DNA of 40,121 bases from Nanobdellota archaeon (GTDB lineage Archaea; Nanobdellota; Nanobdellia; SCGC-AAA011-G17; GW2011-AR17), in the NCBI GenBank assembly GCA_013329215.1, contig DUKS01000061.1, forward strand, positions 1 through 40,121, given 5' to 3'. Of this stretch, positions 1 through 40,121 are shown piece by piece. The notes under the pieces are model-generated. The model made no database searches, was not told the origin of the DNA, and saw only the letters and a list, made by a program, of their open reading frames with translations. Each line of letters begins with the position of its first letter. Positions within the stretch are counted from its first letter, which is position 1. The translations under genes and the position numbers were made by a program.

Positions 1-504
1 TGCAATGACAATCCCGTTCGGGAATTTTGTTAAAAAAGAAATGCCTGCAACAGCGCCTGCCCAAAACGGCTTTTTCGAAATGAACAGGTACACAGCCAGC
101 AATGCAAAAAACACAGACGGAAGCTCTGTCATGTTGCGGAAAACAGACTCAAAAAATACAGGGGTAAACGCCAAAATCAGTGCGGCAATAAATCCGGCTT
201 CCTCGCCATGCATTTTTTTGCAAATCAGGTAAGCCATTGCAACAGAGCCCAAGCTGAAAAGAATCCCAAGCAGATAGCCGGCAGCCGCATCATTAAGCCC
301 AATCTTCCAGAAGAACCCAAGAAGAATAGGCCAAACCAGCGGCCTTATCGGCTCCCATATTCCTATAGCTCCAAGCGAATAGATGTAATGCCCCATGCCG
401 AGATAAACAGAAGCGTCCCACCACATTGCATGCGGCTTAAGCAGGTAGGCAATGTCAATTACAAGCGCAATCAGCAATACAAGATACAGCTTTAAGTGTT
501 TCAT
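1..504 (-). CDS. GT-C family glycosyltransferase (PMT/GT39-like), N-terminal part, cut by window edge
   Basis: This reading frame is missing from the ORF track because it runs off the window. Translating the minus strand from the ATG at 504-502 gives 168 open codons (MKHLKLYLVLLIALVIDIAY...). It starts with a membrane segment, followed by an acidic first-loop motif WWDASVYLGMGHYIY (Asp near residue 30), and then several hydrophobic helices. That is the layout of GT-C transferases that use polyprenyl-phosphate sugars (PMT_2/GT39-like), in which the first external loop carries the catalytic Asp. Its ATG overlaps the TGA of the upstream lipoprotein gene (ATGA), so the two are probably translationally coupled. 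The likely role is transfer of sugar to surface proteins or lipids at the outer face of the membrane; this is inferred from the family. The C-terminus is not visible. Confidence 0.72.
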   Translation of the reverse strand, partial: MKHLKLYLVLLIALVIDIAYLLKPHAMWWDASVYLGMGHYIYSLGAIGIWEPIRPLVWPILLGFFWKIGLNDAAAGYLLGILFSLGSVAMAYLICKKMHGEEAGFIAALILAFTPVFFESVFRNMTELPSVFFALLAVYLFISKKPFWAGAVAGISFLTKFPNGIVIA

Positions 505-1964
505 TCTATCACCGGGTTGGGGTCGTCAAATGAGGTTTGGCTTTTGAACTCGCGGGACAGCTTGTAGCCGTAAGGGGATGTTTCAGAGCCGAACAATACA
601 GCCTGCCTGCCGCTTTTTTCCTCAAGCCATGCCTTTACTATGGCATAATCATCAGAACTGAGGACTCTTACTGCTATCACATTAGCCTTTTTGTCTTTGG
701 CTTTTTTTATGATTTTGCCTGTCTGGTTCATGCCGTCAATGCCAACAGGGTACACATTAAGCTTTACGCCGCGCTTTTCAAGTTCTGAGAAGTATTTTGC
801 AGGCGTGCCATAGCCCAGCATATTTTCTTTTTTTCCTGCATAATCCCCTGCAACCACGGGCTCATTTCTGCTTATTGCAACGCGCCTGTCTCCGATAACA
901 GCTGTATCTCCTTCAAGCCTGAACGGTGCAGAGCCTGCTGCGGTTATGTTGGAGCCGATAAGCATTGGCGCACTGAGGTCTGTGCTGCATATTACCTTTA
1001 TTCCTTTGCCGCCTAAATATAATGCGGCTTTCACGTCTCCGGCGGAATCGCAGCTGCCGAGCACTGCTGTCGCATTCTTTGCTATGGCCCGTGAAACAAT
1101 CATGCCAATCCCTCTGGTGTCTATGATTACTGCTATGTCCTTTCTTAGAAGCCTTGTTGTCGGATATAACACATTTTCAAAAGGCACTTCAAACATATAA
1201 ACCCCTTTTTCATCCGGCGCATACCATTTTCCGTCAATTTCCTTTACAATAGTGCCTGCTGCAATATAATGCCTGAACCCCGCAGCAGCCTTGAGCTCGC
1301 TTAAAACCATTCCCGCATTCTCATCCAGGATGTTTCCGGAAAACGGGGACTGGAGCTGCATTGCCCTGAAATCCCTTGTAACCCCGTCTGCCTGCGATAC
1401 AACCACGTCATTGCTGTTAAGGGCTATCCTGGTGCTGCCGATTATCACATTTGAGAATGCGCTGCTAATCCCTGCATTATTCTCAAACGGCTTTGTGTCA
1501 GACTGCCATTCTGTCTCCCTTCCCACTGCAAGATTGAAGTTGAGCAGCGCCCTTTCTTTTTCTCCAGCCCTTCTCCACGCTTCCGCAGCCTTCAGGCGGT
1601 TGTATTTCGTGTCGTCAAGGCTTGCAATGCTTTCATACAGCAGCGCTTTTTCAAAAGGCCTGTCAGCCTCTTCTGCCTGCTCCTCTACTTTATGGAAAAA
1701 GTCCAGCGCAAACGAGAGCATTGCCTGGTCATTGTTCAGCCTTCCAAGCACGAATACAAGCTCTGCCCTTGCAAACGGGTCGTTCCCTTGCTTTAGTGCA
1801 GTGTCAATTTGTTTTTTGAAATCATCCGCATTGAAGCCCGCTTCAGAAACAGCATAGCTGAAGTTGTATCCTTTGCCGTGCGGGTCCAGGCCCCAGTCAG
1901 TGCACCCTGCAAGAAGAAAAGATGCAAGCACAAGCGCGGCTACAGGAAAAAGCCAGTGTTTCAT
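501..1964 (-). CDS. Secreted lipoprotein with N-terminal TPR-like helices, unknown function
   Basis: A 487-aa protein beginning with a lipoprotein signal peptide: hydrophobic stretch VAALVLASFLLAGC, with a lipobox LAGC giving Cys around residue 21. Residues about 40-160 are Ala/Leu-rich paired helices that resemble TPRs (FARAELVFVLGRLNN..., KAAEAWRRAGEKERALLNF). The C-terminal half alternates beta strands and helices with Rossmann-like glycine turns (AVIIDTRGIGMIVSRAIAKNATAVLGSCDSAGD). I do not recognise a catalytic motif. It is followed, with an ATGA overlap, by the GT-C gene, so the pair probably act together at the cell surface. A TATA-like sequence (TTTTTAAGAATAAG on the minus strand, about 1982-1995) lies some 26 nt upstream of the ATG, suggesting a leaderless transcript. 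Confidence 0.8.
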   Translation of the reverse strand: MKHWLFPVAALVLASFLLAGCTDWGLDPHGKGYNFSYAVSEAGFNADDFKKQIDTALKQGNDPFARAELVFVLGRLNNDQAMLSFALDFFHKVEEQAEEADRPFEKALLYESIASLDDTKYNRLKAAEAWRRAGEKERALLNFNLAVGRETEWQSDTKPFENNAGISSAFSNVIIGSTRIALNSNDVVVSQADGVTRDFRAMQLQSPFSGNILDENAGMVLSELKAAAGFRHYIAAGTIVKEIDGKWYAPDEKGVYMFEVPFENVLYPTTRLLRKDIAVIIDTRGIGMIVSRAIAKNATAVLGSCDSAGDVKAALYLGGKGIKVICSTDLSAPMLIGSNITAAGSAPFRLEGDTAVIGDRRVAISRNEPVVAGDYAGKKENMLGYGTPAKYFSELEKRGVKLNVYPVGIDGMNQTGKIIKKAKDKKANVIAVRVLSSDDYAIVKAWLEEKSGRQAVLFGSETSPYGYKLSREFKSQTSFDDPNPVIE

Positions 1965-2012
1965 GCATTATCATAATTGGCTTATTCTTAAAAACTTATC
2001 TTTTGGAAAGGA

Positions 2013-2393
2013 TTACTGCAGCAGCACGGCATTGACAGTGCCTTCCTGGCCCGGCCTTGACGTTACTCTTGCCTTGCCAAGATCTGTCTCTATGATTGCG
2101 CCTTTTGTGAGAATGTTTCGCCTTACGAAGTGCCTGTTTGCCGCATTGTCTGTTATTGTCTTTATTTTTGCAACAACATACTTCTTCTCTTTAGGATTGT
2201 ACACATTTGCGACATTGCACTGCAGCAATAAAGCCTTCCTTGCGCCGCCGAGCTTTCTTACGCTTATTTTCTTCTTTTCACCCAGCTTTGTAAGCGTTGC
2301 AAGCCTTCTTCCCTGGTTTGCCCTTTTCTTCTGGTACTCGTGGTATCTTCCGCCGCTTACTTTCCTTTTCGGCCTTCTGCTTGTTTGTGCCAT
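2013..2393 (-). CDS. rps8e: 30S ribosomal protein S8e
   Basis: A 126-aa basic protein that matches archaeal S8e from end to end: the N-terminal RRPKRKVSGGRYHEYQKKR block, the central RKLGGARKALLLQCNVANVYNP strand region, the NAANRHFVRRNILTKGAIIETDLGKARVTSRPGQEGTVNAVLL C-terminus. The length (about 125-130 aa) is normal for the archaeal form. It is a structural component of the small ribosomal subunit. It is transcribed divergently from the Sm-like/L37e pair. A palindromic TATA element GTATTTAAATAC lies 27 nt upstream of the ATG, so the mRNA is probably leaderless. S8e is found in archaea and eukaryotes and not in bacteria, which anchors the domain assignment of the window. Confidence 0.97.
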   Translation of the reverse strand: MAQTSRRPKRKVSGGRYHEYQKKRANQGRRLATLTKLGEKKKISVRKLGGARKALLLQCNVANVYNPKEKKYVVAKIKTITDNAANRHFVRRNILTKGAIIETDLGKARVTSRPGQEGTVNAVLLQ

Positions 2394-2414
2394 TTTACTG
2401 AACTGAGTAGGGGG

Positions 2415-2426
2415 GTATTTAAATAC
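2415..2426 (-). promoter_or_regulatory. TATA box of rps8e
   Basis: Palindromic GTATTTAAATAC centred 27 nt upstream of the rps8e start codon, the spacing expected for a leaderless archaeal transcript. Confidence 0.6.
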
Positions 2427-2477
2427 TTTTCTGTAAGCCAGCCTGCGCCCACCAACTGCCTTCCCAGCCCGCCCGTC

Positions 2478-2493
2478 GAAAGGTTTTTAAAGG
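2478..2493 (+). promoter_or_regulatory. BRE/TATA of the Sm-like/L37e operon
   Basis: GAAAGGTTTTTAAAGG has a purine-rich BRE-like start followed by a TATA core. A start about 25 nt downstream (near 2515) would leave a short leader ending in the GGAGGT ribosome-binding site at 2532-2537. Confidence 0.55.
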
Positions 2494-2544
2494 AATACCT
2501 TCTCCTTTCAAGAAGTTTAATTTGTTTATTTGGAGGTTATTAAC

Positions 2545-2778
2545 ATGGAAACAGACAGGCCGTTGGACGCGTTAAACATTGCGAGAAACAAGAGAGTTAT
2601 TGTTGAACTGAAGAACAAGGTTCAGATTACAGGCAATCTTAAGGCATTTGACATACACATCAACACAGTGCTTGCAGATGCGGAAGAGCATGATGAAAGC
2701 GGGGCATTGAAGAGGAAGCTCGGCACAGTCTTCATAAGGGGAGACATGATAGTGCTTATATCGCCTTCGCCTGCTTAA
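2545..2778 (+). CDS. Sm-like (LSm/SmAP) RNA-binding protein
   Basis: METDRPLDALNIARNKRVIVELKNKVQITGNLKAFDIHINTVLADAEEHDE... is an archaeal Sm-like protein of normal size (77 aa). Sm motif 1 is visible as VIVELKNKVQITGNLKAFDIHINTVL and Sm motif 2 as GTVFIRGDMIVLISP, with the RGD signature of the RNA-binding loop. The family forms heptameric rings that bind U-rich RNA. The tracked start at 2530 (TTG) is rejected because a strong Shine-Dalgarno GGAGGT sits inside that extension, 7 nt before the ATG at 2545. The L37e gene follows after a short gap; an Sm-like/L37e pair is a conserved archaeal arrangement. Confidence 0.95.
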   Translation: METDRPLDALNIARNKRVIVELKNKVQITGNLKAFDIHINTVLADAEEHDESGALKRKLGTVFIRGDMIVLISPSPA

Positions 2779-2804
2779 GGGCTTTTGATAAGGAGACCTA
2801 AAAA

Positions 2805-3002
2805 ATGACTAAAGGCGCAAGCTCAATGGGCAAGAAGTCCGGAAAGGACGTTCACATAAGGTGCAGAAGGTGCGGGCGCTACTCCTACCACAAGATAAAG
2901 GGAGTCTGCGCAGACTGCGGCTATGGAAAGACTGCAAAGATGAGAAAGTATGGCTGGCAGAAGTGGGAAAAAAGGCCCAACCACAGAAAGGCGAAAAAGT
3001 AA
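2805..3002 (+). CDS. rpl37e: 50S ribosomal protein L37e
   Basis: A 65-aa very basic protein with the L37e zinc ribbon: CRRC at Cys20/Cys23 and CADC at Cys35/Cys38, flanked by the family blocks GRYSYHKIKGVCADCGYGKTAKMRKYGWQKWEKRPNHRKAK. It is a structural protein of the large ribosomal subunit. The ribosome-binding site AAGGAGA precedes the ATG. It is co-directional with the Sm-like gene 26 nt upstream and is probably in the same transcript. An in-frame second Met (residue 8, MGKKSGK) is an alternative start, but the Shine-Dalgarno spacing favours the first. Confidence 0.95.
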   Translation: MTKGASSMGKKSGKDVHIRCRRCGRYSYHKIKGVCADCGYGKTAKMRKYGWQKWEKRPNHRKAKK

Positions 3003-3031
3003 AGCCCCGCGAGCAGAGTTAAGTGGGGCTT
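3002..3031 (+). terminator. Inverted repeat after rpl37e, possible terminator or mRNA 3' structure
   Basis: AAGCCCC and GGGGCTT form a 7-bp perfect inverted repeat around a 16-nt loop, starting at the L37e stop codon. No U-tract follows at once, although T-rich sequence comes about 20 nt later. It could act in termination or 3'-end stability. Confidence 0.3.
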
Positions 3032-3092
3032 GGAACGCCAGTGTCAATGCCTTATTTTTATATTCTATTCGTTTTATTCTTATTACAAACCT

Positions 3093-3100
3093 TTTTATAC
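3093..3100 (+). promoter_or_regulatory. TATA box of tRNA-Leu
   Basis: TTTTTATA in an otherwise GC-richer setting, about 29 nt upstream of the mature tRNA 5' end. Confidence 0.5.
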
Positions 3101-3125
3101 AATGGTTATTTGTCTTTAGCTGTTT

Positions 3126-3209
3126 GCAGGGGTGCCGGAGTGGTCAAACGGGATGGGCTTAGGACCCATTGGCTTAGTGCCTCCGCAGGTTCGAACCCTG
3201 TCCCCTGCA
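3126..3209 (+). tRNA. tRNA-Leu (anticodon UAG)
   Basis: The acceptor strands GCAGGGG and CCCCTGC pair perfectly. The anticodon stem is ATGGG/CCCAT with loop CTTAGGA, giving anticodon TAG at 3160-3162. A long class-II variable arm (TGGCTTAGTGCCTCC) identifies a Leu-type tRNA, and the T-arm is GCAGG-TTCGAAC-CCTGT. The discriminator is A and CCA is not encoded. A second copy of the last 18 nt of this gene lies at 3339-3356. Confidence 0.95.
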
Positions 3210-3356
3210 TAAGGGACTTCGTCCCTTATCAACCCTCTGCGGGTTGCTCATTGCATTCGCAACCCACATAGCGCCATCCGCATAGCGATGGCGCAGGCAT
3301 TTCAAGGGGGCAGGCTCGAATGGAGCGCAGCGGAATGAGAACCCTGTCCCCTGCAT
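3185..3356 (+). repeat. Duplicated tRNA-Leu 3' tail with hairpin-rich spacer
   Basis: GAACCCTGTCCCCTGCAT occurs at 3193-3210 (tRNA end) and again at 3339-3356. The second copy also retains the 5' side of the T-stem (GCAGGCTCGAA versus GCAGGTTCGAA), but its T-loop is expanded by about 20 nt (TGGAGCGCAGCGGAATGAGA). The spacer holds several perfect hairpins: AAGGGAC-TTC-GTCCCTT, CAACC-CTCTGC-GGGTTG (whose right arm can instead start GGGTTGC...GCAACCC) and GCGCCATC...GATGGCGC. No ORF is supported in this interval. Confidence 0.75.
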
Positions 3357-3368
3357 AGAATCCTTTGC

Positions 3369-5603
3369 TTAAGAATTGTAATTCTCTATAATCCTCTGCA
3401 CCCATGCCTTGCTCGGGGTGTTGAACACATCGCCCCCTGCTTCATAGGGATAACGCATAATGGAGTTGAAGCTTGGCCTTAAATTGTTTACATACCAGTT
3501 CCCACAGTCCCCGCCGCATCCCCGCCAGTTGTTTGAAACAGCTTCTGCAGCATTTTCATCGCTCCATCCATACGTGCTGGCAGCCGCTGATGCAGTAACG
3601 CAGTTTGGCGGCCCTGCATTGCATCCGCTCAATTCTTTTCCTTTGCTTTGGTTGTATTCATCATTTAGGCTGCCAAAGCTGTGCCCAAACTCATGGACAG
3701 TTATTGCTGTAAACCATTCTCCATCGTTGCTTCTTGAGATATATGCATTGCCTCCGAAATTGGCGAATGACCTGAATCCTAACCCTGAAAGCGTTATAAT
3801 CCTGTCCCCGGCCGGGCAGTTCATTCCCAATGAGTTAATATATCTTCCCGCGGGCACATTGCCGCCAAGCCAGTCGGAAAATTCCATAGGCACCATCGTC
3901 TCGCCGCTGTAAATTGCCCATATGTTGAACTTGCTCCTGCTGTTATTGAAAGGGTCCACAGTCAGAATGCCGATATGCGCCCCGTCTCCGTTTACTGCAT
4001 AGCCCACATCGCGCACAAAATCGCTTTCTTTCATATACCTGTCAGATATAAAAACAATGTCAACTGCGCTTGCAGAATCCCCACCGGCATTTACATCTGT
4101 AAGCTGCTGGCATCCCGCCTGCCTCACGCAAAGCTTCTGCATACATTCCCTTCCCTCGCCGCAGTCGCTGTTTTCCCTGCATCTTTCCAGGCTGCCGCTC
4201 ATTCTTCTGAACTCCCCTGAAACAAGAGTTCCGTCAAAATAGCATTCCCTTGTGTCAAGCATGCATTCAAACAGGCTGTAAAACTTTCCTCCTGCATCGT
4301 ATATCAGCGATTTAAACCCCGTCCCGAAATCATACCAGTTTGCGCCTTCCTGCATCGCCACGTCATCCCTGCTGAATATCATTGAGCCGCGGGCGCCTTC
4401 CTTTTTCACTGCAATCCTGCTTTCTACGTCGTTTGCCTCAAACTCCTTTATGTAAAGATTATTATAAGCTGAGGACGCAGGATAAGTGAGTGCAAGAGAG
4501 AATGGCTTTCCCCTTGTTCTTTCGTGTATTGTTTCGCCTTCTGGTGTTTGCACTGTTGTTGTTATCTTTGTTCTCCATGGCTTAAGCCTTATGAGCCCTT
4601 CTGATTTGCTGAAAAAAGAGCAAACGCCGCTGTCCAGCTTGAGGTCTTCTTCCTGCCCTACAGCGCATGCCTCATACAGCGAATTGTCGCTGAATGCCAT
4701 CATTGCGCCTTTGCTCAGGTCTATAATCCCCTCGCTCCCAACAGAGAGCTTTAATGAAGCGGGCTCTCTTTCATTCTCAACTGCCATGCCTATGTTAAGC
4801 CCCTCATCACCGAAGACATCCGCATTGTTTGCAAATACAACGTCCATGTATCCCTGGTAGCCGACGCCTTCTTCGGAATGGTTCAGCTGCCTGTGGTAAT
4901 ACCTCCTCAGCTTTATGTTTTCATCAGAATAAACCTCAATATCGCCAAACCCGCTCCTGCCTTTTGTGAACGCCTGCATTTCCAGATAGGTCACATTTGC
5001 CAGATAAATATTATTAAGGTTTGAAACCCTGTTAAGGAACCTTTCATTCAGCTCTCCTGTTTTGTATTGCTCATATCCCAAGTTAAATATTGCAAGTCCT
5101 TCACCTGTCATATTCAGGTAAGCTGAAGACGGCGTAAGGGAAGCGGAAATTCTGCATTCGTCTTCCTTGCACACAAAAAAGTAATAATGCTGGAAATATG
5201 CTGCTTTGCTTGCGTCGAATACCAGGTTTTCCCTGTTTTCGGCATTTATCGCAAACTGCCCGCCTGTGACATTAACCATTGCCTTGTTTTCTGGCGCAGA
5301 CATGAAGCTTCCGCTGTTTACAACAATATTCTTTGAGCCTTCCTGTGTTTCCACATCCCCATACAAATACCCTATATTCCATTCCCTTGCCCTTCTGCCT
5401 TCGCCTGTCGCTGCCTTTATGTGCAGAATCCCGTTTTCGCATGCGGGTGCAGCCCCCAATATTGCTTCAAGGTGCGCGGGATTATACAGGGTCATCCGCA
5501 TCCCATCGGAAGATGCGCACTCGCTTATGCCTGCTTCCTGTGCCGCAGCATAAGCCGTAAGTATTACAATAGCACATGCATAAATAAAAATCTTTAATTT
5601 CAT
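3369..5603 (-). CDS. Secreted M64-type zinc metalloprotease
   Basis: A 744-aa protein with a signal peptide (KIFIYACAIVILTAYAAAQ). The C-terminal domain has the M64 (IgA peptidase-like) zinc site VHEFGHSFGSLNDEY, with HEFGH at residues 637-641 followed by the DEY that marks this clan. Cys pairs follow it (CGGDCGNW). A small Cys knot around residues 480-500 (CRENSDCGEGRECMQKLC) links it to the N-terminal part, which has a beta-rich look and begins with a block (MTLYNPAHLEAILG) shared with the next gene and with the large gene at 24058. The predicted role is extracellular proteolysis; the substrate is unknown. It is tandem with, and paralogous to, the gene at 5643. A TATA-like element (about 5627-5636) suggests its own promoter. 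Confidence 0.85.
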   Translation of the reverse strand: MKLKIFIYACAIVILTAYAAAQEAGISECASSDGMRMTLYNPAHLEAILGAAPACENGILHIKAATGEGRRAREWNIGYLYGDVETQEGSKNIVVNSGSFMSAPENKAMVNVTGGQFAINAENRENLVFDASKAAYFQHYYFFVCKEDECRISASLTPSSAYLNMTGEGLAIFNLGYEQYKTGELNERFLNRVSNLNNIYLANVTYLEMQAFTKGRSGFGDIEVYSDENIKLRRYYHRQLNHSEEGVGYQGYMDVVFANNADVFGDEGLNIGMAVENEREPASLKLSVGSEGIIDLSKGAMMAFSDNSLYEACAVGQEEDLKLDSGVCSFFSKSEGLIRLKPWRTKITTTVQTPEGETIHERTRGKPFSLALTYPASSAYNNLYIKEFEANDVESRIAVKKEGARGSMIFSRDDVAMQEGANWYDFGTGFKSLIYDAGGKFYSLFECMLDTRECYFDGTLVSGEFRRMSGSLERCRENSDCGEGRECMQKLCVRQAGCQQLTDVNAGGDSASAVDIVFISDRYMKESDFVRDVGYAVNGDGAHIGILTVDPFNNSRSKFNIWAIYSGETMVPMEFSDWLGGNVPAGRYINSLGMNCPAGDRIITLSGLGFRSFANFGGNAYISRSNDGEWFTAITVHEFGHSFGSLNDEYNQSKGKELSGCNAGPPNCVTASAAASTYGWSDENAAEAVSNNWRGCGGDCGNWYVNNLRPSFNSIMRYPYEAGGDVFNTPSKAWVQRIIENYNS

Positions 5604-5642
5604 GCCCTAAAGAAAGCTTATTTGATTAATAAAACTATTCCC

Positions 5643-7928
5643 TCAACTGTAAGCGGCAAGCTTATCTTCAATCCATTTTTCTGATATGCTGTTAAATGTT
5701 TTACTGTCAATCTGGTTGCTCATTAAGGATAACTCGCTGGGTCTTATGAAACCAGTGCAGGCTGTGCAGTCTCCGCCGCAGTTCTCTCCAGCTTCTTCAG
5801 CCAGGATCCGCTCTGCTTCAGCGCGGTCGCCGAGAATATTTGTCCATGCCTGCAGTGCATCTTCCCTTGTGGGCAGGCAGTTTGGTGCGCCGAAATATTT
5901 TGTATGCGGGCCTTGGTGCCAATATTCGTCCCAGACTTTGGCGAAACCGTGCGCAAACTCATGTACAAGAAGCAGGCCTTTGCCCAGCCCTGCATAAGTT
6001 GGGCCGGATGTTATAACCACGCCTTCGGGCTCTGAGAACGACCTGAATTCCATTTTTGAAACAAAAACAGCTTTGTCTGCATCAGCGCATCTTTTCATAA
6101 GCGAATTTATGTACCTGACAACCATATCCGGGTTTGCACGCGGTTCAAGGGCCATCCTTTCTTCCGCCAGCACATACCAAAAGCGCATCTTTGGTTTTTG
6201 CTCTGCCTTGCTGAACGGGCTGACTGATAAAAGCCCGTCAAACCCGTTATCCCCCTCTTTGTCAATCAATAGCTTAACTCCTGGGCTGTTTTCATCACTG
6301 TTTTCCAGAAAATCCTCTTCATTTGCATATCCTTCGCCTATGAACAGGATATCCAGCTTGTTTCCGATTGCATTTTCCCCCGGGTATGCCTCCCTGCACT
6401 CTTTTTTAATAACACAGACGCTTTCTACGCACTTAAGCCCTTCCCCGCAGCTGTTGCTTGCCGAGCATTTCCTGAGGATTTTCGGGTGCTCACCCAAAAC
6501 CCTGCTCCTCTCGAGCATGCAGGACCTTGTATTTACATTGCATTCAAGCAGCTGGAATTTGCCTCCTTCATAAACATATGCATTAAAGCTCACACCGAAA
6601 TCAAACCAGTTGCCGAGCATTCCTTCAGGCATATAAACATCCCCCCTGTAAAAAAGAAGCTGCCTGTTTGGCAGGCCCTGCCTTTCAAGGGTTACTGAGC
6701 TTGGTATGCCAAAAGTGTCAAATTTTCCTATAGACACCAGCCTGAAACTGCCGTCAGCAGGAAGCATAATTTTCAATGTAAAAGGGTACTCTATGCCCTC
6801 TTCAACATAGGTCCTGGGCCTGAATTTCATAATGCCCCTTACAGGGTCCACAAACCCGCTTCCCCTTATTAAAAAGAAGTCCAAGATATCCTTCAGCCCC
6901 GGCGGGACTTCATCAAACCGTCCCATCTCCTGCTGTATATGGTCTTCTCCTGACCACTTATAGATATCGTTGCTTGGAACGAGCACCATCGAGCCGCGGG
7001 AAAGGCGAAGAAGCTCAAAGTTATTATAAACAACAGTTATCCCTTCTGCATTTTCCTCGATGTTTTTTGCAAATACCTCAACAACCGCGCCCCCAAGCGG
7101 CGTTGCCTGCGCTTCTTTTGCAATGACTGAATAATAATTGTCAACATACGGGCCGATGAACCGCCTTGCCTGCGGGTCTGAATCCACTTTCATATGCTTT
7201 AGCATAATCTTTTCGTCTGATTTTACTGCAACTCCTCCGAATATGCTGTCTGGCGCATATGCAGTTATAGTAAGATTTATTGAATCCTGCACAACGATAT
7301 TCTTAAGGTCTGTGAGATTGGTAATATATTTTTCTTCGATTTCTCTGCCCGCAATATAATTGCCCACTTTTGAAGAATCAACAGCAGCGCCTTTTCCTGT
7401 TATATTAAGGTATGAATAGGGCTTTTCTCCTGCAGGCAGCACTATTGCGCCTATGGCGCATCTTTCATTCTTTTGGCATATGAAATCATAGCCGTATTGC
7501 GTGTATATTGCATTCGTGAGCCTAAATCCCAGAAAAGGGAGATTCTCATTAGATGCATAAAACTCGGTTCCTGTGATATTTATCCCCAAGCCTGATGTTT
7601 CAGTTGCGGTGTAAGCCCCGCTTGTTACCTTAAGGCTTTTCCCGTCTTCGCCCAAAGCAATTATACCGGACAGGTAGCCAAGAACTGTGCTTGTTTCAGA
7701 ACCCGGAAGAGCATAGTTTAAGGCCAAAGTGCCATCCGACTCTTCGTAATCATCAAAAACCGCGCTTATCTGCCCCGGATTATATACAGTAACACCCCTG
7801 CTGCCCTCAATGCATTTGTAGCCTTCTGGCATGGCCTGGCCGGCGCACCCGCTTTCTTCCTGCGCAGCCGCTGCACTGCATAATATTATAATCGCAAAAC
7901 ATATTGCAAGAACAGTTTTTATGGCCAT
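5643..7928 (-). CDS. Secreted M64-type zinc metalloprotease (paralogue)
   Basis: A 761-aa protein with a signal peptide (VLAICFAIIILCSAAAAQ). The architecture is the same as in the downstream neighbour: N-terminal VTVYNPGQISAVF block, beta-rich middle, a W(F/Y)DFG segment near residue 430, a Cys knot (CSASNSCGEGLKCVESVCV), then a peptidase domain with VHEFAHGFAKVWDEY. HEFAH is at residues 656-660 and CGGDCTAC follows. Zinc ligands and catalytic Glu appear intact, so it should be active. Sequence divergence from its neighbour is large outside these blocks, so the duplication is old. A TATA box lies about 25 nt upstream of the ATG, suggesting a leaderless transcript separate from the operon upstream. 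Confidence 0.85.
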   Translation of the reverse strand: MAIKTVLAICFAIIILCSAAAAQEESGCAGQAMPEGYKCIEGSRGVTVYNPGQISAVFDDYEESDGTLALNYALPGSETSTVLGYLSGIIALGEDGKSLKVTSGAYTATETSGLGINITGTEFYASNENLPFLGFRLTNAIYTQYGYDFICQKNERCAIGAIVLPAGEKPYSYLNITGKGAAVDSSKVGNYIAGREIEEKYITNLTDLKNIVVQDSINLTITAYAPDSIFGGVAVKSDEKIMLKHMKVDSDPQARRFIGPYVDNYYSVIAKEAQATPLGGAVVEVFAKNIEENAEGITVVYNNFELLRLSRGSMVLVPSNDIYKWSGEDHIQQEMGRFDEVPPGLKDILDFFLIRGSGFVDPVRGIMKFRPRTYVEEGIEYPFTLKIMLPADGSFRLVSIGKFDTFGIPSSVTLERQGLPNRQLLFYRGDVYMPEGMLGNWFDFGVSFNAYVYEGGKFQLLECNVNTRSCMLERSRVLGEHPKILRKCSASNSCGEGLKCVESVCVIKKECREAYPGENAIGNKLDILFIGEGYANEEDFLENSDENSPGVKLLIDKEGDNGFDGLLSVSPFSKAEQKPKMRFWYVLAEERMALEPRANPDMVVRYINSLMKRCADADKAVFVSKMEFRSFSEPEGVVITSGPTYAGLGKGLLLVHEFAHGFAKVWDEYWHQGPHTKYFGAPNCLPTREDALQAWTNILGDRAEAERILAEEAGENCGGDCTACTGFIRPSELSLMSNQIDSKTFNSISEKWIEDKLAAYS

Positions 7929-7948
7929 GCTTCAGTGTATGATTTATT

Positions 7949-7958
7949 AATATATAAA
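7949..7958 (-). promoter_or_regulatory. TATA box of the 761-aa M64 protease gene
   Basis: Minus strand TTTATATATT centred about 25 nt upstream of the ATG at 7928. Confidence 0.55.
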
Positions 7959-7963
7959 CCTGA

Positions 7964-8785
7964 TTATAACGAACTGCATTTTATCGCTTTTAATGCAAAC
8001 AATGCCCTGGACCAGCCTATCCCAAGAAGGGGTATTATAACATACACTACTGCCAACGCTATGGCTGCATTATTGCCCGCAATCCATTTTAAAAACAGGT
8101 TGACCATTGCGCCAAGCACGATGACTGTGAAAAACCAGTAAAGAATAAACGCGGGAAGCATTTTGTGCGTTTTTTTCAGTACACAGGACATGCTCGACAT
8201 CATCTGCCTGTATTTTTCCTGCATTGTAAATGAATAAAGTATCTGCGTTATGTAAAATACCGCCAGCAGGCAAACCAGCAGGATGTTGAACTCCAGTGTT
8301 TTCACGGCAGCCAGCGAGAAAGTGTAAAGCTGGTCAAACATCTTGTTAAGGATAAAAAGGCCCAGCGCATAAAGAGGCACGCTGAACACAATAAACCGGA
8401 TATAGTTTGTTGCGGACAAAAGCCTGTTCCTTGTTATAAGGCTGTAGTTCGGCGCCTCAAACAGGCACCACAGCACAATTATCACGACAGGCACTATGAA
8501 GAATGCAAAAAAATAAACCTGCTTCGCAAGCGGATTGAGTATGCCCAGCAAATCCCCTATCTGCGCCATGCTTTCTGCGCTGTTCTGCTGGACCAGCGCC
8601 TGCGCGCCGGCAATCTGCCCCGCATACTGGCTTATAATCGCAAAATACATCTTGATCCTTTCCCTTGCATAAACGAAAAAAAAGAAAGCTGCTGCAAGGA
8701 AAATTGTGTCAAGGGCAAGGAATTTCCACCAGTGCCTTTTAAAAATAAGGTTTGTTTCTGAAAATATATTCTGTTTTTGTTTCAT
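7964..8785 (-). CDS. Polytopic membrane protein, six predicted helices, unknown function
   Basis: A 273-aa protein with a basic N-terminus and six hydrophobic segments: FLALDTIFLAAAFFFFVYA, VYFFAFFIVPVVIIVLWCLF, FIVFSVPLYALGLFIL, FNILLVCLLAVFYITQIL, ILYWFFTVIVLGAMVNLFL and ALAVVYVIIPLLGIGW. I see no transporter or enzyme signature. It starts 20 nt after the stop of the giant surface protein and is probably the last gene of that operon (KRGQ protein, giant protein, this protein). A role in anchoring or exporting the giant protein is a guess from position only. Confidence 0.7.
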   Translation of the reverse strand: MKQKQNIFSETNLIFKRHWWKFLALDTIFLAAAFFFFVYARERIKMYFAIISQYAGQIAGAQALVQQNSAESMAQIGDLLGILNPLAKQVYFFAFFIVPVVIIVLWCLFEAPNYSLITRNRLLSATNYIRFIVFSVPLYALGLFILNKMFDQLYTFSLAAVKTLEFNILLVCLLAVFYITQILYSFTMQEKYRQMMSSMSCVLKKTHKMLPAFILYWFFTVIVLGAMVNLFLKWIAGNNAAIALAVVYVIIPLLGIGWSRALFALKAIKCSSL

Positions 8786-8805
8786 TTTATTTCTTTATTG
8801 CTGTT

Positions 8806-11800
8806 TCATCTGCTGCACCCGGCATATGCTGCATCAAACACCGCCGTTCCGATAGCTTCCTGCCCTGCCCTGTTCGGGTGCAGCTTGTCCGGGTTTGCGT
8901 ATTCATCTTTCATTGCATCTGGGTTTGCAGGGTCTTCAAGCGCGCTGTATACGTCAGCCCTTATGTCAACATCCTTTGCGCCGTTTACAGTATCCATTAT
9001 CCAGCTGTTTACTGCATCGTTCCTGTTCTGCAGCGGCGGCGTCCATTCCCTATAGCCCTTATACGGCGTTATTGTCAGGGCTATCACTCTCATTCCCGCC
9101 TGCTTTGCCATTGTATACATATCCTGCAGGTCTGCCTCAACAGCGTTTGCATTGTTGCCGTTATTGATGCCTCCCATTATTATCACTTCATCGAAACGAT
9201 GGCTGATTATGTCAGCCTGGAACCTGCTTTTAATCCTTGACGTTGTTTCACCGTTGACGCCGTAATTGTAAAAATCAAACTCTGTATTGCACTGCCTGTT
9301 TAAGTAGCATGCATAGCTGTTTGTGCCGTTTGTTATTGAGTCGCCGATTACCCCGACTTTCTTTGCGCTCGTATATGTAACGCCGCTGCAGCTTGCGCAT
9401 CTTGTGTTTGAAGTGCACATGCTGGCCGGAGATTGTGCATCTGCGCCTGGAGTTGCGGCTGCCGGAGCGTCTGTCCTTTCCGCGCATGCCCCGTCTTTCC
9501 ATTCGCAGTATAATCCTGCCCTTGCTGTGCATGCAACTGCCTTGCACATTGCTTCATCATTATTGAAGTCGCTGCATCTTTCTGTGCTTGCGCATGTGTA
9601 GCAACTATCTACGAATGTCCTTACCTGATAGTCTGTTCCAGGCACGCCTGCCGCGCCTTCCTTGTAATAGCATGGGCCAATCCCGTGGCATTCTGCGCTG
9701 TCGCAGCTATTAAATAAGCCTCCCCATGTGCCGCTTCCGCCGCACCCACGGCATCCTGTTGCTTCGGCAGCTTCCGCGCTTTGTGTAGCTGCCTGCGATG
9801 CTGCCCCTTCAGTGTCCCTTGGCGGATATACCCATATTTCAGGCTGCCACTTCCTGCTTTGCTTGTTGTTGGAATCACGGAACACTCCCATTTCGCTCTC
9901 TCCAACTCCGCCGTACATGTCAATCTTGCATCTTTCGTGGAAGCCCCCGCCTGTATCTTCTGCATAATACCAGCCGTTAAGGGGATTCCCATCATTGAAC
10001 TTTATGTACAGCAGCGAGCCGTAGGGTATGAAGCATTGTGACCCGTCATTAGGGTTTACTGCAATTGTCCTGTGGACATCAGGTTTTACGCCTGTTTTTG
10101 TATAACCGTGCTCATTTGCCGGTGTTTTTGGGGTGCCGCCCTCTCCCTTTCGTATCCCTATACCCTCCGCAGAATAAATTAAATTCTCGCACGCGCCGCT
10201 GCCCTCGCATTTAATCTCTTCGTAATATCCCCTGTCTGCAAGGGGCATTTTGCAGGGGGTTTCCCACCAGCACGCTTTCTTTTCGCCTAGGGCTGTGCAT
10301 TTTGTTTTACAGTATTTGTTGCTGCCTACTACTTTGCATAAATCAGCCCCGGTGCAATCGGTGTTGCTTGTGCATTCTTTGGGGTTTGTTGCCAGTATTG
10401 TTTCTGCGTTGTTCCAAAGCCCTGTATACCATTTTGTGCCGTCTGCCCATCCCGGCTTGTCTTTGCAGTCTGCTGTATAATAAACAGTAGCCGCAACCGC
10501 GCCTTCTGCAAATGTTGAAACCCCTTCCGGGGTGTTGCTTGGCGTGTCCTTTAAAACAATCTGCTTCATAATCCGCGTTTTAATAACATTATCAGCTGTT
10601 CCCGGTATGCTGCCCGGGTCAAAGTCCACATAATACCCATAATTTACCACATTGCCTGTTGTCCTCGCGCCGGGATTATCATAACCAATGCTCATTCCGG
10701 TTACAGGAGTGACTTTCGTGCCTGATGAGCTTGTCGGGTTGGCAACTGCCTGTGTTGCTCCTGCGCCAGCACTCGGCCTCTGTTCCATGCTTGCCTGGCA
10801 TGTCCCGCTTCTCCATTCGCAGTTCAGGCCTGCTTTTGATGTGCACTGCTGTGATTGGCATTTGTCGGGGTCGTCATTATAATCAGAGCACTTTGCGGCT
10901 ATTGCGCATGCATGGCATTCGTTTGCCACGTCTTCACTGGACCATATACCCGAAAGGGCCCCTTCTGTGAAAAAGCATGAAGAGCTTAATGCGCCGCACT
11001 CTTCCCTGTCGCACTGGTTGGTCGTGCCGTCGCCGCACCTTTGGCATCTTAATTCAACAACCCTGGAATCAGTCGCATCTTCACTTGCCTGGCCCTCGAA
11101 CCCTTCTGCTTCAAACGGCACTTCAAGGTTGTAATATCTTAAATAAATTGGGTCAAGCACTGTGCCGTATTTTGCCTGCGCAGCAGGCGAGTCCATTCCC
11201 TTAAGCGCGGTCAGGTTTGTTTTTGCAATGGAATATGTTTTGTTTAACTCCGCCCTGAACTCCCTGAAGAAGTCAGGCAGTGTTGCAGGGGTTATTTCAC
11301 TGCCCCGGAATGTTGGTATAATCTCATCCTGCAGCCTGATTGAGAAGTCTGCATGCACGCCCTCAAGTTCATATTCAAGCTGCTCCTTCAGCATCCTGAT
11401 TTCCCGTCTCAGGTCATATTTAGCGCATTTTTCAGCTGATGTTTCCATTAGCGTGCTGTACATATATTGCGATTCGGCCGCAACAGCAGGTGTTATTGTC
11501 CTAAGCTCAAGTATATGGTAAAGAGCCATTGCTTCTGTGATCTGGCCGCATTCTGTTTTCTCAAGCGCGTTAATCCTGTTAAGGTCTGACATGCTTGCAT
11601 TGTAGTCAAGAAGGCCTGTTATGCCAAGCTCTTCTTTCTGCTCCCTGAATCCGGCTTCATCAAGCGCCCTTGACACTTCTTCCATTCTCTCAGTGTCCCT
11701 TATGCTCACTGTAGTCATGTCAATCCAGCACTTGCCCAGGCTTCTTCCTGAGGAATCCTTTCCGCACGTGCCCACTTCTTTCCAGTCCAGCGAGTTTGTT

Positions 11801-14800
11801 CCCTGGCCGGGGTTCTGCGCAGAGCATACTCTCTGTATGCCTGACGATAATATCCCGCCGCTGCTCGGCATGGGCAGGCTGCCCAGCGAGGGGCTTGTTG
11901 TAGGGGCTGACGGGACGCATTCTTCCTCTGAGTTTATCTGCCTCTGCGCTTCATCTGAGACAATCAAGTCATTAAGGTAATTCAGGCCGAAGGATGTGGT
12001 CACTTTTCCAAATCCGCACTCTGTATTCCCGTTCAGGGTTATGCAGACCTGGTCAAACCCTTTTGGCGCGATGCAGTCAATGTTGTATGATGCAATGCCT
12101 CCCTTGTCTATGTGGCCCTGCCTGCCCTCGCACCTTTCTGTCACATATCTCGGGCTTTCGCCTGTGACTGAGTTTTTCAGGAACACCGAATATGTTGCTT
12201 CATTGTCTTCGCCTGCATATATATGGTAAAACACTTCATACCTTGATGTGCCCGTTGTTTCTGAGAATGATGTTTCTGTAAGCAATGCAGTGTACTGCGG
12301 CGGGCTTTCAGGCTGCGCAAGCTGGTCAAAGAATTCGCCGAGCGCAGGCACTTTCCCGAATATAGCCTGCTTGCACACTGTCGTCCCTATCTCTTCCATC
12401 GACCTGGACTGGTATGACGCAAACGCAGTCTGCGCATACTGGGTTGTGAAGAATGAAACAGAGTCTGCCACGTTCTGCAGGCTTGACTCAAAAGTCATGT
12501 ATTCTCCGCCTCCTTCCTGCTGGCCGAAGAATGTCTGTGAAATCCAGTTGAATATTCCTCCCCTGATATTGAATATTGCTATTGCCTCTTTCCAGAGCAG
12601 TTCGCATATAAATACAGACCTGATTTTATCGCAGATGCCAACCGACTGGCCGCTTATCTGGGCTGTCTTCAGGCATTCCACATACCCGCGCAGCACTGAT
12701 TTAATGTTCTGCAGCCCTGCAAGCACGCCTGTAAGGCATATCGGCACCGGCTCATACGGTATGTCAAAGTTCGGAAGACCAAGCACCATTGAGCCGATAA
12801 GGCCTGTCTGCACAACATCGTTAACCTGCCATGTCCCGCCAAGGTTGAACCTTGACGCAGGGCACATCACCGGGTCGCAAACGCCAAACAGCAGCCTGCA
12901 GTCGTCCGGGTCCATTGTGTCGTAGCAGTTTGGCTGGCTTCTTGAGTTGTCTGACTGCGCCCTTGAAGTGCTTACTGCAAACTGCCTGCCGGATGCGCTT
13001 ATCATCTGCCCTTCTGAGCGCGTCCCTACCCTGCTTGCTGTTTCAATCAGGCTCCTCTGTATGGATTCTGAGTCAGACCGTTCAAGCATGCTCTGGTGCC
13101 TCACAAGCACGTCATCCGCAGTGCACAGCAGGCCGTCAGTCCCGACATTCCATTCCTGTATTACGCTCGGGCTTCCGTCCATGTAGAAGTCAAGCACTTT
13201 AACATAATTGCCGTTTGTTGTCGGTATGCAGTAAGGCTTTCCGTCCGGATAGAATTCAGCTGTTGCTGATTGCGCATAATTATCATTTGTCTGGCCTGTT
13301 GCGTATGCAGCTGTCATCGCGACAAAGAAGTTGTTGCTTCCGTCCACAAACACCTGTCCCTGGTTTGTGCTTAGCGGCGCCGCGGGATTTTCCTGGTAAA
13401 CAACCCTTACTCTTTCCAGCTCAGCCGCAATTTCCTTTTGCCTTTCTGCATCATTGCTTGCAGCCGCGGTTGCATTTTCCAATGTTAAGCGCGCCACATA
13501 ATTCTCAACAGTTGCTTCGGCCAGCCCGACCCTCCCGATAGGGGTGTTTGAGTAAAACTCATTGTTTTCTCTCCTGACTGTTGCAAGCGGCACCAGGCCT
13601 ATTGATTCTATCAATGGGAAGTCATTTGAGTTTGTATCCGGATTCGCGAGGCTTGATTGATAAAGGTCAGAGAATACCTGCCTCTTTTCGTCTTCAGGCA
13701 GCTTGTCGAAGTCCGGGTAAGTTGCCTGTATTGCGCCTACAGCCTCGTTGTAAGCAGTTGTCCTGCCGCTGTTTTCAAGGTTGAATGAACCCAGGTTTCT
13801 GTCAACTTCGCGCCTTAAGTCATAGCCTGTTTCATCGCTTCCCCCGTTTAGCTGCGTGTATGCACTTGACTGCCTCATAAGCTGCCAATACCTATAGTCC
13901 CTGAGCTGCTGCTCGTCGAACAGGTCTTCGCCTATATAATCCCCGTATTTGCTTATGTTGCTGTAGTTTGATGCAAGCTGCCTGTACCATGCCTGGCCCC
14001 TGTAATTTTCCATGTCGTCATTTGCTTTTTCCACTGCTTTCTGCGAAGCGTCTATAGTGGTGTCAATGGATGCGGAGTTTTCTGCTATGCATTTATCATA
14101 ACTGCCATACTGCCTGTCATCCCCGCTGTTAGCCCTGCAGTATGCGTCCCATCCGCTTCTGCCGTCAATGCCGTGCATTGCAAACTGCCTTGCCTGCGTC
14201 CTTGACAGCCCCATGAAAAACGAGTTCTTTATTGTAAGGAAAAGGAATGTGCCGAGGCACACTTTTTTCCAGACAGTCACGACATCTGTAAGCTCGTTTA
14301 TTACATCATCAAGGTCCTTGATTATTTCCTGCGTGTCATTTATCTGGCTTCCTATTTCGTCAGGCGTAAGGCTTATCAGCCTTTTTTCTATCGGGATATG
14401 GACTGTGAAGTTTGTTTCGCTTACGAGGGGCGCGCCCGTGCCGGGTATAATTGTCACGATTGCGTATTTTTTCAGGTCCACTGATTTCAGCATTACTGTG
14501 TGCCCGTCCAGGGTGATGCTTTCCCTTATTGAAAGCACTCTTGTTGTCCTGTATGCCTCCGGAGGTGTTGCCCTGTATGTTTTTTCTATTACGACTGAAT
14601 CAGCGCTCATGCTTTTGACATTCCAGTTGTAGTTTCTTGCAACGCCGTCAGGCCCTGTTTCCACAAAGTCGTTTGCGAATATGCTTTTTCCTGCCGGTAT
14701 GCTTTTTGTCCCTTCCTGCTCGACCTGCAGTGTGGCTGTCGGCCTGCTTGCCTGGTCCTGCCACAGGATGTTCATCAGCTTAACCCTTACTGCTGCGCCG

Positions 14801-17800
14801 TTCTCCTCAAACTCGCCTATTGTGAACCTTGCGTGGTCCAGCGCATCAGCCTCAAGCTCGTCTATCCTCGCCCTTGCTTCAGGTATGAAGCTGCCCTTGT
14901 TATTTCTTATCGATTTCTTGTAGTATTCAAGCGCTTTCTCAGAATCTCCGAGCCAATAATATATATTGCCCAGCTTGAAATAGGCCTTGTCTTCGTACAA
15001 AATGCCCTGGCTGTCTTCTATGCCGAAATACTGCTGCGCAAGCCTTTCGTACTCTTTTGCGGCTGTACAGTATACCATTTCCTGCGTTGCGCTCTTTATT
15101 GTTGCAAGCCACTGCTCCGGGCTGTCTGATTCCCTGAGTATTATTTCCTTGCCTTCGCATATGCTGCTGGCTGTCCTTATTTCTGTGCAGCTTGTCCTGC
15201 AGGCCCCGCCTGCCTGTGAACATGTCTTTTGCGCTGGGGCAGCGGCCTGTTGTGCAGGTACAGCCTGTGTTACTTCGGCAGCTGCTGCCACAGGCTCAGG
15301 CTCTTTTGGCTTGCAGCAGAATGTAGGCACGAATCCGCCCAGTGCGGTTACATCCATCGGCACACATTGCGCGGACTGCTGGAGCATGTATGTTTCGCCT
15401 GCGCCTGTATTGCAGGCTGTTTTGCACTGCCATGCATCATCCGGCCCGCACTTGTTTTGTTCCTGCAGCTTCAGCGTTGACACCATCCTGTCTCTCAATC
15501 CTTCAGGGTAGCAGAACTTGTTTCCGTTATATGCCCCCCCGCTTGCGCTGCCGCATTCAAACGCCCCCTGCCTTGATGTTTGGGTGATTGAAACCTGTGC
15601 ACCAGCTGCCGGGGTTATGCAGCACTGCTGTGATGCTCCGCACTCAGTGGCAGGCAGCAGCGCATCTGTACCGCATTCAGCTGCGCAATTTCCTTCAAAT
15701 CCGTATGCTGTGCAGCTTTCCTTTTGGCAGCACTTGTTTCCTGCGCCACACTCTGAGTCATAGCGTGTTAGCGCACTATATCCTGCGCCGCAACTCCCTG
15801 CCTTGCAGGACCCCATATCCTCAGGCCCGCAGTTTCCAGGCGGCGTGCAGCACTTCTTGCCCGGCCCGCACACCACATTATTTTCAGCAACCTCTGTGTA
15901 TCCGCCTGGGCAGCTGCCTTCAACGCACACATTGCCTCCATGAGCGCTTGAGCCGCAGGTTTCTGCCGGCTCGCAGCACGAGAACCTGGATTCTCCGGAG
16001 CTGCTTGTTATAGTGCATTCGCTTTCGTGCTCGAAATCAGGGATAGGGAAAGTATATGAGCATACTGACCTGCATATGCCTTTGCCTGAATCGCATGTTT
16101 TTTCCCTTGCGCAGCATTTTCTGTTTCCGCACTCAATGTTGAAAAGCGGAAGCTCAATCTCTTCGGGGCCGCAGCTGTCCCTGCAGTCATAAGTGTTTCC
16201 TGCGCATTTTTCAGGCCTGCAGCACTTTGACAGCAGACCGCATTCGCTGTCATACCTGCCCTGGCTGCTGTATGAGGGAGCAGTGCATGATGTAAGGCAG
16301 CTGTATGCATCATTCGGCCCGCAGGTCTTTGTTTTGCAGCATATGTTCTTGCTGTTTAATTCGCTGCACACATCATTATTTGCAGAAACTGCTTCTTTTG
16401 AGGCGTCGTCACAGCTTGCAGAACACATTGCCCCGCTTCCTGCATCGCAAATAATGCTTTGGGCAGTCCCCTTGCAGCATTTCCACCATGAAGCTGGATT
16501 TGAGAGGCATTTTCCGGCAGTGAATGATATTTCTGTCCTGCCCAACCCTGACACTGACATGCAGGCATTTACCCTCGTATCGGCGCATGTGCCGCCCATG
16601 GCTGCGCACGGCGTGTCATCCCGCGGCGCTGCTGTAACCAGGGCTTCGGTGCTTACTGCGCTTTCTCTTTCCTGTGCAGCTGCTACTTCCCCGTCTGTTT
16701 CAAGCAGCGCTGTTTTTCCGCAGCATGATTTTCCTCCATCGCATGTGCCTTCAAGCGCAGGATAGTTTACTTCATATTGGAATGCGCCCGTTGTCGCTTC
16801 CGCGGTTCCGGCCTGCCTTTCATCCTGCGTAGCTCCCCTTATCGCGCCAGCGGCGGAATCGCTTACAAGCCCGACTGCCGATGCGATTGTTTCGCCTGCC
16901 CTTTCAATGAAGCTCTTTGAAACTTTTGTCTGGTCCCTTGGCCCCCTTATGACCAGCTCATATGTGATTTTTTTGCCCTGCCTTATTGTGTTTATTTCCT
17001 GGACAACAAGCTCAGAACCAGGGTAAAGCTTTGAGCCTTCTGTGACAACATACTCCCTTTCCTCTCCATTAACATTAACCCTTATCCTTGCCCTGTGCTG
17101 TGACGGCTCTATTATGTCGCTGAGCTTGACACGGAATGCATTTGTCATCAGGTCTGTTGCAGTGCTGAGCCTGATGGGATCTGAAGTTTCGCCTTTCGCC
17201 AGCTCAATGTCTTCAAGGGGCCTTGGAGTTCCTGTAAAAGGCCACTGCAGGTCCTGCCCTCCGTATACGGTAAGCTTTGCACTGTCTTCTGTGATTTCGC
17301 TTGCCCTGACCGCGCCCCTGCCTGAGAAGAATTTGTACTCATCAAGCGGCTTGCTTCGCCATGCAGACTCATCGCGGTCCTCCGGGATGACAAGGTCCTG
17401 CTCTATCATGCTGTAAAGCCTGTCTGCATTTTCAAAAGTTATCTCGGCTTTCATGTTCAGGTTAATCTCATCAGGCACATCCGCTTCCTTCTCAATCTGC
17501 TTCAGCGTGATGATAAGATAGCCAAGGTTGTCCATTGAATACTCTCTTGGCTCGACAACATTGGGGTTGCCCCTGACATAGCTCATTGTCTCTTCGTCAA
17601 GCGGCCTTGTGTAGAACCGCTTTATCTTAACCCCTGTGCCGTACAGCGGCTCTGCAGTTGAACTGCTTCCGATAATGCTTCCCGGGCTTGTGCCTGTAAG
17701 GAAAACATAGACAGGCACGTCGCCGTCTTCTATTACGCCTGCAGGCAGAATGGCAGGCTCGTATCCCTTTACATTAACAAGTATTGATTCTCCTGTGGCC

Positions 17801-17922
17801 TCTTCCTTTGCTTCCTGCTCCCAGTCAAAGATTGCCGCGGAAAACGGCGTTGTTATTATAATCATTGAAAGAACCAGCCCAATCACCGCGTTCCATTTCA
17901 TGATTCTCTTCTTGCTTGCCAT
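8806..17922 (-). CDS. Giant (3038-aa) secreted multidomain protein with Cys-rich repeats, 3D-type domain and C-terminal SGNH hydrolase
   Basis: A signal peptide (VIGLVLSMIIITTPFSAA) opens a 3038-aa exported protein. By eye: beta-rich N-terminus to about residue 370; about ten Cys-rich units ending in CC, residues 390-880 (for example CGPEDMGSCKAGSCG...KCC); a TPR-like pair near 975-1030 (YFKLGNIYYWLGDSEKALEYYKKSI); helical regions with some hydrophobic stretches near 1220 and 1700-1760; a Cys-rich module near 2290-2380, repeated near 2725-2810; between the copies a 3D-type domain with YYAEDTGGGFHERCKIDMYGG (AED at 2654-2656); and a C-terminal SGNH/GDSL esterase with GDSIT (2860-2864), GGINN and DKLH (Asp3012, His3015). 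It follows the KRGQ protein gene by 10 nt. A cell-surface role, perhaps in contact with other cells, is inferred. Confidence 0.85.
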   Translation of the reverse strand: MASKKRIMKWNAVIGLVLSMIIITTPFSAAIFDWEQEAKEEATGESILVNVKGYEPAILPAGVIEDGDVPVYVFLTGTSPGSIIGSSSTAEPLYGTGVKIKRFYTRPLDEETMSYVRGNPNVVEPREYSMDNLGYLIITLKQIEKEADVPDEINLNMKAEITFENADRLYSMIEQDLVIPEDRDESAWRSKPLDEYKFFSGRGAVRASEITEDSAKLTVYGGQDLQWPFTGTPRPLEDIELAKGETSDPIRLSTATDLMTNAFRVKLSDIIEPSQHRARIRVNVNGEEREYVVTEGSKLYPGSELVVQEINTIRQGKKITYELVIRGPRDQTKVSKSFIERAGETIASAVGLVSDSAAGAIRGATQDERQAGTAEATTGAFQYEVNYPALEGTCDGGKSCCGKTALLETDGEVAAAQERESAVSTEALVTAAPRDDTPCAAMGGTCADTRVNACMSVSGLGRTEISFTAGKCLSNPASWWKCCKGTAQSIICDAGSGAMCSASCDDASKEAVSANNDVCSELNSKNICCKTKTCGPNDAYSCLTSCTAPSYSSQGRYDSECGLLSKCCRPEKCAGNTYDCRDSCGPEEIELPLFNIECGNRKCCAREKTCDSGKGICRSVCSYTFPIPDFEHESECTITSSSGESRFSCCEPAETCGSSAHGGNVCVEGSCPGGYTEVAENNVVCGPGKKCCTPPGNCGPEDMGSCKAGSCGAGYSALTRYDSECGAGNKCCQKESCTAYGFEGNCAAECGTDALLPATECGASQQCCITPAAGAQVSITQTSRQGAFECGSASGGAYNGNKFCYPEGLRDRMVSTLKLQEQNKCGPDDAWQCKTACNTGAGETYMLQQSAQCVPMDVTALGGFVPTFCCKPKEPEPVAAAAEVTQAVPAQQAAAPAQKTCSQAGGACRTSCTEIRTASSICEGKEIILRESDSPEQWLATIKSATQEMVYCTAAKEYERLAQQYFGIEDSQGILYEDKAYFKLGNIYYWLGDSEKALEYYKKSIRNNKGSFIPEARARIDELEADALDHARFTIGEFEENGAAVRVKLMNILWQDQASRPTATLQVEQEGTKSIPAGKSIFANDFVETGPDGVARNYNWNVKSMSADSVVIEKTYRATPPEAYRTTRVLSIRESITLDGHTVMLKSVDLKKYAIVTIIPGTGAPLVSETNFTVHIPIEKRLISLTPDEIGSQINDTQEIIKDLDDVINELTDVVTVWKKVCLGTFLFLTIKNSFFMGLSRTQARQFAMHGIDGRSGWDAYCRANSGDDRQYGSYDKCIAENSASIDTTIDASQKAVEKANDDMENYRGQAWYRQLASNYSNISKYGDYIGEDLFDEQQLRDYRYWQLMRQSSAYTQLNGGSDETGYDLRREVDRNLGSFNLENSGRTTAYNEAVGAIQATYPDFDKLPEDEKRQVFSDLYQSSLANPDTNSNDFPLIESIGLVPLATVRRENNEFYSNTPIGRVGLAEATVENYVARLTLENATAAASNDAERQKEIAAELERVRVVYQENPAAPLSTNQGQVFVDGSNNFFVAMTAAYATGQTNDNYAQSATAEFYPDGKPYCIPTTNGNYVKVLDFYMDGSPSVIQEWNVGTDGLLCTADDVLVRHQSMLERSDSESIQRSLIETASRVGTRSEGQMISASGRQFAVSTSRAQSDNSRSQPNCYDTMDPDDCRLLFGVCDPVMCPASRFNLGGTWQVNDVVQTGLIGSMVLGLPNFDIPYEPVPICLTGVLAGLQNIKSVLRGYVECLKTAQISGQSVGICDKIRSVFICELLWKEAIAIFNIRGGIFNWISQTFFGQQEGGGEYMTFESSLQNVADSVSFFTTQYAQTAFASYQSRSMEEIGTTVCKQAIFGKVPALGEFFDQLAQPESPPQYTALLTETSFSETTGTSRYEVFYHIYAGEDNEATYSVFLKNSVTGESPRYVTERCEGRQGHIDKGGIASYNIDCIAPKGFDQVCITLNGNTECGFGKVTTSFGLNYLNDLIVSDEAQRQINSEEECVPSAPTTSPSLGSLPMPSSGGILSSGIQRVCSAQNPGQGTNSLDWKEVGTCGKDSSGRSLGKCWIDMTTVSIRDTERMEEVSRALDEAGFREQKEELGITGLLDYNASMSDLNRINALEKTECGQITEAMALYHILELRTITPAVAAESQYMYSTLMETSAEKCAKYDLRREIRMLKEQLEYELEGVHADFSIRLQDEIIPTFRGSEITPATLPDFFREFRAELNKTYSIAKTNLTALKGMDSPAAQAKYGTVLDPIYLRYYNLEVPFEAEGFEGQASEDATDSRVVELRCQRCGDGTTNQCDREECGALSSSCFFTEGALSGIWSSEDVANECHACAIAAKCSDYNDDPDKCQSQQCTSKAGLNCEWRSGTCQASMEQRPSAGAGATQAVANPTSSSGTKVTPVTGMSIGYDNPGARTTGNVVNYGYYVDFDPGSIPGTADNVIKTRIMKQIVLKDTPSNTPEGVSTFAEGAVAATVYYTADCKDKPGWADGTKWYTGLWNNAETILATNPKECTSNTDCTGADLCKVVGSNKYCKTKCTALGEKKACWWETPCKMPLADRGYYEEIKCEGSGACENLIYSAEGIGIRKGEGGTPKTPANEHGYTKTGVKPDVHRTIAVNPNDGSQCFIPYGSLLYIKFNDGNPLNGWYYAEDTGGGFHERCKIDMYGGVGESEMGVFRDSNNKQSRKWQPEIWVYPPRDTEGAASQAATQSAEAAEATGCRGCGGSGTWGGLFNSCDSAECHGIGPCYYKEGAAGVPGTDYQVRTFVDSCYTCASTERCSDFNNDEAMCKAVACTARAGLYCEWKDGACAERTDAPAAATPGADAQSPASMCTSNTRCASCSGVTYTSAKKVGVIGDSITNGTNSYACYLNRQCNTEFDFYNYGVNGETTSRIKSRFQADIISHRFDEVIIMGGINNGNNANAVEADLQDMYTMAKQAGMRVIALTITPYKGYREWTPPLQNRNDAVNSWIMDTVNGAKDVDIRADVYSALEDPANPDAMKDEYANPDKLHPNRAGQEAIGTAVFDAAYAGCSR

Positions 17923-17932
17923 ATTTTCTCTT

Positions 17933-19909
17933 TTACTCTATTACCGGCTGCAATGCCTTTGACGGGTCCTGCAGCGAATCATACGCCTCTTCCATATCTT
18001 CAACAGTCCCGGGCACGTCGCCCGCCGGAACGTAAAATATCACCTTGCTGCCTTCATCAAGCGCCTTCCTTGTTACCTGCCATACTGTTGAAGAGCCGCC
18101 GCTGACAACCTGGTTAAGTGCCATGTCCGGCGTTGATGCGGTTGTGCACCGCTCTTCTTCAAACCCGAGCAGCCCGAGTATGTTCCTTGTCGGCGCCTTA
18201 ATGCAGTGTGTTATTTCCTTGCCTTTTATATTTATCTCAAATCCCTGCGTTATGAGGGTTGTGCTTAAGTCGTGGCTGCCTGCGATAAGCCTTATTTTGC
18301 CTTTTGGCTCAACAAGCGAAGTGCCAAAACCCAGCCCCTCGTTTTCTATATTTATGATAACTGTTTCTGAAGATTCCACGCCCCTTTCAAATCCCTTGTC
18401 CATGACTTTTATCTCGTAATCCATTTCCTTGTACGGCTCAAGCTTTACTGAATAGCTGTCCGGCTGTATTGTGCTGGCTGTTTCCCTGCCGTCATGGAAA
18501 CCTTCTTTGCTTGCAGTCAGCAGTGCATTTGCACACGGCGGAATATCCGCCTCAAGCACCGCCTCGCCTGTGCGCCTGTCTGCCTTTGTTCTGCCCAGAT
18601 TGCACACTGTGCTTACGCATTTCAGGCTTATTTCTGCGTCTGCAACAGGGTTGAGATTGCCGTTTGCATCGGGGCTTAGCGCATATATTTTTGCATGCGC
18701 CGCCTTGTTGCCGCATATCTTGTTCTCGGGCTCCGGAATGTCCAGCGTCCCTTCCCTGTTTTCCCTTGGCTGGTTGTTGTCTATAACTACCATTGTTGCA
18801 AACTGAAACAGGTGCCCGTTTGTGTCTGTCAGCGCCACAAGCAGCGGATACTGGATATCGTATATGAAATTATAATCGTTAATACAGAAAATAGACGTGA
18901 GGAATGCCATTGCGCTGTTCCCCATGCCAGCAAGAGGCTCTGCTGTGAGTATCTCCCCCTCCGAAGGGTAAACCTCCATTTTCACAGGCCATTCCTGCGA
19001 GAATTTGAATCCTGAGCTTATGCTTCCATGCCTGTCTTCAAGCGCATCCCATGCAAAGTATTTGCTGCCTGTGCTGAATGCAGTGCCGCCCAGCTTTATG
19101 AACTGCATGTTTGAGTTAAGCGCTTTCTTAAGCTCGCCCATCACTTTTGATTTTGTCCACACTTTTGGCGCGCATGTAATCTCTGTCCCCGAAAATGGTA
19201 TCCCCTTGTAAACAGCGAGTATGTCTATTGTCTTTTCCTCAAGATAAAAATCATTGCTGTCCCTGCTTATTATTTCTTTTCCTATATTGTACATTTCGCC
19301 TATTCTTGCGTCGACTTTTGCATAGAACTTGGGCAGTCTGTAATTGAAATCCTGTATCTCTATTTTGACAGGGTAGTCCACTGTAAACTGGACCTCTGCG
19401 TCTTTTATGTTGACAGTTGACTTTATCCTTCCCTGTGTCAGGTTGTATTTCTCAAACAGCGTGAAATTCTGCGTGCATTCCCCGAGCCTGCTGTTTACAT
19501 ACTCGGCAAGCGAGGCTTCCATTTCCTTTATAGTGGGTATGCTTGTTTTCTGTATACCGTTCGGCTCTGCATAGAACCAGTATGCAGTCTTCATGCCGCT
19601 GCCCGGTATTATCTCAAGCGTTTTTCCAAACGGGTGCGCAGGTGTCGGCGGTATTTCTGTTGCAGGAATATCGATGTATCCGCCCTGCATCCCGAGCAGG
19701 GTTACGCCGTTATCCGCTATTGACTGCACGCAGGACTGGCCGAAACTGTAGACTTCCATAGCCTTTTCAGGCACAGCCATCGCGAGCAGCCTTTCCTGCT
19801 CCCACTGGTCCGCTGCGGCCCTTGCCCTGAAGAAAATTATCAAAACCGCAAGCGCAACAACAATTATTCCAAAGACTACATAAACTGCAACCTGCCCTCT
19901 TTTTTGCAT
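17933..19909 (-). CDS. KRGQ-type pilin-like membrane-anchored protein
   Basis: A 658-aa protein starting MQKRGQVAVYVVFGIIVVALAVLIIFF. The short basic K-R-G leader, then Gln and an uninterrupted hydrophobic helix, looks like an archaeal class III (type IV prepilin) signal cut after Gly by an EppA/FlaK/PibD-type peptidase; an uncleaved N-terminal anchor is the alternative. The exterior part is mixed alpha/beta. Residues about 400-500 look like a carboxypeptidase-regulatory-like beta sandwich (VADAEISLKCVSTVC...GRTKADRRTGEAVLEADIPP). It heads the operon that encodes the giant protein, with a TATA box 25 nt upstream of its ATG. A second KRGQ protein at 30196 also precedes a large Cys-rich surface gene. 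The function is probably surface assembly; that is inference. Confidence 0.72.
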   Translation of the reverse strand: MQKRGQVAVYVVFGIIVVALAVLIIFFRARAAADQWEQERLLAMAVPEKAMEVYSFGQSCVQSIADNGVTLLGMQGGYIDIPATEIPPTPAHPFGKTLEIIPGSGMKTAYWFYAEPNGIQKTSIPTIKEMEASLAEYVNSRLGECTQNFTLFEKYNLTQGRIKSTVNIKDAEVQFTVDYPVKIEIQDFNYRLPKFYAKVDARIGEMYNIGKEIISRDSNDFYLEEKTIDILAVYKGIPFSGTEITCAPKVWTKSKVMGELKKALNSNMQFIKLGGTAFSTGSKYFAWDALEDRHGSISSGFKFSQEWPVKMEVYPSEGEILTAEPLAGMGNSAMAFLTSIFCINDYNFIYDIQYPLLVALTDTNGHLFQFATMVVIDNNQPRENREGTLDIPEPENKICGNKAAHAKIYALSPDANGNLNPVADAEISLKCVSTVCNLGRTKADRRTGEAVLEADIPPCANALLTASKEGFHDGRETASTIQPDSYSVKLEPYKEMDYEIKVMDKGFERGVESSETVIINIENEGLGFGTSLVEPKGKIRLIAGSHDLSTTLITQGFEINIKGKEITHCIKAPTRNILGLLGFEEERCTTASTPDMALNQVVSGGSSTVWQVTRKALDEGSKVIFYVPAGDVPGTVEDMEEAYDSLQDPSKALQPVIE

Positions 19910-19929
19910 ACTATTTGGAAGTATTAGGG

Positions 19930-19938
19930 TTTTATAAA
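19930..19938 (-). promoter_or_regulatory. TATA box of the giant-protein operon
   Basis: Minus-strand TTTATAAAA centred 25 nt upstream of the ATG at 19909. Confidence 0.55.
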
Positions 19939-19985
19939 TGTTCCGAGGTTTGTCGTCGTGAAAAAGTATTACGGTAAAATAAAAG

Positions 19986-20015
19986 TGAATGGACCCAGCC
20001 AGATTCGAACTGGCG
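19986..20015 (-). repeat. tRNA-Val 3'-end fragment (att-like direct repeat)
   Basis: TGAATGGACCCAGCCAGATTCGAACTGGCG is a 30-nt exact match to 21191-21220, that is the T-arm, acceptor strand and a few flanking nt of tRNA-Val(CAC), in the same orientation. No matching 5' half of a tRNA lies nearby. It sits just past the stop codon of the HD gene, so the pair of copies brackets that gene. It may be the far attachment site of a small integrated element, or a pseudo-tRNA. On the minus strand it is preceded by GC-rich CAGCGGGGCAGGCC. Confidence 0.75.
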
Positions 20016-20101
20016 GCCTGCCCCGCTGAGGAGCATGCGCTATTTCTGCCAGCGTATCTGCTAAAAACACTTCAATGGTTATAGGAAATCCCAAGCAAAA
20101 C

Positions 20102-21136
20102 TTACCTTGCTATCGCATCCAGCGAATTTTTGCCCCAATCCAAATCAGGGTTTGTATAATCAATCTCCCCGCCTTTGATGTAGGGGAGAATTTCAAATAT
20201 GCCGAAGTGCGCTATCTCCTCAATCTTCGGGCGCCTGCATTTCAGCATATAGCTGCCAAAGGAAACAGCTTCCTTGTCAGTGAGCAGCGAAGTTAGAAAC
20301 ACCGGTTCAACTCCGCCAAAATAGTCGCTGCCTGCAAAGTAATCGCAAATCCCGTGTATTATCTGCTCCTGAAGCGAGGTGTCAATATGCGCATAAACAT
20401 CTTTATACATAAACTGCCTTGCCTTTTCAAACTCTTCAAACATTTCGCCTTCGCTGAAGGAAACAAATCCTTTTCTTTTGCTTTCCTCAACAAGCGCGCT
20501 TACAAGGTTATTGACTCTCTTCCTTTGGTTTCTCCCCAGCTTTTTTGTCTTTTCCAGGACTGTTTCCCTGTCTATGTAGCCGTATCTTACTGCATCATCG
20601 GGGTCCGAAACTGTATAAGCTATTTTATCGGCAAAAAGCACTGCATTGTATTCCTGCGGAAGGCCCGGGTCTATGCTGAGCTCGCCGGAGCCCCTTGAAT
20701 GGTTAATCCCGCCTTCAAGTGTTTCATACGACAGGTTGAGCCCTTTGCCTTTTCTTTCGATGTGCTGCGCAATGACAACGCTGTTGACCTCGTGCCTGAA
20801 TGGCTTGCCTCCGATTTTTGTTAATGTCTGTTCGCCTATATGCCCGAATGGCGTATGCCCTATATCATGCACAGCCGCGATTGCCATGCATAAATAAGGG
20901 TTTAAGCCCAGCTGTGTTGCGATTGCCAGTGCGATTGAAACTACTTCCTCGGTGTGGACTAATCTTGTCCTCATGTGCGGGTTGTCAGGCAGGGAAACTA
21001 CCTGCGTTTTAAACGCAAGCCTCCTGTACGCCTTTGATTGTATTATCTTTGTATAGTCATTAAGAAACGGGTCTGCTATTAATGTGTCCTCTTTTTCTTC
21101 ATACCGCCTTCCCTTTGATATGAGATAAGGTTTCAT
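20102..21136 (-). CDS. HD-domain dNTP triphosphohydrolase (dGTPase-like)
   Basis: A 344-aa protein with the dGTPase/SAMHD1-like HD signature: His61 (RTRLVHTEEV), His90-Asp91 (AVHDIGHTPFGHIGE) and Asp170 (NAVLFADKIAY), plus the N-terminal FLNDYTKIIQSKAYRRLAFKTQV block typical of the family. It should hydrolyse dNTPs to nucleoside and triphosphate; substrate range cannot be read from sequence. The length matches the shorter dGTPase group. The gene is alone in its transcription unit, with a TATA box embedded in a 14-bp palindrome 26 nt upstream of the ATG, and lies between an intact tRNA-Val and a copy of that tRNA's 3' end. Related enzymes work in dNTP pool control and, in some hosts, in antiviral defence. 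Confidence 0.9.
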   Translation of the reverse strand: MKPYLISKGRRYEEKEDTLIADPFLNDYTKIIQSKAYRRLAFKTQVVSLPDNPHMRTRLVHTEEVVSIALAIATQLGLNPYLCMAIAAVHDIGHTPFGHIGEQTLTKIGGKPFRHEVNSVVIAQHIERKGKGLNLSYETLEGGINHSRGSGELSIDPGLPQEYNAVLFADKIAYTVSDPDDAVRYGYIDRETVLEKTKKLGRNQRKRVNNLVSALVEESKRKGFVSFSEGEMFEEFEKARQFMYKDVYAHIDTSLQEQIIHGICDYFAGSDYFGGVEPVFLTSLLTDKEAVSFGSYMLKCRRPKIEEIAHFGIFEILPYIKGGEIDYTNPDLDWGKNSLDAIAR

Positions 21137-21155
21137 AAACCGCAGGTAGCATATT

Positions 21156-21169
21156 GGCTTATATAAGCC
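21156..21169 (-). promoter_or_regulatory. Palindromic TATA box of the HD gene
   Basis: GGCTTATATAAGCC is a perfect 14-bp palindrome containing the TATA core, about 26 nt from the ATG. It may double as an operator. Confidence 0.5.
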
Positions 21170-21194
21170 TTTTTATTCTTTTCAGAAAAATGAA

Positions 21195-21267
21195 TGGACC
21201 CAGCCAGATTCGAACTGGCGACCTTCTCCCTGTGAAGGAGACGTCATAGCCGCTAGACTATGGGTCC
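21195..21267 (-). tRNA. tRNA-Val (anticodon CAC)
   Basis: Acceptor GGACCCA/TGGGTCC, anticodon stem TCTCC/GGAGA with loop TTCACAG giving anticodon CAC, variable loop AGGTC, T-arm GCCAG-TTCGAAT-CTGGC, discriminator A. Its last 26 nt plus flank are repeated at 19986-20015. Its 5' half is nearly identical to the neighbouring tRNA-Val(GAC), so the two arose by duplication. Confidence 0.93.
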
Positions 21268-21291
21268 GTGAAAATTATTTGGGATTATGAA

Positions 21292-21364
21292 TGGACCCGG
21301 AGTGATTCGAACACTCGACCTTCTCCCTGTCAAGGAGACGTCATAGCCGCTAGACTACGGGTCC
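21292..21364 (-). tRNA. tRNA-Val (anticodon GAC)
   Basis: Acceptor GGACCCG/CGGGTCC, anticodon stem TCTCC/GGAGA with loop TTGACAG giving GAC (Val, not Asp, because the triplet follows U33), T-arm GAGTG-TTCGAAT-CACTC, discriminator A. No TATA box lies at the usual distance, so it is probably co-transcribed with the tRNA-Thr upstream and the tRNA-Val(CAC) downstream. Confidence 0.93.
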
Positions 21365-21392
21365 ATAATATAAAGCCAAGTTCCCTGAAATT

Positions 21393-21522
21393 CCCAGAGG
21401 GGTTGAAATCACTCGCGTGATTAACCCCTCTGCGACTTCGTATTCGAAACGCCTCATGCGTTTCGGATATCCGAGAATCTCTGATTCTCGAATACTTCGC
21501 TCAGCCCCAGAGGGGAGTTGAA
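21393..21522 (-). repeat. Duplicated tRNA-Thr 3' tail with hairpin-rich spacer
   Basis: Minus-strand TTCAACCCCTCTGGG at 21407-21393 echoes the tRNA-Thr 3' end TTCAACTCCCCTCTGGGG (21522-21505). The copy forms an AGAGGGG/CCCCTCT stem whose loop carries an inserted ATCAC-GCGA-GTGAT hairpin, so it again looks like a T-arm with an expanded loop. The spacer contains CGAAACGC-CTCAT-GCGTTTCG (21445-21465) and CGAGAATC-TCT-GATTCTCG (21472-21490), enclosed by GTATTCG/CGAATAC, forming a three-way junction. No gene is supported here. Confidence 0.7.
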
Positions 21523-21574
21523 CCCCCGACCTGCTGATTACAAGTCAGCCGCGCTACCACTGCGCTACTGGGGC
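21503..21574 (-). tRNA. tRNA-Thr (anticodon UGU)
   Basis: Acceptor GCCCCAG/CTGGGGC, anticodon loop CTTGTAA giving TGT, T-loop TTCAACT, discriminator T, which is usual for archaeal tRNA-Thr. A TATA-like TTTTTAATAA on the minus strand lies about 30 nt upstream (around 21600-21612). It is the first tRNA of a Thr-Val-Val set on this strand. Confidence 0.94.
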
Positions 21575-21665
21575 GGTTAAGCCGCTACTATGAATTATGG
21601 CTTATTAAAAAGGCTTTCGGTTGCGCCGTGAGCCTTTCGGATGCTGACGAGAAAGGCTTTGGGTT

Positions 21666-21697
21666 TTAAAAAGAAAGAAAAAAATAAAAGAATAAAA
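21666..21697 (-). terminator. Oligo-T terminator after the coiled-coil protein gene
   Basis: On the minus strand the stop codon is followed at once by TTTTATTCTTTTATTTTTTTCTTTCTTTTTAA, a T-rich tract of the kind that terminates archaeal RNA polymerase. Confidence 0.6.
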
Positions 21698-23065
21698 TCA
21701 GGCGGATGCTTCGGCAGCATTTGTTTCTGCTTCTATTTCCACATCCTCTGCTTCTGTTGCGGCTGCAAGCTCTGCTATTGCGTTCGCGTCCTTAAGCTTT
21801 AGGAAAATCTGCCTGAGCGCTTCGTTTGCGTCTTTCAGCGCAGCCTTTGCCTCTTCCATGAGGCTTTTCGCTTCTTCCACTTTTGCCGTTTTCTCTTCTT
21901 CCGTAAGCTCTTTTGTCCTTACTTCAAGCAACAGCGAGTGCGCTGACTTGAACTTTTTTTTTGCAGAATCCACCTTTGACTTGAAATCAGCCACAAGCGG
22001 CTCAACGGCTGCCGTGTCTTTGCCGTTTTCAGCCATTCTCTCGAGCACGCGCTCAAGCTTTGCTGAAAGGAATTCAGCTTTCACGATAATGCCTGCAGTT
22101 CTTGCGTTGACAGCATACCAGAGATATGCGTTGACTTTCTGCTTTATTTCTCTCCATGCATCTGCAAGGTTTTTTGCAGCCTCTATTATTTCAGCTTTTG
22201 TCTGCGCGTTTTCAATCTCCTCCTTAATTTCTGTGATCTTTGTGATTTGTGCGTCAAGGAATTCTGCTGCCGCGGCTTCCTCTTTATCACTCACATATTC
22301 GCTTGCGGTGATTTTTTCCTTTGCCTGCTCCAGGTTTGCAAGCACCATCTCTGCCTGCTTTGCAAGCTTTTCTTTTGCAGACGCCCTAATCTCTTCCCTT
22401 GACTTTGCGCAGTCTTCGCTGTCCGGGCTGTCTTTGCATATTCTTTCTGTTTTTGCATTCTCAAGCCTCAGCTTTGCAGCCTCAAGCCCTGCCTTTGCTT
22501 CTGCATATTTCTCTTTTGCAACAACTATCTTTGCCTTTGCAGCTGCTATTTTTGTGCCTTCAATCGCCCTTGCCCTGAAGTTCTTTGCTTTTTCCAGCTT
22601 GCCGAGGATTGTGTCTTTTTTCAGCTCGTTCAGCTCGCCTGCCCTTTCGGCCCTTCTTTCTTCAAACTGTTGCAGCTTTTCCCTGAATTTTGGCGCAAGA
22701 GCTGCGATGTTCTCGAGCCTTTGCTCAAACATTGCCCTGCATTCTTCTTCTGTTTTCCCAGCCTGCCTGCACTTTTCTACTAATTGTGCGACCTGCGCTT
22801 CGTGCCTTGCAAGAAGGCCGTCTTTTGCAGTGATGAGGCGTTCCCTGTTCTCTGCAATATTTTCCCTTGCTTCTTTTATCCGCTCCCTGCCTTCCTTTAT
22901 CCTTTCCCTAAGCGGGGCTGCGCTGCCATCTGCTGTTTCGGCAGCCGTGTCTTCTGTTGGCGCATCTGTGCCGCCATCTGCGCCTGCTGTTTCCTCTGCA
23001 AATGCAGAGGGCACAATGCCGGCGGCAAACAATGCCAGCACAAACAATGCAATTACTTTCTTCAT
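21698..23065 (-). CDS. Secreted long coiled-coil protein, unknown function
   Basis: A 455-aa protein with a clear signal peptide (VIALFVLALFAAGIVPSAFA), a short acidic Ala/Thr/Glu linker (residues about 24-50), then almost continuous charged Ala/Glu/Lys helix to the end (RERIKEGRERIKEARENIAENRERL...). This is predicted coiled coil. Two Cys-containing patches (CRQAGKTEEECRAMF and CKDSPDSEDCAKS) may form disulfides. There is no membrane anchor at the C-terminus. The gene has a strong Shine-Dalgarno (GGAGGA), an unusual structured 5' leader of about 110 nt and a T-rich terminator, which together suggest a highly expressed single-gene unit. Residue composition may simply reflect a structural surface or envelope-spacer protein. 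I do not recognise a family. Confidence 0.75.
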   Translation of the reverse strand: MKKVIALFVLALFAAGIVPSAFAEETAGADGGTDAPTEDTAAETADGSAAPLRERIKEGRERIKEARENIAENRERLITAKDGLLARHEAQVAQLVEKCRQAGKTEEECRAMFEQRLENIAALAPKFREKLQQFEERRAERAGELNELKKDTILGKLEKAKNFRARAIEGTKIAAAKAKIVVAKEKYAEAKAGLEAAKLRLENAKTERICKDSPDSEDCAKSREEIRASAKEKLAKQAEMVLANLEQAKEKITASEYVSDKEEAAAAEFLDAQITKITEIKEEIENAQTKAEIIEAAKNLADAWREIKQKVNAYLWYAVNARTAGIIVKAEFLSAKLERVLERMAENGKDTAAVEPLVADFKSKVDSAKKKFKSAHSLLLEVRTKELTEEEKTAKVEEAKSLMEEAKAALKDANEALRQIFLKLKDANAIAELAAATEAEDVEIEAETNAAEASA

Positions 23066-23157
23066 TTTAGTCCTCCGATGTTTTGGTTTGTAGCTCTTGG
23101 TTATTAGCCGGTTCCTGGTAATGAGTTCTTAGTGCTGCCCTTTGGTTAGCACCCCGG
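23066..23157 (-). promoter_or_regulatory. Structured 5' leader of the coiled-coil gene
   Basis: The leader contains GCCGG...CCGGC as a possible closing stem, an inner hairpin GTGCT-AACCAAAGGGC-AGCAC, and GGAGGA 6 nt before the ATG. It is much longer than the near-zero leaders of neighbouring genes. It could be a cis-regulatory RNA; no known riboswitch class is recognised. Confidence 0.4.
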
Positions 23158-23166
23158 CCTTTAGCT

Positions 23167-23210
23167 AATTGCGCTAATACACTATCGGTGTAGGCGCAAT
23201 TATTTATATA
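23167..23210 (-). promoter_or_regulatory. TATA box with adjoining palindrome (operator-like)
   Basis: TATA core TATATAAATA (23210-23201, minus strand) directly abuts a dyad at 23167-23201: AATTGCGC...GCGCAATT, with an inner TACAC...GTGTA pair. The dyad spans the expected start site about 25 nt downstream of the TATA box, where a bound repressor would block initiation. Confidence 0.5.
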
Positions 23211-23329
23211 CATACTTTCACTTCTGTTATTTTAAAACTTTATACAGGCGCTTAATGCTTTACAGGGGGCAATATCTGCGTTTTGCCGGAAAACAAGCTG
23301 ATTTTGGCCTTATTTGCAGAATAAGAATA

Positions 23330-23337
23330 TTTTTATA
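23330..23337 (+). promoter_or_regulatory. TATA box of the membrane wHTH gene
   Basis: TTTTTATA centred about 25 nt upstream of ATG 23359. It supports that start over the tracked start at 23314, which lies upstream of the promoter. Confidence 0.5.
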
Positions 23338-23358
23338 TGCCCCCCTATATATAATAGC

Positions 23359-24048
23359 ATGATGAGGCAAATACTTATGCTGCTTATGCTGCTGCTGTGC
23401 CTGCAGCCAGCATACGCATCTGTGGTGAGCGGCGCCATATATAATTCAGAGCTTGAGCTGCAGAAAGATGTGAAGCTTGAAATAAATACAGAGCCGCGGC
23501 AGGCATTCATTTCAAAAGACGGGCATTATTCTTTCAATGTGCCTAAAGGCGAATACACGCTTAATGCCTTGTATTTTGAGAGCAATGAGGCGGTTATGGA
23601 AGCGGATGAAGAGTTGTCTGTAGTTGATGACGGGCAGTATACGCTTGACATAATACTGTTTGACGTGCTTGAGCAGGGCGCGGTTGAGGATATTGACATA
23701 GGCCTTTCAGGGCTTGAGGAGCAGGACAACATGCCGCTTTACCTTGCCGCGGGATTCCTTGCAGTGCTTGCTATTGCTGTCGTGCTTGCATTAAGGTTTG
23801 TGAAGAAAAAAACAAAAGAGGCGCAGACTGCTGTTGAATCGCACCTTGCAGGCGGGCCTGATGAATCTCTTCAGAAGATAGTGGCTATAATAAAGGCAGA
23901 AGGCGGAAGAACGACGCAGCTTGAGATAAGAAAGCATTTCCCGCTTTCAGAGGCAAAAGTCAGCCTGATGATAGCTGAGCTTGAAGACAAGAAGATTATA
24001 AGAAAAATAAAAAAAGGAAGAGGAAATATTATTATTCTTAACAGTTAA
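23359..24048 (+). CDS. Membrane-anchored winged-helix regulator (COG2512-like)
   Basis: The track starts at 23314, but the TATA box at 23330 and the signal peptide MMRQILMLLMLLLCLQPAYA place the start at 23359, giving 229 aa. After the signal peptide comes a beta-sandwich region like carboxypeptidase-regulatory domains (VSGAIYNSELELQKDVKLEI...GHYSFNVPKGEYTLNALY). A transmembrane helix follows (LYLAAGFLAVLAIAVVLALRFV), then a cytoplasmic C-terminal wHTH (ESLQKIVAIIKAEGGRTTQLEIRKHFPLSEAKVSLMIAELEDKKIIRKIKKGRGNIIIL) with the wing basic and glycine-rich. This is the layout of the archaeal predicted membrane-associated regulators of COG2512. It likely senses something outside and binds DNA inside. 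It is divergent from the coiled-coil gene and convergent with the Cys-rich gene, both possible targets. Confidence 0.8.
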   Translation: MMRQILMLLMLLLCLQPAYASVVSGAIYNSELELQKDVKLEINTEPRQAFISKDGHYSFNVPKGEYTLNALYFESNEAVMEADEELSVVDDGQYTLDIILFDVLEQGAVEDIDIGLSGLEEQDNMPLYLAAGFLAVLAIAVVLALRFVKKKTKEAQTAVESHLAGGPDESLQKIVAIIKAEGGRTTQLEIRKHFPLSEAKVSLMIAELEDKKIIRKIKKGRGNIIILNS

Positions 24049-24057
24049 ATCCTATCC

Positions 24058-27000
24058 TCATCTGGGCGCACAGCAAATAGTTCCCCTATTATATTTATAA
24101 CTCGGCCCGCTTATTGTGGCAGGATAGGTGATTTCATATAGTGTTCCGCACGATTCTATATTTATTTCCGGGCTGGCTATATATTCGGTATTAGTACCCC
24201 AGAAATCTCCCCAAGTTGAGAAGTCACAATCATCTCCTGCCTTGCAAGTTCCGCCCAATATTTCACAAGCATTCTGGCCTTCCTGTTCTTTCGGAATGCA
24301 GCAGCGCCTTGTTTCAATAGGCTGCCCTGCTATCGGCGTCAAAAAGCATGCATCATTTGCAGCCCCTGATGTTGATCTTTCTTCACTGTCAAAATAGCAT
24401 CTATCCCTGCATCTTCCGCCTGCCGCTGCGCATGCATTGTCTTGTGCGGTTTTTGCGCCCTGCGCTCTTTGTTCCTGTAATACGCACACTCTCTCTCTTA
24501 AGTCGCATTGCTCTGCTGCGCCGCAGTCTTCATCAGTATCGCACTTTTGGCCAAGGGTATCTTCGCTCCCTTCTCCAATAATACCCTTTGCGCCAGCCGC
24601 CCTGGAAACACAGCAGTCTTCATCTGAACGGCATCCTGATGCAAAAACCGAGGTTCTTGATTCCCCACATTGGCCCAATGTTCTGCATTGCCCTCCGAGC
24701 TCCCTGCATGTTTCCTCATTCCTTCTGGCTGCTCCCGCAGGGATGCAAATTCCATATCTCGCTCCAGCACCCTTTTCGCAAGCATATCTGCTGCTGCCGC
24801 AATCATCATCAGTTTCGCATGTGTCTCCAACTCCTTTTGCGCCTTCATCTCCTGCGCCAACTACCTCTTCAAATTCTTCACCTGAAAGCTGCCGTGGCGT
24901 GCTTGAGGTATACGCATGGCATGAGCCGCCAACAGCCCTCTTTTGGAAATAGCATGAGCCGAGTTCATTGCATTCATCTTCATCGCAGATATTGAAAATT
25001 CCTGCGCCGCATCTTCCGCACTGCGCCCGTGTCTCTTCTGCACTCTTTGCGCCTTCATCAAAAGGTGGCAGCTCGGCAGGCAAGGACCTGACGCATAATC
25101 TTTCAATGCACCTTCTTCCTGTTATGCAGTCAGCATCTGTATCACACCCGGGGAAGCAGACGCCTTCTTTGCATACAAGCGACGGGGGGCAGTCCAAATT
25201 ATCAACGCACTTCTTAAAGCACCTTCCACCGGAGCATTTTTCTATCGGCCCGCATTCAGAATCAATTTCGCACTCAGCAAAAGGGGGGATTTCAGAAGCG
25301 GCCTTTAATCCCATTGTCATCGAAATACAGCATATTTCTGGTCTCCCGCAGCCGGTGCCTGCATTATTTGATGATTCACTTATTCCGCAGCTCATTTTGC
25401 AGCGCCCCCCTGCTTCCTGGCATGTTAACGTTTGTTGGCTTCTCCTGTCAGGGGCTGAGCTATACCTACATATGCCGTACCTGTCTGCTGTGCCCGGCCG
25501 TTTATAACACATATAATCTTCGTTGCCGCAGTCTGCATCACTTTCACATCTATCTCCTGTACCTTTTGCGCCCTCTTCAGCAGTTCTTGCCGGCGCACTG
25601 CGCCTTGCATTATCTATCCCCTTTTCCAGCTTCTCCTGCGTAAGCCCGCTCGGAGTTAATCCGACAACCATTGTGTCTCCAAGCCAGCAGATTCCGTCAG
25701 TTGTGCAGCTGAGCATTTCTGATTCATCCGCTGCCGCAGGGTTCAGGTTAATATTGAAATTAAACCCTAAGTCTTTTATTGATTTTCCCTGGGTCCACGT
25801 AAGCTCATCATTTGCATACAGAATCCATGCGCCGTTGGCAGGGTTAGTGACTTTCACAGAGCCCTGCATCAAGCCATTTTCAAGCATGGGAGTGATTGTC
25901 ACGGTTTCATAGCCGGGCAGGAGCCTTATATCCATATTATCATCAAAATTACGTATTTTTATTTCCTTGTTGCCGGATTTCAACATTATGGAACTTAAGA
26001 TAGTCAACTCATAAGCCCTTTCTGCTGTTTCAGGGTATATACTTATTTCATTAAACACGTCAGCGAGCTTACTTTGTGATACGAATATTGAAGCCTTTGC
26101 ATCCCTTGCCAATACCCAAAAGATGGCACCTTCTTTCAGTCTTTCAGGGCTTGCAATAACCTTCACATCTTCTCCGTCGCTTGAGATAGCAACAGAACCA
26201 ACATTTGCAATCAGTTCATTATTTGGCCTATACCCTTCTATAAAGTCAAGTATTGTTACTTCTTTGTCTGATTTAACTTTTATAGAATCAACCGCGCTTG
26301 TCTCTGCCTGCGCCTTTGCCTGCAAATTTAAAGTGTCGGTATTTCTTACTGTCCTCTTTGTAACTTTAACCTCCTCTAAATCCATAAGTGGTATTGCAAC
26401 AAACTCATCTTCAGGCATAAGCCTTGCCTTTTCCTTTAACTCTTTAATATTATTTGGATGCTCTGTAACGTACACCTTTACCATATCATATGCCTCGGCA
26501 AAAACCGATTCGCCAACAAATCCCTGACCTGTGATTGTGAGATATCTTTCAGAATCTCCTTCCTTGTACAGCTGCCCTGACATTGCACAGCTTGTTGACA
26601 TGCCTCTTTCATCTTTTTGAAGGCATCCGAAGAACACACTCTCTGCCAGATAAGCGCCGTCCTTTGACAGCCTGAACATTGGCTTTATTTTTTGCTGTGC
26701 ATCTTTCACAAACTGAAGGGTGATTGCTTTTCCTATCAATCCAACATGGCGCCTGCCTTCTGGCGCTTCAAGCGGTATAAGCCAGCCGTCAGTAATATCA
26801 ATTTTGTTGGTTGCGCTGTTTGCAGCTACAGTGCCATATATCTCTGCAAAGTCTATAAAAGCGCCTTCGTTTGCAAGCGGCCGGTATGACAATCTTATTT
26901 TTCCATCTTCCAGGCATTTGGCAAGCTCTGTGTCTTCGCTTACTATGGAAGAATCGCTCAGCCCGCGCATTATTGCATTAAGCTTTTCAGGATTATATTT

Positions 27001-27126
27001 TGTAGTGTACTGCCCGCTGCACACGACATTGCCCTGAGCGTCAGGCTCGCTTTGCAAAGCAGACACGCAGACAGACAGCATTACGAGCGCGGCTATAAGA
27101 CAGAAAATTGTTTTATTAGTTTTCAT
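24058..27126 (-). CDS. Large secreted Cys-rich protein, N-terminus related to the M64 proteases
   Basis: The track starts at 27144. The ATG at 27126 has a good ribosome-binding site (GGTGA, 7 nt spacing) and starts the signal peptide directly (MKTNKTIFCLIAALVMLSVCVSA), giving 1022 aa; with the TATA box at about 27162-27173 the ATG at 27144 remains possible as a leaderless start. The N-terminal half begins with TTKYNPEKLNAIMRG, the same kind of block that opens the two M64 proteases, and has a related DLGFNFNINL segment, but no HExxH follows. The C-terminal half is a chain of Cys knots (CEIDSECGPIEKCSGGRCFKKC; CDTDADCITGRRCIERLC) and units CxxxGGxC...CC like those of the giant protein. The protein is probably extracellular and disulfide-bonded, with a binding or structural role. 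Confidence 0.78.
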   Translation of the reverse strand: MKTNKTIFCLIAALVMLSVCVSALQSEPDAQGNVVCSGQYTTKYNPEKLNAIMRGLSDSSIVSEDTELAKCLEDGKIRLSYRPLANEGAFIDFAEIYGTVAANSATNKIDITDGWLIPLEAPEGRRHVGLIGKAITLQFVKDAQQKIKPMFRLSKDGAYLAESVFFGCLQKDERGMSTSCAMSGQLYKEGDSERYLTITGQGFVGESVFAEAYDMVKVYVTEHPNNIKELKEKARLMPEDEFVAIPLMDLEEVKVTKRTVRNTDTLNLQAKAQAETSAVDSIKVKSDKEVTILDFIEGYRPNNELIANVGSVAISSDGEDVKVIASPERLKEGAIFWVLARDAKASIFVSQSKLADVFNEISIYPETAERAYELTILSSIMLKSGNKEIKIRNFDDNMDIRLLPGYETVTITPMLENGLMQGSVKVTNPANGAWILYANDELTWTQGKSIKDLGFNFNINLNPAAADESEMLSCTTDGICWLGDTMVVGLTPSGLTQEKLEKGIDNARRSAPARTAEEGAKGTGDRCESDADCGNEDYMCYKRPGTADRYGICRYSSAPDRRSQQTLTCQEAGGRCKMSCGISESSNNAGTGCGRPEICCISMTMGLKAASEIPPFAECEIDSECGPIEKCSGGRCFKKCVDNLDCPPSLVCKEGVCFPGCDTDADCITGRRCIERLCVRSLPAELPPFDEGAKSAEETRAQCGRCGAGIFNICDEDECNELGSCYFQKRAVGGSCHAYTSSTPRQLSGEEFEEVVGAGDEGAKGVGDTCETDDDCGSSRYACEKGAGARYGICIPAGAARRNEETCRELGGQCRTLGQCGESRTSVFASGCRSDEDCCVSRAAGAKGIIGEGSEDTLGQKCDTDEDCGAAEQCDLRERVCVLQEQRAQGAKTAQDNACAAAGGRCRDRCYFDSEERSTSGAANDACFLTPIAGQPIETRRCCIPKEQEGQNACEILGGTCKAGDDCDFSTWGDFWGTNTEYIASPEINIESCGTLYEITYPATISGPSYKYNRGTICCAPR

Positions 27127-27161
27127 ATGGTGTTCACCTGCCATAGATGTAATTACATTAC

Positions 27162-27173
27162 CTATATATATAT
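27162..27173 (-). promoter_or_regulatory. TATA box of the Cys-rich protein gene
   Basis: An alternating TATATATATAG run on the minus strand, centred about 24 nt upstream of 27144. Confidence 0.45.
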
Positions 27174-27200
27174 TGCTAATAGGCGCTTAGCAGGCGGGGC

Positions 27201-27659
27201 CTATTTCTTTTTCCGTTCCATAACCAGATCGCCGATTGTGAATGATTCGCTCTTCCCCTCTTTTGCAGCGCCTTCAATTTTCATGATTTTTTCTATAAGC
27301 TTTATGCCAAGGAATTTTTCGAGCTTTTCAGCGGTGGCCAGCGTGGGCATCATTGCGCCTGACTCAATCCTGTGTACCACGGACTCTTTTTCAGCTATCG
27401 CCTTTGCAAGCTGCTCCTGCGTCAGCCCTTTCTTTTCCCTCGCATCCTTTACTTTCGCTGAAGCATTGACAATGGCAGGCTCTTCCTCCTCCTGCCGTGC
27501 GGGCGTTTTTGCTGCACCTGCAGCCCTAATTGGGGCATCGGTTCTCATTTCACTGGCTGTGCCGAACCTTGCGCAGTTCCTGCACACAGACATTTCGCAT
27601 CCTTCAATCATGCATCTGGCAAGCTCTGTTGTTTTTCCGCAGATTTCGCATTGGCCCAT
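27201..27659 (-). CDS. Archaeal multiprotein bridging factor 1 (aMBF1)
   Basis: A 152-aa protein with an N-terminal zinc ribbon (CEIC at Cys4/Cys7, then Cys16, Cys21, CRNC at 26-29), an Ala/Pro/Glu-rich linker and a C-terminal XRE-type HTH (VKDAREKKGLTQEQLAKAIAEKESVVHRIESGAMMPTLATAEKLEKFLGIKLIE). This two-domain arrangement is the archaeal aMBF1 family, related to the eukaryotic coactivator MBF1 and reported to associate with ribosomes. It is divergent from the TFB gene, so two general expression factors share one 243-bp intergenic region. A TATA box at about 27701-27710 gives a leader of about 20 nt with a GGGGATGAT ribosome-binding site. Confidence 0.93.
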   Translation of the reverse strand: MGQCEICGKTTELARCMIEGCEMSVCRNCARFGTASEMRTDAPIRAAGAAKTPARQEEEEPAIVNASAKVKDAREKKGLTQEQLAKAIAEKESVVHRIESGAMMPTLATAEKLEKFLGIKLIEKIMKIEGAAKEGKSESFTIGDLVMERKKK

Positions 27660-27786
27660 GTAATCATCCCCTTATTTACATATGCAGGATATCATCGGAA
27701 TTATATAAAGATTATTGGCTTTGAGCGCATATTTTGGGCGCAGTTTGCAGCATAACTGCATTTTGGGGTTTCCCCTCGGCGCAATA

Positions 27787-27802
27787 GAAAGGTTTATATA
27801 GT
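27787..27802 (+). promoter_or_regulatory. BRE/TATA of the TFB gene
   Basis: GAAAGGTTTATATAGT, a near-consensus BRE plus TATA. It predicts a start near 27822 and a leader of about 100 nt. Confidence 0.6.
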
Positions 27803-27881
27803 ACTTCAGCAATTATCTTATAAAGTTTATTGTATTGCAAAATACATATCCGAACGCTATGTTTGGAGTTTCATATTTGCC

Positions 27882-27914
27882 GGCAGGCGGTAAAAATACC
27901 TCTTGCCATGGAGG
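27882..27914 (+). promoter_or_regulatory. Leader hairpin abutting the TFB ribosome-binding site
   Basis: GGCAGGCGGTA-AAAA-TACCTCTTGCC folds into about ten base pairs with one mismatch; GGAGG follows 3 nt later, before the ATG at 27921. It could tune translation of TFB. Confidence 0.4.
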
Positions 27915-27920
27915 ACCAAA

Positions 27921-28847
27921 ATGAGCTCATCTATAAAGCAATGCCCGGAATGCCATTCTGTGAATCTTACCATTAATCAGGAAAAAGGAGAGGTTATATG
28001 CAGGGACTGCGGCCTTGTCATAGAGGACAGGCTTGTGGACTTCGGCCAGGAATGGAGGGAGTTTGACCACGACCAGGCGTCAAAGAGGAGAAGGACCGGG
28101 GCGCCAATGACTTACACAAAATATGACCGGGGCCTTGGCACTGACGTCGGGCAGAAAGGGGACATTTACAGGCTTGGCATGAAAGGAAAGAACAAATTCT
28201 TCAGGCTGAGGAAATGGCAGTACAGGATAAGCACTGCAATTGAAAGGAACCTGAAGCTGGCGCTTGCAGAGCTGAAAAGAGTCGCATCATTTTTGAAGCT
28301 TCCCAAATCAGTTGAGGAAGAATCAGCGAGGATTTACACTCTTGCTGTCCAGAGGGGATTGGTAAGGGGAAGGAGCATGGAGTCTGTTGTCGCGGGCGCA
28401 TTGTACGCGGCGTGCAGAAGGCATGAAGTGCCAAGGACGCTTGACGAGCTTGAAGAGGCCTCGGGCATTGACAAAAAGGAGATAGGAAGGACTTACAGGT
28501 TTGTCACAAGGGAGCTCGGGATAAGGATACTGCCGAGCAACCCTGTTGACTACATACCGAGATTCGCTTCAGCATTAAAGCTTTCTGCAGAAACACAGAG
28601 CAGGGCTGTTGAGCTGCTTGAGATGGCGCAGCAGTCAGAGCTGACTTCAGGCAGGGGGCCCACAGGAATAGCTGCCGCCTCATTGTATGTTGCTGCTTTG
28701 ATAAACAACGAGAAAAGGACGCAGAGGGAAGTTGCTGACATTGCAGGCGTCACAGAAGTCACAATCAGGAACAGGTACAAGGAGCTCCTGAAGAAATTGA
28801 ACTTCAAGGACAGCATAAAGAAAAAGCTGAGCGAGATGTCGCGTTAG
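27921..28847 (+). CDS. tfb: Transcription initiation factor IIB (TFB)
   Basis: The start is moved from the tracked TTG at 27903 to the ATG at 27921, because GGAGG (27910-27914) is its ribosome-binding site; this gives 308 aa. N-terminal zinc ribbon with Cys8, Cys11, Cys27, Cys30 (CPECHS...CRDCG), B-reader/linker region (VDFGQEWREFDHDQASKRRRTGAPMTYTKYDRGLGT), then two cyclin repeats ending in TQREVADIAGVTEVTIRNRYKELLKKL, the HTH that contacts the BRE. TFB recruits RNA polymerase to TBP-bound promoters. All expected parts are present and the length is typical. The leader is about 100 nt and holds a hairpin, in contrast to the leaderless genes around it. Confidence 0.97.
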   Translation: MSSSIKQCPECHSVNLTINQEKGEVICRDCGLVIEDRLVDFGQEWREFDHDQASKRRRTGAPMTYTKYDRGLGTDVGQKGDIYRLGMKGKNKFFRLRKWQYRISTAIERNLKLALAELKRVASFLKLPKSVEEESARIYTLAVQRGLVRGRSMESVVAGALYAACRRHEVPRTLDELEEASGIDKKEIGRTYRFVTRELGIRILPSNPVDYIPRFASALKLSAETQSRAVELLEMAQQSELTSGRGPTGIAAASLYVAALINNEKRTQREVADIAGVTEVTIRNRYKELLKKLNFKDSIKKKLSEMSR

Positions 28848-28911
28848 TTATTAGTAACTTAGTTGCTGTTGGGTAGCTTGTAGCAGGCAGTTGTTGGCGG
28901 GCAGCTCTTTG

Positions 28912-29022
28912 TTGTATAGTATAACACTTTTTTCAATTTCTACCATTCTTTGTTATACTATACACCTTTGTTATACAATATAACAGAAAGGTTTAAAAAT
29001 AAGCTATATGTTATACTATATA
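28912..29022 (+). repeat. Four GTTATACTATA repeats (operator-like) before the HEPN operon
   Basis: Copies: TTGTATAGTATAAC (28912-28925, inverted), GTTATACTATACA (28952-28964), GTTATACAATATAAC (28970-28984, itself a dyad) and GTTATACTATATA (29010-29022). The first two form a 12-bp perfect inverted repeat with a 26-nt spacer. The last copy ends one base before the ATG, over the expected start site, and the third lies just upstream of the BRE/TATA. The placement suits autorepression. Sequence 28848-28911 shows nothing else. Confidence 0.75.
28986..29001 (+). promoter_or_regulatory. BRE/TATA of the HEPN-MNT operon
   Basis: GAAAGGTTTAAAAATA, with the core centred about 28 nt upstream of the ATG at 29024, giving a leaderless transcript. 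Confidence 0.6.
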
Positions 29023-29023
29023 G

Positions 29024-29374
29024 ATGTTAAGCGAATTGAAGGGAATACTGGAGGATAATGCAAGGGAATATTACCGCAATGCACTGCAGGCGGAAATGAG
29101 AGGTGAGTATAACAGCGCCGTTACATTATTTTTTAAGGCCATTTCTGCACTCTGCGATCTTTATATCCTGTCAAAAGAAGGCAAAATCCCTTCAAGCCAT
29201 GCAGACAGGTTCAGAATATTGAAGTCAAACCACCCTTCTGTTTATAATGTTATAGACAAGGACTTTCCTTTCTATCAGGACAGCTACAAGGCAAGGCTGA
29301 ACAAGGAAACGTCGGAGATGCTGAAAGATGATGCAAAAATATTATTTGGGCTTCTTAAAATCCGAATGCAGTAA
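29024..29374 (+). CDS. HEPN-domain protein (putative toxin of a HEPN-MNT pair)
   Basis: A 116-aa all-helical protein resembling small archaeal HEPN proteins that are paired with nucleotidyltransferases (AEMRGEYNSAVTLFFKAISALCDLYILSKEGKIPSSHADRFRILKSNHPSVYNVIDKDFPFYQDSY). The HEPN RNase motif R-x4-6-H can be read as Arg64...His70 (RILKSNH), with Tyr74 close by; in characterised pairs a Tyr near this motif is AMPylated by the partner. The next gene, a minimal nucleotidyltransferase, overlaps its end by 47 nt. The promoter carries four repeat sites. RNase activity is inferred from the motif and partner only; His59 (SSH) is an alternative reading of the active site. Confidence 0.72.
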   Translation: MLSELKGILEDNAREYYRNALQAEMRGEYNSAVTLFFKAISALCDLYILSKEGKIPSSHADRFRILKSNHPSVYNVIDKDFPFYQDSYKARLNKETSEMLKDDAKILFGLLKIRMQ

Positions 29375-29906
29375 GCTTGCAAAAAATAAGGATATCTTTG
29401 ATATTGTGCTATATGGCTCTGCTGTAAAGGGCAAAGAAGAGCCCGGAGATATTGATCTGCTTTTAATATTCAGGGAAATTTCACTTAAGGAAAGGGCAGA
29501 AACAGCGCAGAATTTTAAAGAGCGGCTTGCAAATAAGCTGAACGGAATTGACATAAAGACAATTAACCTGCATGAGCTTTTTGAAAGCGATTTTCTTGCA
29601 AGGCAGGCGGTGCTTGTTGAAGGGTATAGCCTTGTGCACAATCTGCCTTTTTGTGAAAGCATGGGATTCAGAGGGTACGCGCTTTTTACATATACCCTTA
29701 AGGGGCTGGCACACAATGATAAAACAAGGTTTGTATATGCCCTTAGCGGCAGGGTAAAAGAAGGCATAGTTTCTGAATTGAAGGCAGAGCCTCTTGGCAG
29801 GGGGGCTGTTATTGTACCTATATCAAACAGCCTGAAGTTTGAAGCGTTCATGCAGAAATGGAATTTAGATTATAAGAAAAAAAATATTGCGGTGTCATTG
29901 TTATGA
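29328..29906 (+). CDS. Minimal nucleotidyltransferase (MNT) domain protein
   Basis: A 192-aa protein with the pol-beta superfamily signature: Gly30-Ser31 then Asp41-Ile-Asp43 (YGSAVKGKEEPGDIDLLLIF, GSx9DxD), and a likely third acidic residue at Asp75 (GIDIKTINL). The fold after the MNT core has an additional 80-100 residues (RGYALFTYTLKGLAHNDKTRFVYALSGR...), longer than the smallest MNT antitoxins, and ends in an aromatic, basic tail. It overlaps the HEPN gene by 47 nt and the following small gene by ATGA. In HEPN-MNT systems the MNT protein neutralises HEPN by adding AMP; that role is inferred here. Start at Met1 or Met2 (29331) cannot be separated. Confidence 0.8.
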   Translation: MMQKYYLGFLKSECSKLAKNKDIFDIVLYGSAVKGKEEPGDIDLLLIFREISLKERAETAQNFKERLANKLNGIDIKTINLHELFESDFLARQAVLVEGYSLVHNLPFCESMGFRGYALFTYTLKGLAHNDKTRFVYALSGRVKEGIVSELKAEPLGRGAVIVPISNSLKFEAFMQKWNLDYKKKNIAVSLL

Positions 29907-30091
29907 GCATTATATCTTTCAAAGGGATAAAGAAAATAGCGGAATCAGAAAACAGGAAAATAGGAAGGAAGGCTGCTGAAAAAATTTCAAAACAGCTTGC
30001 CCGAGAGGCGGCGCTGCTGCTTAAAAAGGCATCTGCAAATGCGGGGCTTTCAGGCAGGGTTACAATCAGGGAAGAAGATATTCCAGACTGA
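29903..30091 (+). CDS. Small histone-fold-like protein
   Basis: A 62-aa basic protein. GIKKIAESENRKIGRKAAEKISKQLAREAALLLKKASANAG...GRVTIREEDI aligns by eye with an archaeal histone: short first helix, long central helix, then the loop and VTIREEDI in place of the KTIKAEDI that starts the last helix. The chain stops just after that point, so the third helix is missing or minimal. Its ATG overlaps the MNT stop (ATGA), so it is translationally coupled as the third gene of the HEPN-MNT cassette. It could be a DNA-binding autoregulator acting on the upstream repeats, or simply a small nucleoid protein captured by the operon. The fold call is moderately sure; the function is not known. Confidence 0.6.
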   Translation: MSIISFKGIKKIAESENRKIGRKAAEKISKQLAREAALLLKKASANAGLSGRVTIREEDIPD

Positions 30092-30110
30092 CTTCTTCCA
30101 TATCGTCAAG

Positions 30111-30169
30111 TTTATATATACTGCAATATTTCTTATTTGCATGCTTCCCGAGCAAATACGAAGGGAAGC
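30111..30169 (+). promoter_or_regulatory. TATA box and leader hairpin of the second KRGQ operon
   Basis: TTTATATATA at 30111-30120 predicts a start near 30142. The leader begins with a perfect 7-bp inverted repeat GCTTCCC...GGGAAGC (30143-30169), followed by GAACGGAGCGAAGCGAAGTG, which resembles GAACGGAGC and GAGCGAAGT in the tRNA-Ser and tRNA-Thr spacers. Confidence 0.45.
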
Positions 30170-30195
30170 TTTGAACGGAGCGAAGCGAAGTGAAA

Positions 30196-30702
30196 ATGCA
30201 GAAAAGAGGGCAGGTTACAATATTCGTTATTCTCGGGATTATACTTGTTGCGGCGATTATAGTCGGAATTGTTTTGAGGAAGGATATTGTGAGCGCAGTG
30301 AGCAGGTCTGAAACAACCACAGCTGCGTCATTCCAGGAGCAGGCAGAGGAAGTTAAGGCGCATGTGGAAGAGTGCCTGACTGATGCGCTAAAGGAAGCTG
30401 TTTTCCATTCTATTATAGGCTCTTCTACCAGTCTGACGCAGGAAATGTATTATGAGCAGGTTAGTCTTTTCATTAAAGACCAGCTCAATGCATGTATTGA
30501 TTTTACACTGTTCCCGAATTTATATATTACAAGGGGCGGGCAGACAGAGGTAAGGGTCTATGGAGATTCAAAAGAACCTCCTACAAAAATACAGGCTGAT
30601 TTGAAAATGAGGGTTGACATAACACGCGGCGAGGACCATGCTTCATTTGATGAACTAACGGGCACAATACCTTTAAAATCAAGGGCGGAGTTGGCACAAT
30701 GA
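30196..30702 (+). CDS. KRGQ-type pilin-like membrane-anchored protein (short)
   Basis: The track starts at a GTG (30190); the ATG at 30196 gives MQKRGQVTIFVILGIILVAAIIVGIVL, matching the N-terminus of the 658-aa protein, and leaves 168 aa. The K-R-G leader followed by Gln and a hydrophobic helix fits a type IV prepilin-like signal, or an uncleaved anchor. The exterior part (EVKAHVEECLTDALKEAVFHSIIGS..., YEQVSLFIKDQLNACIDF) also resembles the start of the 658-aa protein, where a Cys and a helix follow at a similar distance. Its stop codon overlaps the ATG of the 1481-aa gene (ATGA), so the two are coupled, in the same order as KRGQ protein plus giant protein at 8806-19909. Confidence 0.72.
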   Translation: MQKRGQVTIFVILGIILVAAIIVGIVLRKDIVSAVSRSETTTAASFQEQAEEVKAHVEECLTDALKEAVFHSIIGSSTSLTQEMYYEQVSLFIKDQLNACIDFTLFPNLYITRGGQTEVRVYGDSKEPPTKIQADLKMRVDITRGEDHASFDELTGTIPLKSRAELAQ

Positions 30703-33700
30703 GCATAAAACAGACCTTACAGCTTGCTGTGTTTATAATTTTAATTTTGGTTTTTTCTTCAATAGCTTTAGCGGTTGACGGCGTAAGCATTTATGAGGCA
30801 ACATTTATACCTAGCTGTAGCGCAGCAGGATTTGAAGATTGTGAAATCGTACTCGGCGGTTTCGCTTTTAAAATAGACACAATAGAAGGCGAAACAATAA
30901 CTGATGAGTTGCACCTGTTTCCCGGGGATTTTACTTCGGAAATCTCTTCATATGAACGTGAAAGCATACATTGCGATAATCCCCAGCAGATAGCTGTTGC
31001 CAAATATGATGAAACCGAGGACAAATGGGTTCTTCTTGCGCCTGAGAGGCAACAGCCTCCTGAGCCGGATACTGCAAGGCTTGGTGCTTACAAGATAAGG
31101 GCATACATTGGCGAGCCCGGCATTTATGCGGTTGTGCAAAGGACGCAAGAAATTGTTTCAGATATTGATAAAGAGGCGGGGCTTTACTGCAATCGGCGGG
31201 TTTGCGGTATATACAGGGGATTTGAATCAGACCCGGAAAGCGGAAATGTGCAGATTAATGCTCAGATAAATCTTTCTTTCTGCAATATAGTCATGGGCTG
31301 TGATGCCACTGATGATGAAATATGCAGTGAGGCTTGCCTACAGGGTACAGACCCCCAGTGCGGAACATGCTATGCTACTGCCGAAGGCGGTGACTGCTGT
31401 AAACCGTTTGGGGAAGATGGCGCGCCTGACGGAATTTGCGATGGTGACTGTTGGACTGTCACTGATGAAAACGGTATTGTAAAGGACAGCACAGACCCGG
31501 ATTGTGTTGCAGCTGTTGAGCTCTATGAGCAGCCTGAAGATGACAACATGATGTTGTTCGGCCACAAATTTGAGCCGGATCTTGCAGAAGAACGGCTGAT
31601 AATATGGAATATTGAAGAAGATCTTGGTTATCCTGTATTGCTGGAAGGGGGGTTTACTTTAATGGCCTCAGGGGCGTCTGTGCCGGGCACATTATTCTTG
31701 TACGACATGGAAGGCGGAATGCATAGTGTATTGGCAAATAGGCTGAGCCTTCCTTTCCCGCCAATGGGGATTAAAGCTATAGGCGTTAGCACCAAAAAAA
31801 CGGGTTCAGGCGCTGAACATTTTATAAACGTATCATTACGTGTCCATAAGGACAAGGACACTGATGAACCGCAAAACGCAGACCCAGACCTGGACAATTC
31901 TACAAATTATGAAGACTGCCATGACACAAACCCCTATATTCATCCTGGCGCAACAGAAATTGAAAATGGCATTGACGATGACTGTGACTCATACGGGCAT
32001 TATTCACCAGTAACACATGCGTTTGAAACAAACATAGGGGTAAGCAGTTCCGAGGGCTGTTTGGCCTGGCTTGCCTGCGGTTCTGGTGTTGCAATCAGTA
32101 CGCGTATGTATCAAATGCCTTGCACAGGGCATATTGAGTTTACCGCAATAGATTCAACTTCTTATGCTGAGGTTTGGAGGCAGCAACAATGCACGGAGTG
32201 CACAGAGAGTGCCTGTCCTGGCGGATCCAAATTCGTAAACGACCAGTACGGTGTAAAGGCAAGGTATTGCTTGGATAGAATGGACTACGGCCCGTGGCAC
32301 ACATATCAGGCGCTTTTTGCGTATGGCTTTGAAACAGACGGGTTTGACTGCAGCAATAGCTGTGCACCGAAGTCTGTAGCTTCCTGCAGAGCTGAGATTG
32401 GCTCATGTTCAGGAGCTTCGTTTATTGGGTCTGAATCAAGATTCAATGGTTGGGACATGAGCGGCTACAGTTATGCAAAAGACGAGTGCTTTGCAGAAGA
32501 TTCCGATTATGATTGTGATTGGTCATGGAACGATGAGGGCCCTATTTCTGCTTCATGGCTAAGGGATGAGATAAATTCCCCACAAAATCAGGTTCCTTTA
32601 GCAAGGGGGGATGTTGTGTATATAGCAGCGACCGGGCCTAATACATGCACAAGCGACTGTGATTACGGTGTTGTAAGGTTTGATGTTTATTGCAATGAGC
32701 CAATCCCCCCAAAAGATGTTCCTAACACTGTGGATGAAGGTATAACCGTCGGAGAGAAAAAGCCGCTTGTAGTACATCTCTGCAAGACTGATAACTTTAA
32801 TGACTTTGCAAAAGAATGCGTGGACGGTGAATATTGCAGCTTTGAAACCGAAACAGAATCCGGCAGTTGTGATTACACAGAGGAAACAGATATAGGCATT
32901 AAACCATTTTTTGCGTATTCCTGCAGGTCAGATGGGGAATGTTTCTCATTCTACGCAGATAATTTTCATGTCTGCGCCGAAAAAGAGCAATGCTCACGCG
33001 CTGAGGGAGGCGCAAGCGAATTCCAGAACGAGGATTTGGACTGCGACGGCCTAACGCCTTATGAGTTTGTGAAAGATGAAAGCGGCGCAGATACAGGCGT
33101 GATTGATTATACAACGCCGAAAGACCCGGACTGCAGGGACTTCTGCGTGCACGGCCAATGCAGGGTGCAGGACCATACATGGTGCGATACGAGCCAGGGA
33201 ACCCCGAACTGGACCACTTCAAGCTACTGCTCAATGTGCAGCTCGCAGGACTCAACATGCGCAGGAAGCGTCTGCGCTGAAGGAGAGAAATCATGCGGCG
33301 CAGGCTGCAGGCAGGATGCGTGCGACACAGCCGCAAACAAGTGGTGCAATAACGGCGTTTGGGTTGCAAATGAATACTGCGCGAAATGCGGCATGCTTGA
33401 CGCTGACGGGATATGCGTGCAATCATGCACAACCGCGTCATGCGACACAGAATACAATAAGACCTGCAGAAGCATTGGAAGCAGGCTGTTGTGGGTTGAG
33501 AGCTACCGTGACACCCCTTATTGTGAAACAGCTTCCTGCACAGGCAGGGACAGCTCATGCGCAGGAACATGCACTGCAGGAAACTGCGATATTTACAGCA
33601 ACAAATACTGCACTTCATCAGGAACATGGAGCGATGCAAATTACTGCGCTGAATGCGGCGCGATAGACTCAGGCTGCGGCACAGGGCCCTGCGCTGATAC

Positions 33701-35144
33701 TACAGGCGGCAGCCCAACTTGTGACATTTACGCCCACAAAGTCTGCCTCGGCGGGGTATGGAAGGCTTCAACAGAAGGCCCCGACTATTGCACTAACTGC
33801 GCTGACAGGGACCAGACTTTCTGCACAGCCGAGTGCGGTGATGAAGACACCGAAACAAACTGCTCAAACAGCATTGATGACAACTGCGACGGCCTGACAG
33901 ACTGCCAGGACAATGCAGCCTGCGGCTCTTCGCCATATTGCGCAGAACCGCCCTGCCCCCCATTCTCAACAGACAACTGCGGCCTTGACAGCCCGCCTTC
34001 ATGCATTGCAGGCACAAGAACCTGCGGCGTTGACGGCAAATGGGGAGCTTGCAGCACTGCAGACTCAATTGAAACAGAAGTGTGCAATGGGCTTGACGAT
34101 GACTGCGATGGCTCAACAGATGAAGGGTGCGTATGCCGGGATGGCGAATCAAAAGTGTGCGGTGAAGACAGGGGCGCATGCTCGTCAGGGGTCCAGAGGT
34201 GCACAGGCGGCCAGTGGGGCACCTGCTACAGGAGCTCGCGCTCAATTGCAAGAAATGAAATATGCAACGACGGAATTGACAATGACTGCGACGGCAAGAT
34301 AGATGAGAATTGCCCGTGCGTTACAGGCGCAAACCAGTCTTGCGGCGAGGCCGTTGGCATATGCAAGCAGGGAAAGCAGGTATGCACAAATGCCAAGTGG
34401 GGGGAATGCGCAGGGCAGGTTGGCAAGCTGGTTGAAAATTCAAATACAGGCGGCATATGCTCTGACGGGATTGATAATGACTGCGATGGCAATGTAGACG
34501 CTGCTGATGACGGATGCGCTGTCACAAGGGTCGCGGATATGGCTGCATCATGCTTTGACTTTAAGCAGAACGCCGATGAGACAGGCATGGACTGCGGGGG
34601 GTCAAAATGCTCATCATGCGAAGGCGCAACATGCAATGACAAAAAGGTAAACGGCGATGAGACTGGAAAAGACTGCGGAGGCTCTTGCCCGCCGTGCGCT
34701 GATGCAAGGATGAATGTCAGGGAAGGACCGGGGACGGAAGGGGCAGTAGAGGAAACAGAGGCAATAGGGGAATGCGGCGATGGTTCGTGTGATGCTAATG
34801 AGGACTCAGAAACCTGCCCTGACGACTGCGCTGCAGAGCCTGCAACTGTATTCAGCTTTGGCACAATAATGATAATCGTAATCATCCTCGGCGTGATCGG
34901 GGGAGGATATTTGGCTTACAAGAAAGGGTTAATCAAGATAAAAGGAAAAGCGCCTGCAAAAGAAGCATTCCCTGCGCCTAAAGGCGCTTCAGGCGCACAG
35001 CCTTCTTCACAGTTCAGGCAGCCACAGTACAAGCCTGTGCAGCCCTCTGTTGCAGGTAAAGCGCCAAGGAAAGAGCTTAAGACGAAGGAAGAGCTTGAGC
35101 TTGAAAGGTCCATGAAGGAAGAGAAAGAGCTTCTTAAGAAATAA
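30699..35144 (+). CDS. Large Cys-rich surface protein with MopE-type motifs and C-terminal membrane anchor
   Basis: A 1481-aa protein with a signal peptide (LAVFIILILVFSSIALAV). Repeated MopE-type putative metal-binding motifs occur: NGIDDDCDS near residue 422, NSIDDNCDGLTD near 1057, NGLDDDCDGSTDEGC near 1129, NDGIDNDCDGKIDENC near 1189 and SDGIDNDCDGNVD near 1254. Further acidic Cys motifs are GDGSCDANEDSETCPDDC. The middle (about 810-1050) has short Cys-rich repeats such as CDTAANKWCNNGVWVANEYCAKCG. A transmembrane helix (TIMIIVIILGVIGGGYLAY, about 1387-1405) precedes a basic cytoplasmic tail. It should sit outside the cell, anchored at the C-terminus, and may bind Ca2+ or another metal. 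Part of the DNA from 33100 on is richer in GC than the start of the gene. Confidence 0.83.
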   Translation: MSIKQTLQLAVFIILILVFSSIALAVDGVSIYEATFIPSCSAAGFEDCEIVLGGFAFKIDTIEGETITDELHLFPGDFTSEISSYERESIHCDNPQQIAVAKYDETEDKWVLLAPERQQPPEPDTARLGAYKIRAYIGEPGIYAVVQRTQEIVSDIDKEAGLYCNRRVCGIYRGFESDPESGNVQINAQINLSFCNIVMGCDATDDEICSEACLQGTDPQCGTCYATAEGGDCCKPFGEDGAPDGICDGDCWTVTDENGIVKDSTDPDCVAAVELYEQPEDDNMMLFGHKFEPDLAEERLIIWNIEEDLGYPVLLEGGFTLMASGASVPGTLFLYDMEGGMHSVLANRLSLPFPPMGIKAIGVSTKKTGSGAEHFINVSLRVHKDKDTDEPQNADPDLDNSTNYEDCHDTNPYIHPGATEIENGIDDDCDSYGHYSPVTHAFETNIGVSSSEGCLAWLACGSGVAISTRMYQMPCTGHIEFTAIDSTSYAEVWRQQQCTECTESACPGGSKFVNDQYGVKARYCLDRMDYGPWHTYQALFAYGFETDGFDCSNSCAPKSVASCRAEIGSCSGASFIGSESRFNGWDMSGYSYAKDECFAEDSDYDCDWSWNDEGPISASWLRDEINSPQNQVPLARGDVVYIAATGPNTCTSDCDYGVVRFDVYCNEPIPPKDVPNTVDEGITVGEKKPLVVHLCKTDNFNDFAKECVDGEYCSFETETESGSCDYTEETDIGIKPFFAYSCRSDGECFSFYADNFHVCAEKEQCSRAEGGASEFQNEDLDCDGLTPYEFVKDESGADTGVIDYTTPKDPDCRDFCVHGQCRVQDHTWCDTSQGTPNWTTSSYCSMCSSQDSTCAGSVCAEGEKSCGAGCRQDACDTAANKWCNNGVWVANEYCAKCGMLDADGICVQSCTTASCDTEYNKTCRSIGSRLLWVESYRDTPYCETASCTGRDSSCAGTCTAGNCDIYSNKYCTSSGTWSDANYCAECGAIDSGCGTGPCADTTGGSPTCDIYAHKVCLGGVWKASTEGPDYCTNCADRDQTFCTAECGDEDTETNCSNSIDDNCDGLTDCQDNAACGSSPYCAEPPCPPFSTDNCGLDSPPSCIAGTRTCGVDGKWGACSTADSIETEVCNGLDDDCDGSTDEGCVCRDGESKVCGEDRGACSSGVQRCTGGQWGTCYRSSRSIARNEICNDGIDNDCDGKIDENCPCVTGANQSCGEAVGICKQGKQVCTNAKWGECAGQVGKLVENSNTGGICSDGIDNDCDGNVDAADDGCAVTRVADMAASCFDFKQNADETGMDCGGSKCSSCEGATCNDKKVNGDETGKDCGGSCPPCADARMNVREGPGTEGAVEETEAIGECGDGSCDANEDSETCPDDCAAEPATVFSFGTIMIIVIILGVIGGGYLAYKKGLIKIKGKAPAKEAFPAPKGASGAQPSSQFRQPQYKPVQPSVAGKAPRKELKTKEELELERSMKEEKELLKK

Positions 35145-35198
35145 TTTCTGAACCGCCTTTATTTCGGGTTGCTACACGTTCTTTACAATATAAAAAAG

Positions 35199-35207
35199 TT
35201 TATAAAA
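35199..35207 (+). promoter_or_regulatory. TATA box of the paired membrane-anchored protein genes
   Basis: TTTATAAAA centred 27 nt upstream of ATG 35230, giving a leaderless start. Confidence 0.5.
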
Positions 35208-35229
35208 GAAGCAACATTAAGCTTCCTAT

Positions 35230-35805
35230 ATGAAAACAAAGCCTGCAAAGCTGGAAAAAAAGTCCAGGAAAAAGCTCTATATTGGCCTGCTGGGAATTAT
35301 GATAATAGCCATAATGGTTGGCAGCGCGCTGGACCTGTGGAAAAGCGAAGACGGTGAAGGTGCGTATGAATACAAGGGGCTTACGTTTGCGCAGACAGAT
35401 GCAGGGTGGATTGCTTTCAAGCCTGACGGCACGCAGATACTTATCATGACAAATCCTGCTGAGCTGGCGAACCTTACAGTGCCTTATGTAAACATTGACA
35501 AGCTTAACGCATACAGCAAGGTATACGTGGCATTCAACCCAAAAGAGAGGGTGAGGACTGCTATGAACGAATTTTTCAGGTTTATAGATGTTCAGCCGCT
35601 TACAGTGCCTGCATGCACAGAAGACAATGAGCAGTGCGCGGACATGCCGATAAAGGATTGCAAGGATGCCGGCAGCGGCGTTGGCGTTTTGCTTTTCAGG
35701 GAAGCAAACCAGACGGAAATCAGTTTTAACAATGACTGCCTGGTTATACAAGGCAAAGACCTTACAAAGGTAGTAGATAAGATTGTAATGGAGAGGATAG
35801 CATGA
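35230..35805 (+). CDS. Membrane-anchored exported protein, paralogue 1
   Basis: A 191-aa protein: basic N-terminus, one transmembrane helix (LYIGLLGIMIIAIMVGSAL) and an external domain. The C-terminal block CADMPIKDCKDAGSGVGVLLFREANQTEISFNNDCLVIQGKDLTKVVDKIVM resembles the end of the next protein (CADAKRQSSVIWLKYGNETSITTAGDCVLVQGRTEKDILRAADRL), so the two are tandem paralogues. Several NxT/S sequons are present (NLT, NQT). I know of no function. The stop overlaps the start of the next gene (ATGA), so translation is coupled and a heteromeric pair is plausible. Confidence 0.7.
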   Translation: MKTKPAKLEKKSRKKLYIGLLGIMIIAIMVGSALDLWKSEDGEGAYEYKGLTFAQTDAGWIAFKPDGTQILIMTNPAELANLTVPYVNIDKLNAYSKVYVAFNPKERVRTAMNEFFRFIDVQPLTVPACTEDNEQCADMPIKDCKDAGSGVGVLLFREANQTEISFNNDCLVIQGKDLTKVVDKIVMERIA

Positions 35806-36533
35806 GCAATATTGACTTAAGCGGGGATAAGAGGCCAGGGGATGATGCTGTTGAGGGAAGCGCGCATCACCACCGCCATAACGATGAGGACATGAGAGAT
35901 GATTCAACAGACAGCAGGAAAATGAATATCTTTATCGCGTGCCTGTTAGGAGCTTTGGTAATATTTGCGGCAATTGTCTACATAAACCAGAGAACCGGCT
36001 TCCTGTCAACAAATGACCTTGCTTATTATAAATATTCAAACGGCGCTGATGAATTCAATGTAAGAAAAGTCATAAGGGACCAGTACGTTGGCTGGCAGAT
36101 AGAGATGTTTGTAAAAGATTACCGCTATCTGCTTGAAATATACAACGACCCGGCAAGCCTTGAAGATATTCCTGTCGACCGTGCCGCAAAAAACACCCTA
36201 TTGGACGATAAAAGCATGTTTATCACATGGGACCCGAAGCCGGAACACACAATAACAACTGCTTTTGCGTATGACGACCTGAACAAGGTAATAGACAATC
36301 CTGACCTGTTTAACATCCCGGTGAACCTATCGCAGACAGAGCCTTACAGGAATTTTACTGTAAAAACCTGCGCTGATGCAAAAAGGCAAAGCAGCGTGAT
36401 ATGGCTGAAATACGGCAATGAGACAAGCATAACAACAGCCGGGGACTGCGTTTTAGTGCAGGGCAGGACAGAAAAAGACATATTAAGGGCCGCAGACAGG
36501 CTGTCATTGCTTTTGCTTGGCGTAATGAATTAA
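35802..36533 (+). CDS. Membrane-anchored exported protein, paralogue 2
   Basis: A 243-aa protein with a longer, polar, His- and Asp-rich cytoplasmic N-terminus (SAHHHRHNDEDMRDDSTDS), one transmembrane helix (IFIACLLGALVIFAAIVYI) and an external domain ending in the block shared with the preceding protein. In both, a Cys pair (one in CAD/KDC, one in GDC/NDC) is placed to form a disulfide outside the membrane. The His-rich cluster could bind metal but is not a known motif. The gene ends one base before the MJ0882-like methyltransferase gene, so transcription probably continues into it. Confidence 0.7.
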   Translation: MSNIDLSGDKRPGDDAVEGSAHHHRHNDEDMRDDSTDSRKMNIFIACLLGALVIFAAIVYINQRTGFLSTNDLAYYKYSNGADEFNVRKVIRDQYVGWQIEMFVKDYRYLLEIYNDPASLEDIPVDRAAKNTLLDDKSMFITWDPKPEHTITTAFAYDDLNKVIDNPDLFNIPVNLSQTEPYRNFTVKTCADAKRQSSVIWLKYGNETSITTAGDCVLVQGRTEKDILRAADRLSLLLLGVMN

Positions 36534-36534
36534 G

Positions 36535-37125
36535 ATGGTTGAGCATTATTTTTCCAAAAAGCAGGGTTCTGAGTTGAAGATTAGGGAGATAGTAGCAACT
36601 ATAAGGGGCATTAAAGTTAAGCTTAAGCTCGGCTCGGGGACGTTTTCTTCGAAGCGTGTCGATTCCGGCTCAAGGCTGCTTGCTGAGGCAATGCAAATAG
36701 GAAAGAATGACTCTGTTCTTGATTTAGGCTGCGGCACAGGCATTGTCGGGATTGTTGCTTCGCATTTGACAGGCAATGAAGTTGTGCTTGCCGATGTCAA
36801 TGAAAGGGCGTGCATGCTTGCAAAAGAGAACAGCGGGGGGCTGGCTAACATTACGGTCCTTTGCGGTGATATGTACGAGCCTGTTAGCGGGAAAAATTTT
36901 GACGTCATTGCACTTAATCCGCCTTACACAGCAGGCAGAAGCGTTTGCTTTAAGATGATTGAAGAGGCAAAGGGGCACCTGAACAAGGGGGGCTCGCTGC
37001 AGCTGGTTGCGCGGCACAAGAAGGGCGGGGAAACCCTGAGCAGACGAATGTATGGCGTATTTGGGAATATGCAGGTTATCGTAAAAAAATCAGGATACAG
37101 GGTTTACATGTCGGTAAATAATTAG
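36535..37125 (+). CDS. Class I SAM methyltransferase, MJ0882/RsmC-like
   Basis: A 196-aa protein that follows archaeal MJ0882 along its full length: N-terminal REIVATIRGIKVKLKLGSGTFSSKRVDSGSRLLAEAM, SAM-binding motif I VLDLGCGTG (61-69), motif II acidic residue in VVLADVNERA, motif IV NPPY (128-131) and a C-terminal GNMQVIVKKSGYRVYMS. NPPY and the general layout place it with amino-group N-methyltransferases of COG2813, the family of bacterial RsmC (16S rRNA m2G). The exact substrate in archaea is not known from sequence. A Trm112-like gene follows 26 nt downstream; Trm112 is an activator of several NPPY methyltransferases, which suggests, but does not prove, a partnership. Confidence 0.88.
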   Translation: MVEHYFSKKQGSELKIREIVATIRGIKVKLKLGSGTFSSKRVDSGSRLLAEAMQIGKNDSVLDLGCGTGIVGIVASHLTGNEVVLADVNERACMLAKENSGGLANITVLCGDMYEPVSGKNFDVIALNPPYTAGRSVCFKMIEEAKGHLNKGGSLQLVARHKKGGETLSRRMYGVFGNMQVIVKKSGYRVYMSVNN

Positions 37126-37137
37126 GTTTATAAAGTG
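37126..37137 (+). promoter_or_regulatory. TATA box of the Trm112-like gene
   Basis: GGTTTATAAAGT, just after the methyltransferase stop codon and about 20-25 nt before ATG 37152. Confidence 0.5.
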
Positions 37138-37151
37138 CATTATTCTCCGAA

Positions 37152-37316
37152 ATGGTAATGGCAGCGAAAGAATTAAGCAAGGAACTGCTGGATGTGCTGG
37201 CTTGCCCTGTTTGCAAATCCGGGCTTGCCTATAGCAAGGCAAAACAGGAGCTTCACTGCAAAAAATGCAGGAAAACCTATAAGGTGAAGGAAGGGATACC
37301 TATACTGCTTCCGTAA
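37152..37316 (+). CDS. Trm112-like zinc-ribbon protein (54 aa, absent from ORF track)
   Basis: Below the track's size limit. The translation MVMAAKELSKELLDVLACPVCKSGLAYSKAKQELHCKKCRKTYKVKEGIPILLP is a typical Trm112/UPF0434-type small protein: LLDVLACPVCK, a second CKKC pair completing a zinc ribbon, and the near-universal C-terminal YxVKEGIPILLP. In archaea and eukaryotes Trm112 stabilises and activates methyltransferases acting on tRNA, rRNA and release factor. It lies between the MJ0882-like methyltransferase and tRNA-Ser, with its own TATA box and a leaderless start. The alternative start at Met3 (37158) cannot be excluded. Confidence 0.9.
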   Translation: MVMAAKELSKELLDVLACPVCKSGLAYSKAKQELHCKKCRKTYKVKEGIPILLP

Positions 37317-37339
37317 TGTTATGGGGCTAAGTCCCTTAT

Positions 37340-37423
37340 GCCGTGGTGGCGCAACCTGGTACCGCGCTAGCCTTGAGAGCTAGTTCCCGCAAGGGTTTCC
37401 CGGTTCAAATCCGGGCCACGGCG
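37340..37423 (+). tRNA. tRNA-Ser (anticodon UGA)
   Basis: Acceptor GCCGTGG/CCACGGC, anticodon stem CTAGC/GCTAG with loop CTTGAGA giving TGA, class-II variable arm with CCC-GCAA-GGG, T-arm CCCGG-TTCAAAT-CCGGG, discriminator G as expected for tRNA-Ser. No clear TATA box was found; it may be transcribed with the Trm112-like gene 23 nt upstream. Its 3' end is repeated at 37480-37494. Confidence 0.95.
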
Positions 37424-37494
37424 TAGTGAGCGTGCGAACGGAGCTGGGGCGCGGCACAAAAATCTCGGATTTTTGGCAGCCGGGCCACGGCGTA
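37411..37494 (+). repeat. Duplicated tRNA-Ser 3' tail with hairpin spacer
   Basis: CCGGGCCACGGCGTA is present at 37411-37425 (tRNA end plus 2 nt) and at 37480-37494. The spacer contains the perfect hairpin AAAAATC-TCG-GATTTTT (37459-37475) and GAACGGAGC. Downstream, 37495-37607 holds no supported gene; the tracked minus-strand ORF here is a translation of the tRNA. Confidence 0.75.
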
Positions 37495-37607
37495 CAATCT
37501 TCAGAAAGTGCTAGAAACTTGCGTTCAGCACCATGCTGTAGCTTCATTTGGTTGGCCCTATCGTTGGGTGCGCTTCGGTTGGCTTCTAGAACCATTAGGT
37601 GGCAGCC

Positions 37608-38192
37608 TTACTCTTCCTTGTTTTCGGCTGATTTCTTCTTTTTTGAAGTGATTGCTTTTCTATACAGAACTACTGCCACAAGAAGGATTATTGCAAGCCC
37701 TATGCCTTTGTACCAGCTACTGTAATTCAGTGTTTTTTCCACAACGCCCTGGTTGGTCGGCGCTTTGCCTAAGATTTCCGGAGCTTGGCTTGCTGCATAG
37801 TCGGCCACACTTTGGAATATAAGCGTTACCTTGCCGTTCTCAATCTTATAAATGTCTAACAGAAGGTCTTCCTCGTCATCCTGGTCCAGGTCAACTTTAA
37901 CCACGTTGTCAAGCTTAAAAGCAGGTATTGCCTGCGCCATGCTTGCGCCTTCTCCGCTGTAAGGGTACACATTAATTTTGACGCTGGTGTTGGAACGTGA
38001 TATTTCCTTCAGCCTGAGGGAGTGGGTTGCATTTAACAGGTTAAATCTTACTATATCCCCTGTTTCAATTAATATCCCCTGCAGAGGCTGTTCTGAAAAA
38101 TCCTCTAAATCATATGCATTTGCCGCAAACACTGCCGGCACGGCTAACAGGGCAATTATTGCCATTAAAGCGATTATATTGTTTTTTTGCAT
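37608..38192 (-). CDS. Exported protein with C-terminal membrane anchor, unknown function
   Basis: A 194-aa protein with a signal peptide (IIALMAIIALLAVPAVFAA), an exterior domain rich in beta strands, including an acidic loop VDLDQDDEEDLLLDI, and a C-terminal transmembrane helix (YKGIGLAIILLVAVVLYRKAI) followed by a basic tail. The ends orient the domain outside the cell. The strand-rich domain with LRLKEISRSNTSVKINVYPYSGE has a look of small Ig-like or SipW-type surface domains seen in archaeal exported proteins, but no family is assigned. It is divergent from trm1 and shares a single symmetric TATA region with it. Confidence 0.7.
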   Translation of the reverse strand: MQKNNIIALMAIIALLAVPAVFAANAYDLEDFSEQPLQGILIETGDIVRFNLLNATHSLRLKEISRSNTSVKINVYPYSGEGASMAQAIPAFKLDNVVKVDLDQDDEEDLLLDIYKIENGKVTLIFQSVADYAASQAPEILGKAPTNQGVVEKTLNYSSWYKGIGLAIILLVAVVLYRKAITSKKKKSAENKEE

Positions 38193-38213
38193 GGGTTGAT
38201 AATAATAGAAACC

Positions 38214-38223
38214 TATTTATAAA
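38214..38223. promoter_or_regulatory. Shared bidirectional TATA element
   Basis: TATTTATAAA reads as a TATA-like box on both strands. Its edges lie 22 nt from the minus-strand ATG (38192) and 21 nt from the plus-strand ATG (38244), so one site may serve two leaderless genes. Confidence 0.5.
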
Positions 38224-38243
38224 CGTTTTGAATCTATCCTTGT

Positions 38244-39302
38244 ATGTTATCACTTTTCACAGAAGGCAGGGCAAAGTTTTATGCTTCGCCGCAGCAGCAG
38301 GCATCTGCAAAGACTCCTGTATTCTATAATCCTGTTATGAAACTGAACAGGGACATTGCGGTGTATGTAGCAGGCAGGCTGAAGCCGAAGCAGATTTGCC
38401 TTGGCATGGAAGCCAGCGGCGTAAGAGCAATACGGTTTGCGCTTGAGGCGAGCTTGTCTGGCATAACTGCAAATGATGCAAGCCCTGTTGCTGTTGAAGC
38501 CATGAAAAAGAATATTGAGCTGAATAATGCCGAAGATGCAATCAGCGTGCAGAACAAGGATATAAAAAAGCTGCTTTCTGAAGGCGAGGCATATGATTAT
38601 ATTGACATTGACCCATTTGGAACCCCTGTGTATTATGCAGAGCCTGCAATACAAGCTTTATCTGAGAATGGCGTGTTGGCAGTAACTGCTACAGATACTT
38701 CCTGCCTGTGCGGAAGGTTTGTAAAAGCCTGCATTAAAAAATATTCTTCCCGCCCACTGGACAATGAGTTTTGCAAGGAAACAGGGCTTAGGATTCTCAT
38801 ATGGAAAATGCAGGAGCTTGGATCAAAGCACGGAAGGGCACTCTTTCCGGTGTTCGGGCACAGCAGCAATCATTATATCCGGGCATATATGCAAGCGTGC
38901 AATAATAAGGGCGCTGTTGAGCAGATGAAAGCGCAGCAGGGTTTTATCCTGTATTGCCACAAATGCCTTGGCAGGCGCGTTTCTGTCGCTCCTGAAGGCC
39001 ACTGCTGCGGCGCAGATATGGATTATGCGGGGCTCCTGTGGCTTGGCAGCATATGGGATGAAAGCCTGGTTGATGGTTTTACGCTTATCAGGCATATTGC
39101 AGAGGAAAGCGCCATAAACGTCCCATGGCACTTTGACACGCATAAGATAGCTAAGATGCTGGCCGTGCCTGCTGTAAGGCACGATGTGCTTATAGATTCC
39201 CTGCACGCTAAAGGGTTCAAAGCTTCAAGAACGCATTTCAAGCCTGAAGGCGTAAAGACAGATGCGATGATTTCTGATTTTGTCCCTATTTTTCGGCAAT
39301 AG
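38244..39302 (+). CDS. trm1: tRNA (guanine(26)-N2)-dimethyltransferase Trm1
   Basis: A 352-aa protein matching archaeal Trm1. N-terminal TEGRAKFYASP...TPVFYNPVMKLNRDIAV, SAM-binding region LGMEASGVRAIRFALEA with NDASPVAVEAMKKNIELNN, the catalytic DIDPFGTPVYY motif, and ATDTSCLCG after it. The C-terminal domain contains the zinc site (CHKCLGRR...HCCGADMDYAGLLWLG) and the HFDTHKIAKML...RTHFKPEGVKTDA block. It methylates G26 of many tRNAs to m2G and m22G. The length is typical. Promoter and start are leaderless, with TATA shared with the divergent surface-protein gene. Confidence 0.97.
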   Translation: MLSLFTEGRAKFYASPQQQASAKTPVFYNPVMKLNRDIAVYVAGRLKPKQICLGMEASGVRAIRFALEASLSGITANDASPVAVEAMKKNIELNNAEDAISVQNKDIKKLLSEGEAYDYIDIDPFGTPVYYAEPAIQALSENGVLAVTATDTSCLCGRFVKACIKKYSSRPLDNEFCKETGLRILIWKMQELGSKHGRALFPVFGHSSNHYIRAYMQACNNKGAVEQMKAQQGFILYCHKCLGRRVSVAPEGHCCGADMDYAGLLWLGSIWDESLVDGFTLIRHIAEESAINVPWHFDTHKIAKMLAVPAVRHDVLIDSLHAKGFKASRTHFKPEGVKTDAMISDFVPIFRQ

Positions 39303-39340
39303 CCTTCTGAATAAGCAAAGAATCAGATAAGAATGAAGTA

Positions 39341-39377
39341 TAAAAATAAAAAAAAGAAAAAAAGGCTTAAAGCCTTT
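39341..39377 (-). terminator. Hairpin plus T-tract terminator of the S-layer gene
   Basis: On the minus strand the perfect inverted repeat AAAGGCTTTAAGCCTTT overlaps the S-layer stop codon and runs into TTTTCTTTTTTTTATTTTTA. It combines hairpin and oligo-T features, which fits a very highly expressed gene. Confidence 0.65.
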
Positions 39378-40121
39378 AAGCTGTTGCTTCTTCAGCTGCC
39401 GCAGGCGCTGCTACAGAAGGCGCTTCAACGGTAATGTCTGCCATGGTTGTACCCTTGACTAAGACTTCTGTTCCCGCGAATGCGTACTTCTCAGACGCTG
39501 CAACTGCTTTGCCAGCCCTTTGCGTGTCTGTTGCAGTTGTACCCGCAACCAGCATTGCTACTTTCTCGCCGTTTTCAACCAACTTTACGAGTGCTTCTCC
39601 CTCTTTGAGGTCCCAGCCGTCGCAAGTCTTGCTGAACAATGACTCTGCGAGCGGGTTTGCGCACGGACCGCCGACAACGATTAAGTTGTAGCTGGTCGGT
39701 GTTGAAACTGCGCTTGCAGCCATTGACACTGGCGATACCTTTGTAGGCACGTAGCTTGTGCTGCCGCTTGTGACCTTTGCGCTTGCTCCCTTCACTACGA
39801 TGTTCGCAAACACCTGGTCGCTTGGCACGTTTAAGACTACCTTGTCAGAGCCAGAGTTGCTGTCTGGGTTCCTTATGACGATACCATAGGCTGTCCTGTG
39901 GTCTTCGTCTTTAGTTCCCAAGAAAGCAGCTGAAAACCTGCCTGCAGGCGTCCACTTTACTTCCATGGCTTCTGCATCTCCGCTAGACGTGTCTCCTAAT
40001 GCAGTCACGTTACCGCTTGACAAACCCCAGCTTGTTCTGATCTCTTCTCCTGCTGTCGCAGAACCGCCATTCATGTCTGTTGTCGTGTCTGCTGTTACTA
40101 CCCATGTCAGGTTTAGGTCTT
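39376..40121 (-). CDS. S-layer protein, C-terminal part, cut by window edge
   Basis: The track starts at an internal Met (40074), but the frame stays open to the window edge (preceding residues DLNLTWVVTADTTTD), so only the last 248 aa are visible. The motif YNLIVVGGPCANPLAESLF and the segments around GEALVKLVENGEKVAMLVAGTTATDTQRAGKAVA are the hallmark of the archaeal S-layer protein C-terminal domain. The tail ends in an Ala/Glu-rich stretch (EAPSVAAPAAAEEATA). There is no C-terminal transmembrane helix, so attachment must rely on another part or protein. It is probably the main cell-wall component. The strong terminator supports high expression. Confidence 0.88.
   Translation of the reverse strand, partial: DLNLTWVVTADTTTDMNGGSATAGEEIRTSWGLSSGNVTALGDTSSGDAEAMEVKWTPAGRFSAAFLGTKDEDHRTAYGIVIRNPDSNSGSDKVVLNVPSDQVFANIVVKGASAKVTSGSTSYVPTKVSPVSMAASAVSTPTSYNLIVVGGPCANPLAESLFSKTCDGWDLKEGEALVKLVENGEKVAMLVAGTTATDTQRAGKAVAASEKYAFAGTEVLVKGTTMADITVEAPSVAAPAAAEEATA

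Follow-up and report, generated by a model that had tools for sequence, protein, structure and literature searches.

The DNA analysed here, the window, is 40,121 bases long and comprises an entire contig (C16) of an archaeal genome of 1.416 Mb, which is assembled in 67 contigs and 95% complete. Nearly a quarter of it is occupied by one gene on the minus strand, whose frame runs from an ATG start through 3038 uninterrupted codons, with stops throughout the plus strand over the same interval (Table 1). A full-length homologue of 3217 aa (L001), 57% identical over the best segment, is encoded in an independently assembled genome (G003) of the same genus, and a profile of the conserved core finds counterparts in 110 of 236 related genomes (52 of 114 among those of high quality); the compared genomes were placed in genus, family and order by kinship. 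Because a full-length homologue exists in an independent assembly and the core recurs so widely, the gene is neither a chimera, a chance frame nor an assembly error, and the single 9.1-kb gene described by the first-pass annotation is real.

Table 1. Features of the giant protein and of its flanking genes in the window (aa, residues of the 3038-aa protein).
Feature	Position	Strand	Basis or remark
Giant exported protein, 3038 aa (P0001)	8806..17922	-	open frame; full-length homologue L001; core in related genomes
Signal peptide, aa 1-30	17833..17922	-	hydrophobic N-terminus, kept in nearly all homologues
Conserved N-terminal domain, aa 31-340	16903..17832	-	aligns in most homologues
Variable slot 1, aa 341-915	15178..16902	-	Cys-rich repeats in the window protein
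TPR, aa 979-1008	14899..14988	-	PF00515, E 5e-7
Conserved Cys-rich core, aa 1046-2110	11593..14787	-	profile and alignment; without Pfam or PDB relative
3D / MltA-like lytic-transglycosylase-type domain, aa ~2470-2700	9823..10515	-	PF06725 and residue equivalences
SGNH hydrolase domain, aa 2852-3027	8842..9369	-	PF13472, residues, model
Partner gene, 658 aa, type IV prepilin (class III) signal MQKRGQVAVYVVFGIIVVALAVLI	17933..19909	-	upstream neighbour of the giant
Downstream multi-TM protein, 273 aa	7964..8785	-	homologue downstream in 34 of 82 loci

How is this protein built? The signal peptide at its N-terminus supports the proposal of a giant exported protein, and the Cys-rich region that had been described is indeed present. 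Of the 'TPR-like helices', one clear TPR was found, and the plural overstated the case. The N-terminal domain that follows the signal peptide had no match in a Pfam scan and belongs to no known family. Beyond the core lies a variable tail, slot 2, which in the window protein holds a 3D domain and then the SGNH hydrolase domain. Pfam scans matched none of the known peptidoglycan-binding domains LysM, PG_binding_1 and SH3 in this protein, and no C-terminal TM anchor was found.

The SGNH domain matches PF13472 over residues 2858-3023 and the full profile (positions 1-178 of 178; E 2e-19; 71 bits against a cut-off of 32.9), and S2862 (GDSIT), G2891, N2920 (GGINN), D3012 and H3015 (the last two in DKLH) align with solved SGNH hydrolases (9kr0, 3p94). 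The intact SGNH/GDSL motifs reported beforehand are thereby borne out, all blocks being in register with solved structures. An AlphaFold model of the domain, built from two sequences, reached pLDDT 58 and pTM 0.64, and a Foldseek comparison with the PDB matched it at probability 1.0 to TesA, EstA and CEX, the last a mannan acetylesterase (TM 0.5-0.64). Structure prediction had been proposed as a check on the active site, and in this model the alpha/beta/alpha SGNH fold appears to assemble, with moderate confidence. A further question was whether homologues keep the triad. Ser, Gly, Asn and His are present in all four SGNH-bearing giants, but the Asp of DxxH is kept only in the window protein and L001, being Q in L037 and G in L038. 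SGNH hydrolases act on many substrates, and the profile match does not set carbohydrate acetyl esterases apart from others; we take the domain of the window protein to be probably an O-acetyl esterase, with peptidoglycan as its putative substrate. As for every domain of the giant, enzyme activity is here predicted from sequence. A scan of the viral_contigs set found no relatives of the SGNH domain.

Ahead of the SGNH domain we find a second enzyme domain, of the 3D (MltA/YuiC) type, which the first-pass annotation had missed. Its match to PF06725 scored 23.5 bits with the whole protein, 25.7 with the tail alone and 29.3 in a search of the genome, against a cut-off of 23.8, and in that genome search it was the sole 3D match. 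Two aspartates, D2656 (AEDTGG) and D2668 (IDMYGG), are conserved in all three 3D copies. In MltA and YuiC, D297 and D308, the catalytic residue, are equivalent to D151 and D162, and a third aspartate, D261, to D129 (PMC4499186); by way of these equivalences, D2656 corresponds to D297/D151 and D2668 to the catalytic D308/D162. HMMER likewise aligns AEDTGG..IDMYGG with ALDVGG..FDIYQG of MltA, at a low score. The position of the third aspartate is occupied by N2623 in the window protein, by T in L001 and by N in L037; since this residue is lost, the domain is filed as 3D-like and not as a full member. An AlphaFold model of the C-terminal 599 aa, again from two sequences, reached a pLDDT of 35, too low for a double-psi beta-barrel to be read from it, and was discarded. 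The best PDB match of the 3D profile, cerebellin (E 2e-4), was rejected as the sum of three repeats of ~7 bits each.

O-acetylation at C-6 of MurNAc controls lytic transglycosylases, which need the C-6 hydroxyl to form 1,6-anhydro-MurNAc, and Ape1, a known de-O-acetylase, is an SGNH O-acetyl-peptidoglycan esterase (PMC6174289, PMC6627197). The pairing of a 3D with an SGNH domain in one tail is therefore chemically sensible.

For comparison, we assembled 82 giants, that is, the window protein and 81 fetched relatives, of which 75 are complete; the fetched complete proteins have a median length of 2169 aa. The core almost always occurs in one gene per genome, within open frames of roughly 1500-3000 aa. 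Its alignment (39 sequences) contains many invariant cysteines, which fit an exported disulfide-rich protein. Neither the 39-member profile nor its members retrieved a credible relative of the core from the PDB or Pfam, and matches at E 0.03-1 (PcsB, HA2) were rejected as coiled-coil matches.

While the core is shared, the modules around it are not. Each of the 62 placed modules falls within slot 1 or slot 2, and the core is free of them. In direct Pfam searches the tails (slot 2) carry SLT (14), M23 (5), Amidase_3 (4), GDSL (4) and 3D (3), together with Amidase_2, NLPC_P60, DPBB_1 (RlpA-type), VanY and others; slot 1 carries SLT (9), calcineurin phosphoesterase (3), M23, Glucosaminidase and Lysozyme_like. 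For SLT, our own HMMs raise the count from the 23 direct Pfam matches to 28, and we regard the Pfam number as the conservative figure. With family HMMs seeded inside the set, at least one peptidoglycan-hydrolase-type module was recognised in 45 of the 82 giants, three of which are counted solely for a lysozyme-like domain that no library names. Peptidoglycan-hydrolase-type modules were found in 38 of 46 giants with tails of at least 400 aa versus 6 of 29 with shorter ones. About ten peptidoglycan-active families are thus fused to one orthologous scaffold. The remaining 37 giants are without a recognised hydrolase and, given this number, the scaffold may have another, basic role.

Exchange extends to close relatives. 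Within the genus of the window, three genomes combine 3D with SGNH, and L036 has a lysozyme-like tail instead; in L038, from the same family, SLT and Amidase_2 precede the SGNH domain. The window protein, L001, L037 and L038 are the only four of the 82 giants with an SGNH domain. Slot 1 holds a calcineurin-type phosphoesterase in L001 (aa 423-650), L036 and L037, all of the same genus, and Cys-rich repeats in the window protein, and we rejected the idea that this slot always houses a hydrolase, given that this genus has either repeats or a phosphoesterase there. One module is common to L041 (aa 2003-2184), L093 (aa 599-776) and L036 (aa 2279-2346) and occurs in both slots; it had no Pfam, PHROGs or PDB match where tested, and we presume it to be lysozyme-like from its resemblance to bacterial lysozyme-family proteins. 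Separately, the exported archaeal giant L066 has ankyrin repeats in its tail, beside an NlpC-like module.

Which cell wall would such modules act upon? A search for Mur_ligase_M, which detected it in 12 of 14 control genomes, found none in 94 of 99 relatives, the genome of the window among them; for most of these archaea the modules therefore cannot serve an own murein. SLT domains in general are present in 94 of the 236 genomes. The set of modules across orthologues points to bacterial peptidoglycan, and we take it to suggest that these archaea act on bacteria. It is highly doubtful that the giant belongs to the cell's own surface, as a factor in the structure or the biogenesis of the archaeal envelope or pilus, with tail enzymes that open a path for the cell's own appendages. 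A core that is nearly universal in the order and single-copy, a pilin-like partner (see below) and the many giants lacking a hydrolase would all suit such a factor. However, without Mur ligase these cells have no own murein to cut, and modules swapped even within a genus, as between the 3D-SGNH tails and that of L036, would be unusual for housekeeping.

To our knowledge, only a minority of Woese- and Pacearchaeota-type DPANN archaea have a host assigned to them. The first-pass annotation had suspected that the giant mediates contact with host cells, and had singled out the SGNH domain as an effector de-acylating the lipids or glycans of a host. A role in contact with other cells is supported as probable. 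The SGNH domain as the defining effector on an archaeal host did not hold up: it is one rare module, with a 3D domain next to it and peptidoglycan-type modules in the orthologues. We accordingly consider it quite unlikely that the giant is an adhesin whose SGNH domain de-acylates the lipids or surface glycans of an archaeal host. Such a function could draw on the intact SGNH motifs and on the solved SGNH relatives, which include carbohydrate acetyl esterases as well as the thioesterase TesA. Cultivated DPANN archaea are, moreover, all described as ectosymbionts of archaea (PMC11291902). Yet SGNH domains occur in so few giants, this one adjoins a 3D domain, and the modules surrounding it and in its orthologues are peptidoglycan-active, for which murein-free archaeal surfaces offer no substrate.

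How might the enzymes be presented to their target? The gene directly upstream of the giant encodes a protein whose N-terminus, K/R-R-G-Q followed by a long hydrophobic stretch, has the form of an archaeal class III (type IV prepilin) signal. The strict prepilin pattern is present in 67 of 75 long copies of this partner, the Gln is more than 90% conserved, and there is a single hydrophobic segment. L071 and L085 break off on the upstream side of the giant; each of the other 80 loci has a partner homologue upstream. In 79 of these it occupies position -1 on the same strand (once split over -1 and -2) and in one position -3, and in 45 of the 79 it overlaps the start of the giant by ATGA. In 20 further loci, mostly from genomes in which the core is weak or undetected, a partner homologue directly precedes a large ORF. 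Prepilin peptidase was found in 88 of 99 genomes and the platform protein T2SSF in 89 of 99, the latter weakly in the genome of the window itself (E 1.4e-4). N-termini of the KxGQ type are borne by many surface proteins in these archaea, and with 650 aa the partner would be an exceptionally long pilin. A filament role of partner and giant would be read from the type of signal peptide and from gene order.

The coupling to this partner also bears on whether the giant might be released as a free enzyme, either scavenging debris or killing competing bacteria in the manner of a bacteriocin, with no display on a filament. A Sec signal and the lack of a C-terminal anchor would fit release, and bacteria-killing peptidoglycan hydrolases have been described from archaea (PMC12352652). 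We nevertheless judge free release to be unlikely, as it would need neither an invariant association with a membrane-anchored, prepilin-type partner nor a large conserved core.

Several further genes around the giant are recorded here in their own right. In the more distant loci L125, L129, L133 and L134, two copies of the prepilin-type gene lie close to each other, often with a multi-TM protein of ~260 aa between them. The window itself contains a second, similar pair (30190-35144, plus strand), in which a 170-aa protein with a prepilin signal, MQKRGQVTIFVILGIILV, weakly homologous to the 658-aa partner (E 1.4e-4), overlaps by ATGA with a gene of 1481 aa; the secreted product of the latter is Cys-rich, contains MopE-type metal-binding repeats and has a TM at its C-terminus. 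Directly downstream of the giant's operon, two tandem genes (3369-5603 and 5643-7928, minus strand) encode homologous secreted proteins of ~750 aa, the first with the zinc motif VHEFGHSFG of the M64 (IgA peptidase) family and the second with LLVHEFAHGFA. The N-terminal part of a secreted Cys-rich protein of 1028 aa (24058-27144, minus strand) resembles both putative metallopeptidases by eye, and its tail is without the zinc motif. At the contig end, an ORF of 232 aa (39376-40074, minus strand) matches an S-layer outer domain (PF05124).

On balance, we favour the reading that the giant is an exported scaffold with a pilin-like partner, fitted with interchangeable cell-wall hydrolases directed against bacteria, in the window a 3D domain of the lytic-transglycosylase type and an SGNH esterase. 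In such a system, the first gene would provide a protein of ~650 aa with a type IV prepilin-type signal anchor, and the second, translationally coupled to it in many genomes, a Sec-exported disulfide-rich scaffold with two exchangeable enzyme slots. The scaffold would be exposed at the cell surface, where a type IV-like filament, or the tip of one, may carry it; the partner would anchor or display the giant much as minor pilins may do with PilY1. Contact with a bacterium would bring the enzymes to the wall, where the SGNH domain could strip the O-acetyl groups that stand in the way of lytic transglycosylases. Cleavage of the glycan strand by the 3D domain could open the wall, allowing the archaeon to attach, feed or kill. 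The biological purpose could be predation, episymbiosis or competition. We put forward more tentatively, as a possibility that is itself rather doubtful, that this is a contact apparatus common to the order, comprising a type IV-like filament or anchor, formed by the partner, and a giant tip protein whose tool heads are swapped to suit the chemistry of the targeted wall, those of the window being a lytic transglycosylase and a de-O-acetylating esterase, and that the archaea are predators or episymbionts of bacteria. If the favoured reading is true, a near-universal, single-copy giant bearing bacterial-wall hydrolases in cells without Mur ligase would mark bacteria as their partners or prey, the module in a slot may predict the wall type of the partner, and the conserved prepilin-type gene beside that of the giant hints at a mode of display for the enzyme.

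The basic kind of protein is not without precedent. Castelle et al. (2021, PMC8204110) described fam00969, a family of giant murein-like lytic transglycosylase proteins of Woesearchaeota and Pacearchaeota, and proposed action on bacterial cell walls. Like the giants studied here, these proteins are extracellular, reach up to 3,000 aa, come from the same kind of host lineage (two related DPANN groups) and in many members contain a lytic transglycosylase domain. Judged by this description, our family is very probably fam00969, and its basic kind is therefore already known. In contrast to the one domain named there, SLT is here one of about ten modules placed in two slots around a core, the lineage of the window uses 3D and SGNH, and a pilin-like partner always adjoins. 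Tip complexes of PilY1 and minor pilins are comparable in that a large secreted protein with conserved and variable regions is encoded together with prepilin-type proteins (PMC7541494, PMC13190605), a position beside a prepilin-type gene that the giant shares wherever the upstream region is available (80 of 80 loci). However, Pfam scans detected no PilY1/PilC family in core members, the core profile found no related PDB chain, and the core has no sequence relation to any PDB chain or Pfam family; furthermore, the variable parts of the giant are cell-wall hydrolases, and one large partner takes the place of several small minor pilins.

Bacterial-type peptidoglycan-cutting domains in secreted archaeal enzymes have been reported by Strock et al. 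(2025, PMC12352652), whose modular hydrolases, prominent in Nanoarchaeota, require a wall-binding domain; the window protein is several times larger and has no known domain of that kind. SPEARE proteins of Nanohaloarchaeota (PMC6642349) are likewise giant DPANN surface proteins with enzyme domains and a proposed function in cell contact. They differ in their serine protease, LamG/adhesion and restriction-enzyme domains and in a C-terminal membrane anchor, none of which we find in the window protein. Bd3285, the MltA-like 3D enzyme that Bdellovibrio secretes into its prey (PMC10127604), offers a parallel for a 3D-domain lytic transglycosylase delivered to the wall of another bacterium, but it is a single small bacterial enzyme with neither a giant scaffold nor an SGNH domain. 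Relative to these systems, the prepilin-type partner, the swapping of about ten families between two slots and the tail combining 3D with SGNH appear to be new, being unreported in the searchable literature.

Follow-up and report, generated by a model that had tools for sequence, protein, structure and literature searches.

The DNA analysed here, called the window throughout, is a stretch of 40,121 nt from a Nanobdellota archaeon (assembly GCA_013329215.1, contig DUKS01000061.1), and its tRNA-Ser(UGA) gene raises a simple question: how did the 3' tail of a tRNA gene come to stand a second time a short way downstream? As a preliminary description of this DNA had claimed, the tail (CCGGGCCACGGCGTA) recurs at an offset of 69 nt with 15 of 15 nucleotides identical, and the copied stretch runs 2 nt past the Rfam end of the gene. 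The same description had given the corresponding overshoot at tRNA-Leu as 1 nt, which the Rfam boundary (3209) corrects to 2 nt for a copy of 19 nt. It had also seen a hairpin, AAAAATC-TCG-GATTTTT, between the two serine tails; this exists, with 8 bp if the flanking C-G pair is counted, but it is only the tip of a larger hairpin. The picture of a simple tail duplication thus gives way, since an imperfect inverted copy (X') sits between both tails (X) and forms the 5' arm of the larger hairpin, with the second tail as its 3' arm (Table 1). Folded as DNA, the unit reaches −18.2 kcal/mol (z −2.83), with 1 of 200 shuffles equally good; folded as RNA, its z is −1.96.

Table 1. Features of three tRNA units and of the KRGQ gene start in the window.
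Feature	Position	Strand	Remark
tRNA-Ser(UGA) gene	37340..37423	+	Rfam boundary
tRNA-Ser unit, X, first copy	37411..37425	+	tRNA-Ser 3' tail plus 2 nt
tRNA-Ser unit, L1	37426..37442	+	spacer containing the GAACGGA word
tRNA-Ser unit, X'	37443..37455	+	imperfect inverted tail, 11/13 positions paired with 37479-37491
tRNA-Ser unit, L2	37456..37478	+	tip hairpin CAAAAATC-TCG-GATTTTTG, 3-nt bulge
tRNA-Ser unit, X, second copy	37480..37494	+	3' arm of hairpin
tRNA-Leu(UAG) unit, X, first copy	3193..3211	+	
tRNA-Leu(UAG) unit, X'	3305..3314	+	
tRNA-Leu(UAG) unit, L2	3315..3338	+	carries the GAGCGCAGCGG word
tRNA-Leu(UAG) unit, X, second copy	3339..3357	+	
tRNA-Thr(UGU) unit, X, first copy	21503..21515	-	
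tRNA-Thr(UGU) unit, X'	21423..21432	-	
tRNA-Thr(UGU) unit, L2	21403..21422	-	
tRNA-Thr(UGU) unit, X, second copy	21389..21402	-	10 nt exact, divergent beyond
KRGQ gene start, X, first copy	30141..30144	+	ATGC
KRGQ start insert, first hairpin H1	30143..30169	+	
KRGQ start insert, second part H2	30170..30195	+	with GAACGGAGCGAAGCGAAGTGA
KRGQ gene start, X, second copy	30196..30199	+	ATGC, start codon

We counted a tRNA gene as carrying an own-tail copy if at least 10 nt of its tail recurred no more than 250 nt downstream, with other tRNA genes masked. By this measure 15 of the 37 tRNA genes found with Infernal and ARAGORN in the genome of the window (G000) have a copy, as do 16 of 40 in G001, 8 of 38 in G002 (two weak tRNA matches, C169 and C123:13273, being left out) and 14 of 36 in G003. 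These three are same-genus relatives, whose tRNA-Ser flanks match the records Candidatus Nanoarchaeia archaeon STB_88, Nanoarchaeota archaeon Yes70-37 and Nanoarchaeota archaeon OS_PC_MetaG.mb.129, respectively; we accordingly regard the host as a DPANN archaeon. The pooled count of 53 of 151 compares with a mean of 2.78 and a maximum of 10 over 5000 within-genome permutations of the tails. Tails of other isotypes gave 26 matches in 5304 trials, a control with some label noise, as ARAGORN isotypes are unreliable for intron-bearing genes and a few of the 151 genes may be false, and a match of at least 10 nt upstream was found at 5 of the 151. Chance as a source of the copies is ruled out by the permutations and by the other-isotype tails. 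Outside the genus, none of 92 ARAGORN genes had an own-tail copy in four genomes of the same family (G004, G032) or order (G016, G073), in which Infernal gave 100 matches; within the genomes tested, the trait marks this genus.

Structurally, the units observed at tRNA genes follow one order, X - L1 - X' - L2 - X: a tail, a loop, an inverted and imperfect tail, a hairpin loop and a second tail. X comprises 13-19 nt at the gene's 3' end and usually begins after the T-loop. The distance from start to start of the two tails is 42-186 nt and falls into two main size classes, one of 42-71 nt and one mostly of 90-103 nt; L1 of the short units is frequently GAGCGAAGCGA or a variant of it, and in many long units some 50 AT-rich nucleotides replace it. 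The L2 loop, often tipped with GNA or GNRA, frequently holds GAACGNAGTGA or a stem with such a tip. Once tRNA-Asp of G000, which contains a run of N, is excluded from pairing and folding, 52 units remain, with a mean z of −3.58 and z below −2 in 43 of them; many of their loops are of the GNA/GNRA type, and the commonest tips are C(GAA)G, C(CGCA)G, C(AAA)G and C(GCAA)G. Expressed in tRNA numbering, pairing between the arms extends across positions 61-72 of the short units and across 61-69 of the long ones, and X', rarely perfect, reaches a mean pairing score of 8.11 with its own copy versus 5.74 with the tails of other tRNAs, the own copy being the best partner of all in 21 of the 52 units. Because of this pairing range and this preference for the own copy, the unit looks, to judge from its sequence, like its own tRNA's acceptor/T-arm half in which another sequence has taken the place of the T-loop. 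Pairing dips at positions 65 and 69; among short units, position 69 is paired in just 15 of 26 and position 65 in 17 of 26, though their neighbours pair.

This own-versus-other difference speaks against replication slippage as the sole cause. Plain tandem duplication, with hairpins arising by chance, makes no inverted copy and leaves both the recurring words and the own-tail pairing unexplained, so that we consider it very improbable even though true tandem arrays do exist, of 93 nt after tRNA-Met (L006) and of 102 nt after tRNA-Ala(CGC) (L011). In these arrays the whole unit is repeated, the AT-rich spacer included. Tandem repeats at E. coli tyrT (rtT RNA) likewise follow a tRNA gene and contain the tRNA 3' end; unlike the units here, they are 178-bp repeats of one locus, and we know of no host-matched inverted arm in them.

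The 3' ends of tRNA genes are classic integration sites, and a downstream copy of the tail is the usual mark of integration, which invites the view that the repeats are attachment-site scars left by integrative elements with a tyrosine recombinase. We give this view very little credence: a start-to-start distance of 42-186 nt leaves no room for genes, and no mobile genes lie between the repeats; many different tails are involved within one genome, and X mostly begins after the T-loop; an inverted tail sits inside the unit; and start codons are hit as well.

Both arms, moreover, are observed to match the host tRNA. In G001 the units of the tRNA-Gly genes tcc, ccc and gcc are nearly identical to one another, and at 7:66, where gcc has A-T versus G-C in tcc and ccc, a T stands in its downstream copy and an A in its X'. 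Likewise, the tRNA-Phe units of G002 and G003 differ at hairpin positions 67 and 71, where G-C is replaced by A-T, and the tails differ accordingly. On this sequence evidence, drift of an old insertion would hardly be the source of such matched changes, which would follow either from copying of the local tail or from gene conversion together with selection for pairing. A selected RNA structure, namely a trailer or minihelix mimicking the top half of the tRNA, kept matched to it by selection and acting in 3' maturation, in termination or as a decoy, would agree with the strong folding (the mean z given above), the regular 61-72 pairing and the matched changes in both arms. We nevertheless rate it as distinctly improbable, given that only 53 of 151 genes have the hairpin, that it is patchy across orthologous tRNAs and absent from the 92 genes in other genera, that relatives manage without it, and that it leaves the start-codon family described below unexplained. 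As a separate observation, tRNA-Ser(GGA) and tRNA-Ser(UGA) of G003 (L059, L043) carry nearly identical units, and tRNA-Ser(GGA) of G000 has none.

Beyond the tRNA genes, the preliminary description had noted that short words recur in the spacers and before the KRGQ gene at 30171. Of these, GAACGGAGC holds up, standing in the serine spacer and at 30173, two occurrences in the window versus 0.13 in simulated sequence; GAGCGAAG alone, with 3 versus 1.4 (maximum 3 in 30 simulations), is not significant. The genome-wide search that had been proposed there shows the words to exceed their control in each of the four same-genus genomes: for GARCGNAGYGA, G000 has 46 occurrences versus 12 for the reversed control, and G001, G002 and G003 have 50 versus 10, 53 versus 10 and 37 versus 8. 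Outside the genus the counts are 0 versus 3 (G004), 1 versus 1 (G016), 8 versus 5 (G073) and 16 versus 5 (G032). The words extend beyond the genus, since GAGCGAAGCGA alone is present in 36 of 103 genomes of the order, and the tail copies are unseen in the four outside genomes. Around KRGQ, a 70-nt query (30134-30203) gives 24 matches, itself included, in the four same-genus genomes at E <= 0.05, and these observed dispersed copies consist of a first hairpin and a part resembling TTGAACGNAGYGAAGTGAAA, often with a start codon at the end. The site at 30171 is thus a member of a dispersed family of short hairpins, inserted at a start codon with a repeat of ATGC. An effect of tRNA genes alone is ruled out, as the start-codon family has the same words. 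The idea of one mechanism that copies tRNA ends with their flank therefore survives in altered form: 15 of 37 tRNA genes of the genome bear it out, but the process reaches beyond tRNAs, and the inverted copy had been missed.

The start-codon sites themselves give a fainter picture. Motif sites in G000 fall at start codons in 9 of 26 sense and 3 of 26 antisense cases versus 341 of 2000 random positions (17%), a count that includes the KRGQ site twice and draws on the 30 of 46 motif matches that had loci; a preference for start codons is suggestive only. At z −1.24, the folding of the KRGQ insert does not surpass that of shuffles. When X-X'-X triples were sought blindly at motif sites, the yield hardly exceeded the level of shuffled sequence, with 30 of 72 versus 31% for at least 5 nt and 7 of 72 versus 4% for at least 6 nt, and a blind search of the window for 7-mer triples gave 4 versus 1.0 expected, none of them a described unit. 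Thus the tRNA units carry strong evidence, and their tie to the start-codon family consists of shared words, similar layout, and filled and empty sites.

A dispersed hairpin family also brings to mind REPINs, which are thought to be moved by RAYTs, and a rival modelled on them would have the hairpins be non-autonomous elements moved as single-stranded DNA by a Y1 (HUH) transposase of the IS200/IS605 type, with the match to the host produced by later gene conversion or selection. In line with it, Y1_Tnp genes are present in G000, G002 and G003 (6 of 20 relatives searched), an IS200-type transposase gene of G003 (L216:843-1250) has a GAGCGAAGCGA hairpin just past its 3' end, and the hairpin family is indeed dispersed, above chance, in the genomes here. 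The stretch L215 of G000, unlike L216 of G003, yielded no GAGCGAAGCGA motif. Yet no Y1_Tnp match turns up in G001, a genome that is 99% complete and has many units (16 of 40); on the REP-associated model NF047646, with its cut-off of 80 bits, the Y1 proteins reach 25.8 (G000) and 24.6 (G003), while they pass the IS200 model; and a moved element would be expected to bring fixed arms, whereas the arms here match the host. An association with RAYTs is ruled out by the NF047646 score. The tags GTAG and CGTC, named as REP tags in the title of PMC3733652, lie within 40 nt of the motif at just 6 of 29 and 3 of 29 sites, so that no conserved tag is seen. Overall, we hold transposase-driven movement to be unlikely, if less so than the other rivals. 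The likeness to REPINs and REP elements, which in the extract of PMC3116915 are short, dispersed, extragenic hairpins with compensatory stem changes, remains one of form; the family here has no RAYT by the NCBIfam cut-off, and its arms follow the host site and not a fixed family sequence.

Comparison among relatives, also proposed in the preliminary description, reveals both filled and empty sites. At the start of KRGQ, 55 nt with ATGC on either side are present in the window and missing from G001 and G003, the two genomes that this comparison covers (G002 is not comparable), which have a single ATGC. At the start of the gene for ribosomal protein S19e (Pfam), an insert of the form ATGGC...GCCAT...ATGGC is common to G000 and G002 and absent in G001 and G003; the G002 insert holds a second, nested one. 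The tRNA-Thr site is filled in the window and empty in G002 and G003, where the next tRNA follows within a few nucleotides, and G001 has different hairpin DNA there, with no tail copy. G003 has a filled site at tRNA-Val(CAC), which in G000 is empty; the site at tRNA-Ser(UGA) is filled in G000 and G003 and empty in G002, the G001 sequence being interrupted by N. The words are therefore enriched and empty sites exist, the two points on which the preliminary description had made its claim depend. These comparisons have no outgroup and do not separate gain from loss at each site; precise loss instead of gain is possible. A further hairpin insert lies nested within the loop of the first unit at L070 (G003 tRNA-Gly tcc) and L435 (the G002 S19e start), as if elements had landed in elements.

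Mechanistically, we posit, at about an even chance, a genus-wide set of very small insertions, each a double hairpin with arms templated by the sequence where it lands, much as small inverted triplications would arise by hairpin-primed template switching; the family looks recently active. An insertion would turn a host word X into X - L1 - X' - L2 - X, where L1 and L2 would be short hairpin loops, often GNA- or GNRA-tipped, that partly recur as the dispersed family; in the start-codon family, which would be related to the tRNA units, X would be only a few nucleotides. A growing DNA strand that had already copied X would pick up or meet a self-priming mini-hairpin and fold back on it, so that X would be copied into X'; a second hairpin would then be met, and a second fold-back would copy X' into X, after which synthesis would resume on the strand's own template. 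The product would be a small inverted triplication with hairpin spacers, and longer arrays would grow by ordinary tandem duplication. The duplication of X leaves the tRNA or start codon whole, and this would account for the retention of such sites. Template switching, the origin of L1 and L2 and the direction of change are what we infer here.

Small inverted triplications have been described in the order DUP/spacer/INV/spacer/DUP, and their origin has been ascribed to misalignment or folding back of 3' flaps in the course of replication (PMC13334657, in extract). The units here resemble them in being direct-inverted-direct, with two short spacers, and hairpin-forming, an order clear for the tRNA units and just weak for the dispersed start-codon copies. 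Monttinen and Loytynoja found GNRA loops enriched at hairpin stems changed in one step and suggested fold-back priming, with stable GNRA loops favouring intrastrand template switching (PMC8794818, in extract); stable loops would favour fold-back priming here in the same way. In contrast, the published triplications, studied in yeast, human and E. coli, have arms with a median of about 150 bp, going by the same extract of PMC13334657, versus 4-19 nt here; the units here are archaeal, occupy tRNA tails and start codons, and have spacers that recur as a sequence family. Under the fold-back model as we read it, the spacers would derive from local sequence, whereas the L2/H2 words recur at unrelated sites. 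Ordinary template switching leaves this recurrence of L1 and L2 words unexplained, and a donor or an enzyme is thus missing from the model: it would take either an enzyme or a donor copy that template switching can reach. Compared by description, mitochondrial double-hairpin and repetitive hairpin elements of Allomyces and sponges are also tiny hairpins between genes and near tRNA genes (PMC2800124); the extract of that source has the Allomyces elements lacking flanking duplications, whereas in the units here the host word is both duplicated and inverted. Within the collection searched, no titles or abstract openings describe such units in archaea.

We further suggest, tentatively and with less confidence than in fold-back copying as such, that these are mobile micro-hairpins without fixed arms, which bring only a pair of self-priming mini-hairpin loops, both arms being made anew from the sequence at the landing site. 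If so, each insertion would fit the tRNA or start codon that receives it and would leave it undamaged, a mode of spread between transposon and replication error. If fold-back copying is right, these genomes would offer dozens of natural, comparable hairpin insertions with a known template (the host tRNA end), from which fold-back template switching could be studied at the level of sequence; they would show a one-step origin of hairpins with matched arms, and a way for a compact archaeal genome to accept insertions at its tRNA genes and at the start codon of a ribosomal-protein gene while keeping both unbroken. Apart from these units, the window also contains an open frame of 3038 aa on the minus strand (8806-17922).
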